Part shown: in pieces, positions 1-64,000 of the stretch
Layout of the letters: each line of letters starts with the position of its first letter
How positions within the stretch are numbered: position 1 is the stretch's first letter
Source of the DNA: Beroe forskalii
Taxonomy: Eukaryota; Ctenophora; Nuda; Beroida; Beroidae
DNA length: 64,000 nucleotides
Direction of reading: 5' to 3'
NCBI GenBank assembly: GCA_011033025.1
Contig: WFMF01000057.1
Location: 1 to 64,000, forward strand
Translations under genes and position numbers: made by a program
The notes under the pieces: generated by a model
Databases searched by the model: none
Told to the model about the DNA's origin: nothing
What the model saw: the letters and a program-made list of their open reading frames with translations, nothing else

Positions 1-166
1 TCTTATAGCTGATACTTAGATAGACAATCAAATTTGAGGATCATAGAATTCTAAATTCTTTTACACGAAGACATCAAGTTCCAGTCATTAACTGTTTGCC
101 TTATTTGCTGTCCACCCAAAAAAAACTAGTGTCTACAGTACTATCCAATATCTACTGCTTACCCAG

Positions 167-3100
167 GTAACCACGAGTACTACACGAGTGACGTGGACAA
201 CTGGCTGAACTACCTGCGTACCCTCTCCATCCACACACTACACAACTCACACAGTGTCATCTCCAGCCCCTCTAACAACGCTTCGATCTGCATTGCGGGT
301 GTAGACGACCCTCAAGCAGAGAAAATGGACTAAGATCTTCCTGGATTTTGAATACTCCATGCTCAATTTGATCTTGCTTTCATTGTAGACTTCCTGATAG
401 TAGGCCAAGAAAAAGACAAGAAGTGTTCTGTTATTTCTGCTGTGCAGTTGAAGTCCCAGCTGAAGTCAGATAATTTCAACCCATACTCACGTATTGAAGC
501 TTGGTTTAGACAAATATTTTAACCTGTTAATGATGATCCCTCATTTCAGCTATGCTGGTCACAGCACTGACCCTGTGGGTGCCGTGGCTGGGTGCCCTTC
601 TGGGTCCCCTATCATCATGCTAGCCCACCAACCCAAAGCTGCTAAACAAACCATCCAACTCCTTCCCCATGTCGACCTTATCCTCTCCGGTTAGTGGCTC
701 ATTTACTACAGTACTTTGTACATCGTGCTTACACGATCGGTTCAGTTGTTGCTTCTTGTTATAGTATGTTGGGGGGGAGGTAAGGCAAACTTTGGCAAAC
801 TATGGCAAACTTTGGCAAACACTTTTTTTGGCAAACTCCAAAAAAAGTGGAAGCATTTGCCAAAGTTTGCCAAGTTTTCCAAAAATAAACACCTTTTTGA
901 GCACTTTGGCAACACTTTAGGTACCCATAATATGCTTTCAAGGATGCTGAATTGATTCCCAAGGTCTGTTTCACATTTTTTGACGTTATCCAGAAGCTGT
1001 AGCACAGACAACATCCACATTGAATCGAGTAGAAGGCTACAGTAACGAATACGATATTTCATTGCCTCTTACTTTAAGTTTCATGCATTTAAGTACTAAA
1101 TGCAGTCCGATCAAACCATTGTATAAAGCCTAAAACCGAAGCATCCACGCTTCATAAGCCTGTTCCAGCAGCCTAAAATCAATAGTAAAGCCCTACCGTG
1201 ACCACTGACCAGTTTCCATGAATTCCTGCAACATAATCCGACATAACGGTGTTGAGAATGCTAATTACCAAGTGAAAGCTGAGTGGAGCCTGCAGGAGGC
1301 TGAGTAGAGGCCTAGTGGAGGCTGAGTGGGGCCTAGTGGAGGCTATGTGTAGCCTAGAAGCTTAGAAGATGCTGTGAGGAGCCTAGAAGAGGCTTACTGA
1401 ACACTAGTGGAGGTTGTGGTGAGCCTAGTGGAGGCTGGAGTGGTGCCTAGTGGAGCCTAGTGGTGAAGGGGCCTAGTAGAGGCTCTGAGGAGTTTAGTGG
1501 TCACTAGGCTCCACTCAGCTTATACCTATTAGGCCTCACTCAGCCGCCATTAGGCTCACTCACTCTCCACTTTCAACTCAGCCTTCACTAATTCTAGTGA
1601 AGGCTGTGTGGAGCCTAGGAGGCTGTGAAGAGCCTATTGAGTGACTGGAGCCTAGTGGAGGCCGTGGGGAGCCTAGTCGAGGCTTGTAGACCTAGTGGAG
1701 ACTGTGTGGAGCCTAGTGGAGATTGAGTGGAGCCTAGTGGAATCTGAGTGGAGCCACATAGCCCTACTAGGCATCACTCAGCCTCCATCTCACTCTCCAC
1801 TATGCTCCACTCAGTCTTCACTAGCAGTGGGGCTGTGTGGAGGCTGAGTGGAGCCTAGTGGGAGGCTCAGGGAGCCTAGTACTAGCTCCACTAAGCCTCA
1901 CAGCCTCCACTAGGCAGTAGGCTCCCCTCAGCCTACACTAGTGGAGGCTGAGTCGAGACTAGTGGAGGCTGTGTGGAGCCCAGAGGCTGGAGTGGAGCCT
2001 AGTGGACCAGTAGGTTCTACAAGGCCTCTACTATGCTTCCCCACAACCTCCACTAGGGCTCACTCAGCCTCACACAGCATCCACTACTAGAAGGCTGAGT
2101 GGAGCATAGTGGAGAAGTGAGTGGAGGCTGAGACATAGTAGGGGCTGTGTGGCTCCCACTCAGCCTCCCATTAAAACTCCACTCAATCTCACTATGATCC
2201 ACTCAGCCTTCACTAATAGTGGATGCTGTGTGGGGAGTCTGGTGGAGAATGAGTCGTATCTAGTGGAGGCTGGGAGTGGAGCCTAAGTGGCTTGTAGTGG
2301 ATGCTGGAGTGGAATTTCTTCAGTGGAAGCTGAATGGAGGTTGACTGGAGCCTGCTGAAGGCTGAGTGGGAGCCTATAGTGGGAGGCTGTGTAGAGCCTA
2401 GTGGAAGCAGTGGGGAGCAAACTGGAGGCTTTTTAGAACCTAGTGGTTCACTAGGCTCCACTCAGCCTCAACTAGGCTCCACACAGTCTTCATTAGGATC
2501 CACTCACTCTCCACGAGGCTCCACTCAGCGTTCACTAGAAGTGGAGGCTGTGTGGAGCCCAGTAGAGGCTGATTGAATGAGTGGACCCTAGTAGAGGCTG
2601 AGTGGAGCCTAGTGGAGGCTCTGTGGAGCCTAGTGGAGGCTGAGTAGTACCTAGTGGAGGCTGAGTGGAGCCTAGTGGAAGCTGAGTGCTTGAGTGGAGT
2701 CTAGTGGAAGCTGTGTGGAGCCTAGTGGAGGCTGAGTGGTGACTGAGTAGAGCCTAGTTGAGGCTGGGAGTGGAGCCTAGTGAAGGCGGGTGGTGCCTGG
2801 TGGAGACTGTATGAGCCCTAGTGAGGCTGTGTGGAGCCTAGTAGAGGCTGTGTGTGAGCCTAGTGGGCTGAGTAGAGCCTAGTACTCTAGTAGAGTAGTA
2901 GAGGCTGAGTAGAGCCTAGTGGAGGCTGAGTGCTGGCTGAGTAGAGCCTAGTGGAGGCTGAGTGGAGCCTGGTGGAGGCTTAGTGGAGGCTGAGTGATAG
3001 TTGGATCTGTCTGAAAATTTGAATCTATATTATAAATTGTTTTTCAAATTAGGTACATTTTACCAGCTTCAGCAAGAAATTTTGTTGTATGAAGGCTGAT

Positions 3101-5009
3101 TGATATGGGCTCTGTCAGCCTCCAAATAGCCACCATATTAAAGCTTCAGCCTCCACGAAAATGTTATATTTCAGTTTCCGTGGAGGCTTAGCCTCCACTT
3201 AGCCTCCACTCACCCTCCATGGATGCTAATGGAGGTTAATTGTGGTCATGTTCCTGTGGTACCATTTTGTCGAAGACACGTTATCTAATGAACTGGTTAG
3301 AGATAAGTAGATAGAAGATACATGTCTATTGTCTGGGAATTATAAACATCTATTTTCTCGAACCAAGATGTTTCTGAAAATTTCTAAACCTGGTCTTTCA
3401 GCCACAGGATACCTTTTGAAAGGGGAAAGGTTAAGGTACAGATCGTAAAGCCTCCGAAGGAAGGTCTAAATGAAAAATTAATCATTGAAAATCGATTCAG
3501 CTTCTTAGAAAACTATTATGCACATTAGGGTGTAACAGAATTTCCGACTTTGTGCGCTCAATATGCTAGGGCACTTTCCATACAGCCTAGGGCATAAGAA
3601 AACCAAAATAAAGAATTTTTGGAAAAAATATTTTTTAAGGACTCGCCAGGAGGCAAAAACTTTGCCTGTTAATCAGCGCAAATTGCCCAGGTACTATAAC
3701 TTGGAAACTACTTGGTCTATGCCTCTTTTAGTCGTGTTCATCGTTTTCTACAGAGTAAGAAAACAGGTATAGGTCAAAGAATTATGCTTCTATCTCATTC
3801 AGGGGCTGAGATATGGCCGATTTCGTATGCCCTTATATGGTAAATGACCATATGGGCATACTCAACGCCTAATAACTTTTAACCAAAAGAGCAACGAAAT
3901 TTCTGCTTTTTTATCTAAGTCTGCCAAAGGCCTGTTTGCGGTGATCAGAATTGTTTTTTAAGTCATCAGAAGTGGCCAGGCAACATATGGCACCTTTGAT
4001 GACGTCACAATTACCATATTGCCATTCGGCCACTTCTGATGACTTAGAAACAATTCGATCACCAAACCGTGTTCTTTGGGTATGACTTAGTATACAAAAG
4101 CAAAAATTTCGTTGCTATCTCTTATGGTTAAAAAGTTATTAGGCGTTAGTTATGCCCATATGGTCATTTACCATATATGGGCATACGAAAATCGGCCATA
4201 TCAGCCCCTGAATGGATGGAAGCATAATTCTTTTGACGACAATTCTATTTTTTACTCAGAAAAATGATGAAATACGACGAGAAGACATAGACAAGTAGTT
4301 TCCAAGTTATAGCACGGCAATTTGCTTTATGATTAACAGGCAAAAAGTTTTTGCCTCCTGGCGAGTCCCAAAAATATTTTTCCAAAATTTTTGATTTTGT
4401 TTTCTATGCCTCTAGGCTGTATGAAATTAGGCATTTTTAGTGTCAAAGTCGGAAATTCTGTTACACCTAATGCACATGTCCTATGCACTGTGGACAACAA
4501 ATCAGAAATTTCAAAATTTTGAGTATTTTGGCAAACTTAAAATTTGTAACTTTGGCAATTATGGCAACTTTTAACACTTTTTTTTGGCAAACTCAAAAAA
4601 GTGGAAGTGTTTGCCAAAGTTTGCCAAAGTTTGTTCTGTAATTTCCCCCTATGTTTTAATATATGCAAATTAATTTAACCCATAATTTGGATATCTTTTT
4701 CATACATGAACTCTGATATCGCACTATGTTTGAGTAAAGGAATCTGTTTGTGATTTGAAGCCCCTTTCTCCATGTTCTAGTATTTCCCCTATAACATGTC
4801 CCCCCACAGGTCACACCCATGGAGGGCAGTTCTTCCCGTGTCACATCGTAGCCTACCTAACCAACCCTTTCTTCGCGGGTCTCTACAACCCTGCACCCGA
4901 CACTCATGTGTACGTGTCACGGGGTCTGAGGTTCTACGGGGCACCCATGAGGCTGCTCTCTAACACGGAGTACACTTCCGTTATACTCCACCCTAAAATA
5001 CCCGAATAG
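167..5009 (+). CDS. TMPPE: TMPPE-like metallophosphoesterase, last three coding exons
   Basis: Exons 167-329, 550-689 and 4810-5009 (stop TAG 5007-5009); earlier exons lie left of the window. The three join in one frame (167 codons with the stop) and read through GNHEYY, AGVDD, LAHQP and SGHTHGGQ. These are metal-binding blocks of calcineurin-like phosphoesterases, and the order and spacing match transmembrane protein with metallophosphoesterase domain (TMPPE, YkuE-type). The first exon's GNH, the AHQP histidine and the GHTH pair are expected metal ligands; the first Asp motif must lie upstream. In the family the catalytic domain follows N-terminal membrane helices, not seen here. The GHTH motif is split by a 4.1-kb intron (690-4809) full of repeats. 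The intron between exons one and two has a CT, not GT, at its 5' end (330-331). AATAAA at 5071-5076 is a likely poly(A) signal. Phosphatase substrate unknown. Family assignment is strong, the exact symbol fairly sure. Confidence 0.85.
780..935. repeat. TTGGCAAAC hairpin repeat, copy 1
   Basis: Several copies of TTTGGCAAAC on the plus strand are followed, after a T-run and A-run, by the complement GTTTGCCAAA. The whole can fold into a hairpin. A related copy lies at 4535-4640 in the same intron. Probably the ends or body of a small non-autonomous element. Confidence 0.6.
1263..3010. repeat. Strand-switching GGAGGCTGAGTGGAGCCTAGT minisatellite
   Basis: About 1.75 kb built from a degenerate unit of roughly 20 bases, GTGGAGGCTGAGTGGAGCCTA, mostly in plus orientation. 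Blocks of the reverse complement (CTAGGCTCCACTCAGCCTCC) occur near 1499-1590, 1755-1825, 1890-1935, 2005-2090, 2150-2215 and 2445-2535, with a small outlier near 3180-3225. It sits in the last intron of the phosphoesterase gene. Open frames inside it are by-products of the repeat. Confidence 0.9.
3526..4469. mobile_element. 944-bp hAT-like foldback element with 8-bp target duplication
   Basis: The ends are inverted: TAGGGTGTAACAGAATTTCC at the left, and at the right a sequence whose complement is TAGGTGTAACAGAATTTCCG. It is flanked by perfect 8-bp direct repeats ATGCACAT (3518-3525 and 4470-4477). The inverted similarity runs almost to the centre near 4000, where TGATGACGTCA occurs, so the whole element is one imperfect hairpin. 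There is no transposase frame. The 8-bp duplication and TAGGG-type ends suggest a non-autonomous hAT relative. Confidence 0.85.
4535..4640. repeat. TTGGCAAAC hairpin repeat, copy 2
   Basis: TTTTGGCAAACT, a T-run, then CAAAAAAGTGGAAGTGTTTGCCAAAG. The order of blocks matches the copy at 780-935. Confidence 0.55.
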
Positions 5010-6521
5010 ATTTAATTATGTGTTTTACCAATGTAGCTAAATGCTGTGTTCCGTAAAGTAGTTGTGTGGAAATAAAATGGAGTGGTGTGTACCAATGTGG
5101 AAGTTGAATTTTGGTTTCTGTCAGTACCCAGAGTCAACATTTTCTCAACAGCTGTGAACTACCGTACCACTTGCACTGTAACGTGTTTTCATTGATCATA
5201 TAGTCGATTCTGTGAGCAGTGCTTGTTAGAACTTAGAGTGTGCAAAGTGTTCATTTTGTTGTTAGTGTTTCGTACATACTGTGTGTTTATATTCGTATTT
5301 TGATATTTAATAGCACATGTAAATTGTGCGTTTAATATGTATGTTGCATAGTGTATACTTATGTATATTTGTGTTGTTTAGTGATTACTGCAGAGGTACC
5401 GATATCATACGTGTACTATTGCTGGTCAATATTGTATCATGGAACGTTGTGCCTTAAGGATTTAGTGCAGTGATTGGTGAATTGGAATTGATACAGTTCC
5501 TAATATTGAATTTGATAACTAAAGCTATTATGATTAAGTTACAAGTAATTAATACATTTCTCTTCCGGCATGAATACATTGGTATACATTGGAGTTTACA
5601 GTCCTTGCTAGATATTTTACAGCAGGACATAGATGATAATTTAATTGTAATTTCATGAAATTTACGTTTTGAGTAATTCACATAGTTTGAATAGTTGACT
5701 ATTGTAGTTGTTGGAAGATGTATACATTGTTTTGATGAATTATCAGTGCATAACCTGGGTAGTTTTGTCATAAGGTTACTTGGGTTAAGTTTATCATGTT
5801 TAATGTTAATTGATAATGCGCTGAGTTTTATTTTTTGACTTTTATTGATTTTGAGCACAAATGCAGACCAAAACAATTCAAACTTTGTTCGATACAAGAC
5901 ATTCTTAAATTTCGAAGTAACCTATAAAGTCTACTTAACCACTTAACATGAATCAAATAGCTGCCCAAATCACAATTATTCTTATTGCCTGTCAAGCTGT
6001 CACTAATTAAATTAACTATTTGAGTAGTGATGGCTATGTCAGGGTTGTCCTTTAGCCTGGTTCTGGTATGTGTCTGTAGTCTGGTTGTCCCTAATTAACT
6101 CCCCCATTCTGACTTTCATGTGGAAACAGACGTTAAGTGTTACAGTAGTGAGGACCATGATTGCAGTAGTGTGGTTAGTTCCTCTCACTGGAAACAGCAT
6201 TTCCTCCTCTACTTTCACATGAAGAATGTTAAAAGTTTTTATTTTGCTTTTTTCATCTGATTAAATCCCATTCGATAAAAAAGCATGATTTTACTGTAGT
6301 TTAGAAAAGTTTTTAATACATTATGCAGTATATACATCTGAGAAGTATAAAAATGTAAAAAGATTCGTGACTGGATCTGGCTATTTCTCAAAGTTCTCTG
6401 ATTTTCTGGAATGTGCTCGACTATCATACACATAATCTTAAATGCTTTTTCTAAAGATCTATCCTTTTTCTCGCGTATTTAACAGATTTTCCCGCTGCCT
6501 CATCACCCAAACGCCCTGCAG
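5010..6521. other. Intergenic DNA and unseen 5' part of the TMED gene
   Basis: AT-rich. It holds the phosphoesterase 3' UTR with AATAAA at 5071. The first TMED exon, which should encode the signal peptide and the start of the GOLD domain, must lie here or be missing from the assembly; I could not find it with confidence. Confidence 0.5.
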
Positions 6522-9500
6522 GTAAGTACAAGGTAGAGGTGTATGACGAGAAGACAGAGCAGTTCCAGAATAAGGACGGCATTGGAATGCACGTTGACAT
6601 CAAGGACCCTGACAGTAAGGTCATCCTGTCTAAGTACTACACCAACGAGGGCAAGTTCGTGTTTACCACGCACACCCCTGGCGAGCACTACATCTGTATC
6701 AGCCCTAACTCTACCCGTTGGTTCAGTGGCGGACTTAGACTGGTCAGTACTCAGTACACTTAGGTTGATTTAGTTATATGGTCGGAGTTGTTTCCCTTTT
6801 TTAGATTTTCCAAAAATCTTACAATCTTTTTTGCTTCACTCAACCCAATATCTATGGACTGTAAATATAGGCAAATATAAGTCTTTTGGTTCTCTCAATT
6901 TTCATCAGCGTCAACTAATCAGTTGTAATTTCAGCGTGTACATCTGAGTATCGATGTGGGTGAGCACGCTAACGACTACAAGCAAATCCAAGCTAAGGAG
7001 AAGCTGAGCGAGCTGCAACTCCGAGTCCGACAACTTCTGGAACAAGTGGAGCAAATCACGAAGGAACAAAACTACCAGAGGACCCGCGAGGTGACACCTG
7101 TGGCAATGGGATTTGTACCGTGAAATGGCGTTAGTTTGCGTATGGCGCCCAGTCATTGTTTTGAATAGAATTGCACGCACGAACAATAACGCGCGGTGTC
7201 GCTTTACGGATATTTGATCAAATTATTTGGATTACACGTCAACACTCAGCAATCGGCATGCATTGGTCGGCTAGAATTGCACTCCTTTTCTTCATGAGAG
7301 TATTTTTCATCATTATGGAAAAGATATAATGCTCAGATCATTACATCAATCACCCTTCCCATTTTTCCAACAGATTGTAGTAATTACGATATTGCACCGC
7401 TCATAGCCTCTGATTTTTGTGTGCTCAGGCACCAAACCCAACTAGAGGAGTAGCCCAAAGTTTACTGCTGGAAATTTTTGGTCAGCCCTTATGTTAACAA
7501 CAAATTTCAGACCTTTACCCCCGCTTTGGCTCAAATTATTTGTTAAACCTATTTCCCATTTTCCCATCGGCCATCAGTAAAACGAGATTGAGAAGAAGCA
7601 AAACAACAGTTTGAAGGAAAACTATACAGCGTAATTATCAAGCCATGTGCATGCGGTTATATGCGACTTGTGACCTCACGAAGTTAAGCATTCATAACAC
7701 TTAATCTTTGCTGATCCATCTGCAACCCTTGCCATACCCAACGCCTTAATTGTAACCTAACCATAACCCTAACCAATAACCCTTACCAATACCCATGTGT
7801 CGAGGTAAAATATAACAAGAAAAAGTGTTATGCGGTAAGGAAAAATTCCTTGATTCACGCTGGTATTTTGCACTGAACTTGTTCTTCAAAATGATCTGGA
7901 AACATGTCTTCAGTTATGCCAGTATCATATCCTTCATAGCCGAACATAAGGGCATCACCCTTTAGATAGTACATAACATATTCCTTCAACATCGGAGGAA
8001 TCCTAACCCACATTTCATCCACTTCTGCTTTACTTGCCACAGCCTCCTGCGTGCTTTGGATGCTTGGTAAGTCAATCTCTAGATTTAGTTTTTCTCTGAG
8101 AAAACTATAATCACTGTCCATAGTTTCTAGGGTTCCAATGAAGTCGTACTTTTCCCGACAATGATCACACAAACTTAACATGCTCACAAAATGGGTATTG
8201 ACAATTGTATCCCTGAGATTTTCACTGCCATAGTCTTGCGGCATGAATATCTGAAGAACCAGCAGCATGCCGAGTGAAATGCGATCGTCTTGTCCCTCAA
8301 CATTGCAGTTCTCCTCAAGTTCACCCGAGATGTAGGAGTATATCTCGTCAGGAACCAGATACTCATCCGGTTTTTCGGTTACCAGTCGTTGTAGAGCTCC
8401 GCACGCTTCCTTACTGCGCGATGTGCGGTATATCCGGAACGCTTCCTGTGTGGAATTCCCAGTGAACTTGTCTCTGTACGCTGACAACAATCGTGAAAGA
8501 GGGTCCCTTACAAAGGTTATCCGGTAGTATTCCTCTGTTATTTGCCTCCCAAGTTCGTCGTACCCGCGTTCCTTCACACGAGTTAGAGTTCCGTTATCTC
8601 TCCAGAATTCAGGCTTGTTCGGGTTCGCTAAGACTTCAGCTTCCTCTGGTGTGATGACCCCTCGTAGCAGTAAGAGCAATGTCCGCCAGTTAGAAGATCC
8701 TGCTTTACCAACAGTACAAATCAAGAATTTCTTGCTGGAGAGGAGCAACATTCGGTTAGCGACTGGCCGCGTTTTGTAGGTGCACGGAATTCGGGAAGCG
8801 TGCATCTTGCATCTTTCTGCGACCAACTCAGCTCTTTGTTCGCCAGTCAGGGAACTAGGACTATGCTTATCTTCCTGCTGTTGAGGCTTTGCAGATTGCT
8901 GCTGTGACTGTTCAAGCTGAGCTCCTGAGAAATCCTTTCTTGCAATAGAAAGTCTCTGCATATCCACAAGGCGCGGGAATAGCCAAAACCATGTAAGCAA
9001 AACAACAATGAGGATGAAAGAAAACAATGTCAATTTGTTAAGCCTACGAAGTGGCCTCATCTTTTTGAAATTTTACTGAAGCTGCAGACTTTTCACGGAA
9101 AACTAGACAAATATAACGGCCTATTATCGAGTTTGTGAGTGTAAGACGCTACTCTGGAATATTAATGAGAACATGGCCACACGTAACAAAGTGAGGACTA
9201 GAGCAAGTTGTGTAAAGTTAGTGAAAACAACCCGAGCATTGTTCAATGTTAAGTGACAAGTGATAATATACGTTTGTAATAATCAATGGAAATCGGTGTA
9301 GGTTAATGAAGAATGAGGAATTAAAATAACCTTGGCAATAGCTAAAAAATTTACATATATTGGTATATTGTCTAATTAAAAAATTAATATTATTGAGATT
9401 TAATAGAGTATTAAGATCTTCCACATAGAAAAGTCTTGTTTAGCATGTCATCAGCATTAATTATCAGAATTGAATGGTTCACACTTCTTCAAAGATATTT

Positions 9501-11122
9501 ATGGAAGGAGAATGGAACTTAGTGAAATGATGGATCTCTGCGAGGCTACTGTTCGTGTGACGTGTGTGTTCTCCTAAAAACAATTGCAACTTCCATCGCA
9601 CTACCCCATCTCATCCTTGAAGCCTTGATTTTGAGCTCCTAATCTATTATTATAATCGAGAGAGGTAGTTATAAGTAGGAGCCTCCGCTCTCCCAGAAAA
9701 TCTGACAAACTAGGAGTTGAAAAACCGCGATTTTTTGCAGGGTGGTAGAAAAAGGTGTCTTCGTATTGCTACATTCTTCTTTTTGAGTAAAGGCTTTAGA
9801 TTTTTTTTTTTTTTTTTTGTGGTTAACGCTCAAAGTTGGAAAAAGGGTCGCGAGAAAAATGATCGAGTTTTAGATTTGATTCACCAGTTGAGCGCGTTGC
9901 TATGGATACATGTTTAGCGCGCGCAAAACTGCACGTGCATTTTCACGAAGAATCTGCCATTTCGTTGTTGTATATTTTGGAAACGTTTCCACTGTTGAAA
10001 TTCATAATTTATACGTTCCCAATAGAATTTTCGAGTTCGGTAAAAAGTTTTTAACCGAAGACTAACTTATCACCGTCGTAGGAGAAATGGTAAGAGTTGT
10101 TCCATTATGAAAATTAGCGGTAATTCTTTCAAGAAAACAATTCGATGGTTTGCTGCGAGAATTCGACGGAATGATGAATTCAATTATTTACTGAAGCTAG
10201 AAGTGGGTTATGAAAAGATAAAAATGCAAACAATTTTGATTTTAATGAGCTCGGATTCAAATTTGTTGCCCATCTATTCTCTAATCTGAACTTAAGATTA
10301 AAAAACATTATTTTTGAGTTCTTCTTATTTAACAGCTGTTTGTTCCGAGGGTTGATATGCAATCGTAAAATTTGGTCTATATTTTCATTTATTTTCAAAG
10401 CCCTTATGTGAATATTTCGTAATTTCGTTACGTTGCACCCCCACCCCAGTAACAAAAAATTGCATCAATGACTAACTTAGTGTAAGATATCACATTTGAC
10501 ACTTCCAAACTTAAAAACTGCAATTGTTCATTTTATTCCAATTTCATACGTTTCAATTGTTTTGTCATTAATTTTCATAATTCAATATTATTATTTATTA
10601 AACTTGCGTTGTGGCTCATGAATTTTGAAAATACTGCGTACTTTAATGTCCATTTTTTCAATTTTTCAAGTCTAAGAAACCAGGGTCCTGACTAGGGCAA
10701 TTATATGCTGGCATGGTGGTGCCCTGTAGCCAGCATTGAAAGGGTCGGGTGTCCTGTGACCCAGAAGGCCCAACGGGCCTTCTAGTATAATTTTTAATCA
10801 AAAAGGGAAGGACGTACTCCGATTTTACCCCCCTGCCCCTTGTTATGAAGTTTACATTAGTTGTAATTTTTTTACCATAACTTTACAATAATATACAATA
10901 TATAATTGATATATTTTCCGACCCTTCCCATAACTCGCCTCATCAACTGTTTGTAACCCTTTGACCCAGCGGACCCGCGAGGAAAGATTCCGTTTCACCT
11001 CCGACACTACCAACAACCGAGTGTTGTGGTGGGCTGTGGCCCAAACCACCATCCTGCTCCTCGTGGGGGCGTGGCAGATGCGCCATCTCAAGGGATTCTT
11101 TGAGGCTAAGAAGCTCGTGTAA
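6522..11122 (+). CDS. p24 family cargo receptor, TMED4/9-like (alpha subfamily), partial
   Basis: Exons 6522-6742, 6935-7090 and 10982-11122 (stop TAA 11120-11122) join in frame; the first exon with signal peptide is not identified. The protein reads [10 protein letters not shown], then [13 protein letters not shown] and HTPGEHYIC (GOLD domain), [15 protein letters not shown], a coiled-coil rich in L, Q and E ([19 protein letters not shown]), NYQR, a membrane helix ([16 protein letters not shown]) and the tail [13 protein letters not shown]. The FF motif and the KKxx-type C-terminus are the known COPII-export and COPI-retrieval signals of p24 alpha proteins, which cycle between ER and Golgi. 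The third visible intron (7091-10981) contains a sulfotransferase gene on the other strand and a Helitron. A second, nucleotide-identical copy of the last exon lies at 14112-14252. The last intron is bordered by the 11-bp repeat GGACCCGCGAG. Confidence 0.9.
7091..7854. other. TMED intron, no gene; degenerate CCCTAA stretch
   Basis: No coding signal. The right part (about 7730-7800) holds CCTAACCATAACCCTAACC-type degenerate telomere-like repeats at the start of the duplicated block; the same stretch recurs near 12000. Confidence 0.5.
7855..9060 (-). CDS. Golgi carbohydrate sulfotransferase (CHST8-14/HNK-1 family), copy A
   Basis: A single-exon gene of 401 residues. Residues 1-9 are basic, 10-29 form a membrane anchor ([16 protein letters not shown]), followed by a Q/S-rich stem to about 75 and a catalytic domain: a type II Golgi enzyme. 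The two PAPS-binding motifs are visible: the 5'-phosphosulfate loop around 114-127 ([14 protein letters not shown], with the GKAGSSN core) and the 3'-phosphate motif at 182-196 ([15 protein letters not shown]). These, and FLRDP/SAYRDKF-like wording, place it in the Sulfotransfer_2 family that sulfates chondroitin, dermatan or HNK-1 glycans. NGT (156) and NST (202) are possible N-glycosylation sites. It lies inside a TMED intron, antisense to it. I count about 18 amino-acid differences from copy B (about 95% identical), with no broken frame, so both probably work. Acceptor sugar not predictable. Confidence 0.9.
   Translation of the reverse strand: MRPLRRLNKLTLFSFILIVVLLTWFWLFPRLVDMQRLSIARKDFSGAQLEQSQQQSAKPQQQEDKHSPSSLTGEQRAELVAERCKMHASRIPCTYKTRPVANRMLLLSSKKFLICTVGKAGSSNWRTLLLLLRGVITPEEAEVLANPNKPEFWRDNGTLTRVKERGYDELGRQITEEYYRITFVRDPLSRLLSAYRDKFTGNSTQEAFRIYRTSRSKEACGALQRLVTEKPDEYLVPDEIYSYISGELEENCNVEGQDDRISLGMLLVLQIFMPQDYGSENLRDTIVNTHFVSMLSLCDHCREKYDFIGTLETMDSDYSFLREKLNLEIDLPSIQSTQEAVASKAEVDEMWVRIPPMLKEYVMYYLKGDALMFGYEGYDTGITEDMFPDHFEEQVQCKIPA
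9061..9642. other. Upstream region of sulfotransferase A
   Basis: AT-rich, no gene. It matches 13323-13911 closely with small indels, so any promoter of the sulfotransferases is duplicated too. Confidence 0.5.
9643..10785 (+). mobile_element. Non-autonomous Helitron, 1,143 bp
   Basis: It starts TCTATTATTATAATCGAGAG and ends with a hairpin (AGAAGGCCC, loop AAC, GGGCCTTCT; 10763-10783) whose last two bases begin the terminal CTAG (10782-10785). It sits between A (9642) and T (10786) without target duplication, as Helitrons do. The second copy of the duplicated block has the uninterrupted site TCTTAATATAATTTTT at 13907-13922. No Rep or helicase frame is present, so it was moved by another element. 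Confidence 0.92.
10982..11122 (+). other. TMED last exon, copy 1
   Basis: Encodes [19 protein letters not shown] followed by the rest of the membrane helix and KKLV. It is identical to copy 2 (14112-14252), and the identity runs on about 200 bases into the 3' UTR. A second acceptor (CAG at 10967-10969) would add RTRE in frame. Confidence 0.85.
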
Positions 11123-12116
11123 AGTGGAACTCCTACTCCCCTCTATGTCGTATGCTTTTTACATTTTATTACCCTCCTCTTTTCCGTTTGGATAGCAGTC
11201 CAGAAGAACTGGAACGGCGATTACTGATGAGTATTATAATTTCTATCTTTGTAATTTAGTAGCGGATGTGGACTCAATTCTAATTATTTTATTTCATACC
11301 GAAAAGTTTCAAGTTTGTATAAAAATTCACAATTCCCTCGGTACTTCACAAAACTAGGCCGCTTATTGGCAAATCATATTCTATATCAATACTTGAACTG
11401 TTTGCTGGCCGAACAGGCGTTAACAAATAACAATATTCCACAACATTCAAGTTATAGGAAAAATCCTTATTGTCCATCTCTCATGTAAGGTATCTAGAAA
11501 TGATGTATTTCCTTCGTAATTATGTTCTTTTTCATATGCAAGTAAGTTTTAACTACGAAGGCTTATATCTCTGCAGCACAATAGTTTTTGCAAATATTTT
11601 TTTGTGACCTATAATAAATTCCTCTTGTTATAATGATAAGCAAAACCATCTGCTTATGTTCCTGTTATAATGTAACATCACGCCAAACACAATGAGATTA
11701 GTTTATTAATGTTTAGTTGATACGGATTTATAATGAAAGTTACATATTTGAATGCTTACACTTGCGTGGGTTGTTTTAACTTGCTCAAATTACTAATATC
11801 TATACAATCTAAGAATCCCAAGAATAAATTTGCCAAAAAACCAAATTTAATACTGATTACCTTGATGACTACTAAGTTTCAGCAAAAATCATTCCTAGTT
11901 TTTGAATCTAAAGATGTAATAGACGTATTTAATTGGTGACAGTTTTTGAGTTCGTCGAACTTAAGATTCAACACTTCATCTTTGATGATCCTACTGCAAC
12001 TCTTGCCATACCCAACGCCTTAGTTGTAACCTAACCATAACCCTAACCGATAACCCATATGTCGAGGCAAAATATAACAAGGAAAAGTGTTATGCGGTAA
12101 GGAAAAATTCCTTGAT
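11123..12116. other. TMED copy-1 3' flank and start of unit 2
   Basis: AT-rich with no gene. The first 200 or so bases match the 3' flank of copy 2. CCCTAACC-like repeats appear at 12000-12055, at the start of the second unit. Confidence 0.5.
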
Positions 12117-13322
12117 TCACGCTGGTATTTTGCACTGAACTTGTTCTTCAAAATGATCTGGAAACATGTCTTCAGTTATGCCAGTATCATATCCTTCATA
12201 GCCGAACATAAGGGCATCACCCTTTAGATAGTACATAACATATTCCTTCAACATCGGAGGAATACTAACCCACATTTCATCCACTTCTGCTTTACTTGCC
12301 ACAGCCTCCTGCGTGCTTTGGATGCTTGGCAAGTCAATCTCTAGATTTAGTTTTTCTCTGAGAAAACTATAATCACTGTCCATAGTTTCTAGGGTTCCAA
12401 TGAAGTCGTACTTTTCCCGACAATGATCACATAAACTTAACATACTCAAAAAATGGGTATTGACAATTGTATCCCTGAGATTTGCACTGCCATAATCTTG
12501 CGGCATGAATATCTGAAGAACCAGCAGCATGCCGAGTGAAATGCGATCATCTTGTCCCTCAACACTGCAGTTCTCCTCGATCTCATTCGAGATGTAGGAG
12601 TATATCTCGTCAGGTACGATATACTCATCCGGTTTTTCGGTTACCAGTCGTTGTAGAGCTCCGCACGCTTCCTTACTGCGCGATGTCCGGTATATCCGGA
12701 ACGCTTCCTGTGTGGAATTCCCGGTGAATTTGTCTCTGTACGCTGACAACAATCGTGAAAGAGGGTCCCTTACAAAGGTTATCCGGTAGTATTCTTCTGT
12801 TATTTGCCTCGAAAGTTCATCGTACCCGCGTTCCTTCACTCGAGTAAGAGTTCCGTTATCTCTCCAGAATTCAGGCTTGTTCGGGTTCGCTAAAACTTCA
12901 GCTTCGTCTGGTGTGATGACCCCTCGTAGCAGTAAGAGCAATGTCCGCCAGTTAGATGACCCTGCTTTACCAACGGTGCAAATCAAGAATTTCTTGCTGG
13001 GGAGGAGCAACATTCGGTTAGCGGGTGGCCGCGTTTTGTAAGTGCACGGAATACGGGAAGCGTGAATCTTGCATCTTTCTGCAACCAACTCAGCTCTTTC
13101 TTCGCCATTCAGGGAACTAGGACTATGCTTATCTTCCTGCTGTCGAGGCTTTGCAGATTGCCGCTGTGACTGTTCAAGTTGAGCTCCTGAGAAATCCTTT
13201 CTTGCAATAGAAAGTCTCTGCATATCCACAAGGCGCGGGAATAGCCAAAACCATGTCAGCAAAACGACAATGAGGATGAAAGAAATCATTGTCAATTTGT
13301 TAAGCCTACGCAGTGGCCTCAT
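12117..13322 (-). CDS. Golgi carbohydrate sulfotransferase (CHST8-14/HNK-1 family), copy B
   Basis: 401 residues, single exon, with the same layout as copy A: N-terminal membrane anchor (10-29), stem, PAPS 5' motif at 114-127 and 3' motif at 182-196, all unchanged. Differences from copy A cluster in the anchor and stem (residues 12, 13, 54, 60, 72, 75, 87, 100, 108) and at 235-254 (loop [19 protein letters not shown] versus [19 protein letters not shown]), with single changes elsewhere (139, 171, 280, 293, 353). The catalytic core is conserved, which suggests purifying selection after the duplication. The 235-254 changes could alter acceptor preference; that is inference. It lies antisense inside the extended TMED transcription unit, between the two last exons. 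Confidence 0.9.
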   Translation of the reverse strand: MRPLRRLNKLTMISFILIVVLLTWFWLFPRLVDMQRLSIARKDFSGAQLEQSQRQSAKPRQQEDKHSPSSLNGEERAELVAERCKIHASRIPCTYKTRPPANRMLLLPSKKFLICTVGKAGSSNWRTLLLLLRGVITPDEAEVLANPNKPEFWRDNGTLTRVKERGYDELSRQITEEYYRITFVRDPLSRLLSAYRDKFTGNSTQEAFRIYRTSRSKEACGALQRLVTEKPDEYIVPDEIYSYISNEIEENCSVEGQDDRISLGMLLVLQIFMPQDYGSANLRDTIVNTHFLSMLSLCDHCREKYDFIGTLETMDSDYSFLREKLNLEIDLPSIQSTQEAVASKAEVDEMWVSIPPMLKEYVMYYLKGDALMFGYEGYDTGITEDMFPDHFEEQVQCKIPA

Positions 13323-14111
13323 CTTCTTGAAATTTTACTGGAGCTGCAGACTTTTCACGGAAAACTAGACAAATATAACGGCCTATAATCGAGTTTGTGA
13401 GTGTAAGACGCTACTCTGGAATATTAATGAGAACATGGCCACACGTAACAAAGTGAGGACTAGAGCAAGTTGTGTAAAGTAAGTGAAAACAACCCGAGCA
13501 TTGTTCAATGTTAAGTGTCAAGTGATAATATACGCTCGTAATAATCAATTGAGTTCAGTGTAGGGTAATGAATAATGAGGAATTAAAATAACCTTGGCAA
13601 TAGCTTAGAAATTTACATATATTGGTATATTGTCTAATTAAAAAATTAATATTATTGAGATTTAATAGTGTATTAAGATCTTCCACATAGAAAAGTCTTG
13701 TTTTGTTAGCATGTCATCAGCATTAATTATCAGAATTGAATGGTTCACATTTCTTCAAAGATATTTAGGAGAATGTTAATACTTTGATAAGTGAAATGAT
13801 GGATCTCTGCGAGGTTACTGTTCGTGCGACGTGTGTGTTCTCCTAAAATCAATTGCAACTACCATCGCACTACCCCATCTCATCCTTGAAACCTTGATTT
13901 TGGGCTCTTAATATAATTTTTAATCAAGAAGGGAAGGAAGAACTCCGATTTTACCCCCCCCCCCCTCCCCCTTGTTATGAAGTTTACATCAGTTGTAATT
14001 TTGTTACCGTAATATTACAATAATATGCTATACATTTGATATAATTTCCGACCTTTCCCATAACTCGCCTCATTTACTGTTTGTAACCCTACGACCCAGC
14101 GGACCCGCGAG

Positions 14112-14252
14112 GAAAGATTCCGTTTCACCTCCGACACTACCAACAACCGAGTGTTGTGGTGGGCTGTGGCCCAAACCACCATCCTGCTCCTCGTGGGGGC
14201 GTGGCAGATGCGCCATCTCAAGGGATTCTTTGAGGCTAAGAAGCTCGTGTAA
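14112..14252 (+). other. TMED last exon, copy 2 (alternative or redundant terminal exon)
   Basis: Same sequence as 10982-11122, with the same upstream border repeat GGACCCGCGAG at 14101-14111 and stop TAA 14250-14252. No second copy of the upstream TMED exons exists in the window. It can therefore only serve as an alternative terminal exon of the one TMED gene, giving the same protein with a different 3' UTR, or be unused. Confidence 0.8.
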
Positions 14253-15163
14253 AGTGGAACTCCTACTCCCCTCTATGTCGTATGCTTTTTACATTTTATT
14301 ACCCTCCTCTTTTCCGTTTGGATAGCAGTCCAGAAGAACTGGAACGGCGATTACTGATGAGTATTATAATTTCTATCTTTGTAATTTAGTAGCGGATGTG
14401 GACTCAATTCTAATTATTTTATTTCATACCGAAAAGTTTCAAGTTTGTATAAAAATTTCATTATTTTCTCGGTACTTCACGAAGCGTATACTAGGCCGCT
14501 TATTGGCAAATCATATTCTATATCAATACTTGAACTGTTTGCTGGCCGAACAGGCGTTAACAATATTCCACAACATTCAAGTTATAGGGAAAATTCGCAT
14601 GATCCATCTCTCATGTCAGGTATCTAGAATGACGTATTTCCTCCGTTAATATGGACTTGTTCATAAGTAAGTAAGTTTTGACGTGACCAACGACGGCTTA
14701 ATCCTTTGCAGCATAATAGTTTTGCAAATATTTTTGTAAACTATAATGATAAGCAAAACCATCTGCTTATGTTCCTGTTATAATGTAACATCACGCCAAA
14801 CACAATGAGATTAGTTTATTAATGTTTAGTTGATACGGATTTATAATGAAAGTTACATATTTGAATGCTTACACTCATTTTGTGGGTTGTTTTCACTTGC
14901 TCATAACTAATATCTGTACAATCCAAGCATAAATTAGCCAAAAATCCAATTTAATGCTGATTACCGTGCTGATTAATAACACTTGGATTCGGCAAAGTTT
15001 CGGCAAAAAATCATTCCTATTTTTTAATTTAAAGATTTAATAGACATAAGACATATATAATTTGTGACAATTTGTGAGTTTCGTCCTTGACTTATGACAT
15101 TAAGTGTCCTTGAATATAATAACCATTTCACAAATCCAGGATGTCACAATTGTCGCTGCACTG
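14253..15163. other. Spacer between TMED copy 2 and SKA1
   Basis: AT-rich DNA matching 11123-11960 until about 15085. No gene seen. A T/C-rich acceptor-like site (CAAATCCAG, 15131-15139) just before SKA1 hints at an upstream noncoding exon. Confidence 0.45.
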
Positions 15164-16099
15164 ATGACTGAGTCCGACCCACCCACCACATCCTCCGATG
15201 CCCCCGGCACCCTGGATACACCTCTCTCCGACCTGCCCCAATTCCTCCGAGACCGGAGCACGGAAGCCCGGACCCTCGCGGCCCTTTTTGCGCGGTACTC
15301 CGACGCCTCGGCAGTTTCCGACGAGGACCGGGTCCTGCTAAACGAGATCACTTCCGGGTTAGGAGCTATCCGGAAGCGAGTGAGCAGTTTGGAGCGAGAG
15401 AAGCACCGTCTCCAGCATGAGGTGGAGCGTGGCAAGGTGGATGTGGCTCGGCTGCGCCTCATCAGGGACAGGTTGAAGGAGCAGGAAGAGAATGTTCCTC
15501 CTCACATGCCGAACAACAACAACACGGCAGAGTCCACCAAGGCAGAGGAGAGCACTGAGGATAAGAGCGGGGTTAGGAAGAGGGGGAATGTGCAGTTTGC
15601 TGAGCCTGAGCCGGTGGAGGAGGATAAGGCCGCCATGCCCCCGCCTCGCAGGGTGCTCAAGAGGTGCGACCCTTCCAAACTCCTGTCCAAAAACAAGAAA
15701 TCAAAGCTCGCCAAGACAACTGTCGTTCCCGTTATCGATTATCTAACGATCGATGAGTTCAAATCGCTGCCTAAGTACATGTTGGGACGAGTGAAGTACG
15801 AGCAAATCAACTCGTTAATCGACGAGATCAACTCGTGCGCGGCTCAGAAGTACAAGATAATCGACACTCCTCTCAACAAGCTGTCCTCGGAGAACATGAA
15901 GAAGTTCAACCGGATGACAGACTCAGTGGAGACCAAGGAGACGCAGGATAAGGTGTGGTTTGAGACCCAGGACATCAAGGACTTTGCTTCCAGCGTCCAG
16001 GTTGTCCACAACTTTACCAAGATAGTACCGATTCTGAGGCACTGTCAGAGGTTACGGCAGTTCAGAGCGGGGAAAGTGGAAAAATACGTGATAATTTGA
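15164..16099 (+). CDS. SKA1: Spindle and kinetochore-associated protein 1
   Basis: 311 residues in one exon from ATG 15164; no earlier in-frame ATG exists, though an acceptor-like CAG at 15137-15139 could join an upstream exon in frame. Residues 55-112 form a heptad-like coiled coil ending in ENVPPHMP, as in vertebrate SKA1 (ENVPSHLP). 113-188 is a charged, low-complexity linker with a basic stretch (SKNKKSKLAK). 190-311 is the winged-helix microtubule-binding domain: SLPKYMLGRVKYEQINSLID, INSCAAQKYKII, VWFETQDIKDF, ILRHCQRLRQFR and the C-terminal KYVII. SKA1 works with SKA2 and SKA3 to hold kinetochores on depolymerising microtubules. It is longer than human SKA1 (255) because of the N-terminus and linker. 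AATAAA at 16296-16301. Transcribed in the same direction as the next four genes. Confidence 0.92.
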   Translation: MTESDPPTTSSDAPGTLDTPLSDLPQFLRDRSTEARTLAALFARYSDASAVSDEDRVLLNEITSGLGAIRKRVSSLEREKHRLQHEVERGKVDVARLRLIRDRLKEQEENVPPHMPNNNNTAESTKAEESTEDKSGVRKRGNVQFAEPEPVEEDKAAMPPPRRVLKRCDPSKLLSKNKKSKLAKTTVVPVIDYLTIDEFKSLPKYMLGRVKYEQINSLIDEINSCAAQKYKIIDTPLNKLSSENMKKFNRMTDSVETKETQDKVWFETQDIKDFASSVQVVHNFTKIVPILRHCQRLRQFRAGKVEKYVII

Positions 16100-16677
16100 A
16101 ATGTTGATGATATTTAAGTATTTTTTTTGCAATTTATGAACTTTCGAGACACAAACTTATTGTTTGTGAATACATAAGTAAAAGGTTTTGATGTAGTTGG
16201 TTTCAGGTTTCATGAGAACTCTATTACACTATGAAACCAATATGGCAACTGCCAACTGCATGAAGGTTCTTTTTTGAATTAGATTTTAATCTTAGAATAA
16301 AGCTATTTGATACAATATTTGTTATGACGTTATGTAAGAAACATATAATATTTCTAGAATGAGCTTGGTTTTATCTTTTTAACATTATGAAATAATTATC
16401 TCTTTGAAATGATAATGTTAATTATATTCATTATTCAAATTCCTATTTTCATTTCCTGGTTCCGAAATAGATTATCAATTTAGATGCTTAGATGCCTTGG
16501 TTAATAATTAACCAATGGTTATTCACTTTTCCGTCATAAGAAGTAGAATTGCGATTTGTTCATCTCATATCAAGTAATTATCAAAGAATGCACCCCCATG
16601 TCTCTTTTATACCTCCCCCCCAAACTGAACCACTCTACTCATAATTACGGATAAACCATCCACCCTCCCCATAGGAA
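16100..16677. other. SKA1 3' UTR and spacer
   Basis: AT-rich, with a poly(A) signal at 16296-16301. Nothing else seen. Confidence 0.5.
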
Positions 16678-18389
16678 ATGTCAGGGATAACCGCCCAGCA
16701 GCGTTACCTGTTCGATCTCCGGGGGTTCCTTATTCTCAGGAATATCATCCCCTCCTCCGAAATATCAGCAGCCTCTGAGGCTATCTCAGCTAACATGGCC
16801 AGGTAATCTCAAACCATGCACTATGTATTTGTTATGCATTTGCATTTTCCTCGTAATATTGTTGATCTGTGTATTCTTTTTCTATGCAGCCACACAAAAG
16901 CATAGGCAAGTATTTCAACTTCTATTGAATTTCAAGAGGCATTTCAACTTTAAATTGCCAGATGGTTCCAATTTCACCTTTCCATCTCAGGTTCCACGAG
17001 CGAACTGGTGGGTTACGTAACTCGAGACTCAAGGAGTTTGAAGGGGACGGAGTGAAGGGGAGGCTGGATTGCGGGAACATGCTGCAGTGGGAGAAGCCTC
17101 ACTGTGAGGTGTTCAGGAGGTTCCTGGCAATCCCACACGTCGTGCCTTTCCTCAATGAGCTATGTGGCAAGGGTTACCGGTGAGTTATGTTTTCTGAATA
17201 GTCACCCATGAATATATTCTAAAATTAAAATCTTTGAATGGCATGATTTTGGATTCTCATTCACTGCACTGGAAAGGGCTAATCAAAGCAAAGCGAGTAA
17301 CAGAAAGAGGCAGGCTTCAGTATTTCAGTAACGATCCCCCTTTTAGGTTGGATCACCTTCCATTGGCAATAATCCAGCACCAAAACGCCGAGGGTTTTGA
17401 TTTGCACGGTGGAAACGTGGATGAAAACGGAGAGTGGATGACCGATTTGAGTTATGATTGTAGGTACTAAAAAACCACGCATTCAACCTTTGCTATGGTA
17501 TTGGTATTGGATTTTAAGATAAGGGATATAATTGCTATTGTCTTCCTCTATCAAAACTTTTTTATTTCATTTTAATGATACCTCTCTGAACACTTTTCCT
17601 GTTCGATATCGACTAAATCTAACTTTTCTTTGACTCTACAAACGATTTTCGCTGATATTTACATCCCCTAAACTGTAATCTCTAACACTTCGCCCTTCTC
17701 AATTCTATCCTTGACCAGGTATGGTAAGATAAGCTGCAATCTCCTCAACGTGGCAATCCCTCTTGACACCACAAAACCCGGGGACGGGGGATTCGTTATA
17801 ATCCCTGGATCCCACAAAGCCAACTTCCCCATCCCTGCTAGCCTTGCGGAGTGTGATGAGCTGACACAGAACCACTACCTCGTCAATCCCTTGCTCAACC
17901 CAGGTCAGGGTTTGTAGGGGATGTAGAAATGGGACGTTGTAAAATGAAACAAAGTGTGGATCTGCTGCTGCTTTCCTGACTTGCCACTCAAAATAACAAT
18001 GACGACTCACATATATTATTAGTATTTTTGGTAACTAAATGAATAAGTGATTAAAGTAACGCTCTATCCCCATCCTCCCAGGAGATGTGCTGCTGTTCAC
18101 AGAAGCAGCCACCCACGGGGCCATGCCATGGCACGGCTCCACAGACACACGCCGCACTCTCTTCTACCGCTACTGTCCTGCTAACTTCGCCTACGGACGG
18201 GGCTACCTGGAGAAGAATGAGAACCTCGCCAAGGAGCTTACCCCCGAGCAGAGAGTGGTCCTGCAGGCCCCATTCGTGCCCCGTCTCAACAGGGAGCACT
18301 TGGAGGATGATGGAAGTGTGGGCGTCAGTCAGCGGAATAAGGAGAAGATGGCGTACGATAAGCTGGTCTTTGAGGCGGACTACTTCTGA
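16678..18389 (+). CDS. Phytanoyl-CoA dioxygenase (PhyH) family protein
   Basis: Five exons, 16678-16802, 16991-17179, 17347-17463, 17719-17903 and 18082-18389, join to 307 residues with canonical GT-AG borders. It starts MSGITAQQRYLFDLRGFLIL, the usual opening helix and strand of PhyH-type Fe(II)/2-oxoglutarate oxygenases. The core reads LHGGN (exon 3), NVAIPLDTTKPGDGGFVIIP and GSHKANFPIP (exon 4), then GDVLLFTEAATHGAMPWHG and TRRTLFYRY (exon 5). The THG histidine is the expected distal iron ligand and the Arg of TRRTLFYRY the likely 2-oxoglutarate anchor. The proximal HxD motif is not textbook: the best candidate is the LHGG histidine, as in a branch of the family. No clear peroxisome signal (C-terminus ADYF). 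Substrate unknown. The last 34 coding bases are repeated in the 3' UTR. Confidence 0.88.
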
Positions 18390-18432
18390 GATACAGTGCG
18401 ATAAGCTGGTCTTTGAGGCGGACTACTTCTGA
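18356..18432 (+). repeat. 34-bp direct repeat at the end of the PhyH gene
   Basis: CGATAAGCTGGTCTTTGAGG and the following bases up to TTCTGA occur at 18356-18389, where they encode the natural C-terminus and stop, and again at 18399-18432 just downstream. Confidence 0.95.
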
Positions 18433-19099
18433 TCTGAGAGGTGTGGTCTTTTTCATTTATTAAACTTCATTGAATGGAGTTTATTTCATTCCCAACTTCA
18501 TAGCTTTCTGGTTGTGGAGTATGTCGTGACCCCCAATTAGATGCTCCATTTGATTTTATTGTTGTATAAGTGAAAAACGTTCGTTATATGTAGAAAATGG
18601 ACGGTTTTTTGCTAGAAAGCTATAAGTGATCCTCTTGATGAGACTAGAATTCATTTTGTTTTAGATTGAAATGCAGTCAAGTGACCCGATTGCATCGACT
18701 CATTGAAATTTATTTGTATGTTTGTTGGTTTGTATTGTACAGTAAGAAAAATTTATTTTTGGTGCATACTTTTTATGATATATTCAGATTATATCTTTTC
18801 AGATAAGATGATAGAATTTGGAAAATAATCCGTTGTAGATAAATTTTTCGGCAACGATATGAACTAAATTTTCCCCTTTTCGACTGTGATTTAAAGATGA
18901 ATACTTGGATAATGTTTAATTGCACCCATAGCCTTTTAATGTCGAAAAATGGATGATATTAATAGAGATTGATTATTAAATCGAGATTTATTGCCTATTC
19001 ATTATCCATATCAATGAGATTGAGATATTTGATTGCAATTATTGTAAACATCATTCACTAATATGGATCACATTGCACACCAAAGAAATTCCCAGTTGT
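18433..19099. other. PhyH 3' UTR and spacer
   Basis: AT-rich, no gene. The ATG10 promoter should lie here, but no motif stands out. Confidence 0.45.
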
Positions 19100-19822
19100 A
19101 TGACCGGATGTATCTCTGAGGAAGACTTTAAGAAGCAATGTCATGAGCTTGTCGCAGTATCGGATAAACTAGGGGATGGCTGGGAAATAAGAAGGGATCG
19201 CGATGACATCTTCTTGGTGAAGAAAACGAAGATTCCTGCCCAGATTTCTTCAGATAATCCTGTCTCTCACAAACCTCCGGAACTCTCGGGGAGCACCACA
19301 AAACTCAACTCAAACGAATCTCCTAACGAGCAACCTGTCGCCACACCGGACGAAGATGACGCAGAAGACATCATATCACTGGACGACAGCGACTCAGACG
19401 AAACCCCACCCTCGGCTGCTGGCTCCTCATTGGTCACCTTCGAGTATCACGTGACCTATTCGCCAGCCTATAACGTTCCAGTGCTGCACTTTAACGCGTG
19501 GCATGTCACGGGGCAGCTCCTGACAGTTGAGGAGGTTTGGGCACTGTCCCCCGCTACTCCGGAGAACAGGTTCAGCTACATCACGCAGGTGGACCACCCC
19601 CTCCTGGCACGCCCCTTTTTCCAGCTCCACCCCTGCAGGACTGAGCAGGTCATGGGGGCCCTGGAGCAGGACTCCATGGGGGCACTGAAGCAGGACTCCA
19701 TGGGTGCACTGAAGCAGGACTTCATTGGGGTACTGGATCAGGACTCCATGGGGGCACTGGATCAGGACTCCATGGGGGCACTGGATAAGGACTCCATGAG
19801 GGTAATGGAGCAGACTCCGTAG
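19100..19822 (+). CDS. ATG10: Autophagy E2-like enzyme ATG10, C-terminus altered by a minisatellite
   Basis: Start ATG 19100 (MTGCISEEDFKKQCHELV), the first in-frame ATG. The E2-like fold reads GDGWEIRRDRDDIFLVKK, an acidic insert of about 65 residues (SLDDSDSDE), then FEYHVTYSPAYNVPVLHFN, LLTVEEVW, DHPLLARPFFQLHPCRTEQ. Cys179 in HPC is the catalytic cysteine that takes ATG12 from ATG7 and passes it to ATG5. After residue 183 the frame enters an 8-residue repeat (DSMGALKQ-type) and stops at 19820. The expected C-terminal helix, recognisable as YLISWISSLGRDVGL, follows at about 19840-19895 in another frame, just after an acceptor-like CTCAG. Either the repeat is an intron, or it has shifted the frame (one repeat copy lacks a base), or the assembly is wrong. 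Single exon otherwise. Confidence 0.85.
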   Translation: MTGCISEEDFKKQCHELVAVSDKLGDGWEIRRDRDDIFLVKKTKIPAQISSDNPVSHKPPELSGSTTKLNSNESPNEQPVATPDEDDAEDIISLDDSDSDETPPSAAGSSLVTFEYHVTYSPAYNVPVLHFNAWHVTGQLLTVEEVWALSPATPENRFSYITQVDHPLLARPFFQLHPCRTEQVMGALEQDSMGALKQDSMGALKQDFIGVLDQDSMGALDQDSMGALDKDSMRVMEQTP

Positions 19823-19845
19823 GGGCACTGAGGCAGGACTCAGGT
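19648..19845 (+). repeat. 24-bp minisatellite in ATG10
   Basis: About seven copies of a 24-base unit (GACTCCATGGGGGCACTGAA plus GCAG). The copies near 19800-19825 are more diverged, and one is a base short. Confidence 0.9.
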
Positions 19846-20153
19846 ACCTGATCTCCTGGATTTCCAGCCTGGGCAGGGATGTGGGGCTTACTCTGGATAT
19901 CAGATATGCCATGAGATGAAACCTTAGGTACATGAACTGATAAGGGAAAGATTTGCTCAAATTGAATGGGGAATTCAGAATTTCTGATTTTAAGTTTGGT
20001 GAACTGATTTGTTTCTCTAACTGAGGCATTGTTATTACTTATTTGCCCAGATTTTTCTGTTCAATTACAAATTGGTTGAAGATGGTTGATAAATTCTTTA
20101 TTTATTTTGATTTTCGCTGTAGATAAAACCTTAGCCCCCTTTCAAATTTGAGA
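19823..20153. other. ATG10 3' end and spacer
   Basis: The first 75 bases hold the out-of-frame conserved ATG10 C-terminal segment; the rest is AT-rich with no gene. Confidence 0.5.
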
Positions 20154-21130
20154 ATGGTGACTTTGAAAGACGATGAACGTAAGTTTTTTTGCTGTTTCCG
20201 TCATGCGATACTACTGATGACGATACTACTCTTATCTCAATGACTGTTACTTTCATATTACTGTCGTCACTCGAATGACCTATATTTTCAATGGTTTTGT
20301 TTTACTTGATATTCCTCTCCCTTTGACCTGTATTTATTTGATGACTTGAATCATTTCTTTTCAAGTCATTGTATTCTCAGAGGAGCTGTCGGAGCTGTTT
20401 GACGAGATTACATTCGCTCAGGATCGGTCCATGAAAGCGAAGTTCTGGAAGGCAGTTAGAGATAATTTCCTTGTGATTGGAGGTTTTTACTTTTGTATAG
20501 CACACTATCCCATGTTGTGTACTCATACTAAATGTTACACAGGTTTCCCCGCTTCGAGAAATGAGACTCATTTTGAAATTTCAAAGTCGCGCGCGCAGAA
20601 CCTTACTATACTGTATCAGGTTTTGAACCTTGCTTGAAAGGATAATGACTGATCAATTTTCATGATGGCCCACATGACACTACTGGGTATCCAAATATTT
20701 CTGTTTCTTTGCAATATTCAAATCACTGGCACTTATGTCACATTTTCAAATAGGTTATACTCTTTCTTCTACTCAGGTATGGGCGTGACAGTGTTCTACC
20801 TCGCTAAAGGCGCTAAGTTGATGGGCAGAGAGCACATGGCGTTTAACAACGCCCTAATGAGGCGCACTGCAGCGCAAGCAGTCACTGTAGCGTTCATAGT
20901 AATAGGCGCTATTAGGCACAAGCGCAAGAGCTACGATGAACAGATCAAACACGATCTAATCACTGGTAGGTTGATAGGAACGATTATATGGGGCAAGCGT
21001 GTTTAGTGTTGTTTAGACGTTAAAGGATAGCGGCTCATAGCATTCTCTCCATGCACTTTCGCTGTTTTCTCCTCTTCAATTCATCAATTCTGTTTCAGAG
21101 ATAACCATCAACGAAGATAGCTCAACATGA
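20154..21130 (+). CDS. HIG1-domain mitochondrial protein, paralog A
   Basis: Exons 20154-20178, 20381-20482, 20777-20965 and 21099-21130 join to 115 residues. All introns are phase 1 with good GT-AG sites. It begins MVTLKDDEQELSELFDEITF and has a first membrane helix after AVRDNFLVIGGMGVTVFYL, a polar loop with LMGREHMAFNNALMRR, and a second helix (AQAVTVAFIVIGAI) followed by KRKSYDEQIK. This hairpin of two helices with an arginine-rich loop is the HIG1/Rcf1 domain of inner-membrane proteins that bind cytochrome c oxidase and respiratory supercomplexes. The gene shares intron positions and phases with the next gene, so the two are tandem duplicates, although the proteins have diverged far. 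AATAAA at 21473-21478. The HIGD1 or HIGD2 branch cannot be set from this alone. Confidence 0.82.
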
Positions 21131-21677
21131 CAGCCATCTGCTGCTCTGAGCGTCTATTGATGAGGCGTTGAGTCGCGACATTTGCCTTCACTCTCTCGTA
21201 AGACGATAGTCGTGTTACTGTTGAGGAGGATCAAAGAGTTACTGCACATTGCATTTACAGAGATGCCGGGCACGAATGGTGATGAGATTATGCAGAATTT
21301 ATAATGCTTAAAGCGCATATCATGTTTCCGTATGTGACCTTACCATTCATATGACTGCAACATTAATTTATTTGTACAGTTTCAGAAGTACAGTATGATA
21401 AGTTGATACTTTAACTAATGTGAATTTTCCGGAAGAAAGCTTCATATTCTGATTCATTTTCTGTATTTATAAAATAAATCTTTGTATTTTGCAATTTTTA
21501 CGTTACCATGTACCGATTTTATTGCCAAAATTACACAATAACTTTTCATCCAGTAAAGATAAATCATAATGGATACTGTAACCCTGTGAGTTTTAAAATG
21601 TCTATTGTGCAGTGAATTGACTTTTCCACTAAAAAATGCCCAATTTGCTAAATCATGTCAAATTTGAGTAGGGTAAA
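21131..21677. other. Spacer between the HIG1 genes
   Basis: 3' UTR of the first gene with AATAAA (21473-21478) and a short AT-rich spacer. Confidence 0.5.
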
Positions 21678-22811
21678 ATGTCAGCTGCGCCAGTCGTCCA
21701 GGATGACCTAGAGAGTGATTCAGGTAAATCGTGTCTTTTGGGTTTATCAACATCTCAGTTTATAACCAAATTGAAGTATCAGTGAAATCCGCACCTCTTG
21801 TTTATTTGTCCCCCAATTTCCTCAACCTTATTGAGCAACATTGGAAATGGTAATGGGCGTTGGAATTTTTCAAATGCTTGTTGAAAAGTTCATTAGATCT
21901 AACTTAATTTAAATGTCTAATGAGATGTTAAATCTGATAATAAAAACCTTCCATTACCTCAGGAGTGGAGAAGTTGGAAGAGTTGTTTGATAAGATCGGT
22001 GATGGGAAGAAGGAGGAAGATAGGAAACCTGGCGTCTTTGCAACCCTAGTGAGGAACCCCCTCATGGCATTCGGTAGGTGGAATTAGGTCGTAAATAATG
22101 GTGGTTTGATATCACATGATATAATGATACTGTATCATGAAATTATTATTCAAATCTATGATGAAGACGGCTCAGAAGGGTTCATCAATGGAAAATGCCA
22201 ACTATAATATAAAGCCCTACCAAATTCATTCCACCTTCATCTCATGTTACCTTCATCACATTCCACCTTTATCTCATTCTCTCATTCCACCTTCGCCTCA
22301 TTCCAATTTCATCTCATTCCACCTTTATATCATTTCAGGTATATGAGAAATCATTCCATTTTACCGCCTCCAATATGAAACCTCATATTCACTACGCTAC
22401 TTATCCTACCTTCCCTTTTCAGGCATGGGTGCCACTGCCTTCTTTCTCACTCGAGGAATGAGAGCAGCGAGTAAGGGAGACTCCTTGAAGCTGGCTGAAG
22501 CCCTACAGAAGAGGGTCCTGGGACAGTTTGGAACGCTCATCGTCTTCATGGGCACATTCGCCTACCTCGTGACGGCCCATCCGGAGAAGCACCAGAAGGC
22601 ACTCGAAACAGACGCCATGTTAAAAAATAGAGGTGAGATTTCAACTGAGCCGCTGTGATACAAGAACTTTTTGAGAAATTTATGTTTACTGTACGGTCGA
22701 TGATAATTCTGATAAAGTCAGCCCTATTTCAATTTGCGTCGGATCGGTCATGATAACGGTTCCTTTTCAGCGCTGCTGAATTACCAAGAAGCACAGATGA
22801 GGAATAGTTGA
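21678..22811 (+). CDS. HIG1-domain mitochondrial protein, paralog B
   Basis: Exons 21678-21723, 21963-22073, 22423-22632 and 22771-22811 join to 135 residues, again all phase 1. MSAAPVVQDDLESDSGVEKL is followed by EELFDKI, shared with paralog A, then KPGVFATLVRNPLMAFG (the RNP step before helix 1), MGATAFFLTRGMRAASKGDS, KLAEALQKRVLGQFGTLIVF (loop and helix 2) and a charged tail ending QMRNS. The RNPLMAFGMGAT segment and the Q-R pair in the loop are closer to the classical HIG1 pattern than paralog A. Inferred site: mitochondrial inner membrane, as a respiratory-chain assembly or supercomplex factor. Only about 0.55 kb separates the two genes. Confidence 0.85.
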
Positions 22812-23019
22812 CGAGATAGGAGACATATTTAATAGCTTTGAAAATCTTTGTTGCCTCCAATTCCAACAATGAACAACTTGTTCGTTCTCGCAGCTTGGCT
22901 GTTGGCCAAGTTGCTCATTCGTAACCCAGCCGTGGCCATCTATCTTCGACAGACTGCTCAACCTTCGTGCTCTCAACACTCGCGCACAGGGCAGATAAAT
23001 TTGGTATGTGTCCCATATA

Positions 23020-23547
23020 CTGTAAAGCCACATATTTTCGCGGGTGCTATTTTTCGCGTTTCTTTAAAATCAGACTAATTTCACGGTTTTAATTTTCACG
23101 CATTTCAATATCCCTTGATATGAAGATAAACCAGTGCTTGTACGTGGTCATTTAACATTTTCGCTAATTGCTGTAAACCTTGATGGCCGGTGATTGTATA
23201 AAGGCAAAAGCCCGGTTTAATGAGGTGTCTTGTTCGTCTATGTTTACTTAAGTGTGTCTGTCAGACATTATAGCATGTCATTTGTAAACGATACTGAGAT
23301 CTTAGTTGAGGGCTTAATGTTTCTAATGACACACTTTGGGTTGAAAAATAATGCCTTGATGACAAACCAATCTATCGAATACTTAAGAGGGAATACTTAA
23401 CGGCAAATGAATTGGACTCGAAAAACGCAGATATATAAATTTATCTCCAAAATTGAAAATCAACTTCACGTCTGATATTTTCGCGGATTTTCTTTTCCAA
23501 ATAAATTCGCGAAAATTAATGCCTCGCGAAAATTAATGGCTTTACAG
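23020..23547. mobile_element. CTGTAAAGCCA MITE, TA target
   Basis: Ends CTGTAAAGCCACATATTTTC and the inverted GAAAATTAATGGCTTTACAG, flanked by TA on each side. CGCG-rich AT blocks (TTTTCGCG) recur inside. No coding frame. The pattern fits a Tc1/mariner-type MITE, but the family is not certain. Confidence 0.75.
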
Positions 23548-23550
23548 TAA

Positions 23551-23775
23551 CCCCGGCTGAGTGACGTCACAGACCTGAAGGTCAATTTTTCTGTATCCTA
23601 AACCTAACCATGACCCTAACCAAAACCCTAACTTTAATCCTAACCCTAACCCTAACAAATCCTGACCCTAATCGTGACCCTAACCCAAGTCCTTAAAGCG
23701 CTAGGTGCGCTTAACTATATTTTTCTGACTGACGTCATTATCATAGATAATGAAGAGCATAGAGTTATATGGGAC
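23551..23775. mobile_element. Telomere-like MITE, truncated copy
   Basis: GGCTGAGTGACGTCACAGA, then CCTAACC-type repeats, AAAGCGCTAGGTGCGCTTAA and TGACGTCATTATCATAGATA: the internal order of the 249-bp family, with the outermost terminal bases missing or diverged. Confidence 0.75.
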
Positions 23776-24229
23776 ACTAGCCATAAATTTGAAGATCATG
23801 TGTCATTTTACTTTTAGTTGGTACGAATACAATAACTGAGATTGATGCAGTTTTCAGTTGTAAATACTATTGCCATAATGAGCTTCGTTAAGGCAGTTGA
23901 CGGGATCGGACGTCGAAACGAGAATCGTTCCGAAATTTTCAAGTTGTGACAGAAGTGCCATTTCCACAGAAGCGGCTTCTGTGGAAATTTGAGAATGCAT
24001 TCCATTTCTCTGATGTCGCGATACCTCAACCTGTGTTATACTTATTGGTACTGGTCGGTTTGTGCTGTTATTAAATTTCAACATCAAGAACAAAAAAGAT
24101 GAAATCTGAACCTGACCCTCATTGCAACATCTTCTTGATAAGTAAATTTTAATCCGATTAAATGATTTAAAATCAGCACTCTAAGTTTAAATCAACTTCA
24201 CAATTAGATGAGGTATGGTGTCCGAGAGT

Positions 24230-24441
24230 GGACACAAAAAAAAATAAGTCGAAAAAAATAAGCTGAAAAAAATAACTCGAAAAAAATAACTCGAAAAAAA
24301 TAACTCGAAAAAAATAACTCGAAAAAAATAAATCGAAAAAAATAACTTGAAAAAAATAACTCGAAAAAAAAAACTCGAAAAAAATAACTCGAAAAAAATA
24401 AGTTGAAAAAAATAAATCGAAAAAAACTCGAAAAAAAAAAA
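24230..24441. repeat. AAAAAAATAACTCG array, left arm
   Basis: About sixteen units of 12-14 bases. The F/Y/I-rich open frames on the minus strand are artefacts of this array. Confidence 0.9.
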
Positions 24442-24616
24442 TAAATTCACAGTTCACAGTTCAGTATGGGATTGGGAGACTTGCCACACACACACCTATG
24501 CGGGCTTACTCTTAGGAAATGGGAGACTCGCTTGCTAAACACGTATACCCCTGTTCGCATTTTGCTAAACACGTATATCCCTGTGTGGCACACACCTATG
24601 CGGGCTTAAGAAGTTC

Positions 24617-24865
24617 GGTATCTCTCCCATGTAAACGGGGCTGAGTGACGTCACAGATCTAAAGGTCAATTTTTCTGTATCCTAAACCTAACTGTGACCC
24701 TAACCAAAACCCTAACCTTGATCCTTACCCTGAACCTAACAAATCCTGACCCTAACCAAAACCCTAACTCTATCCTCTAAAGCGCTAGATGCGCTTAATT
24801 ATATTTTTCTGAGTGACGTCATTGTCATAGACAATGAAGGCTCCCGTTTACATGGGAGACGTACC
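24617..24865. mobile_element. Telomere-like MITE, intact 249-bp copy
   Basis: Terminal inverted ends GGTATCTCTCCCATGTAAAC and the complement of GGTACGTCTCCCATGTAAAC, with perfect 8-bp target duplication AGAAGTTC (24609-24616, 24866-24873). Inside are GTGACGTCAC near one end, TGACGTCA near the other, and a central run of degenerate CCCTAA units. The length is exactly that of the copy at 47601. Confidence 0.92.
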
Positions 24866-25264
24866 AGAAGTTCGCATTGAGCACGGGAAGCTTCCCCGTA
24901 GGAAAGCGCTGCGCGCGTACGCACACCTATGTGGGCTTCGGAAAGATTGTCGTACGTTGTATGACCCGCAGACTTCACCAAACCAGGTGCTAAGTGCTAA
25001 CGCCGATCGGCCGCGTGCGCCGCGCGCAGAAGAGGATTATCTTGTTTGAGTAAGTCGCTGACGCCAGTGCGGCGCTGATTCTCACGAGTCTATCATCGGC
25101 CGAGAAAAGAACAAACGACGGCGCACTGGCGCAGTTCAAACATGCACGCGGCGCAGAATAGGGCGCTTGTTAAGAAAAACATCACTCAGAAACACTATAA
25201 ACTTAAGGGCCTCTTTTTCTGACATTGCCCGCGCCCGCCGAAGGCTAAGGGGTCAGACAACGTC

Positions 25265-25710
25265 TGACAAAAAAAACAAGTTGAAAAAAATAAGTCGAAA
25301 AAATAAGTCGAAAAAAATAACTCGAAAAAATAACTCGAAAAAAATAACTCGAAAAAAATAAGTCGAAAAAAATAACTCGAAAAAAATAACTCGAAAAATA
25401 ACTCGAAAAAAATAACTCGAAAAAAATAACTCGAAAAAAATAACTCGAAAAAATAACTCGAAAAAAATAACTCGAAAAAAATAAGTCGAAAAAAATAACT
25501 CGAAAAAAATAAATCGAAAAAAATAAGTCGAAAAAAATAAGTCGAAAAAAATAAGTCGAAAAAAATAAATCGAAAAAAATAAATCGAAAAAATAAATCGA
25601 AAAAAATATATCGAAAAAAATATATCGAAAAAATAACTCGAAAAAAATAACTCGAATAAAATAACTCGAATAAAATTAAAATAAATCGGAAAAAATAAAG
25701 CGAAAAAAAG
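25265..25710. repeat. AAAAAAATAACTCG array, central
   Basis: About 33 units, the longest array of this type in the window, directly after the palindrome GTCAGACAACGTCTGAC. Confidence 0.9.
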
Positions 25711-25794
25711 CCCTCTAACCAGGGTGTCGCGGAAAAAAAAAAAAAATAACTCGAAAAACTAAAGGGAAGATAAAGGCGAATGCCATACAGAGTA

Positions 25795-26600
25795 GCACAT
25801 ATCACCAATGGCGCCATAGGTGCCAATGGTGCCACTAAATGGCACCAATGCACAATGGATATCCATTGGTACCAATGGTGATTGCTGAAATGGCACCAAT
25901 GGTGCACCCTATCTCCATTGGTACCATTGGCGCCATTGGGTATCTCTCCAATAAATAAATGGCGTCAAGACTAAACGTCAATTTTTCTGTATCCTAAACC
26001 GGCACAATGGTGCCATTAATCCTAACCCTGAATTTAAATGGACCATTGGAACCCTAACCAATGGCGCTAGGTGCGCTTAATTATAATGTGCGCAAATGGT
26101 ATAGTATAATGAAATCCCACCATTGGTACCCGCCATTCACCAATGGCATCATTGTGTCTCCCATGTGCGGGAGCCTTCATTATCTATGACAATGACGTCA
26201 TCAGAAAAATATAATTAAGCGCACCTGTCGACGCACGGTGCAGGTTCTGATTTGATTTGTTAGGTTCAGGGACTAGGGATTAAGGTTTGGTTTTAGTGAG
26301 GGCGTCCAAATACAGAAAAATTGACGTTTAGATCTGTGACGTCACTCAGAGCCGTTTATATGGGAGAGATACCCATTGTCGCGGTCGCCAATGGCACCAT
26401 TGGTGCCATTGGTGCTTCTACCCTCAAATGGTGATATCGACTTTAGTATATCGCTTCTTAATGGTGCCATTGGCTCCATTTAATTATTTAAATGGTACCA
26501 TTGGCATCCAATGGCCATCGCCAATGGTACCAATGGAAATAAGGTGCACCATTGGTTCCATTTCAGCAATCACCATTGGTACAAATTTAAAAGAAGCGCT
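25795..26600. repeat. CCATTGG/CCAATGG palindromic satellite with MITE pieces
   Basis: Repeats of GGTGCCATTGGTGCCATT and its complement, rich in ATTGG/CCAAT. Between about 25975 and 26100, pieces of the telomere-like MITE and of the satellite alternate every 15-30 bases. A reverse-orientation MITE copy occupies about 26160-26371. Confidence 0.85.
26160..26371. mobile_element. Telomere-like MITE, reverse copy
   Basis: GTCTCCCATGTGCGGGAGCC, ATGACGTCAT, AGCGCACC, TTAGG-like units, GTGACGTCAC, then CCGTTTATATGGGAGAGATACC. Shortened and diverged in the middle. Confidence 0.8.
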
Positions 26601-26904
26601 TTCCTATGGGGAAGCGCGCCCTGCGAACAGGAATTTATGTCGACATTGTCGACGAACGTTGTCCGTTTATTTCTAAATTTCTTCTGACTGGATGGCGATA
26701 GCGCATAGTGACCGCGTCCAAATGTGGAACGTTGCACCGCGCGTTGCCCTAACCAGGACCCTGGTAACGCGCACGGAGTGCGCGGCGCGGCAGGGGAACC
26801 CGGGGAACCCCTGGTATGGTTAGGGGAACACTGCGCGCGAGGGTAGCGTAACATCCTAATAGGATATGTGTTTAGCAAGCGAGTCTCCTATATTGAACTG
26901 TGAA

Positions 26905-27075
26905 CTGAGAATTTTTTTAGAGTTATTTTTTTCGATTTATTTTTTTCAACTTATTTTTTTCGAGTTATTTTTTTCGAGTTATTTTTTCGACTTATTTTTT
27001 TCGAGTTATTTTTTTCAAGTTATTTTTTTTCGATTTATTTTTTTCAACTTATTTTTTTCGACTTATTTTTTTTGT
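26905..27075. repeat. AAAAAAATAACTCG array, right arm (complement)
   Basis: The inverted counterpart of 24230-24441, about twelve units. Confidence 0.9.
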
Positions 27076-27352
27076 GTCCACTCTCGGACACCATAGTATG
27101 AGGTTAAATCTGCACTCTTTTTAGTGTGAAACTATATTTTTGCGACAGGTTGAATTACGTGTTTCTGTTGTACTTGTAAGAAAGTTTAATAAATTTTTAA
27201 TTATTTATCAATTCTACGTTTTTGTTATCAATATAAATCATCAATATAAAAAAAAACTATCGCTTTGGGGCCATCCACAAATTGGCTGACGTTGACAGAC
27301 CCTCTCGAGAATCAGCGCAGCGCTGATTCTCATCAGCTTTGCGGCTGGGGTT

Positions 27353-27697
27353 GGTCTCCCATATAAACGGAAGCCTTCATTACACATTATCTATGACAAT
27401 GACGTCGTAGGATGTTACCCTACCCTCGCGCGCGGCGCAACGTTCCACATTTGGACGTCACTTTGCAACCTCGCCATCCAGTCAGAAGAAATAGACGGGG
27501 CAACGTCCGTCGACAATGACGTCACTCAAAAAATACAATTAAAGCGCACCTAGCGCTTTAAGGACTAAAAGCGCTTTAGGGTCAGGATTTGTTAGGGTTT
27601 TGGTTAGGGCTATGGTTAGGGTTTTGGTTAGGGCTATGGTTAGGTTTAGGATACAGAAAAATTGACGTTTAGATCTGTGACGTCACTCAGAGCCGTT
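27353..27697. mobile_element. Telomere-like MITE, reverse copy hit by another MITE
   Basis: It begins GTCTCCCATATAAACGGAAG and runs to CTCAGAGCCGTTT, with TTAGGG-like units (GGTTAGGGTTTTGGTTAGGG) in the middle. A 109-bp element (27405-27513) sits in its CAATGACGTCA site. Confidence 0.85.
27405..27513. mobile_element. TCG...CGA MITE, nested copy
   Basis: Starts TCGTAGGATGTTACCC, ends GGGGCAACGTCCGTCGA. The ends are imperfect inverted repeats (TCGnnGGAnGTTnCCC). An 8-bp target duplication CAATGACG (27397-27404, 27514-27521) interrupts the MITE at 27353. Confidence 0.88.
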
Positions 27698-27704
27698 TTG
27701 TCAG

Positions 27705-27825
27705 TCGTAGGATGTTACCCTACCCTCGCGCGCGCGGCGCAACGTTCCACATTTGGACGTCACTTTGCGCCTTTGCGCCTTGTCCAACAACAAGTCAGAA
27801 GAAAGGGACGGACATCGCCCGTCGA
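27705..27825. mobile_element. TCG...CGA MITE, second copy
   Basis: TCGTAGGATGTTACCC to CATCGCCCGTCGA, flanked by the 9-bp direct repeat TTTTGTCAG (27696-27704, 27826-27834). Confidence 0.88.
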
Positions 27826-27834
27826 TTTTGTCAG

Positions 27835-28350
27835 ACGTTGTCTGACCTTCCTAAGCCCGCATAGTTGCCCTAACCAGGGCCCTGGTTACGCGCACAGAGT
27901 GCGCGGCGCGGCAAGCGCTAAACCCCTGGTTAGGGGAACCCGCATAGGTGTGCGTACGCGCGCCGCGCTACCCTGAGGAAGCGCGCCGCGCAACGCAGCA
28001 ATGTCATGTCTGACCCCTTCGCGCCTTCGGCCGTTTATATGGGAGACATACCTGTAAAAGAGTGTTGATCACCAAAACATTTCCCCTAACCAGGGGTGTC
28101 GTCGCGTCGCGCGCTTCCCCTAACCAGGGGTGCCGCGCCGCGCACTCCGTGCGCGTAACCAGGGTCCTGGTTAGGGCAATTGCGTGCTTAAAACTAGTGA
28201 TCTGGTGAGAGCAACAAAATATTGATCACCAAAATATTGATTTTATTTCAATCATTCAATTTTTCCTAAGCCCGCAAAGGTGTGTGTGCGCGCGCGGCGC
28301 TTCCCTTCTGAGGAAGCGCGCCGCGCAACGCAGACAGGGATATACGTGTT
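27835..28350. repeat. GC-rich mosaic of CCCTAACCAGG and GCGCGC repeats
   Basis: Modules CCCTAACCAGGGTCCTGGTTAGGG (palindromic), GCGCGCTTCC, TAAGCCCGCATAGGTGTG and TATACGTGTTTAGCAA recur here, at 24480-24610, near 26750-26880 and at 47100-47600, in different orders and orientations. Confidence 0.75.
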
Positions 28351-29782
28351 TAGCAAATTCAATTTATTACATTTAAATTTACATTTCATTAATATGTTGA
28401 ACTTGATTGCTTATAGCATTGACTGAGGGGGACCGGGGACCACATAGTGAAACACTTAAAATGCAAACCAGGGCCCTATTTCTCACCAACAGTTGGTCGT
28501 TTTGACTGATCGATTTGAACCGTCAAAACGACCATCCAGAAAAATGGCGCCGCGCGCTACGTTCATAGTATTTTCTCAGCATTCATCCAGAAATTGACCA
28601 ATTTTTGTCAGAACTGGATAGCCGGTTTCATATGAAGTACCAGCAAAGCACTTCATACACTGTTCCTTCTTGCTTTCTAGTTTCTGTTAAGTCTTTACCA
28701 AGTCTTCTAATGCCTTACCAAGGTTCCGGGGTGACAAATAACCATTGTTTTGTGTTTCTATACTTTAAAATTATCAAGGTAAAACATTTAATACTTTTAT
28801 CCTTGTTTGAATTTTATGCTTGTTTACATCACGCTATTTTGCCATTAAAAGAACAGTTTTTCGGTGTGTGTCCTGGTCCTGTAAGATCTCCTTATAATAT
28901 GTTATCATTTACAGGTTTTCCTTTCCAAGTTTTATTCCTTGGATGCCAGATTTATTGGTAGTTTGTTCTTGAAATATGAATATTTTTTCAATAATCCTTC
29001 TATACGAAATAAGTTTAAATAAGCTCATTTTAGGCAAAATACTCTCCATGAGTCCATGAATGTGATTATTCCTTTGAAGCTATAAATGCCTCTTGATGCC
29101 TTATTGTAGTAAGCCTTCAAATCTATCTAGTTTTGCTTTTTTTGGTGCCACTTGATATGTCTATCTGAGGGAAATATTGCCCTCTTCATTCTCCACAAAA
29201 TTTATATTCTGTCATTTTCAATTGGTAAGCAAATTTATACAGAAAATTTCACCTACTTTTTAGCTACTAGAGGCAAACTATTTCCTACTTTATCCTTCAC
29301 TATATCAACATATATATCTATTTTGTTAATTGTTATCTATTTTAATGCAAGTTTTCAGCGAACACTTGACATAGTTTGGTGCCACTTGACATACCTATTT
29401 GCGGCAAATCATTTGCTAATTTTTATGCCCAATATGAACATGTATTTATTTCCACCAAGTTTCCACTTTTTTAAGGTTTTTAAGTTCAGGTGGCTCAGTG
29501 TTTATAGCCTTCATTACACCATATCATTTTTGGTGTCTCATTATGCTTTATTTGGATCTGCCTAGATGTTTAATAAAACAATAAAATTTAATAAAACAAT
29601 AAAATTTATATTTTGTAGCACATTATACCAATAATTGACCATAAGTTTTAAACTTAACAACACTACTTATTACAATCAAATTTGAGGACCCCAAACTGTT
29701 GTTTACCTTGCCACCTCCTAAATGGATGATTGTTTTGAAAATAAGCACGTAATAGCTTAAGCTATTATTCTTGTATTATACT
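28351..29782. other. AT-rich region, no recognised gene
   Basis: Open frames of up to 137 codons (28605-28961, 29152-29565) have phenylalanine- and leucine-rich translations and no motif I recognise. The phrase TTTGGTGCCACTTGA occurs at 29140 and 29369, so part may be a repeated element, perhaps the 5' region of the element at 29783. Confidence 0.4.
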
Positions 29783-30523
29783 ATGTCAAAAGGCAAAGGT
29801 GGTAAAAAACAAACATCCAGGAGGGGGACCTCAGATGTGTTTCAGAGCGATAACACAGAAAAGACAAATGGCAATGGCAATGATTTGAGAGACCCCCTCA
29901 TTACGAATGGTGTGTGTGAAAGATGCCCTTTCAGCGAGAACATCTCCAATGAATCCATAACCTGTTCTGTTTGCCGTAAGTTACATCATGCTTTATGTAG
30001 GGACAAAAAAGGTGGGTTTTCTGGAAATTCAATTTGCTCAAAAACATTTTTTGATATGTATGGTCCCTTATCTGCTCATTACAAGCATAATTCATCAAGA
30101 TGGGGACATTTTATATTCATTTGTCAGAGATGTTATGTAAATTATCCTGGTTTGCTGCCAACTTCAGACCAAGATGAAATCATTGATGTTGTTAACCTTA
30201 CCTCACCATCTAAAGCACTTCCACTCTTGAAATCTACTATATGTTCAGAAGCTCAAACTGTCATATCTGGTAATATGAGTGGTGATAGCTCTGATCACGA
30301 AGGTGGCTTTGATGACCTTTCAAACCTAACTAAACTTAATCATGAAATTCTTGGTAATATAAAGGCCCTTGAACAGTTATCTAGGGAGCAAGCCCAAACT
30401 TTTAATACTCAAGTTGGTAAAGTTTTAACTGAGCTGCAATCTATACCTTCAGCAAGTCTTAATCCCCCTCACCCAGGATATAAATGGTATTTCAGCTATC
30501 AATCTCCCCAGTTACAAGTTTAA
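29783..30523 (+). CDS. PHD-type zinc-finger protein of a probable retroelement
   Basis: 246 residues from ATG 29783. A basic N-terminus (MSKGKGGKKQTSRRG) precedes a C4-H-C3 finger: Cys45, Cys48, Cys61, Cys64, His69, Cys72, Cys114 and Cys117, the PHD pattern. A predicted coiled segment follows (NHEILGNIKALEQLSREQAQ). PHD-type fingers in a first open frame are known in several non-LTR retrotransposon groups. The next frame encodes an AlkB-like oxygenase, and no introns are seen, which points to an element and not a host gene. The host-gene alternative (a histone reader) is less likely. Confidence 0.6.
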   Translation: MSKGKGGKKQTSRRGTSDVFQSDNTEKTNGNGNDLRDPLITNGVCERCPFSENISNESITCSVCRKLHHALCRDKKGGFSGNSICSKTFFDMYGPLSAHYKHNSSRWGHFIFICQRCYVNYPGLLPTSDQDEIIDVVNLTSPSKALPLLKSTICSEAQTVISGNMSGDSSDHEGGFDDLSNLTKLNHEILGNIKALEQLSREQAQTFNTQVGKVLTELQSIPSASLNPPHPGYKWYFSYQSPQLQV

Positions 30524-31145
30524 TGCAGACACCTGTAAGCCAATAAAAAGTTATGAAGAAGGTTTTCTCTCCAAAGAACAGCATTTACAAGTCACAAGCT
30601 TTCTGGAAAAATGCCAAGACTTCCAGACAATCAAATCAGGCAGCAGTAGTAGGGATGTTGCATATTTTGGTGAGTTCAGGTACCGTTATGGAGCTATCCA
30701 GCATGAAGCTAATCTTGTACCAGAGGTCTTGAAGCCCATCATGGAGCAAATATCTGCCAATAATCCAAAATCATGCATCAATTCATGTCTTATCACAAGA
30801 TATAAGAATGGATCTAATGTCTGTCCTAAGCACAGTGATGATGAAACATTCATTGCACAATGGTCAGACATTTTCACACTTTCTGTTGGCACTGAAAGAA
30901 ATATGAAATTCACATCATCATCAGGAGATGAACAGACTATCACACTGGCAAACAATAGTCTTCTTGCATTCACACGTGCCTCACAGCAGTTCTGGAAGCA
31001 TGAGATCCCTACAAGTGATTGCTCCACAACCCGCTTCAGCATCACCTTCAGGCAGCTGGCACCCTACTACCTCAACTCAAGGCATAATCCACGATTTTTG
31101 CAAGTACACCTGAATTCGCCGCGAATTCGCCGCGAATTCAAGTGA
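30480..31145 (+). CDS. AlkB-like Fe(II)/2-oxoglutarate dioxygenase frame of the same element
   Basis: A frame open from about 30480 to 31145 without its own ATG. It reads EEGFLSKEQHLQVTSFLEKC, VAYFGEFRYRYG, LITRYKNGSNVCPKHSDDET, TLSVGTERNMKF, LLAFTRASQQFWKHEIP and TTRFSITFRQL. HSDD supplies the HxD iron ligands (codons at 30831 and 30837), the KHEIP histidine near 30999 is the distal ligand, and RFSITFR carries the 2-oxoglutarate arginine: the AlkB signature. From memory, similar AlkB frames occur in non-LTR elements of aquatic invertebrates and in some RNA viruses. In either setting the likely job is removal of alkyl groups from nucleic acid. The end of the frame runs into a palindromic satellite at 31105. 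Confidence 0.65.
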   Translation: MNGISAINLPSYKFNADTCKPIKSYEEGFLSKEQHLQVTSFLEKCQDFQTIKSGSSSRDVAYFGEFRYRYGAIQHEANLVPEVLKPIMEQISANNPKSCINSCLITRYKNGSNVCPKHSDDETFIAQWSDIFTLSVGTERNMKFTSSSGDEQTITLANNSLLAFTRASQQFWKHEIPTSDCSTTRFSITFRQLAPYYLNSRHNPRFLQVHLNSPRIRREFK

Positions 31146-31440
31146 ATTCAGGTGAATTCAGGTGAATTCGCGGCGGAGTTCGCCAAAAAATTTTTGGCGG
31201 ACTCCGCCGAGTCCGCCGGAGTTCGCCGCGGACTCTGGCGAATTCACCTGAATTCACCTGAATTCGCCGCGAAATACGCGTATTCGGTGTACTAGTTCGC
31301 CAATTTTCCAGTTCACCCAGGCGAAAGTTCGCCGCGAATTCGCGGCGAACTGATGTCCGCGAATTCGCGGCGAACTCAGGTGAACTTGGGCGAACTTGGG
31401 CGAACTCAGGTGAACTCAGTTCGCGGCGAATTCACCTGAA
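31105..31440. repeat. AATTCGCGGCG palindromic satellite
   Basis: About 335 bases made from a few modules, GAATTCGCCGCGAATTC, GAATTCAGGTGAATTC and GGCGAACTTGGGCGAACT, in both orientations. It is GC-rich against an AT-rich background and can fold on itself in many ways. Confidence 0.9.
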
Positions 31441-31445
31441 CTTTG

Positions 31446-32131
31446 AAGGAACTTGTCACGTCTGGCACGCTTATGTGAGACTAAGATGCAATTCACAATG
31501 TCTACCAATATATGCGTGTCGTCATGGATCCAAAGAACCTTAGGGGAGCCGTCAGCATATTACGTCATCACTGACGGGAGGGGGTTTTCAAATGCTGATC
31601 AAAAACGTTAATTTTTTTATTAATAGGTTACAATTAAAACAAACCAATTTGGGGAATCTTTGGAAGAATCGTTCAGTGGTCCCGATTGGTCACCAAATTT
31701 GACGTTGACAAATTCCTGTAATTAATTAGTTACAATTACAAACATTTGGGACTTTCCAATTTTTACCTCACGACACTTCTTTTGCCTCGTAATATTTGGC
31801 ATCTAAGTATAACTATATGGCATATGCTATTGCTAAGGACAAGGTAAAGGTCTGTGTTAGCTGATTATGGTCAGAGTAGATGAGAGAGGTTGCCGTGATG
31901 AGAGATGAGATTGGTTGTCGTGGGGTGCGAAATTATTAACTTCAAGTTCAACAGGCTCATATCAACTTCTGATTGAGTTACAAGACGTACATTGTGGACC
32001 TAGAGCGTGGTTTTACAATAAAAAAGTGCTCCCAATGTTTTTGTTTTTGATTTACAATTTATAGTCAAAAACTCCTTTTTAAGCCGCAATATATGTACCA
32101 AAGGGGCTTTTTCATTTTGTCATGATGATGA
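31446..32131. other. AT-rich noncoding DNA
   Basis: No gene or clear repeat seen. Confidence 0.4.
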
Positions 32132-32516
32132 CACTGAGGCGTCTGCATAGAGTTAGGTTGATCGAAAATCAGGTTTAATGTAAAAATGCACACAAATGTC
32201 TCTACGAATAATATTTTTTCATGAATTGTTTTGCATCAGTTGGAAAACGGAATTCCTCAGAAACAGGTGGAGCCGGATTTTTGATCAAAACTTTTTAAGC
32301 CCATTCGGGCCAAAAATATGTGTAAAATGTGCTCAAAATTTTTTGGAGGTCTAAATCAAAAATCCGGCTCCATTTGTTTCTGAGCAATTTGGTTTTCTAA
32401 CTGATGCATAAAGAATTACGAAGAAAAAATATTCGTAGGGACATTGGTGCGTGTTTTTACAATTACATTAAACCTGATTTTCGATCAACCTAAGTCTATG
32501 CAGACGCCTGACAGTG
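32132..32516. mobile_element. 385-bp foldback element
   Basis: The ends are inverted: CACTGAGGCGTCTGCATAGA at the left, complement of CACTGTCAGGCGTCTGCATA at the right. Inverted similarity continues through GGTTGATCGAAAATCAGG and AATCCGGCTCCA to the centre. No target duplication was found. Confidence 0.75.
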
Positions 32517-32935
32517 TATTTGTTCATTTTAAACTCTTTTTTACTGGGCCGTTAACTAGTGTTTGCGGTAGAAAGGGGGTCCAAAAATATGCTTTTCAGT
32601 TTGGATTTTGGAATAATAGAGTTTTTAAATGACTCGATACTTATAAATACTTATGATTATTGATTTTTAAAATATAACTTCCGAAAATGTTCTCAAACAA
32701 AAATACTATTTACTTCACAATCAGTTACAATTCAGGCCACATACGATCCTAAATTAGGATACATTTAGTCCCGATAACATAAACTATGTCTTTTGATAAC
32801 AGAATATTGTGCCAATTTCATTTGAATTTGAAATAATTTATTTTTCTTGAATATATATTTCAATCTTACTTGACTTTGGTCATCATTATAATTACATATA
32901 ACCTAAAAAGGATGTTTTATTGGTTTACTTTCAGG
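32517..32935. other. AT-rich noncoding DNA
   Basis: No gene seen. The following bases (32936-33020) are a partial telomere-like MITE (TGACGTCATTGTTATAGATA, CTCCTGTTTATATGGGAGAC). Confidence 0.4.
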
Positions 32936-33221
32936 GTCATACGACCTGCGCTTTATCATATTTTTCTGAGTGACGTCATTGTTATAGATAATGAAGGCTC
33001 CTGTTTATATGGGAGACCGACCAACTTTTGCGCCATTTAAATGGCGCCATTGGTACCATCGGTGCCAATGTCAGTGTCACCATTGGTGTCATTTTAATAG
33101 CGCCTTTGGCGTCAATGATGCCACGCACCCACGCCCCTCTATGGCAATTTAAATCAAAATGGCGCCATTGATACCATCGGTGCCATTCTCCTCGGTGACA
33201 TTCTCCTTTAATGGCGATCAC

Positions 33222-33294
33222 TTGTCAGACGGCGGACGCGCGCGCTTCGCGCGCGCGCCCGCCGAAGGCGTAGGGGTCAGACAATGTCTGACAA
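33222..33294. mobile_element. 73-bp TTGTCAGAC element
   Basis: TTGTCAGACGGCGG at the left end and AATGTCTGACAA at the right, with perfect 8-bp target duplication GCGATCAC (33214-33221, 33295-33302). GC-rich centre. Confidence 0.88.
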
Positions 33295-33311
33295 GCGATC
33301 ACCATTGGATG

Positions 33312-33424
33312 TCGACGGACGTTGCCCCGTCTATTTCTTCTGACTGGATGACGGGCGAGGTTGCAAAGTGACGTCCAAATGTGGAACGTTGCGCCGCGCG
33401 CGAGGGTAGGGTAACATCCTACGA
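33312..33424. mobile_element. TCG...CGA MITE, third copy (reverse)
   Basis: TCGACGGACGTTGCCCCGTC to GGTAACATCCTACGA, flanked by the 9-bp repeat CATTGGATG (33303-33311, 33425-33433). Confidence 0.88.
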
Positions 33425-33879
33425 CATTGGATGCCGATGGTATCATTTAAATGGCGCCATTAAGAAGCGATACTACTGTAAGTGTAAAATTACCATTAGA
33501 GGGGCGTGGTGCCAAATCCAATGGCGCCAATGTTACCATCAGTGCCAATGCTCCAATGGCACCATTGTTACCATTGGTATCATTTGGTGCCATTCTTAGC
33601 TTATGGCGCAATTGGAATCATTGGTGCCATTTAAATGATACCATTGGCATCCAATGGTGATCGCCAATGGTTCCAAAGGCGATAGGGTGCACCAATGTGC
33701 CATTTCAGCCATCACCATTGGCACCAATGGTGCCATGATTGGTGATATGTGCTATTTGTGCTACCCGGGATGACACTTTCACCCAAAACGCTGATCCTAA
33801 ACTCTCAAAAGCGCTAGACGCGGTTAAATGTATATTTCTGAGTGACGGAATTGTCATTATAGTTATACTTATAGATAAC

Positions 33880-34390
33880 GAAGAGCTCTCGGTAATACCT
33901 AATTAGCCTTCATTTTAGCGGCCCTTATGGACAAAAATGACTTTGAGATTTTTGTCCAAAGGGCCGGTTAAAAAAGGCCGGTTCAAGTGGGACCGGTCAA
34001 ATTAAAGGCCAGTTAATTTAGTTCGAATAAAACTTTTATGACTTGCCTTATGCAGCGTTTAATTCTCTTGAACGTCATTATATAACACGATAATGAACTT
34101 AATCGGGATTTGGGTCTTTTGGTGCCATTTATCAAGTATAAAGGGGTTTTAATGGCCATTTTAGAGCATAAAATCCTTGATCTGGTGGCCACTAGAAAAA
34201 TTTTTGTCCAAGGGGCCGGCTAAAACGGTTCAAAAATGATTCGATTTTTGTCCATAGGGTCGGTTAAAAAAAGGCCGGTTGAAAAAGGCCGGCTGAATAA
34301 AGGCCAATTTTATATTTTTTTAAAATATTGGACACTGGCCCTTTCTGCTTTTACGTACCCTAAATTTTAAAACCCTAGGCCTAGCGGCAA
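33880..34390. repeat. GGCCGGTTAAAAA short repeats
   Basis: Several copies of GGGCCGGTTAAAAAAGGCCGG and TTTTTGTCCAAAGGG, in a region otherwise without a gene. A weaker relative is near 45855-45925. Confidence 0.6.
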
Positions 34391-34399
34391 CGCTTCACC

Positions 34400-34441
34400 T
34401 TGTCTGACGCGCGCGCGAGGGGGTCAGGCAACGCCTGACAA
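34400..34441. mobile_element. 42-bp TTGTCTGAC micro-element
   Basis: TTGTCTGACGCGCG at one end and AACGCCTGACAA at the other, flanked by perfect 8-bp repeats GCTTCACC (34392-34399, 34442-34449). Same end sequences as the 73-bp element at 33222. Confidence 0.85.
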
Positions 34442-34703
34442 GCTTCACCGTAACACAGAACTCTCGCCCTATCCCTGCCCTTTTGATTGCTTGGTACAGT
34501 TGAGTCAGAACACACACGCTTCATGATATTGATAAAAGTTTAACTTTAAAAATCATTAAATTTCATAACAATTTCATGCTAAAAATAAAATGACATATCG
34601 GGAAAATATTGTGATTTTAACGCACTTGCACTCTGAAAGTTAGTTATCATGATGACGAAACTAAAGACTTTTCGAATTATCCTTTGCATCGCACGGTGGC
34701 GTG

Positions 34704-35168
34704 GAGTTCATGAATCCCCAAAATTGCCAACAAATTGCCAACATGTTACAAAAACGTGACAAAAACGTGACAAGGCAAAATAACGAGTTTCTTGGTACTT
34801 TAACTAGTTTGAATGAGATCATATGATAGTATTACGTTATTAGACACTGTCAGAGCCGTTTCAGAGTCGGTGATGACTCAGTGATGACATGATGGCACGA
34901 AAAAATTGTGACTAACTAAACGGTTTTCAAGCAATTTCGAACAAATTTCGAAGTTTTTGAAAAACAATTTTTTCGAGACATCATGATGTCATGATGTCAT
35001 CACTGAGTCATCACCCACTCTGAAATGGCTCTGACAGTGTCTAATGACCTCCTACTACCGTACTTGATCATCTAAACCCATCAGAACACCAGAAATGGGC
35101 CAGAAACACGGATTTAAATTTTGTCACATTTTGTTACAAATGTTGGCAATTCCGGGGATTCATCTACT
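34704..35168. mobile_element. 465-bp foldback element with 9-bp target duplication
   Basis: The left end is GAGTTCATGAATCCCCAAAA and the right end is the complement of AGTAGATGAATCCCCGGAAT. It is flanked by GGTGGCGTG (34695-34703 and 35169-35177). Inverted similarity reaches the centre (CAGAGCCGTTTCAGAGT against ACTCTGAAATGGCTCTG). The 9-bp duplication suggests a Mutator-like parent. Confidence 0.82.
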
Positions 35169-35304
35169 GGTGGCGTGTCGAACTCCTATGTGCGCAGCTT
35201 TTCTTTGAGTATGCGCGGCTCAGTGCTCACTAGCTGTTTTAGTGTTAATAACAGCGAGTGAGCTGTCATGAAAAAGCTGCGCACGTAGGAGTGCGACACG
35301 CCCC
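35169..35304. mobile_element. GGTGGCGTGTCGAACTCC hairpin element
   Basis: Left arm GGTGGCGTGTCGAACTCC then TATGTGCGCAGCTTTT; right arm AAAAAGCTGCGCACGTAGGA then GTGCGACACGCCCC. A related sequence is at 46121-46165. The foldback at 34704 is inserted at its left edge. Confidence 0.7.
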
Positions 35305-35989
35305 TCTTAGAATAATATATCAATGCACCTGTACCCATGAATACTATAAATCTAATGCATATTGTAATTGAGGGAAGATGATAGTTGAGCTCATATAACA
35401 TGTTTAAGTCGCCATAATGCACAATCTAAAGTTTGTGAACATCAATCAATAGCCTTTAACTTGTTATACTTATAGCATGGTTGTCGGTTGATGGTACTAT
35501 ATGAGATGCCAATATTGACATCTCATCATGGTATATGCAATTACCAAACATGTCTTTGAATCTGACATTTGACAAGAGATAAGATAAATACAAAACAAAT
35601 TTTGGTCTGCTAATAAGGTGAATTATCATAAGCCCTATTTGCGTACTAAAATTTAAACATTAAAGAGGGAAAACTTAAAACCATTACCAATCACTCGTAT
35701 GGGCTCATTGGTCGAAAGCAAAACATCGAATGCAAAACGGCCAATGGCCAGATAGCCCTCGTACGGAGATGTTTTTTCTTCAGGAACAATTAACCCGAAT
35801 CTCTCTGGAGATTGGGACTGGAAATGCAATTATTACTGTGTTGATTATGAACTTGAAGACGTGAATGATCTTTACCTGGCCCTGATAGTTGAAGGAGGAA
35901 ATATGATAAGATACTCTCATTAGTAAAAATGGAATTAAGCAATAACGCGTTTAATATCGTGAACATCCAACCAACGAAAAAACTGAACA
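35305..35989. other. 3' flank of ACSL
   Basis: AT-rich. Possible 3' UTR of the minus-strand gene; no other gene seen. Confidence 0.45.
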
Positions 35990-38026
35990 TCAAACAATAT
36001 TTCTATATAAATCTTGGAATATGGAATTGAAATGTCGGTGTAGCGATGGACGTTTCTTTTTGAATGTCGGTGTCACCAAATCATTGTCCACAGTCAACGT
36101 TACATCGACAAGTTTGATACTCGCTAGGAGCTCAAATCCGTTGAGCATGCTCTTTGCGTGACCGTTAATCACGTCTAGGAATTTGGAAGTGTTTTTTTCG
36201 TCATCCAGCAGTTCTTGGTACGTTGCATTGCCTTTACCGAGGGTCGCTGCCCACTTCATAAACAGTTCCTCATCTGGTATGATAACAGCCGCTATTTTAG
36301 GTTTTGTGGAGTCCCCGTCCACGAAGGCAATCTGAACGAGATCGTTCATCTCGTACACGTTCTCAATCTTCTCCGGAGCAATGTACTCTCCGAGCGAGGT
36401 TTTGAATATGTACTTCTTCCGGTCGATTACCCTGAGACAACCCTCAGAGTTCCACTCTCCGATATCCCCCGTGTGGAGCCACCCTTCCTCGTCCAGGGCC
36501 GCCTTCGTGTTTTCCTCATCCTTGTAGTACCCCATGAACACGTTCTTACCCTTCACGCAGATTTCCCCCTGCCCCTCACTCGCAAAGTGACCAGTCTCGC
36601 TGCTGTCTACTAACTTGATAAGGTTCGTCGGTAGTGGGGGACCGACATGACCTCCTTTGAAATCGAGGGGTTGAGTAAAGGTACACCCAGCTGTAGACTC
36701 CGTCTGTCCGTAGCCCTCGTAGACATTAGCACCAAACACGGCTCTGAAGAAGTTCAGGGTTTCAGGGAGAATGGGAGCAGCTCCTGTGGCTATCAGACTG
36801 ATCCGACCCCCGAACCCATCCCTCACTTTCTGCAAGATAATCCTGTCCCAAATGTCTCTCTGCATAATGCCCCGGCTGAGGTCAGACGACTTGGAGGCTA
36901 CCGCCCTCTCAAATATCCAGTTTGCTATTGCCCCTTTGGCGCTGATCGTCTTCCTGATTTTGTCCATGAACTTGTTGAGAACTCTGGGGACGGCTGGGAA
37001 CACGGTGGGACGTAGGATTCTGATATCATCGGGTAAATCGAGTGCTGTACCGGAGTAAAATCCAATGCCAGCTCCTGCCGTATAGGAAAACATGTGAACG
37101 TTCATTTCAAACAAATGACAGAGGGGGAGGTAAGAGAAATGCACGTCTTGTGGCGTGAGGATGAAGTCCTTGTTCGTTTGCATAACACCTGCCATGGTAG
37201 TCGTCATGTTCTGGTGGGATATGAGCGCTCCTTTGGGAATTCCAGTAGTGCCACTGGTATAGCATATTGTGTAAATGTCTGAGGGTTTGGGGGCAACATG
37301 TGGTATCAGATTATCAGCACCTTTACGTTCCATTTCTTGCATACTGGTGATAGAAACATTCAACTCAGCGAAGTCTGATATTTCTGTTTCAGTCGGATCA
37401 TCGCACATTTTGACAACAATCCTAACTTGCCGGGATCCAGAACTCAGGAAACGTTTCATCTTTTCGATTTTCTGAGGATGTGCTACAACAATCTGGCAGC
37501 CCGTTTGACTAAGAATGTGGCACATAGCTTCATCGCCGAGGGTGTCATACATGGGAACAAAAACAATGCTGTAGTGAACTGCACCGAGTTGGGCTATCAC
37601 CCAATCAATGCAGTTGATTCCGATAATACCGATGTAAATATCACCCCCTGCTGGGATACCTTCAGCAATCAAACCACACCCGAAACGCTGGACTCGTTCT
37701 GCAACCTCGTTATACGTAACCCACTCGAACTTATCGCCAGATCGCCGTCCTAAGCACGGCTTATCCCCACTTATCTTACGACCCCTGGCGAAGGCGTCGT
37801 AGAGCGTCTCCACTCCATCGTAGGGCTTATCTATGACGTCATCAGCACTGCAGATGTTGCTGATCCTCACTCCGTCCCCCAAGTCTCGAGAAAGGGCGGA
37901 TTCCGGTCGCTTGTCGCTGGGGGGTTGAGGCCGTGTTAGGTAGTATAGGAGGAAGGTTGCAACGGATACAACGCTAACTGTTATTCCGATAACAGCTTCA
38001 GACTGATCTAACATGAACATAGACAT
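35990..38026 (-). CDS. Long-chain acyl-CoA synthetase (ACSL1/5/6-like)
   Basis: 678 residues in one exon, a normal length for the ACSL1/5/6 group. Residues 11-30 form an N-terminal membrane anchor (AVIGITVSVVSVATFLLYYL). The adenylation domain shows the P-loop YTSGTTGIPKG (256-266), the SYLPLCHLFE block (298-307), GYGQTES (438-444), the GWLHTGDIG signature (515-523) and DRKKYIFKTSLGEYIAPEKI (535-554), with its fatty-acid gate and catalytic lysine region. The enzyme couples long-chain fatty acid, ATP and CoA at the ER or outer mitochondrial membrane. The frame is undamaged, unlike nearby elements, so it is a working host gene. Lack of introns is unusual for ACSL and may mean an old retrocopy or intron loss. 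The flanking retroelement pieces are independent. Confidence 0.93.
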   Translation of the reverse strand: MSMFMLDQSEAVIGITVSVVSVATFLLYYLTRPQPPSDKRPESALSRDLGDGVRISNICSADDVIDKPYDGVETLYDAFARGRKISGDKPCLGRRSGDKFEWVTYNEVAERVQRFGCGLIAEGIPAGGDIYIGIIGINCIDWVIAQLGAVHYSIVFVPMYDTLGDEAMCHILSQTGCQIVVAHPQKIEKMKRFLSSGSRQVRIVVKMCDDPTETEISDFAELNVSITSMQEMERKGADNLIPHVAPKPSDIYTICYTSGTTGIPKGALISHQNMTTTMAGVMQTNKDFILTPQDVHFSYLPLCHLFEMNVHMFSYTAGAGIGFYSGTALDLPDDIRILRPTVFPAVPRVLNKFMDKIRKTISAKGAIANWIFERAVASKSSDLSRGIMQRDIWDRIILQKVRDGFGGRISLIATGAAPILPETLNFFRAVFGANVYEGYGQTESTAGCTFTQPLDFKGGHVGPPLPTNLIKLVDSSETGHFASEGQGEICVKGKNVFMGYYKDEENTKAALDEEGWLHTGDIGEWNSEGCLRVIDRKKYIFKTSLGEYIAPEKIENVYEMNDLVQIAFVDGDSTKPKIAAVIIPDEELFMKWAATLGKGNATYQELLDDEKNTSKFLDVINGHAKSMLNGFELLASIKLVDVTLTVDNDLVTPTFKKKRPSLHRHFNSIFQDLYRNIV

Positions 38027-38860
38027 CTGAAAATGAGTAGGTTAGGATACCTGAATTCAAACCTGATATTAAAATATCAATAAAATCAAAATTGACGAGA
38101 AATACAACCGCGCGCGCGGTACTGTGCATTTGTATTTTGATGTCGTTTTCATTTTTAGATCACAAAAAATGTAAAAGTAACTCCGCGCCTTCCGTACTTT
38201 AATTCTGACGAAATGTAATGCATACGATACATCAGCTGCTGTAGGTGTGGTCGTGATGAGTACACCACATTGAAGTTAGGAAAGCACTACAATTAATGAG
38301 ACAAATAATAGTACCCATCTACCCAGTAATTAATGTAGTGTATGGAGCCAAAAGCTTGCGGTTTGACAAAAGAAACTTCTTAATTTTCTTTATCTTCAAG
38401 GCATAAACGGGTGGATTTTATGCAGTTAATCTGTATAATCGTAATGTAAAAAGAGAATTAAGATCCTGGATTATATAAACTGTACCAGAAATTAATAAGA
38501 AAGTTATACGCATATTCACCACTGTGACACGTGACAGTAGTTTAATGCTATATTAAGGAGTTATAGAAAGCTAGAATATGTTCGAAAGGACAGGACTATT
38601 ATAATGCATTGACTTTTCATCAATTAACCCAATATTTAAACTCTTATGGACTACTATTGAAGGGGATTGAAAGTTCCCATCCACTCAATGACACAATTAT
38701 TACGCACAGTGAATCTCAGACTGAGCGTCGCTTACCACTAACGTTTGTTAATGTTCGATTGTTGTGCGATATACTTCAGAACGTAGCGCTTGCCTTCATA
38801 GTACAATATTACCATAGTTTAAATTAAAAGCTTAGTACATGACAAAAGATTTTTCTTGGA
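38027..38860. other. Upstream region of ACSL, no gene
   Basis: AT-rich; should hold the ACSL promoter. No TATA or other site can be singled out. The 72-codon frame at 38609-38827 has no recognised motif. Confidence 0.4.
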
Positions 38861-38889
38861 AAAAAATCTGCGGAAAGCTTGCGAACGTT

Positions 38890-40410
38890 GATTGATTGCG
38901 CTGTTGGTAGGAATTTTAAACGCAACCAAAAAACAGCAAGGAATCCTTGACACCAGAACGTTAGACTTCGTACTGTACCAAGAATTCTTGACACCAATAC
39001 GTCTGACTAAGTCACACTGTACAGTGATCAACGCTGATGAGCTGAAGGAAGGAACTTCAGCCAATATCACAGTCATCAAGTTCTCTGACCAAGCATCTCA
39101 TACCAACAGCTTTATAGTCAACTGCTACATACCTCCTGCAAACAGTCTCATCAAAGGTATCCAACACAACTCAGCATCCAATTTCGATGCTCTTATTTCT
39201 TAACTCCGCCATCAGTAATCTAAGAGAAAATATAGGGGATGAAATTCTCATATGCGGTGACCTTAATGCCCGCATTGGTGAGGCACTAGGCTATGATCAG
39301 CCTTTGGTTAGCAGAGCCCAATTTCTATCGGACGAAGATCTCTACGACATTACTGATGTTAGCGATATCCATGACACAGCTCCAATTTCCCAACTCAGGA
39401 ACAGCAATGACAAGCATAGCAACAGTCACAAGAATCTCCTTCTTGACCTGGTTGGGTCACAAAATCTTCTGGTCCTCAACGGTCGTACCTTGGGCGACTC
39501 GGCAAATACACTTGCTTCAAGTGGAATGGCAGTAGTGTTGTAGACTTGTTCATCAGCTCCACCAGTTTCACCCATAGGGTGAAATATCTTTATGTAGCAG
39601 ACCATACGCTATTCTCTGACCATAGTCCTGTTATCCTCCAGCTTTGGAGTAAAGCTCCAAAAGAAACTCTCAAAGAGCCACAGTCAACAACAATTACGAC
39701 ATGGCACCTTTTAAACACAAAATCACCCCTGATGGGATGAACAGATTTAAGAATATGCTGGATGAAGACAATATCACAAGTCAGATCTGCACACTCCAGG
39801 ACAAAAATTGCCTCCATCAATTCTGACATTAATGAGACTAAGGTAATCTGTGAAGAGTTCTCTTCACTTATCAATTCTGTGGCACAGAAGTGTTTTGATA
39901 CAACCAAGTCGGTGACTGCAAACAAGCCGAAATATGATGCTTGGTTTGACCCAGCATGTCATACTGCCAGGCGTCTTCTTAAAAGGTCTGTCCGTGTTGT
40001 TGATAAAAAACCTGATAACAAAGAGTGTCATGGACCGTCACCGCCACAATGTCAAAAGCTACCGTACCATCATTGTCCAAGAAGGACAAATTCCTTCAGA
40101 AATTGAATGACAAAATCAATAATGGCAGATTATCTCTTGGAAGGATTTCAAGCTTAAGAAATTCAAAAAAATGAAGTTAAACTTGACGAAACTGAGCATC
40201 TGGATCCCTTTCAGAAATTCTATGGGAAGCTTTATTCTGATGAACATCCTACAGTTGACAGTCAAACTAAGACAACCCTTCTCATGTCAACTCCAGTGTT
40301 CCCAATATGAAGACCTTAATAAACCTTTCTCACTTGATGAGCTTCAGTCAATACAGAGCCCGGCAAAGCTTCTTCTTTTTTACCATATCAGCCCGCCGAG
40401 ATAATTTAAA
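38890..40410 (+). pseudogene. LINE remnant: APE-type endonuclease region, no reverse transcriptase
   Basis: Pieces in three frames read in order as an endonuclease-exonuclease-phosphatase domain of a non-LTR retrotransposon: LDFVLYQEFL, IVNCYIPPANS, ILICGDLNARIGE, NLLVLNGRT, VVDLFISSTSF and HTLFSDHSPVILQL (the GDLNAR and SDHSPV blocks carry catalytic residues). The linker follows (KYDAWFDPACHTARRLLKRSV, FYGKLYSDEHPTVD), then the copy ends before any RT block. Stops at 39201 and 39541 and frame changes near 39500, 39735 and 40030 show it is dead. CR1/L2-like by layout; family not certain. Confidence 0.75.
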
Positions 40411-41560
40411 AAATTTAATTTCAAGGTGCCTAGTTTAGTTATAATCTGATTAACCACTGAGTCTTTTAACTTTCCGGTAGTTTTCCATTGTAACTTTCGG
40501 TTTCAGTACATTGCGATTTCATTACACCGTTTTGTTCTGAATCAACGAGTTTATAGTGTGTACCTACGTTTATTATTCTACGTTATGTATAGTGATTATT
40601 ATGAGTAATTCCCACAATCATTGAATGAGCCAGATGGTGTAATCTACACAGGTCTCCTTGTATTTAAAGTATTAAATGAACTGTACAATCCACCAACTCA
40701 GGAAGGCCTGGAGACAATTACATTGAATCATGGGTCAAACGAGCGAATCTTTAATTACTGAACTTTATAATTTCCCGTAAAACAGTAACCACTGTAAAGA
40801 CATGAGAGTGGCTCAAGGTGGCCATCCAATCAGATTCGAGTTAACTTTCAATAACTGTGTCGCGGAAAGGTAATTAGGTTAGCAGGAACATTCTAGTACA
40901 AATTGTACTCGTAGAAGTTATATTGACATGAGATATTAAGATGTCCGAGTTATCACAGAGCCACGCTCGTCGCTCCCACACAAACACACACTCACACACA
41001 TACACACACACAAAGACATCACATACAGACTCAGACCAGTGTGGAGAGGGCCATATTAATTAATTTTATTGATTTCATTAGCTGCAGGGAATTACTAACC
41101 GCTCCCAACCTCACTAATCAATAAAACGTTGCAATGTTGAATCTTGATACACCTCAACTCACCTGAGAATTTCATTCTAGAAAACCACATTCTGAAGACT
41201 GCTCTACAAAGCAATGGAGGATTGCTATAAAACATTTTAGCGAGTGTAAAGCGTTAGCACCTGTCCCCCCTAATGGTTGAAGTGTCGCTGCTCTCTCAGT
41301 AGAATTTATATTAGACAGCTACTTGCATGTGAAATATCATACGGACTTACACTGCCAAACTTTACATTAAGTCTTCAATTTAAGTGACCATTTTAAGTAT
41401 AATTCTACCCTTTTAAACTACTCAATGGATGATAGACTTTGAGAAATATAATGTATGAGATTTAATTAAGACAGGTACAGGTGAATTTGTCACAGTAAAT
41501 AAAAAGGGATGCTAACTATGTGTTATTGGGTTCAAATGTCACGATTTAAAAAGTTGAAAG
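40411..41560. other. Noncoding DNA with a (CA)n stretch
   Basis: AT-rich. CACACA-type simple repeat at about 40976-41010. No exon of the neighbouring peroxiredoxin was recognised. Confidence 0.45.
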
Positions 41561-41564
41561 GTGC

Positions 41565-41700
41565 ACGATACATGAAATGGCACGATACATGAAATGGTAC
41601 GATACATGAAATGGTACGATACATGAAATGGCACGATACATGAAATGGTACGATACATGAAATTTAATGGCACTATACATGAAATGACAATCCTTTAAAA
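41565..41700. repeat. 18-bp tandem repeat (ACGATACATGAAATGGTA)
   Basis: Six to seven copies of CACGATACATGAAATGG / TACGATACATGAAATGG. Confidence 0.95.
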
Positions 41701-41721
41701 TGGCAGCTGGTTAATGATGTA

Positions 41722-42170
41722 AGTAATAACCCCTCAAGGAGACATTAGAAATTACTGGTGGAGAATGGCGAGTAATAACCCTCAAGGAGACATTAGAAAT
41801 TACTGGTGGAGAATGGCAGAGTAATAACCCCTCAAGGAGACATTAGAAATTACTGGTGGAGAATGCTTGAGTAATAACCCCTCAAGGAGACATTAGAAAT
41901 TACTGGTGGAGAATGCTTGAGTAATAACCCCCTCAAGGAGACATTAGAAATTACTGGTGGAGAATGCTTGAGTAATAACCCCTCAAGGAGACATTAGAAA
42001 TTACTGGTGGAGAATGCTTGAGTAATAACCCCCTCAAGGAGACATTAGAAATTACTGGTGGAGAATGGCGAGTAATAACCCCCTCAAGGAGACATTAGAA
42101 ATTACTGGTGGAGAATGCTTGAGTAATAACCTCTCAAGGAGACATTAGAAAGCACTGGTGGAGAATGCTT
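41722..42170. repeat. 49-bp tandem repeat, nine copies
   Basis: Unit: AGTAATAACCCCTCAAGGAG, then ACATTAGAAATTACTGGTGG, then AGAATGNNN. The copies are nearly identical, differing mainly in the three to five bases before each AGTAATAA. Confidence 0.95.
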
Positions 42171-43140
42171 GATGATTCCTGCCTTGAGTGGACTCTGCTT
42201 GAGCACAGCACCGCAGTGGGTAGTTACAGTTTACAAGCACCACTAGAGTGCAGAATACTAGACCTTTCTAGTATTCTGCTACAGTTCACAAACACTACTA
42301 AAGTACAGATTACTAAACCTTTCTAGCAGGCCCGTAATTCTATATTAATAGTTTACAGATACAGATACTAGATTACAGAATTCCAGACCTTTCTAGGCTT
42401 TCATTAGGAGGCCTTAAAGAGGTTAATTTCTATTGGGTCATGAACCCCCTGAGGGTTGTTATTGTTGAGGACTGAGTCTTTCTCCCTCCACGTACATTTC
42501 ACGATAACCTTGCTTGGTTTGATTTCTAGAACCAACTCCGTTAACAAACATTACAGTGAATAAGTACTAGTAACTGCAGTCCAAATTTTCTTTTTCCAAC
42601 TATTCTAGAAGATAAATCTAGAAGTACACTAGCCCTAGCAGCCCTGCCTCGTAAAGAGTACAAGGTTGCTGCTAATGGGCTAGATGTCGCATCAGTCCAA
42701 AGTTCAAATGTCGCAATATTCAGAAGCTAAAATGTCGCATTATTCCAGCACACACACACACACACCAGAAATACTGAGTTTTAAAGACTTAATTGAGAAT
42801 TCTTCACCTGCTAAAACGATCCAGTGTAAGTAATTCATTCAATTTCTATTGGACATTGCACAAGGAATGAATGGATTTAACTATTTATTGAAATAAGCTC
42901 CGCCGTTGCAATGAAATGAGTAGAATATCCGCACTCCTCAGTCAGTGTGGCCATCTTACTGGAGTAATTTTACATTACACATCGGCAGATTCTGAGAGTG
43001 CAACCAGCATTATTACAAGTAATGCAAGAGCAAGGTGCATTATCATATTATTATCATTACGGTATAGCCTGATCACGGTGAACGTGTATGTTTTAAAGAT
43101 TAGAAAGCTGCATGTGCGAGAGTATAATATATAATAAATA
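42171..43140. other. Noncoding DNA with small hairpin
   Basis: A perfect 12-bp stem GCAGAATACTAG / CTAGTATTCTGC lies at about 42250-42279, with decayed partial copies just after it. Otherwise AT-rich, no gene. Confidence 0.45.
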
Positions 43141-43144
43141 ACCG

Positions 43145-43672
43145 AATTAATAACATCCTAATAAGGCATTAAGTAATATAATCCTAATAACAAGTTATCA
43201 TTGACATTAATTAATAATACCCTAATAAGGTAGTATCATTAAGTTATCTCACCCTTATAAGGTAGTATTATCAACTAATCACACCCTAATAAGGTAGTAT
43301 TATTAACTAATCACACCCTTATAAGGTAGTATTATCAACTTATCACACCCTTATAAGGTATATTATTAACTAATCACACCCTAATAAGGTAGTATTATTA
43401 ACTAATCACACCCTAATAAGGTATATTATTAACTAATCACACCCTAATAAGGTAGTATTATTAACTTATCACACCCTAATAAGGTATATTATTAACTAAT
43501 CACACCCTAATAAGGTAGTATTATCAACTTATCACACCCTAATAAGGTATATTATTAACTAATCACACCCTAATAAGGTATATTATTAACTAATCACACC
43601 CTTATAAGGTAGTATTATCAACTTATCACACCCTAATAAGGTATATTATTAACTAATCACACCCTAATAAGG
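43145..43672. repeat. About 31-bp tandem repeat (ACACCCTAATAAGGTA)
   Basis: About seventeen copies of TCACACCCTAATAAGGTAGT followed by ATTATTAACTAA, in two length variants (GGTAGTATTATT and GGTATATTATT) that alternate. The array ends 19 bases before the peroxiredoxin exon 5 donor, so it lies in the next intron of that minus-strand gene. Confidence 0.95.
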
Positions 43673-43690
43673 TAATGGGTTTTGGTTTAC

Positions 43691-45780
43691 CTGCAGGACA
43701 CACTTCACCGTGCTCGTCAGTGAACTGGAACGCCTGAACCAGTCTCAGGGTCTCATCTACTGACCTCCCCACGGGCAGATCATTGATTGTGCTCTGACGA
43801 AGGATCCCTTTACCATCGATAATGAAAAGTCCTCTGAAATGAGATTTTATTGTGGGAATCGTTTATAGTTTGATGCAGTCATTCATGGTTGCATATTGGT
43901 ATTACAATAGATGGCAAGTGATTAGTTACCACCCATTTCTTTTTGACGCCAGTTATGTGCCCACTGCCCAAGTAAACAATTTATCTGCAGTAGTATGCAC
44001 TTTCTCGGATGCTTTACTGTAAAACCCATAATACGAGAAAGAACACAACGTATTTTCTTTCTCCTATCATTTTTTTACAATAGAGACTGCCACAGAGCCT
44101 TTTGGTTTTAGGAAAAAAGATAAACCATTGAAAAAATTGCAATTTGGGGAATGTCGAACCTCAAGGAGCAGCCCTCTGATTCAAGGTATACTCCGTAGTC
44201 TTTACTGAGAGTGTGGGAGGGGTCTGCCAGTAGCGGGATCTTCAGATTTCCCAAACCTCCCTCCTTTCTGGGCTGAGAACACCTGACAACACATAACTAT
44301 AGCATCGGGATGAGAGAAACCATTGCAAGAAGTGGTGGAAACCTAAACGTAAGCAGGAACTTTGAAATTGGATAATATGATTCACCACTGTAGTGGCATT
44401 CATAAACTGATTCTGTTAGGTGATCATTCAACTCCGAAAATATTGCCATTAGCTTGTATTATATTACCAATAGACATTAGACAGTATAAGCCTACCTATA
44501 CACAGCATACAAGGTTACCAATAGAGCAATATAGATCTATTTGGGAATCTTACAGACTTGCTCTTAAACTGCTGATTGTAATAGTATAGTAGCTATATTA
44601 AATTATGTTGGTTACATGCTAGTCATCATCCATTAGATCAAATAACTAATTACCATGCATAATGAGAAAACTTTGAGTCACAACTAGCCGCCAAAACCTC
44701 ACAGTTGAGTGCCTTGAATTCTTCTACTCTGTCACTAAATGCCAAAATCTCTGTTGGGCACACAAATGTACTGAAAAGAGAAGTTCAAACAATATATATA
44801 TCCTTTAGGTCCTTCTATACTAGACCTATTACAAGACCAATCTTTTATAATATTAATGGCTAAGGTCAAACTTATGCTAAGGTTCAATGCCTTAGGTTCA
44901 CTAGTTAATGCTTTCATCAAGGCAATAGTTAAATTTGTCAAATCCCAATGAACTGATTTTTATCAAAGCTTCAAGTCATGTTTATAATATTAACACATAA
45001 ATACATTTTAAGGCTGAGTAAATTCATTGAATGATTTCATAAGAGAAGTTTCCTGTAATTCCTGTTTATTTCCAGTTACCTTATATAACTTATGATTTAC
45101 ACAGTAATTTTATATAATTTTATCTCTGTAATCTCTTTAAAGAAACATTAAAAGGTTCCAAATAAGACTTCAGACTTACAAATCCATTGGGTAGAAGAAC
45201 AGGACAACATATTGACCTGGAATATATTGATATTAGAATTCTGTAGGGAGAAATACTATCACCAAGCTTATAAGTACTTACTTACTAGTTGTAGTAAGAT
45301 GTTACTAATGCTAAGACATTTGGTTTGCCTTGTCTTGCTTAGTGCAACCAAAAAGTTCCTTTATATTGAAAAAATATAAATTGTATCTGTACTGGTGGAT
45401 CTTACTGTAATTATACATGTCTCTACAACATGGAACCATGTTGGAGTTGAAGAAGAAAACAAGATATTTGAAGATAAAACACAAAGAGTAGGAAAAAAGT
45501 CTTGCAGATAATAATAATAAAAATTTAAACTTTTATATTATAGTGGCACATCAACTTAAATAATTGCACAGCTGTGCCACGAAAACAACATATGTCTTTA
45601 TAAAAAATTTTCTTTTTTAATTGAATAATTACCAACTGCACTGTAGAAACATATAATTCTATTTAAATTCAAACCTTTTTTGCGGTAGTCTTCTAACTTG
45701 ACATTTTCAAAGTCCTCAGATGGAAGTAGAGCTTCAACATTGAAGTCAGGGGCTGGTTTGGTGACAAAAGCTTTGGACAT
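43691..45780 (-). CDS. Typical 2-Cys peroxiredoxin (PRDX1/2-like), last exon not in view
   Basis: Minus-strand exons 45675-45780, 45180-45216, 44654-44770, 44160-44282 and 43691-43833 join in frame to 175 codons. The protein starts [20 protein letters not shown] without a leader, so it is cytosolic PRDX1/2-like. FYPMDFTFVCPTE contains the peroxidatic Cys52 in the PxxxT/SxxC setting; GGLG (95-98) marks the hyperoxidation-sensitive eukaryotic type; Arg128 matches the active-site arginine; [19 protein letters not shown] leads to the resolving Cys173 in HGEVCPAG. It reduces hydrogen peroxide using thioredoxin. The C-terminal exon (WKPG... and YF motif) should lie left of 43691, beyond a 0.5-kb tandem repeat. 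I did not find it, so it is far away, diverged or lost. Extra cysteines at 71, 78, 88 and 125. Confidence 0.92.
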
Positions 45781-46120
45781 AATTGCTCAGATAAACAAAG
45801 AAATTAGTAACATCTGCTAGAAATGAGTTAAAAATTTTTTTGAAAATTTATAGATTTTGGCCATATGGCTGGTTAACAAATAACAGGCCTGTTGAAAAGA
45901 CCAGGTTAATAAAAGTCAATAAATCAATTATGTGATAGTATACAGTCAACTATTTAGCAAAGCAGTCTAATGAAATCTAACTCGTTAGTCATTGCTATGG
46001 AAATCTTAAACTATTATATCACACTCACTTTCAAAGAATGAAATAAAATGTTGATGTTAGTATAGTCTTAGTAGAGTATAAGTATAAAATCAATGGTATT
46101 GAGCCATCACAAATCTTACG
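45781..46120. other. Peroxiredoxin promoter region
   Basis: AT-rich; carries a weak relative of the GGCCGGTTAA repeats at 45855-45925. No promoter motif stands out. Confidence 0.4.
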
Positions 46121-46205
46121 GTGGCATGTCAAACTCATATGTGCGCGGCTTTTCAATGCATGGCGTATTGAAGCTGTGTAAATGCAGGCCCAATGGGCCT
46201 GCTAA
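46121..46205 (+). mobile_element. Helitron 3' end with GGTGGC-like sequence
   Basis: The stem GCAGGCCC / GGGCCTGC (46184-46191 and 46195-46202) overlaps the terminal CTAA (46202-46205) and is followed by T, like the hairpin and CTAG of the Helitron ending at 10785. The 5' end was not found, so the length is unknown. Upstream it shares GTGGCATGTCAAACTCATAT with the hairpin element at 35169. Confidence 0.65.
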
Positions 46206-46952
46206 TATAATATAATTCTAATAAACTGAAATAATAACTTGGATCTGATAATTTTGATTTCTCATTTAGAAAGAATTAATGTCATGTCAGCTGTAATAAG
46301 ATAACCACCCATCCAGAAACAACAAAATGTACATCGATACCATAAAAACAGTAACTGAAATGGCATGTTCCTTTATGAGACTTTTTGAAAGAAACTCAAA
46401 GTTGATAATGAACAGATCATGGAATGGGCAATAAAGTTTTAAACACATAAAATAAGGATAATGGTATCTAACCATCACTCTTCACATAGACAATTACCGA
46501 GAAAAATAGATAACACTAATGTCTAATATGCATCATTTAACTCAGGTGCCCATTACTCATTAAAAACATTCATAAATAAACTGAATATGTAACATAACAT
46601 AACACAAGGATAATGGTATTTAACCATCACTCTTCGCATAGCTCAGTGGAAAAATACTTAGATAATAAGTTAAGAGTGTGAAATCACTGTGATAATAAGT
46701 TAAGAGCATGAAATCACAAAAAGTAAAAAACTGACGATAAAACTTTATCATAAAATTCATTTATAAAATCTTATAAAATGACAAAATCTTTAACGGCCAA
46801 ATCATCCATCTCATCATGCAGCATTTTCAAATCAACAAAAATGAAATGCCAATTCAGAATAATCAATTTTTCGGCACTGTTGCACAATGCACATTTCACG
46901 AGAATTGTCACCCGTTGACAGATCTTGACCCTCAGCGCCGTGCCGCGCGCTG
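46206..46952. other. AT-rich noncoding DNA
   Basis: ATAATGGTATTTAACCATCACTCTTC occurs twice (46450-46480 and 46610-46635), a local duplication. No gene seen. Confidence 0.4.
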
Positions 46953-47066
46953 TCGACGTACGTTGCCCGTCTATTTCTTTTGACTAGATGGCCCGAGCGA
47001 GAGTGCAAAGTGACGTCCGAATGTTGAACGTTGCGCCGCGCGTGAGGCTAGGGTAACATCCTGCGA
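46953..47066. mobile_element. TCG...CGA MITE, fourth copy (reverse)
   Basis: TCGACGTACGTTGCCCGTCT to GGTAACATCCTGCGA; flanks CGCGCGCTG and CGCGCGTTG agree at 8 of 9. Confidence 0.8.
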
Positions 47067-47600
47067 CGCGCGTTGATTCTCATTATTCATTAGCTGACCA
47101 CGGATCAGACAGCGGATTTGCTAAACAATTATATCCCTGTTATCGTCGCGCGGCGAGCTTCCCGTAGTTGCCAGGCGTTGCCTGGCCCCCTCGCGCGCGC
47201 GCCCCGTCTGGCAATCCCGTAGGGAACTAGAGGAAGCGCCGCGCGCGTACATGACACATACCTATGCGGGCTTAGGAAACAGCAGATGATATTATTACAA
47301 TTGACAATACGACAACATGAGCGAAAAATTACATTTAACTACTGCAAATAGCATCATGACATTTGTCGATTATTAAAGCCCACATAGGTAAACAAAGAAG
47401 TTAGGTAACGGGGGTATAGTGGTAAACGTGTTTAGCAACGCGTCGCTCGGAAGGGTTTATCAATGATAAACAAGCCTTCGTCTGAACTCGAGCTTGCGCG
47501 CGCAAAATAGGTTTTATAAAGTACTTAAAGTAGGTCAACTACGTTTTCCCCTAACCAAGGGTGTCGTCTGGAGCAAGGCGCGGGGCGGGCATAAAACTAG
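47067..47600. repeat. Mosaic of GC-rich repeat modules
   Basis: TTTGCTAAACAATTATATCC, GCGCGCGCCCCGTCTGGCAA, TATGCGGGCTTAGGAA, GTGTTTAGCAACGC and CCCCTAACCAAGGGTGTCGT: the same modules as at 24480-24610 and 27835-28350, in another order. Confidence 0.7.
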
Positions 47601-47849
47601 GGTACGTCTCCCATGTAAACGGGAGCCTTCATTATCTATGACAATGACGTCACTCAGAAAAATATAATTAAGCGCACCTAGCGCTTTAAGCATTAGGGTT
47701 AGGGTTCTGATTAGGGTCAGGATTTGTTAGGTTCAGGGTTAGGAGTAAGGTTAGGGTTTTGGTTAGGGCAATGGTTAGGTTTAGGATACAGAAAAATTGA
47801 CGTTTAGATCTGTGACGTCACTCAGAGCCGTTTATATGGGAGAGATACC
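47601..47849. mobile_element. Telomere-like MITE, intact 249-bp copy (reverse)
   Basis: GGTACGTCTCCCATGTAAAC to the complement of GGTATCTCTCCCATATAAAC, with perfect 8-bp duplication AAAACTAG (47593-47600, 47850-47857). The interior has GACGTCAC on both sides of a run of TTAGGG-like units (ATTAGGGTTAGGGTTCTG, AAGGTTAGGGTTTTGG). It is inserted in another repeat whose uninterrupted relative (AAAACTAGTGATCTGGTGAG) is at 28190. Confidence 0.93.
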
Positions 47850-47857
47850 AAAACTAG

Positions 47858-50140
47858 GGACCTGGTTAGAGCAAAACTTACTTGCTAAACACGTATAGCC
47901 CTGTTATTTGCAGCAGGATCTGAGTGAGTCACACCATATACAACTACTGTAAACTTGATTACGAGGGGGAGGGGGGGTTAAAATCGGCCAAAAATTGATT
48001 ACGTAATATGTGAACGATCCCTTAGCTTTGGGATATAAATGAGTGGTGTGCAGGCATCTGCAGTCCAATAGCTACCTCAGCTTTTGGGGTGTTTAAATTG
48101 CGAGAGCTTTTTAAGAGGTTGGCCCCTAGCAGTCACCCCCTGGTACCAGGGTATAGCACCGTCAAGTGCAGTGACCACCTGCCTGAATAATGAAACTGAA
48201 ACTTGCTCTTTGGCCTTTGTTTGTACTCCAAGCATCAAGAAATTAAGCAAATAGTATACACAACAAAGGAGACAAATTATACATTGTCACTTGCCCTATA
48301 TAAAATCATTCATGAAACATGAGGGTGCCCCAACCAAAAGATTTGAATAATCATAGTTGAATGAAAAATAAACATAGTAAAGCCTAATGTGGGCCGAAAC
48401 CCCTCCATTTCCCTTTGTTACCTGCTGATGGGACATCTACATCGCAGATGGCAGGGAAGCCTTACAACTATAGGGTAACTGCTGATGATTCACAGTTTAG
48501 TCTCTTCTGCCTCTCATGTCAATCCTTGAATTAGAAAAGATTCGATATGCAGTATTTTGTTATGTTTGTAGTATACCCATACACCTCTATAGATAAGACA
48601 TTGGATTGTTGCATATGCTATGAGTGGGGCACCTGCAGAGTAGTTGAGACTACTCTATGCTGCACAATTACGCCCTCAATTTTACCTGCTGATGGAAAAC
48701 TTCATTGCAGTTGACAAGGGAGGAGTAGACTTTGCATCTGGGGGCTAACTGCTGATGAATCACAGTATAGTTTCTTCCTTCTCCACTCTGATCCTTGAAT
48801 CAGAAAATCGATATTCAGTACTTTTTTATGTTTGTAAAATGAAATGAAATGAAAATAATTTTGACATCATAATTACAGTATATATTTTCCTGCAGTTATA
48901 TAAAGAAGTCTTGGTTGTGCTGAGGGAGAGCACTTAACCAATCTTAAAGACTGTTAACAAGGCTACCCACTACACCTTAATAGATTAGAATTAGACCTCA
49001 GTTCATTATCTTAATATGTCTAATCCTCCCTCCCCTCTAAACTGCGGTGCTCAGAATTTCTCTAAATTTTGTTTCTCTCTGGGTGGCCCACTAGCCTTGC
49101 AGTTCTAAGCTGTGATGTGTATGGTGGGCTGAAACCTCTCCATTTCTTTTAGCCACCTGCTGATGAAAAAAAACGATGTTTTATTCAGCCAAAGCCGGTC
49201 GTGACTCCATTTCATAATAGAAGAATGGAGGTAGGCCCAGGACAACATAGCTAGAACTACTGAAGAAGACTTTGGCATGGTGGCTCAACTCAAGGGCAAT
49301 GTGCCTGTGTGACTCAAAGACCTGGTTCGCCAATATTTGTTTTATCAGAAAATAATTGAGTGCAGATTTCTAGAATCTAGTCCAAAAGATTTATAAACAT
49401 AATTATAAACATAAAACTCAAACACTCGCAAAGCAATAGAATACTTCCAGATAACAGGTATAACATAGCTTCAAGAGTTCCCAGAGTTTGTGTTAGGCAT
49501 CAATTTGCAAGACTTTCCTCTAGCCCATATCTGAACTCTAGGTTATCCAAGGCAAATCTAGGTCAAATGATTTGAAAGGTTGCATAAGATTCAAAAAAGT
49601 TATACCCATATTCCCAATATTAGTGTTGTGGTGCAGCCATCAATATCATACCTTACCTCATTTTTGGGGTTTTCAAATTTCATAGGTTTTGAGGATAGTC
49701 AAAAGTAAAACTTAATAGATGGTGATAATTTTACCTTGTATGGCATAATTTTACCTTGATTGGCATATTTTACCTTGTATGGATATGACATTCTATGATG
49801 TAGGCAAAAACTTTTGATATTACCTTATACAATCAAATTTGAGGTCATGATATGAAGAAAAAGAGTAGTTTTCTGGCATACTCCTGAGTCTTTTGCTCAA
49901 TTGCCAACTGGCTCAATTTGTTGCTGAAACTATGTAAATGCGTTTTGCCCCACCCAAAAGTGCACCACCTGGTTCCAGAAAATCTGCCAAGGAAACTGAG
50001 TGAGTAATGAATCACAAAACTATATAATTTGTAAGAATATGAAAAGGGTGTGATTAAAATTTGAAATACTTTTATTTAATTTGATTGTAAATTTATACAG
50101 CACAAGATCATGGTATTAAATGCCTTAATAATTATTTCAG
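47858..50140. other. Noncoding DNA with decayed duplications and a LINE tail
   Basis: A block around 48360-48560 recurs diverged at 48640-48835 and in part at 49100-49170 (shared ACCTGCTGATGG, TAACTGCTGATGA, TCACAG). At about 48880-48945 the minus strand carries the LINE 3' tail seen at 57765-57805 (CCTCAGCACAACC, CTTCTTTTATA). No gene seen. Confidence 0.5.
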
Positions 50141-50247
50141 GAATGAGCATCTATGGAGCAGTGTCTTGTCAGGCTGGTCCATAAAACCTGAGAGTCATGA
50201 TGTGTCTCTACTTAATGAGTGTATCAGCAATGTTCCAAAGCGATGCA
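50141..50247 (+). CDS. Probable coding exon, gene not identified
   Basis: Bounded by a good acceptor (ATTATTTCAG) and donor (GTAAGT), open in one frame: NEHLWSSVLSGWSIKPESHD, then VSLLNECISNVPKRC. Its exit phase (1) fits the next plus-strand exon at 54262. It could be a 5' exon of the CCDC115 gene, but it does not resemble the CCDC115 N-terminus I know, so it may belong to another gene. No domain recognised. Confidence 0.45.
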
Positions 50248-51829
50248 GTAAGTTCTATATAATATCTACTATGCTATTACCTATTTATATTAAAACATAA
50301 TATACCTAATATTATACCTAGTCATAACTTAACAATTGTAAGACTGGTAGTTTTTAACTGAATGAATAACCCAATTGATTCAAGTGAAGAAAAGATCAAC
50401 AAATACCATAATCTGGGTCCTGGCTGGAGTATATATCAAAGAAATATAATATCAACCAAATATATCCACAGCATATTACTACAAATTCATCCAGTATTTT
50501 TCTTTCAAATCTTCAACTTTGCTAGATTGGAAGTTTAGTTTTTCAAAATTTCATCAAACCAATATTTTTGTCTACTGCATTACTTACTACAAACTCATTG
50601 GCTGAATGTTTGGCCATGAAATTTGAATTGTGATTTTCAGCTGAATAGACCTCATCACCTGCATCGTTTCATGCGTCAAAATGGATTGATTAAATGAAAA
50701 AGGCATTGTGCTTGCTGTTTTCATTTGATCATTGTCCATTCGATCAGTCCATTCGGAACGATGAAACCACCATACTTTAGGGACATGTCATTTTTTGATT
50801 TTGCTATTCTCAGGAATGAATTGATCAAAAATAAAATAATTTCTAGTTAATTTCCACTAAATCTTCACATGTCTTGAATTTTGAAATAATAAGTCATAAG
50901 TTGAGTACCTATGTTCTTTAATTGAAGTCATTATTATAAATCTTCGAAAGTCAGCAGTATTGTGTTTGTATAGTGCTCAGCAAAAATAAGGTTGTAATTC
51001 ATATTTTGTCTCATCTACCCATTTATTCATACCTTATTCTATATTGTGAAACAAGGTTGGGGCCCCCAAGGTTCAACGGCATTGAGCAGTAAATTGTTGG
51101 TACATAATAGTATAATGATGAATCCAAGAGATGGCATTATATGAACACACTGCATAGTTTATATGAAAACATCATAGCAATTGTCGTAGATAATGTTACA
51201 TTCAAGATATTATTGATTATTGAAACGTAGCTTTTCATGTTCACGAATCACAATGTACTCTTGTGAACTGCGAAGTAAGTAGAGCTATACGAAATATAAT
51301 CAAATTCGTGGACATTGAATAATATTTACTTATTGCTGCAGTGCTTCACAAGTATTATTTAACTGAAAGAGCAGCTGCTGCTTCACATTTTCTAATTAAT
51401 AAAGCTGTGTCGAGTCAGCTGGGTAGCTGAATGGATCAATTCCTAAATTTGTGATGGTTTGTTGGGCGTCGTTGCAGATGAATGGTTATTGGATGTTTGT
51501 ATCTTTTCTTTCATATAAACAATGGAAATAATACATTTTTTATCTCAAAGATATTCCTTGATTTATGATAATCACGATCGAATCTATATCTATTACTATT
51601 TTCATATGTCTGACATTACAGCACTGTAATTTGACAGACATTGTATATTTATATTTCTATTACAATTTCACTACATCTATTTTTTCATAATTTTTTTCCA
51701 GAAGCAATAGCAGAAGTTACGAGTGAGACTTTAGCTCATAAACTCATGAGTATGCCACGGAATTATTTGATTAATGAATATTTTTATGAAGGTCAATAGT
51801 GTCGTAGGTGCATCAATGACCTTATGAGC
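50248..51829. other. AT-rich noncoding DNA
   Basis: Nothing recognised on either strand. Confidence 0.4.
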
Positions 51830-51835
51830 TTATGA

Positions 51836-54048
51836 AGCCCCCATTTCACGCAGGCTCTCGCATATCAAGCAAAATTATAGCATACGTAGATATTTAAATG
51901 CATTCTAAGAAAAATTATTGCATGGTTAGGCATTATTGCATCTTAAATCAAATGAACGCAATAATCTTTCTTACAATGCAATCATATCACTGTATTTTTA
52001 TTGCCTCACTATCGAAATTATTGCATCTTTTTGTGATCTTCAGTACCTCAGGGAATATAAATGCATTGTTAGAGATATTATTGCACAAGGAAGTAGATAA
52101 CGACTTGATGCCATAATTATTGCATTGTAGCGTGGATTATTGCAAATGAATGGAGCTATATATAATCCTTCCCCTTGCGATTATAAATGCATTGTTAGAA
52201 ATATTATTGCACTAGGAAGTAGATTACAACTTGATGCCATAATTATTGCATTGTAGTGTGGATTATTGCAAATGGATGGAGCTATGTATAATCCTTCCCC
52301 TTGCAATTATAAATGCATTGTTAGAGATATTATTGCACTAGGAAGTCGATCAAGTAGAGTAAATTATAGCATTCAGACCTAAACAGCAATAGAGCAATGA
52401 AAGGCATTTATATCATATCATAACATTATGTGTTAATTAGATTACACACATACACTCGTCACTCAAACATGAGTCCTGTTGTTCTGCTGAGAGGCGAGAG
52501 CCAGATACTTTATATCATCCAAACGTATTTTACAGGAAACTTGAAAGCATTGGGTGATTTGTTAATGAATATTGAATGTTCACAAAATCAGAACAAATGA
52601 AGATGTTGGTTTGAAATTAAAATAAAATCAATGTTACATTATACGATGTGTAATGTGTATATAGCTTTCAGGTAATTGTATCAAATATAGGTATATTATA
52701 ATCAAGATACAGCTTTAGTAACCAGTAGAAGGTATTAAGCTGGGTACCTACCGACCAAGCAATACTCAAAACTCGTTGTGCCATAATAATTTACTATGCA
52801 CGGGCAACAGTGCGTAATAAATTGTTATGAACGGTATATTAGAGTATTAACAATGACGATCTAACGGTATAATAATGACTATCTATAGGAATTTTGAAGA
52901 CACTGCATAAATCTGCCTAGAAGGTAAATAATATGTTGTTATGTTACACACTATTGAGGTGTGGATTGGTGAATATTCCTCGAGAGGCGAAGCTGAGAAT
53001 ATGGGAAACTAATAACCGATATCCGTGTGTAGTAACACTATTATTTAACGATCCGAAAAAGTATGAGGCTGCTCCGTAAACTGGATTTCAAACTCGGCGA
53101 ACGGGCTGTGAGTTAAATAATAAGGTATGATAAATTATAAGCAGTATGTATATTATGATATGATCAACTTTAAAACAGACGCATTTAAGTTGTATAAAGT
53201 TGTATCTTTGATTTATAATATACCTATTTGATACAATTACCTGAAAGCTATATACATTGTTACACATCGTATAATGTAACATTGATTTTATTTTAATTTC
53301 AAACCAACATCTTCATTTGTTCTGATTTGGTGAACATTCAATATTCATTAATAACAAATCACCCAATGCTTTCAAGTTTCCTGTAAAATACGTTTGGATG
53401 AAATAAAGTATCTGGCTCTCGCCTCTCAGCAGAACAACAGGACTCATGTTTGAGTGACGAGTGTATGTGTGTAATCTAATTAACACATACTCTATTGCTG
53501 TTTAGGTCTGAATGCTATAATTTACTCTACTTGATCTTCTTCCTAGTGCAATAATATCTCTAACAATGCATTTATAATTGCAAGGGGAAAGATTATATAT
53601 AGCTCCATCCATTTGCAATAATCCACACTACAATGCAATAATTATGGCATCAAGTTGTAATCTACTTCCTAGTGCAATAATATTTCTAACAATGCATTTA
53701 TAATCGCAAGGGGAAGGATTATATATAGCTCCATTCATTTGCAATAATCCACGCTACAATGCAATAATTATGGCATCAAGTCGTTATCTACTTCCTTGTG
53801 CAATAATATCTCTAACAATGCATTTATATTCCCTGAGGTACTGAAGATCACAAAAAGATGCAATAATTTCGATAGTGAGGCAATAAAAATACAGTGATAT
53901 GATTGCATTGTAAGAAAGATTATTGCGTTCATTTGATTTAAGATGCAATAATGCCTAACCATGCAATAATTTTTCTTAGAATGCATTTAAATATATACGT
54001 ATGCTATAATTTTGCTTGATATGCGAGAGCCTGCGTGAAATGGGGGCT
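51836..54048. mobile_element. 2.2-kb inverted-repeat element with 6-bp target duplication
   Basis: Two arms of about 870 bases (51836 to about 52710 and about 53195 to 54048) are near-perfect inverted copies around a spacer of about 0.5 kb. The ends read AGCCCCCATTTCACGCAGGC. Flanking direct repeat TTATGA (51830-51835, 54049-54054). Each arm contains a subrepeat of about 120 bases, repeated about three times (ATAATTATTGCATTGTAGCG, TCCTTCCCCTTGCGATTATA). The mirror-image 72-codon frames at 51898 and 53768 are a result of the inverted arms and have no motif. No transposase. Confidence 0.85.
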
Positions 54049-54063
54049 TTATGATATAGATAC

Positions 54064-54241
54064 CATTCGTGTTATTGTGCTTAACCATGTCTTTCAAGTT
54101 TTGATGACGATAAAAATCAAATCCTGCACCTTGAAACTTCCTTGATAAACCTCTATTGTTCACTCTGGATCCTTGCTCGAGATATGCCCTAGTGCCACAG
54201 TAGTTGACAACCCATTCAGGTGTATAGTTAGTATTGCAGAT
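54064..54241 (-). other. Exon-like open stretch on the minus strand, unidentified
   Basis: Acceptor CTTTTAG just upstream and donor GTATCT downstream bound 59 open codons: ICNTNYTPEWVVNYCGTRAY, LEQGSRVNNRGLSRKFQGAG, FDFYRHQNLKDMVKHNNTN. Composition is protein-like. The donor lies next to the left boundary of the 2.2-kb transposon. Another minus-strand stretch at about 54410-54492 (ALFVLVKAEKLGLKLIMFGS) also looks exonic, but the phases do not join simply. No family recognised. Confidence 0.35.
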
Positions 54242-54261
54242 CTAAAAGTATAATTTTTCAG

Positions 54262-57200
54262 GCAGTGCGACAGACAGGTACTCTAGCAGTGAGCCGCTCA
54301 TCATAAACTTCAGAAGGCTGGGAAACAGACAACCAAACCCTCCAGAGATCTGTAAACATGGTAAGAAACTACCTTCTATAGGTGGACAGAAAATAAACTA
54401 GTAGGTACTCGTTGTACTGCCCAGTGCACTCCCAAACATAATTAGTTTCAGTCCCAGTTTCTCAGCTTTCACGAGGACGAATAAAGCCTAAAAGGTTAAA
54501 CGAACGCTTGTGCTGCGTTTTGAGTATTGCACTTTCTTGGATAGAATCTTACTTAGGAAAGAAAATTCACAGTAATGGTAAATAGTTGCTTTTCTCCAGA
54601 GTGCTGCCTAGATATTGGTGTACCACAAGGATCTATTCTTGGACCTCTTCTCTTTATCTTGTACACCAAAGATCTTGAAGAAATAGTTAGGAAACATGGT
54701 TTGTCAATTCATTTGTATGCCGACGACACTCAGGTGTACTTCTCTTTTGATGTTCACAGCTCTTCTCCTGACTTAAGTAAGATAAAGCTCTGCTTCAATG
54801 AAATAAGGTCATGGATGAGTGCAAACTACTTGAAAATGAATGATGGTAAAACAGAATTTGTTGATATTGGCTACTATGTGAGTCCTATTAATACACTTGA
54901 CCTAGGACATGATGCAAGCAATCTATCTGTGAGTCCAGCCTTAGCAGCTAAGAATCTTGGATTTCATTTCGATCACAGGCTCAGTATGGATGATCAGATA
55001 AGTTATGTTTCCCAGATTTGTTACTTGAATCTGAGAAACATAAAAAGATTGGATCTAGACTTAACCATGAACTAAAGGTTCAGTTAGTTCATGCCAATAT
55101 TTTGTCAGTAATAGACTATTGTAATTCAATCTATGAATAACAGATAAAACCTCCAAAGACTTCAAAAATTCAGAACAATGCTGTGAGATTTATTTTTAAA
55201 TTAAATGGAAAGAAAAGTGGTTGTCAATAAGTCCTTACTTAAAGAAACTACATTTTTTGCCTGTTATTTATAGAATCAGATTTAAAGTTGCTTTGTTGGT
55301 TTTTAAATGTATTAACAATCTAGCACCTCTTTATTTAAAAAGTTTGATATCACTGAGAGATACTAAGAGGATGAGCTTGAGGCTAGATAATGATTTCTTT
55401 ATTCTTAAAGTACCCAGTCCAGCTAACCTTAAGAGAACAGAAGGCATTTGAATATTTTGGGCCAAAAGTTTGGAATTGTCTGCCATATGAAATTAGAAGT
55501 ATTGGGGAAATTGATAAATTTAAGAAAACATTAAAGACATACTATTTTGATACTGCATTTTCTAACATAGAATGAATGAATGATTAAGATTTTATGTGCA
55601 GACACCATTTATTAATTTAGTATTAGTACACTAATACTCTTAGCTGATTATTTTGACATTGGATTTTTGTTATCAGAGTCATAAGGTTTAGTTTTAGTCA
55701 CGCTTAAATGGCTAAAATAGTTCCCTCCTAGAAATCTATTTGACAATGTCTAAGCGTGTAAGAAATGTTCTAATTTATTTATTATTTATCTACATTATTA
55801 GATACACTTAACTTTCTTAGACCATCAAGATATTATGGTCACTATTTGATTGAACCCTAATCTTCGTCCTTCAACACCATTTCTTGGGTATTCATGTTAT
55901 CAACCCAAAGGTCAACTTAAATCTTACTATCCCAATTGTAGCACATAAGATACCCTGAAAAGTAATTCAAATGAAATTTGAATGTACAAAAATGTTGAAA
56001 TAAAAACATTTGGCAAAAGGTTTGCCCCTAACCATGACTTCTATAATCTCGAAATGTATTGAAAATAGTGTAAATCAACAATTAACTAACTATTTTGAAA
56101 ACAATAAACTCTTAAGCAATCATCAGTATGGATTTAGGAAAAACCACTCGACCACATTTCTTACTCTAGATATGTTTGATAAGATCTTTGATAATAAAAG
56201 TAAGGGTAACACTCCAGCACTCATATTTTTAGATATCAAAAAGGCATTTGATACTGTCGACCACAAAATACTATTAGACAAGCTCAAATTTTATGGAGTG
56301 GATGGAGTGGTAATTCTGTGGATTAAGAACTATCTTACTTGTAGAAAGCAATCAACAAAATTTATGAATCAGCAAAGTATTTACCTTTTGGTGGCTTTTG
56401 GGGTCCCACAAGGAAGTCTTCTTGGACCACTTTTATTTAGTATCTTTATAAATGACTTAGTAAATGCATGTAACCTATCTAGCCCATACCTATTTGCAGA
56501 TGATGGTGCTTTGCTATTTGAAAACATCTGTCGTAAGACATACTTGAGCATTAAGATAGAAATGCTTACAATAATTAAATGGTTGAGTGTCAATAAGCTT
56601 TCCTTAAACGTAGATAAAACCAAAATTCTGGTATTTGATAATGCACAGTTTTCTGTAAAGATCAAACTGAATGATTGTTGTGCAATAAAAGAATGCAAGG
56701 TATACAAGTATTTAGGACTTATGGTAGATAATTGCCTTAAATTTGACTTTCATGTAGATTACATAAAGAAGAAGATACATAAGAGAATAGGAGCTATGTA
56801 CAGGGGGAGTAGCCTTCTACCAGTTAAGTATAGGAAAATGTTTGCCAACTCTTTGGTACTCCCTCACTTTGATTATCTTGACACTATCTATGGAAGAGCA
56901 CCTAAGACTAAACTTCGTGAACTGGACATTTTATACAAGAAAGTTGCTAAAATAGCTCTAGGCGTAGAAAAAACTGAAAGTAGCATTAAGGTATATAATG
57001 ATATGAAATGGTTACCTCTGCATTTAAGGCGTCAGCTTCATTTATCTTCTTATATGTTTAAAATTTTGAGAGGAGAAAGTCCTTCCAACTTTCTCTATAA
57101 GTTTAGTTATATCTCTGGAGGAAGTAGAGATGGAGCAAGCTGCAATTTGTATACTCCTAGATCAAAGAGTCTAAAAAACTTTTACTACCTAGGTGCTAAA

Positions 57201-58429
57201 GTGTGGAACTCAGTGCCATCTGAGCTAAGAAATATCAATGATCCTAAGGTATTCTCTAAAGTATATAAAAACAAATTACTAGATTCTGCAATTGGTGACC
57301 CAAACTACACAACAAATAATGCATTTGACTTTGTTTATAAACTAAATTAATTTTCTGTTGAGATAAACTCAACCCCCTGGCTGTTGCAGTGTTTTTAAAC
57401 TTAATTTTCCTATGTAACTTATTGAAATTATGACTTTTTATAGTTTTGATTTTATTTACTGATTTGACTTCGGGCAAGTTACTATGCGGCCTGACCTCGG
57501 CAAGTCATAAAAATGCAACCTTATTACTTCTTAAACTATGTTAAACTATTGTTAATTATTATAACTTATCATTAACAGCTACTTTACTTTAATTTATTTA
57601 TTTTCATCGATGTACAGTATATACCAGTTTTTGAGGGTATAATTTGTTTTCTAATTTTATTTTTAGTGTTTAAAAAAGTAATGCACTCTGACAATATGTT
57701 TTAAATACCCTTATTATTAGTCTTTTGACGGGTGGCCCTATTAACAGATTTAAAATTTGACTTGGTGCTCGCCCTCAGCACAACCTAAAGGCTTCTTTTA
57801 TATTAAACAAGAGAAAAAATATATTTTAGTATCAGTGCTGTAAAACATTATAATTCCAAAAATCTTTAAGGCTTTTATTTTTGAATTACCTGACAATAAT
57901 TAGTACTTTGGCCCCTTGTATGGCAAATTGTTTGAGAAGGAATACAATAAACAGAAATTCCTGGTACTCTAATTCTTAACCTTCTTAACCTACCCTGCAT
58001 TCTTAATATCATCTACTCTCAGAGCTTTGCTGATTGTGATCTTCTATCAGTATCATAGTATGTACTTTGTGGGAAAATTGTAAATAAAATTGTTATGTTT
58101 CAGAACTGAAAACAGGAAAAAGCACCAGCAAATCAGAAGAATTGATTCCAATGTCTAGTGAACCCCTGAATTGGTTTGGATTGACTACACCATCCTCATT
58201 GGAATCTGCTCAAACAATATTCAAGTCTGCTTTAGAACGAATTGCTGAATTATGTAATTTGAAAAGAGACCTTGTTGTAAGTTTAGATATGTTTGATCAA
58301 TCCAAAATTGATCAGAACAAAAATCAAATCGATAATGAAAGGACATTAAAGGATATAAGATCCCTTAATGACACCTGTCTGTGTAATTTGTACCCTACAG
58401 GCCCCTTTTTACCAAACATCATTGAATGA
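54262..58429 (+). CDS. CCDC115: CCDC115 (Vma22-like V-ATPase assembly factor), 3' part
   Basis: Exons 54262-54360 and 58104-58429 (stop TGA at 58427-58429), joined in phase 1. The last exon carries the family hallmark EPLNWFGLTTPSSLESAQTI then FKSALERIAELCNLKRDL, matching the DPLNWFG...SLRQAQ...F pattern of human CCDC115, followed by a low-complexity tail longer than in human. The shorter exon (DRYSSSEPLIINFRRLGNRQ) would correspond to the ARYxMG...V..LQ region after the N-terminal coiled coil; that match is weak. CCDC115 works with TMEM199 in ER-Golgi V-ATPase assembly. The 3.7-kb intron holds two LINE fragments in the same orientation. The N-terminal exon(s) may lie upstream of the 2.2-kb transposon; the candidate at 50141 fits only by phase. 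Confidence 0.75.
54505..55620 (+). pseudogene. LINE remnant 1: reverse transcriptase C-terminal half
   Basis: 5'-truncated non-LTR element. It reads SWIESYLGKK, then CLDIGVPQGSILGPLLFILY and LYADDTQVYFSF (RT blocks with the YADD centre), WMSANYLKMNDGKTEF, NLGFHFDHRLSMDDQI, LHFLPVIYRIRFKVALLVFK and, at the C-terminus, YFGPKVWNCLPYEIRSIGEI. Frame changes near 55060 and 55440 and an in-frame stop at 55138 make it inactive. The wording fits the CR1/L2/Rex clade. It ends in a GAATGAATGA-like stretch. Confidence 0.85.
55990..57830 (+). mobile_element. LINE remnant 2: 5'-truncated element with 446-codon RT frame and 3' tail
   Basis: The open frame 56010-57350 starts inside the RT domain (PLTMTSIISKCIENSVNQQL), so the endonuclease half is missing. 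Blocks: QYGFRKNHSTTFLTL, FLDIKKAFDTVDHKILLDKL, FGVPQGSLLGPLLFSIFIND, YLFADDGALLFEN (FADD in place of YADD), LSLNVDKTKILVF, YKYLGLMVDNCLKFDFHVDY, WLPLHLRRQLHLSSYMFKIL, ending AKVWNSVPSELRNINDP. The 3' tail (about 57351-57830) contains GCTCGCCCTCAGCACAACC, also seen inverted near 48900. The frame is undamaged over 446 codons, so the insertion is fairly young, but it cannot move itself. Confidence 0.88.
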
Positions 58430-61351
58430 GTATTATCTCCTTCAACTGAGGAGCTAAGATTACGCAGTTTCAATTTTCTGACAGACAAGGCCCATTTCAA
58501 ATAAGAAATGTTGACTTTTCCTGGTCAACATTGATTACTCAGATATGCTTTGACCTCAAAAATCGTATTTTTGAAAAAATGAAAAATATTTACTTTTCAT
58601 TTATATTTGGAGTTTTAGGACATAGGGTGAATCGAGAGCCCCAAAAAATTTGCTCTGCTTGACTCATTACCCTTTTCTATCATTACAAATGATTTTCTTG
58701 GCGCTCAGATCACTGAAATGTGGATTATAGCAGAATGAAAAGGTGTCCAAAATGTCCCTTCAAGGGTACATTTTATGCTTCAAAGCATATGACCCTTTTA
58801 AAGTGGTAAATTACGCTCGGTTTTTATGAAAAAAGTTTCAAATATATTTTTGAGTATTATACGCCACAAACATGACACAATTTGAAAGGTAATTCTGAAA
58901 ATTTCATTCTGTACAGGCCTTTTGTAACATAAATTTTTCAAATATTGTATTTCAATGCTTCCATGGACTCCAATTCGTACATTTGGAAATGGTTTTCATG
59001 GTTTTTGATGAGCCAAGACACTAACAATCTATCATCAACCACTTTTTGACTCAAGGAACTAACTTTAATAAAAAATCAACCCAATGAAAGCAAATTTTTG
59101 CCATTTCAGAATGGGTCCTAGAAGGACATTTTATTATTTTTCCATAGTGAAAAGTCAGAAGCAGTGAAAACTAACATGTATCTTTTACAGTGATCTTCAG
59201 TTAACCATGTTCAATGAAAATTGAAGGCTTAATAATATTTTATTTGCCATTTTAGAGCAATTTAGATAGCAGTGCTGAATATTCAACATCAATTTTCAAA
59301 ATTGTGATCCATTTCTTCCAGTGAAAGGTATCAGTACATGTTATTTGTCATCACTAGGCATCTTACACGATCCTGTATCACAGAAACAACTTCAGAATCA
59401 AAGCAGGGACGGAATATCAGGCATTTTCTATCATCATCGAAATGTACCTTCTAGGGGACATTTTTCAAATTCTTCAACCTAAAATTTCTCGTTTCCTTTT
59501 AAAAAAGGGCCAGATGCACCGATGTTTCTTAAGAATAATAAGCTTTATAGGTAACATAAAGTAATTATGCTTAACCAGTGAGCTGATTTAAACATGTTAA
59601 AGTGTGAAGCAAAACTGCTATAAAATGTCCCTTAGGAGGAACATTTCTCTTGAACATGTCCTCTTGTGCCCAGAATTTCAAGATATATGATATAGAAAAA
59701 CAGTTGTTTTGAAATCATTCTTTTACTGTCATATTTCATGAAAACTTTAGGCTGCCCATATATCTGTAAAGGGTGCAGTAAGTAACAGCAAATACGAAAT
59801 TGGTCATTTTGGGGCAGTACTCAAAATGTGCAAGATATAACATGAAGTGATGAATTTGCATAGAATTTTTTCATCAAATACTGTGCTATTAGTGTCTCCC
59901 TTGAAATAAAATAAGCCCAGACATCACAGGATTTTAGCAGAAGGTTAAAATAATGAAGGAATTATGAAGCCGGTTTTTATGGTTTTGAAAATGACTCCAT
60001 TTCAACATCAATTGCAGAAAAAATTGGAGCCAGTGCAACAAGAGGAATTGTTCCAGGTTTTGCCTACACCATTGACAGAGAGTGTGAGGCAAAATTGAAA
60101 CCATAAAAACTTGTTCCAAACATAGATAACTCATGTTTTGTAAAAAGTACCATGGAAGGTACATTTTCTTAAAAATGTACCCTAGAAGGGACATTTAGAC
60201 AGTTATCATTAATGACACAGAAGAATGAATACAATATAGAATAGTTATACTTTTCTAATTTTGTTAAATTAATATAAAGCTCCTCTTGAAACAATATGTT
60301 GACCATTCTTCTTGATTTGAGAATATGATTCTGGCTGAAATAAATTGAATGTGTGATAAGTGATAACCAATGAATTATAACAAGATATCAATTAATTTGT
60401 GACATTAATTTCTGAATACTGTAAATTTAAAATGATCATGAATACCTCAGTTTATTATAACAGATCAATTACACGTATGTGTTCACATGGATTGATCAAA
60501 AGATCTGTCATAAGAAAGTAAGAAGTTGCACACACAATGATGTAATTTGCTTTTTACTTTTTTTTTGTTGAAATTTGTGCATTCTTTCGGCAGATCTTTT
60601 GATCAATCCATGTACAGACATATGGGTTATATTTTCATATGTATTTTAAATGTAATTTCAAATGCCCTACAAAGTTTTTATTCAGTGGCAGCATTTGTTG
60701 CATTGCTGTAATAGCTGAATAGCAAATTACCCATTCATTCATATGGCCACTTCAACCCTTCCTTCCTTTCATCAAAATGCTCATTGCTGATTATATAATG
60801 AGGCTCAATAATTGGCCTCGTGACAGGCTGGTTGCCCAGTTACAAAGTAGAAGCATGTTTTAATTTCATTTTTAATATGATGAAGTGTTCTTCAATCTTC
60901 ATTAATCATATCATGATTATCATTTATCATTTATGCATGCGATTACACACTTTTTCGAGCTAGTGGGGGCCAAGGCCCCCCTAGATTTTTTCTAGGGGGG
61001 GGGGGGCTTTTGAAAACTACGGGGGGCCAAAATTTACAAAGGCAAATTTTCATTTCTCATAGCCATAATTTTTACTATTTTGCTTAAAAATAGTACTAAA
61101 ATAATGTTTTATTTTACTCTGAAAAAGGGTTAATTTCAGGTATATTTCTGTCTAATGAACTAAATTTTGACCTCCATTCTATGCTCAATTTTTTTAATAA
61201 AATCTTAGGTAGGGCCAAGGCCCCCCCCTAAGATTTTTCTACAGGGGGCCTTTTGAAAACTAGGGGGGTGGCCTGGCCCCATGCATTTATGCCTCTATAA
61301 GATTCCCTATTATACCTAACTTTTACTAGCTTGAGCAAGGCTTTTATCTGA
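58430..61351. other. Intergenic DNA with dispersed AAGGGACATTT motifs
   Basis: No gene. Between 58745 and 60200 the motif (T)AGAAGG(G/T)ACATTT or its complement AAATGTCCCTT occurs at least seven times at irregular spacing. At about 60466-60625 an inverted repeat (CACATGGATTGATCAAAAGATCT / AGATCTTTTGATCAATCCATG) suggests a small MITE. Around 60965-61280 a G-rich block GGGGGCCAAGGCCCCCCTAG occurs twice. Confidence 0.5.
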
Positions 61352-63985
61352 ATGAACTTGATTGAGAAAGCGAACAAGCTGCTCGGCCGATGGGTTAAAG
61401 AGCACAGTACTTTACCCCTCCCAGAGAACTACCCAAACGATGTCCTCAGGTGTATTGCAGGTAATTAGTTGCATTAATTGAGTAATCTATGCCTTAATTG
61501 AGTAATCGTTGTTTGATTGTATCGTTTCACATTTGGAGTTACAATGACTCTATTAACCTAGAAAGAGATATTCATGAAGGTCTAAAAGTTTTTGCATGTG
61601 TGTACATCCAGGTTGATTGAATAAGGGATCGATGAAGATGGGCAATTTATGGAACTTGCTGCATACTTTTGAAAGAATTTCTGAAATAAAATTCATTTAC
61701 AGTAAATTGCACGCCCTGATCAATCCTCTTTTCAATCAGTGCATATTTACGATGCACACACGTATGCTACTGGGCAGTGGACAGTAAGTATTCCTGGGAT
61801 AATCTATTCCTGGGATAATCTATTTTAATCATTCAATCTTGAGATGCACTTTCAATTTAATTTTTAACCCACTCAGATGTCATCGATGATGCCAAAGAAG
61901 AAGTTGAAAGCCTTGGCCTCGACCCATATGATGATTTCAAGGAAATGACAGAAAATGTGGAAAGCGATCTTATCAAATGTCTGTTAGATCACGAGGATTT
62001 CCTTGAAGCTGTAAGTTTGTTTTTGCCTGGTGTTTTTTCGATCATCCAAACGCAAACGTTTAAAAAGGAATCAGGTGACACAATCTATGAATATTTCATA
62101 ATTACTCTTATTACCAAAATGATGCTATTTCACCAGATCTCCCAGTGACAGAACACAGTCAGCACCTCGCCGATCCCAAATTTCAGGAGTACCAAATCAC
62201 GTCTCCCATCACCGGCATAGTTTTTCCCGAATTTATACTATATCAATTTTGTATCGTCTCACAGCATGAATCTACTTAGCGAGTGTGTTTCGTTCATTGA
62301 TTTGTTTATGGCGATTACACTGTGCACCGGGTATGAAATACATGCCACAAAATCAAAAGCCGATGTAATCGGGGTGACTGCCTTGCTGAATGCTAATCAG
62401 ATATCAGACAAGTATTTGACACTCGGTTACAGCATTTATCATTGTAAAAGATGATAATTTAAAATGCACTTATAAACATTTTCCTTGTGTTTGAATAATG
62501 AGCGTAATTAAGCAGAGAGTTGTGAATTACGACATCAAAATACCGTCAAATGTGAAACCATCGCAACGAAACGGTTTGCAGCTATCAGATAATGTCTTCA
62601 CACTCAGATCAGTGATTTTCCACTTTCAGAGCGGAGACGTGATTTCAGATCACGTCTGCACGCTCAGATCAGCATTTTGCCACGCTCAGCGCGGAGACGT
62701 GATTTTCAAATCACGTCTCCGCTCTGAAAGTGGCAAAACACTGATCTGAGTGTGAAGACATTATCTGATAGCTGCAAAACTTTTCGTTGCGAAGGACTAT
62801 GATATTTTGACGGTATTTTGATACCATTAGTTCACAATTCTTTGCTTAATTACGCTTATTATTCAAACACAAGGAAAATGCTGAGAGTGGTAAAACGCTG
62901 ATCTGAGAGTGCAGACGTGATCTGAAATCACGTCTTCATTCTCATAAGTCATTGCGGGAGCTATGACGACATTTTCTGACGAATATCGATTCCAAGGCCA
63001 TGCCTACGTTATTAAGCTATGATAACGTGCCGTTCGAAATGGTGTATTTCTGCAACGACGAAATTTGGTGAAATTGCCAATGTCATGAATACAGTTAAAT
63101 CGCCCTTTTGCGTCCAAAGCTATTATATAATTATATAGTGATTATGATTATCGTTAATTTTTCGCCAAAATCACGTCTGGAGAAGGCCGACTTGTCGCCA
63201 CGCTGAGCGTGGCAGATCAGCAGTGTTCTGTCACTGGGCCAGATCTAATTGATAAATCTCGTTGATCATAATGATTTATTGTAGTTTTGAGATGCATACC
63301 GTATTCACTGTTCCTATTTTCAGCTCACATCAACTTATCTGACGGGATCCAGATACAGCAATGATGAAGAAGTTAGGATCCTTGCAGCTAGGATAATGTC
63401 ATGTGCAATGAACGGCATAGACTCTAATGCTTACTTCAAAGAAGTGGTGAGATTACCTCCATTTGAATTGAAAAGAAAATATAATAATTAAGGAATTTAA
63501 CTGGCTATGATTACCTAACACCAAGAGATTTAAGGAAAAAAATTGTTCTCTCATCTGTGTAACTATCAGGGAGAAGACATGATAGATTTACTGTATCAAT
63601 GGTCCTTGGCGGATAGAGAACCCCTGAAATCATATGCTGTGGAGATACTGAGTTACGGAGAAATCCTCTGCAGCAGGTTGGTTGGGTTCGCACTGAATTA
63701 TGGTAGCACTTGTCTTGAATTCTTATGACATAAGTACAGAGAAAACCTCGCTCTTGGCTCTCATAAGTAATAAGGCTACAGATATTCTCCTCAAACAATT
63801 ACAGTTGGAAATTTACTCAGTTTTAGAGTAGATTTACTCTGGTTCATATTCTTATTAGAATACCGTGTTCAGATACCATCAGAATAACGTGGAGCTAGTC
63901 AGTAAGCTGTTACAACAGTTGAGAGAAATGTACGGCAAAGCAAAGGTGGAATACAATGCAGCCCACCCTAAAACCTCAAACACAG
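61352..63985 (+). CDS. DCAF1: DCAF1 (VprBP), first five exons
   Basis: Start ATG 61352, with an in-frame TGA just before it. Exons 61352-61460, 61877-62010, 63324-63446, 63570-63680 and 63859-63985 (continues beyond the window) keep one frame if the fourth exon uses the donor GTTGGG at 63681. The protein reads NLIEKANKLLGRWVKEHSTL, DPYDDFKEMTENVESDLIKC, TSTYLTGSRYSNDEEVRILA, MIDLLYQWSLADREPLKSYA and FRYHQNNVELVSKLLQQLRE, matching the N-terminal helical region of DCAF1 (compare human AREADQPLRTYSTGLL and NYRDENSQLVAIVLRRLREL). DCAF1 is the substrate receptor of the CUL4-DDB1 ubiquitin ligase; the kinase-like, LisH and WD40 parts lie beyond the window. Intron 2 carries a 1.1-kb hAT-like foldback. 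Confidence 0.9.
62141..63238. mobile_element. 1,098-bp hAT-like foldback element in DCAF1 intron 2
   Basis: Perfect 16-bp terminal inverted repeats CCCAGTGACAGAACAC and perfect 8-bp target duplication CCAGATCT (62133-62140, 63239-63246). Longer inner inverted blocks pair 62477-62560 with 62800-62880 (CATTTTCCTTGTGTTTGAAT and complement). The centre is a run of GATCTGAAATCACGTCTCCG-like palindromic repeats. No transposase frame. CAGTG-type ends and the 8-bp duplication are typical of hAT. Confidence 0.93.
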
Positions 63986-64000
63986 GTAATCATGCAATGT

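Follow-up and report, generated by a model that had tools for sequence, protein, structure and literature searches.

A dispersed non-coding MITE with a telomere-like core shares its ends with two long foldback families in Beroe forskalii

The 64,000-nucleotide stretch of DNA analysed here (the window; positions 1-64000 of contig C658 in a 216-Mb assembly of 1134 contigs) contains two intact copies of a 249-bp sequence with a telomere-like centre and TGACGTCA palindromes towards its ends. This raises the questions of whether the sequence is a mobile element, what type of transposase may move it, and whether it spreads telomeric DNA and regulatory sites. A first-pass annotation of the window had called it a MITE with two intact copies flanked by perfect, differing 8-bp target duplications. 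Both copies are present at 249 bp each, with the duplications AGAAGTTC and AAAACTAG, respectively (Table 1), and contain four and five exact CCCTAA/TTAGGG units. Eleven of the thirteen TGACGTCA palindromes in the window fall inside MITE copies. The damaged and partial copies listed by the annotation were all recovered by local BLAST, which also detected an isolated end at 28030-28052 and an additional match at 33783-33857. Arrays built from a 14-bp AAAAAAATAACTCG unit (window 24238-24437, 25270-25676 and 26911-27072) alternate with the MITE copies, the third array being inverted. Elsewhere in the window, genes match the Pfam sulfotransferase family, SKA1, autophagy conjugation-enzyme domain and AMP-binding enzyme entries, a set that points to an animal-like eukaryote. 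A direct duplication with 94% identity (7679-9661 and 11956-13929) includes a 405-aa open frame in each duplicate, the first of which has the sulfotransferase-family match while that of the second reads nearly alike. The window furthermore includes an inverted repeat of ~0.9 kb whose arms (51832-52717 and 53195-54052; 94% identity) each enclose a 126-bp tandem repeat, and an RVT_1 reverse transcriptase reading frame (56004-57350), which is probably derived from a non-LTR retrotransposon.

Table 1. Coordinates of the MITE copies and their parts in the window, and of the four long foldback elements within their own loci
Feature	Position	Strand	Remarks
Intact 249-bp MITE copy 1	24617..24865	+	CCCTAA-strand orientation
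Copy 1, 8-bp target duplication AGAAGTTC	left 24609..24616, right 24866-24873	.	perfect
Copy 1, TGACGTCA sites	24646..24653 (near left end) and 24814-24821	.	
Copy 1, degenerate CCCTAA core	24680..24775 (limits approximate)	+	6-bp phase in family consensus
Intact 249-bp MITE copy 2	47601..47849	-	reverse orientation
Copy 2, 8-bp target duplication AAAACTAG	left 47593..47600, right 47850-47857	.	perfect
Copy 2, TGACGTCA sites	47645..47652 and 47813-47820	.	
Copy 2, 37-bp end	47813..47849	-	94.6-97.3% identity to those of two foldback elements, 5.1-5.3 kb in length
Damaged copy, both outer ends gone	23547..23755	+	query 15-223, BLAST
Left-end fragment	25939..26000	+	query 1-72, BLAST; another fragment at 26064-26085
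Diverged copy, nearly complete	26156..26373	-	query 1-244, BLAST
Damaged copy, two pieces (27354-27406 and 27512-27698)	27354..27698	-	BLAST
Isolated end fragment	28030..28052	-	copy 2 query 227-249, oriented as copy 2, BLAST
Right-end fragment	32947..33017	+	query 174-244, BLAST
Internal/right fragment	33783..33857	+	query 140-212, BLAST
Foldback element L053, first long family	4243-9513 (5271 bp)		exact 8-bp duplication, MITE-type ends
Foldback element L054, first long family	4451-9584 (5134 bp)		exact 8-bp duplication, MITE-type ends
Foldback element L059, second long family	19-4853 (4835 bp)		exact 8-bp duplication; L059 and L060 are the elements on C427 and C503
Foldback element L060, second long family	21-4665 (4645 bp)		exact 8-bp duplication; see L059 for contigs

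Using the inner 14 bp of the ends, facing each other across a span of 223-252 bp, 554 places could be distinguished in the 216-Mb genome, with none for a control pattern. As this pattern is self-complementary and each listed place turns up on both strands, the 554 matches per strand correspond to 554 places. Exact matches to the 20-bp end number 579 on one strand of the genome and 613 on the other (reversed control, 0), and genome searches with the window copies gave 49 and 51 matching stretches among the best 40 of 2035 and the best 40 of 1978 candidates, respectively. The MITE is present in at least several hundred copies. Complete copies, with ends of at most four mismatches placed 181-499 bp apart and no third end between them, were collected from the window and loci L002-L060 (excluding L009, which repeats the window). 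These number fifty-eight, with thirty-nine in best-match loci, three in the window and sixteen in regions reached by the end motif only. Forty-six of the fifty-eight are exactly 249 bp in length. Their 8-bp duplications are exact in 41/58 copies and differ by at most one mismatch in 49/58, while left and right flanks taken from different copies gave 0/3306 exact matches and 10/3306 with at most one mismatch. An exact flanking repeat was found at 24/38 loci measured for length, and its longest extent was 8 bp in all twenty-four. One stretch counted among the fifty-eight (window 25939-26373) resolves by BLAST into two fragments and lacks a duplication. Median divergence from the consensus is 0.8% across the fifty-eight copies, a value which understates the age of the family as thirty-nine of them come from loci picked as best matches. 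The fifty listed of the 554 paired-end places are spread over many contigs, and nested or head-to-tail clusters also exist (for example C278:40604-41359, C1091:236696-237428 and C492:773794-774641). A satellite could be ruled out, as the copies are dispersed and have differing duplications. None of the contrary outcomes named in the first-pass annotation (copies without duplications, TTAGGG units in a minority of copies, or a single local satellite) occurred, with duplications being common, units present in most copies read and the copies dispersed. Inverted ends, 8-bp duplications, the 249-bp size and dispersal all agree with the MITE call: the element is shorter than 500 bp and homogeneous in size, has inverted terminal repeats and differing duplications of fixed length, and occurs in hundreds of dispersed copies. 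At 249 bp it is too short for a transposase gene, and the element is a dispersed, non-coding MITE.

The ends of the MITE start with GGTA. A ~37-bp end, in which TGACGTCA occupies positions 30-37, delimits three kinds of element that differ in their repeat cores, namely the MITE and two families of long elements, and the ends of the tested MITEs and long elements are 86-100% identical by BLAST. Four long elements of 4.6-5.3 kb, belonging to the two families, were read whole (L053 and L054 having been found among twenty regions read around end matches), and all four have the common ends and exact 8-bp duplications. The inverted arms of L059 and L060 consist of a 32/64-bp repeat. GGAAC words occupy the left arm and GTTCC words the right arm of all four elements, with the exception, in three of them, of the single bin, out of eight, in which the turning point falls. 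With long inverted tandem-repeat arms and a target duplication, all four are of the Foldback type, and neither TTAGGG nor CCCTAA occurs in any of them. The two end regions of the MITE diverge from one another inside about 24 bp, whereas the long elements are symmetric, and recognition by the transposase may depend on the outer ~20 bp alone. Both TGACGTCA sites of the MITE consensus lie inside a directly repeated 13-mer, CTGAGTGACGTCA, which is found twice in direct orientation in 50/58 copies, in contrast to the inverted arrangement in the long elements. The genome listing of the 37-bp end without a following C comprises 90 places, of which 53 have the variant of the second long family, 26 have the first variant followed by T and 11 are of the A/G types. 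One of the 26 (on C321) is a MITE, and ten of the eleven A/G-type ends were read, all of which continue as the MITE or a diverged version of it. A following C or T was found at thirteen ends, those on C278 and C296 coinciding with MITE matches. A search with the end of the second long family gave matches of 95-100% identity among the best 40 of 268 candidates, plus one short piece. Short samples inside the C261, C158, C373, C489, C727, C442 and C307 pairs consist of array DNA, except for one of two C158 samples, and the 15-kb C158 pair may thus not be one element.

At least three exact CCCTAA units are found in 56/58 copies and at least four in 51/58 (range 1-6), with at least three also in 15/16 copies reached by the end motif only. 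The five or more units annotated for every fuller copy hold when degenerate units are counted. None of 2000 dinucleotide shuffles of the whole copy matched the exact-unit count of either intact window copy. When the 105-bp core of copy 1 was shuffled alone, 4/2000 matched its four exact units, and the 6-bp phase is therefore the stronger evidence. Consensus units with at most one mismatch lie at 64, 70, 82, 94, 100, 106, 112 and 118, all eight in one 6-bp phase, while three more at 134, 146 and 152 share a second phase, a pattern that is well explained by a decayed hexamer array and one indel. As the core keeps this phase, its probable ancestor is a hexamer array that had already decayed when amplification set in, and the decayed state of the consensus itself indicates that much of the decay came first. 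Conservation within the MITE is lowest in the core (identity 0.891, compared to 0.94-0.99 elsewhere, in 16 copies), and hence there is no sign that the hexamers are kept for function. An origin by chance, or by slippage of a simple repeat unrelated to telomeric DNA, would fit the degeneracy of the units, the presence of CCCTAA in an unrelated 32-bp array of the window and the fact that TTAGGG is no more than presumed to be the telomere repeat of this genome. We nevertheless consider it unlikely, given that eleven units hold two 6-bp phases in the consensus and that all units of the fifty-eight copies lie on one strand, with opposite-strand units in 0/58. The 32-bp tandem array (43206-43674) includes CACACCCTAATAAGG and CCCTAA words, is not telomere-like and lacks MITE ends.

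The TGACGTCA palindromes had been annotated as a CRE-type site towards each end. The palindrome is real and kept, with two sites in 52/58 copies, one in five and three in one. It appears very unlikely that the MITE spreads these pairs as genuine regulatory sites for bZIP/CREB proteins. The frequency of two perfect palindromes per copy speaks for this role, as does the left site, which is among the better-kept 8-mers (17/242 rank higher in 16 copies). The second site, however, is not unusually conserved (79/242 rank higher in the same number of copies), and transposase recognition would explain why TGACGTCA occupies the corresponding position at the ends of the two foldback families. Since TGACGTCA sits in an end common to two other families, recognition is the simpler reading of its role, and the palindrome seems to belong to a recognition end that the families share.

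Target sites, ends and domain matches bear on the choice of superfamily. Members of the hAT superfamily insert at nTnnnnAn or nnnTAnnn targets, have ends of the CAG/TAG type and make duplications of fixed length, typically 8 bp, while MULE duplications range from 8 to 11 bp and are usually 9 bp. A hAT origin with a hAT partner in the genome, as first proposed, finds agreement in the fixed 8-bp length and in 23 hAT-dimer matches in the genome. Its signature is nonetheless missing from the exact duplications of complete copies, with T2/A7 in 0/41 and TA at positions 4-5 in 0/41. Composition alone predicts ~3.8/41 for T2/A7 (chance of none, 0.018), and hAT should give an excess. Furthermore, the ends start with GGTA rather than CAG/TAG, and none of the 23 matches lies within 20 kb of the elements listed (including 100 of 1192 exact ends; by eye). 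It is thus very unlikely that the element is a hAT MITE mobilised by a hAT transposase of this genome. The duplications are somewhat rich in A at positions 2-4 (20-22 of 41), and a palindromic target preference could be rejected, with 1.05 complementary pairs of four per duplication against 1.05 expected. By analogy with the Tetris and Tm1 elements, the tentative first choice is a Mutator-like (MULE/Phantom) transposase. The genome has 46 MULE domain matches, several in open frames of more than 400 aa. Among the elements listed, only those on C160 (~4 kb) and C296 (~3.5 kb) have such a match within 5 kb (by eye), the former end belonging to a truncated MITE and the latter to a MITE match (C296:187877-188117). 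A rough calculation with 1192 exact ends per 216 Mb suggests that both cases could be due to chance. Duplications of 8 bp are, moreover, short for this superfamily when compared to Tm1 (mostly 9 bp) and Tetris (8-10 bp). Possibly, the ends instead belong to another superfamily with 8-bp duplications, such as P/Galileo, KDZ/Zisupton, Merlin or an undescribed one. Both the duplication length and the foldback forms of the P superfamily are consistent with this, Galileo being described in two papers as a member of the P superfamily whose long inverted repeats are themselves internally repetitive (PMC3573991, PMC4168063). Matches to the P-type RNase H (PF21787) and KDZ (PF18758) domains number zero in this genome, a point that weighs little against P and KDZ as the control genomes likewise have none. 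No autonomous partner with these ends was found among the end-motif elements read. In the four long elements, the reading frames give repeat-like translations without a transposase (by eye), and loci L001-L058 hold 79 frames of at least 110 aa that are not simple repeats, the 45 longest of which show no transposase in their first 60 residues (by eye).

Interstitial telomeric repeats are often ascribed to chromosome fusion. Insertion at repaired breaks has also been invoked, in the sections available of PMC2246262 and PMC8537989. Break repair could be rejected for the cores described here, which sit inside elements with ends, 41/58 of them with exact 8-bp duplications. The proposal that the MITE seeds interstitial telomeric tracts applies to short, degenerate tracts, which it does spread, but is not supported for perfect ones: no MITE copy (0/58) has three or more perfect tandem units, and on contigs C1-C161, for which the list of exact ends is complete, none of the six (TTAGGG)4 clusters (C1, two on C44, C66, C111 and C154) has an exact MITE end within 20 kb. 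Perfect (TTAGGG)4 has 400 and 182 occurrences in the genome, overlaps counted. Of seven perfect tracts read, three (C376, C312 and C242) were picked for matches on both strands, which favours palindromes, and four (C228, C44, C66 and C1) were not. Five of the seven belong to a second palindromic repeat (L081-L085; C376, C312, C242, C228 and C44), including two of the four not picked for palindromy (L084 and L085). Four of these stretches (L082-L085) have the CCTAAATTGG-type flank of this repeat, which has one arm of TTAGGG and one of CCCTAA, while L081 has the common inner sequence. The arms meet at GGTTAACC in three of the five stretches, and the repeat near C44 lies amid GGCGCCTATA palindromes. 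The remaining tracts comprise a TTAGGG/TTTGGG mixture (L087) and a different sequence (L086). A second repeat family, and not this MITE, thus carries several of the perfect tracts read. The 12-mer TTCCACATTTGG is found, with at most one mismatch, at window positions 26718, 27443, 27745, 33375 and 61525, three of these inside a longer GCGCAACGTTCCACATTTGGACGTCACTTTGC, and also in two stretches of the second palindromic telomeric family. With 554 paired-end places and at least three exact units in 56/58 copies, telomeric tracts in such genomes should be classified according to transposon ends before being interpreted as scars of fusion.

Taken as a whole, the observations are best explained by a non-autonomous cut-and-paste MITE that depends on a transposase acting in trans, which recognises the ~37-bp, TGACGTCA-terminated end and makes 8-bp staggered cuts, and we consider this account likely. 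As no element with both these ends and a transposase was found, we infer movement in trans as well as the superfamily. The same enzyme would also move the two 4.6-5.3 kb foldback families. The MITE presumably originated as an internally deleted derivative that acquired a one-directional array of telomere-type hexamers; this array would have decayed before copies of the family reached hundreds of sites. A more speculative extension, which we regard as doubtful, is that the end is a general carrier of tandem repeats. Breaks inside the element during failed transposition or gap repair would have been filled with repeats, once by telomerase or telomeric DNA to give the MITE core and twice by the growth of foldback arrays, and telomere-type DNA would then have been spread by cut-and-paste. 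Different repeat cores under one end constitute a natural experiment on the gain of tandem repeats by non-autonomous transposons, which also bears on how such transposons become sources of satellites.

The closest published cases are Tetris/DAIBAM and Tm1, as described in the accessible parts of the respective papers. Tetris/DAIBAM of the Drosophila virilis group likewise pairs a tandem-repeat foldback element with a MITE of common terminal sequence; its autonomous partner was not found, according to the parts available, and its authors suggest the Mutator superfamily (PMC4079207). Its duplications of 8-10 bp are a further similarity. It differs in having arms built of one repeat type (about 220 bp), while two array families and a hexamer core occur here, under ends with TGACGTCA (PMC4079207). 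Tm1, a Mutator/Foldback element of root-knot nematodes, resembles the present system in its composite, repeat-bearing inverted repeats and in having MITE-like and larger members with common ends, and 45/53 of its complete elements have duplications of 8-10 bp (PMC3169594). Some Tm1 members encode a Phantom-type transposase, whereas none was found with a transposase here, and the Tm1 duplications are mostly 9 bp, compared to 8 bp at the 24 length-measured loci (PMC3169594). The CMITE elements of Acropora corals are also animal MITEs that form tandem arrays, but differ, in the portions available, in their TTAA duplications, link to piggyBac and conserved internal region, and the word stem 'telomer' is absent from the text of the paper (PMC2872659). 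In the literature searched, judged by titles and abstract openings, there is no telomere-cored MITE or transposon, and the search with the MITE end sequence gave no relevant publication. Xenopus MITEs with internal tandem repeats also spread an array, but have other ends and another target site, and to our knowledge that array is not of the telomere type. What is new here is that two foldback families, which differ in their arrays, have a single end in common with a MITE that has a telomere-like core, and this shared-end pattern is a variant of the published one rather than a new kind of system.
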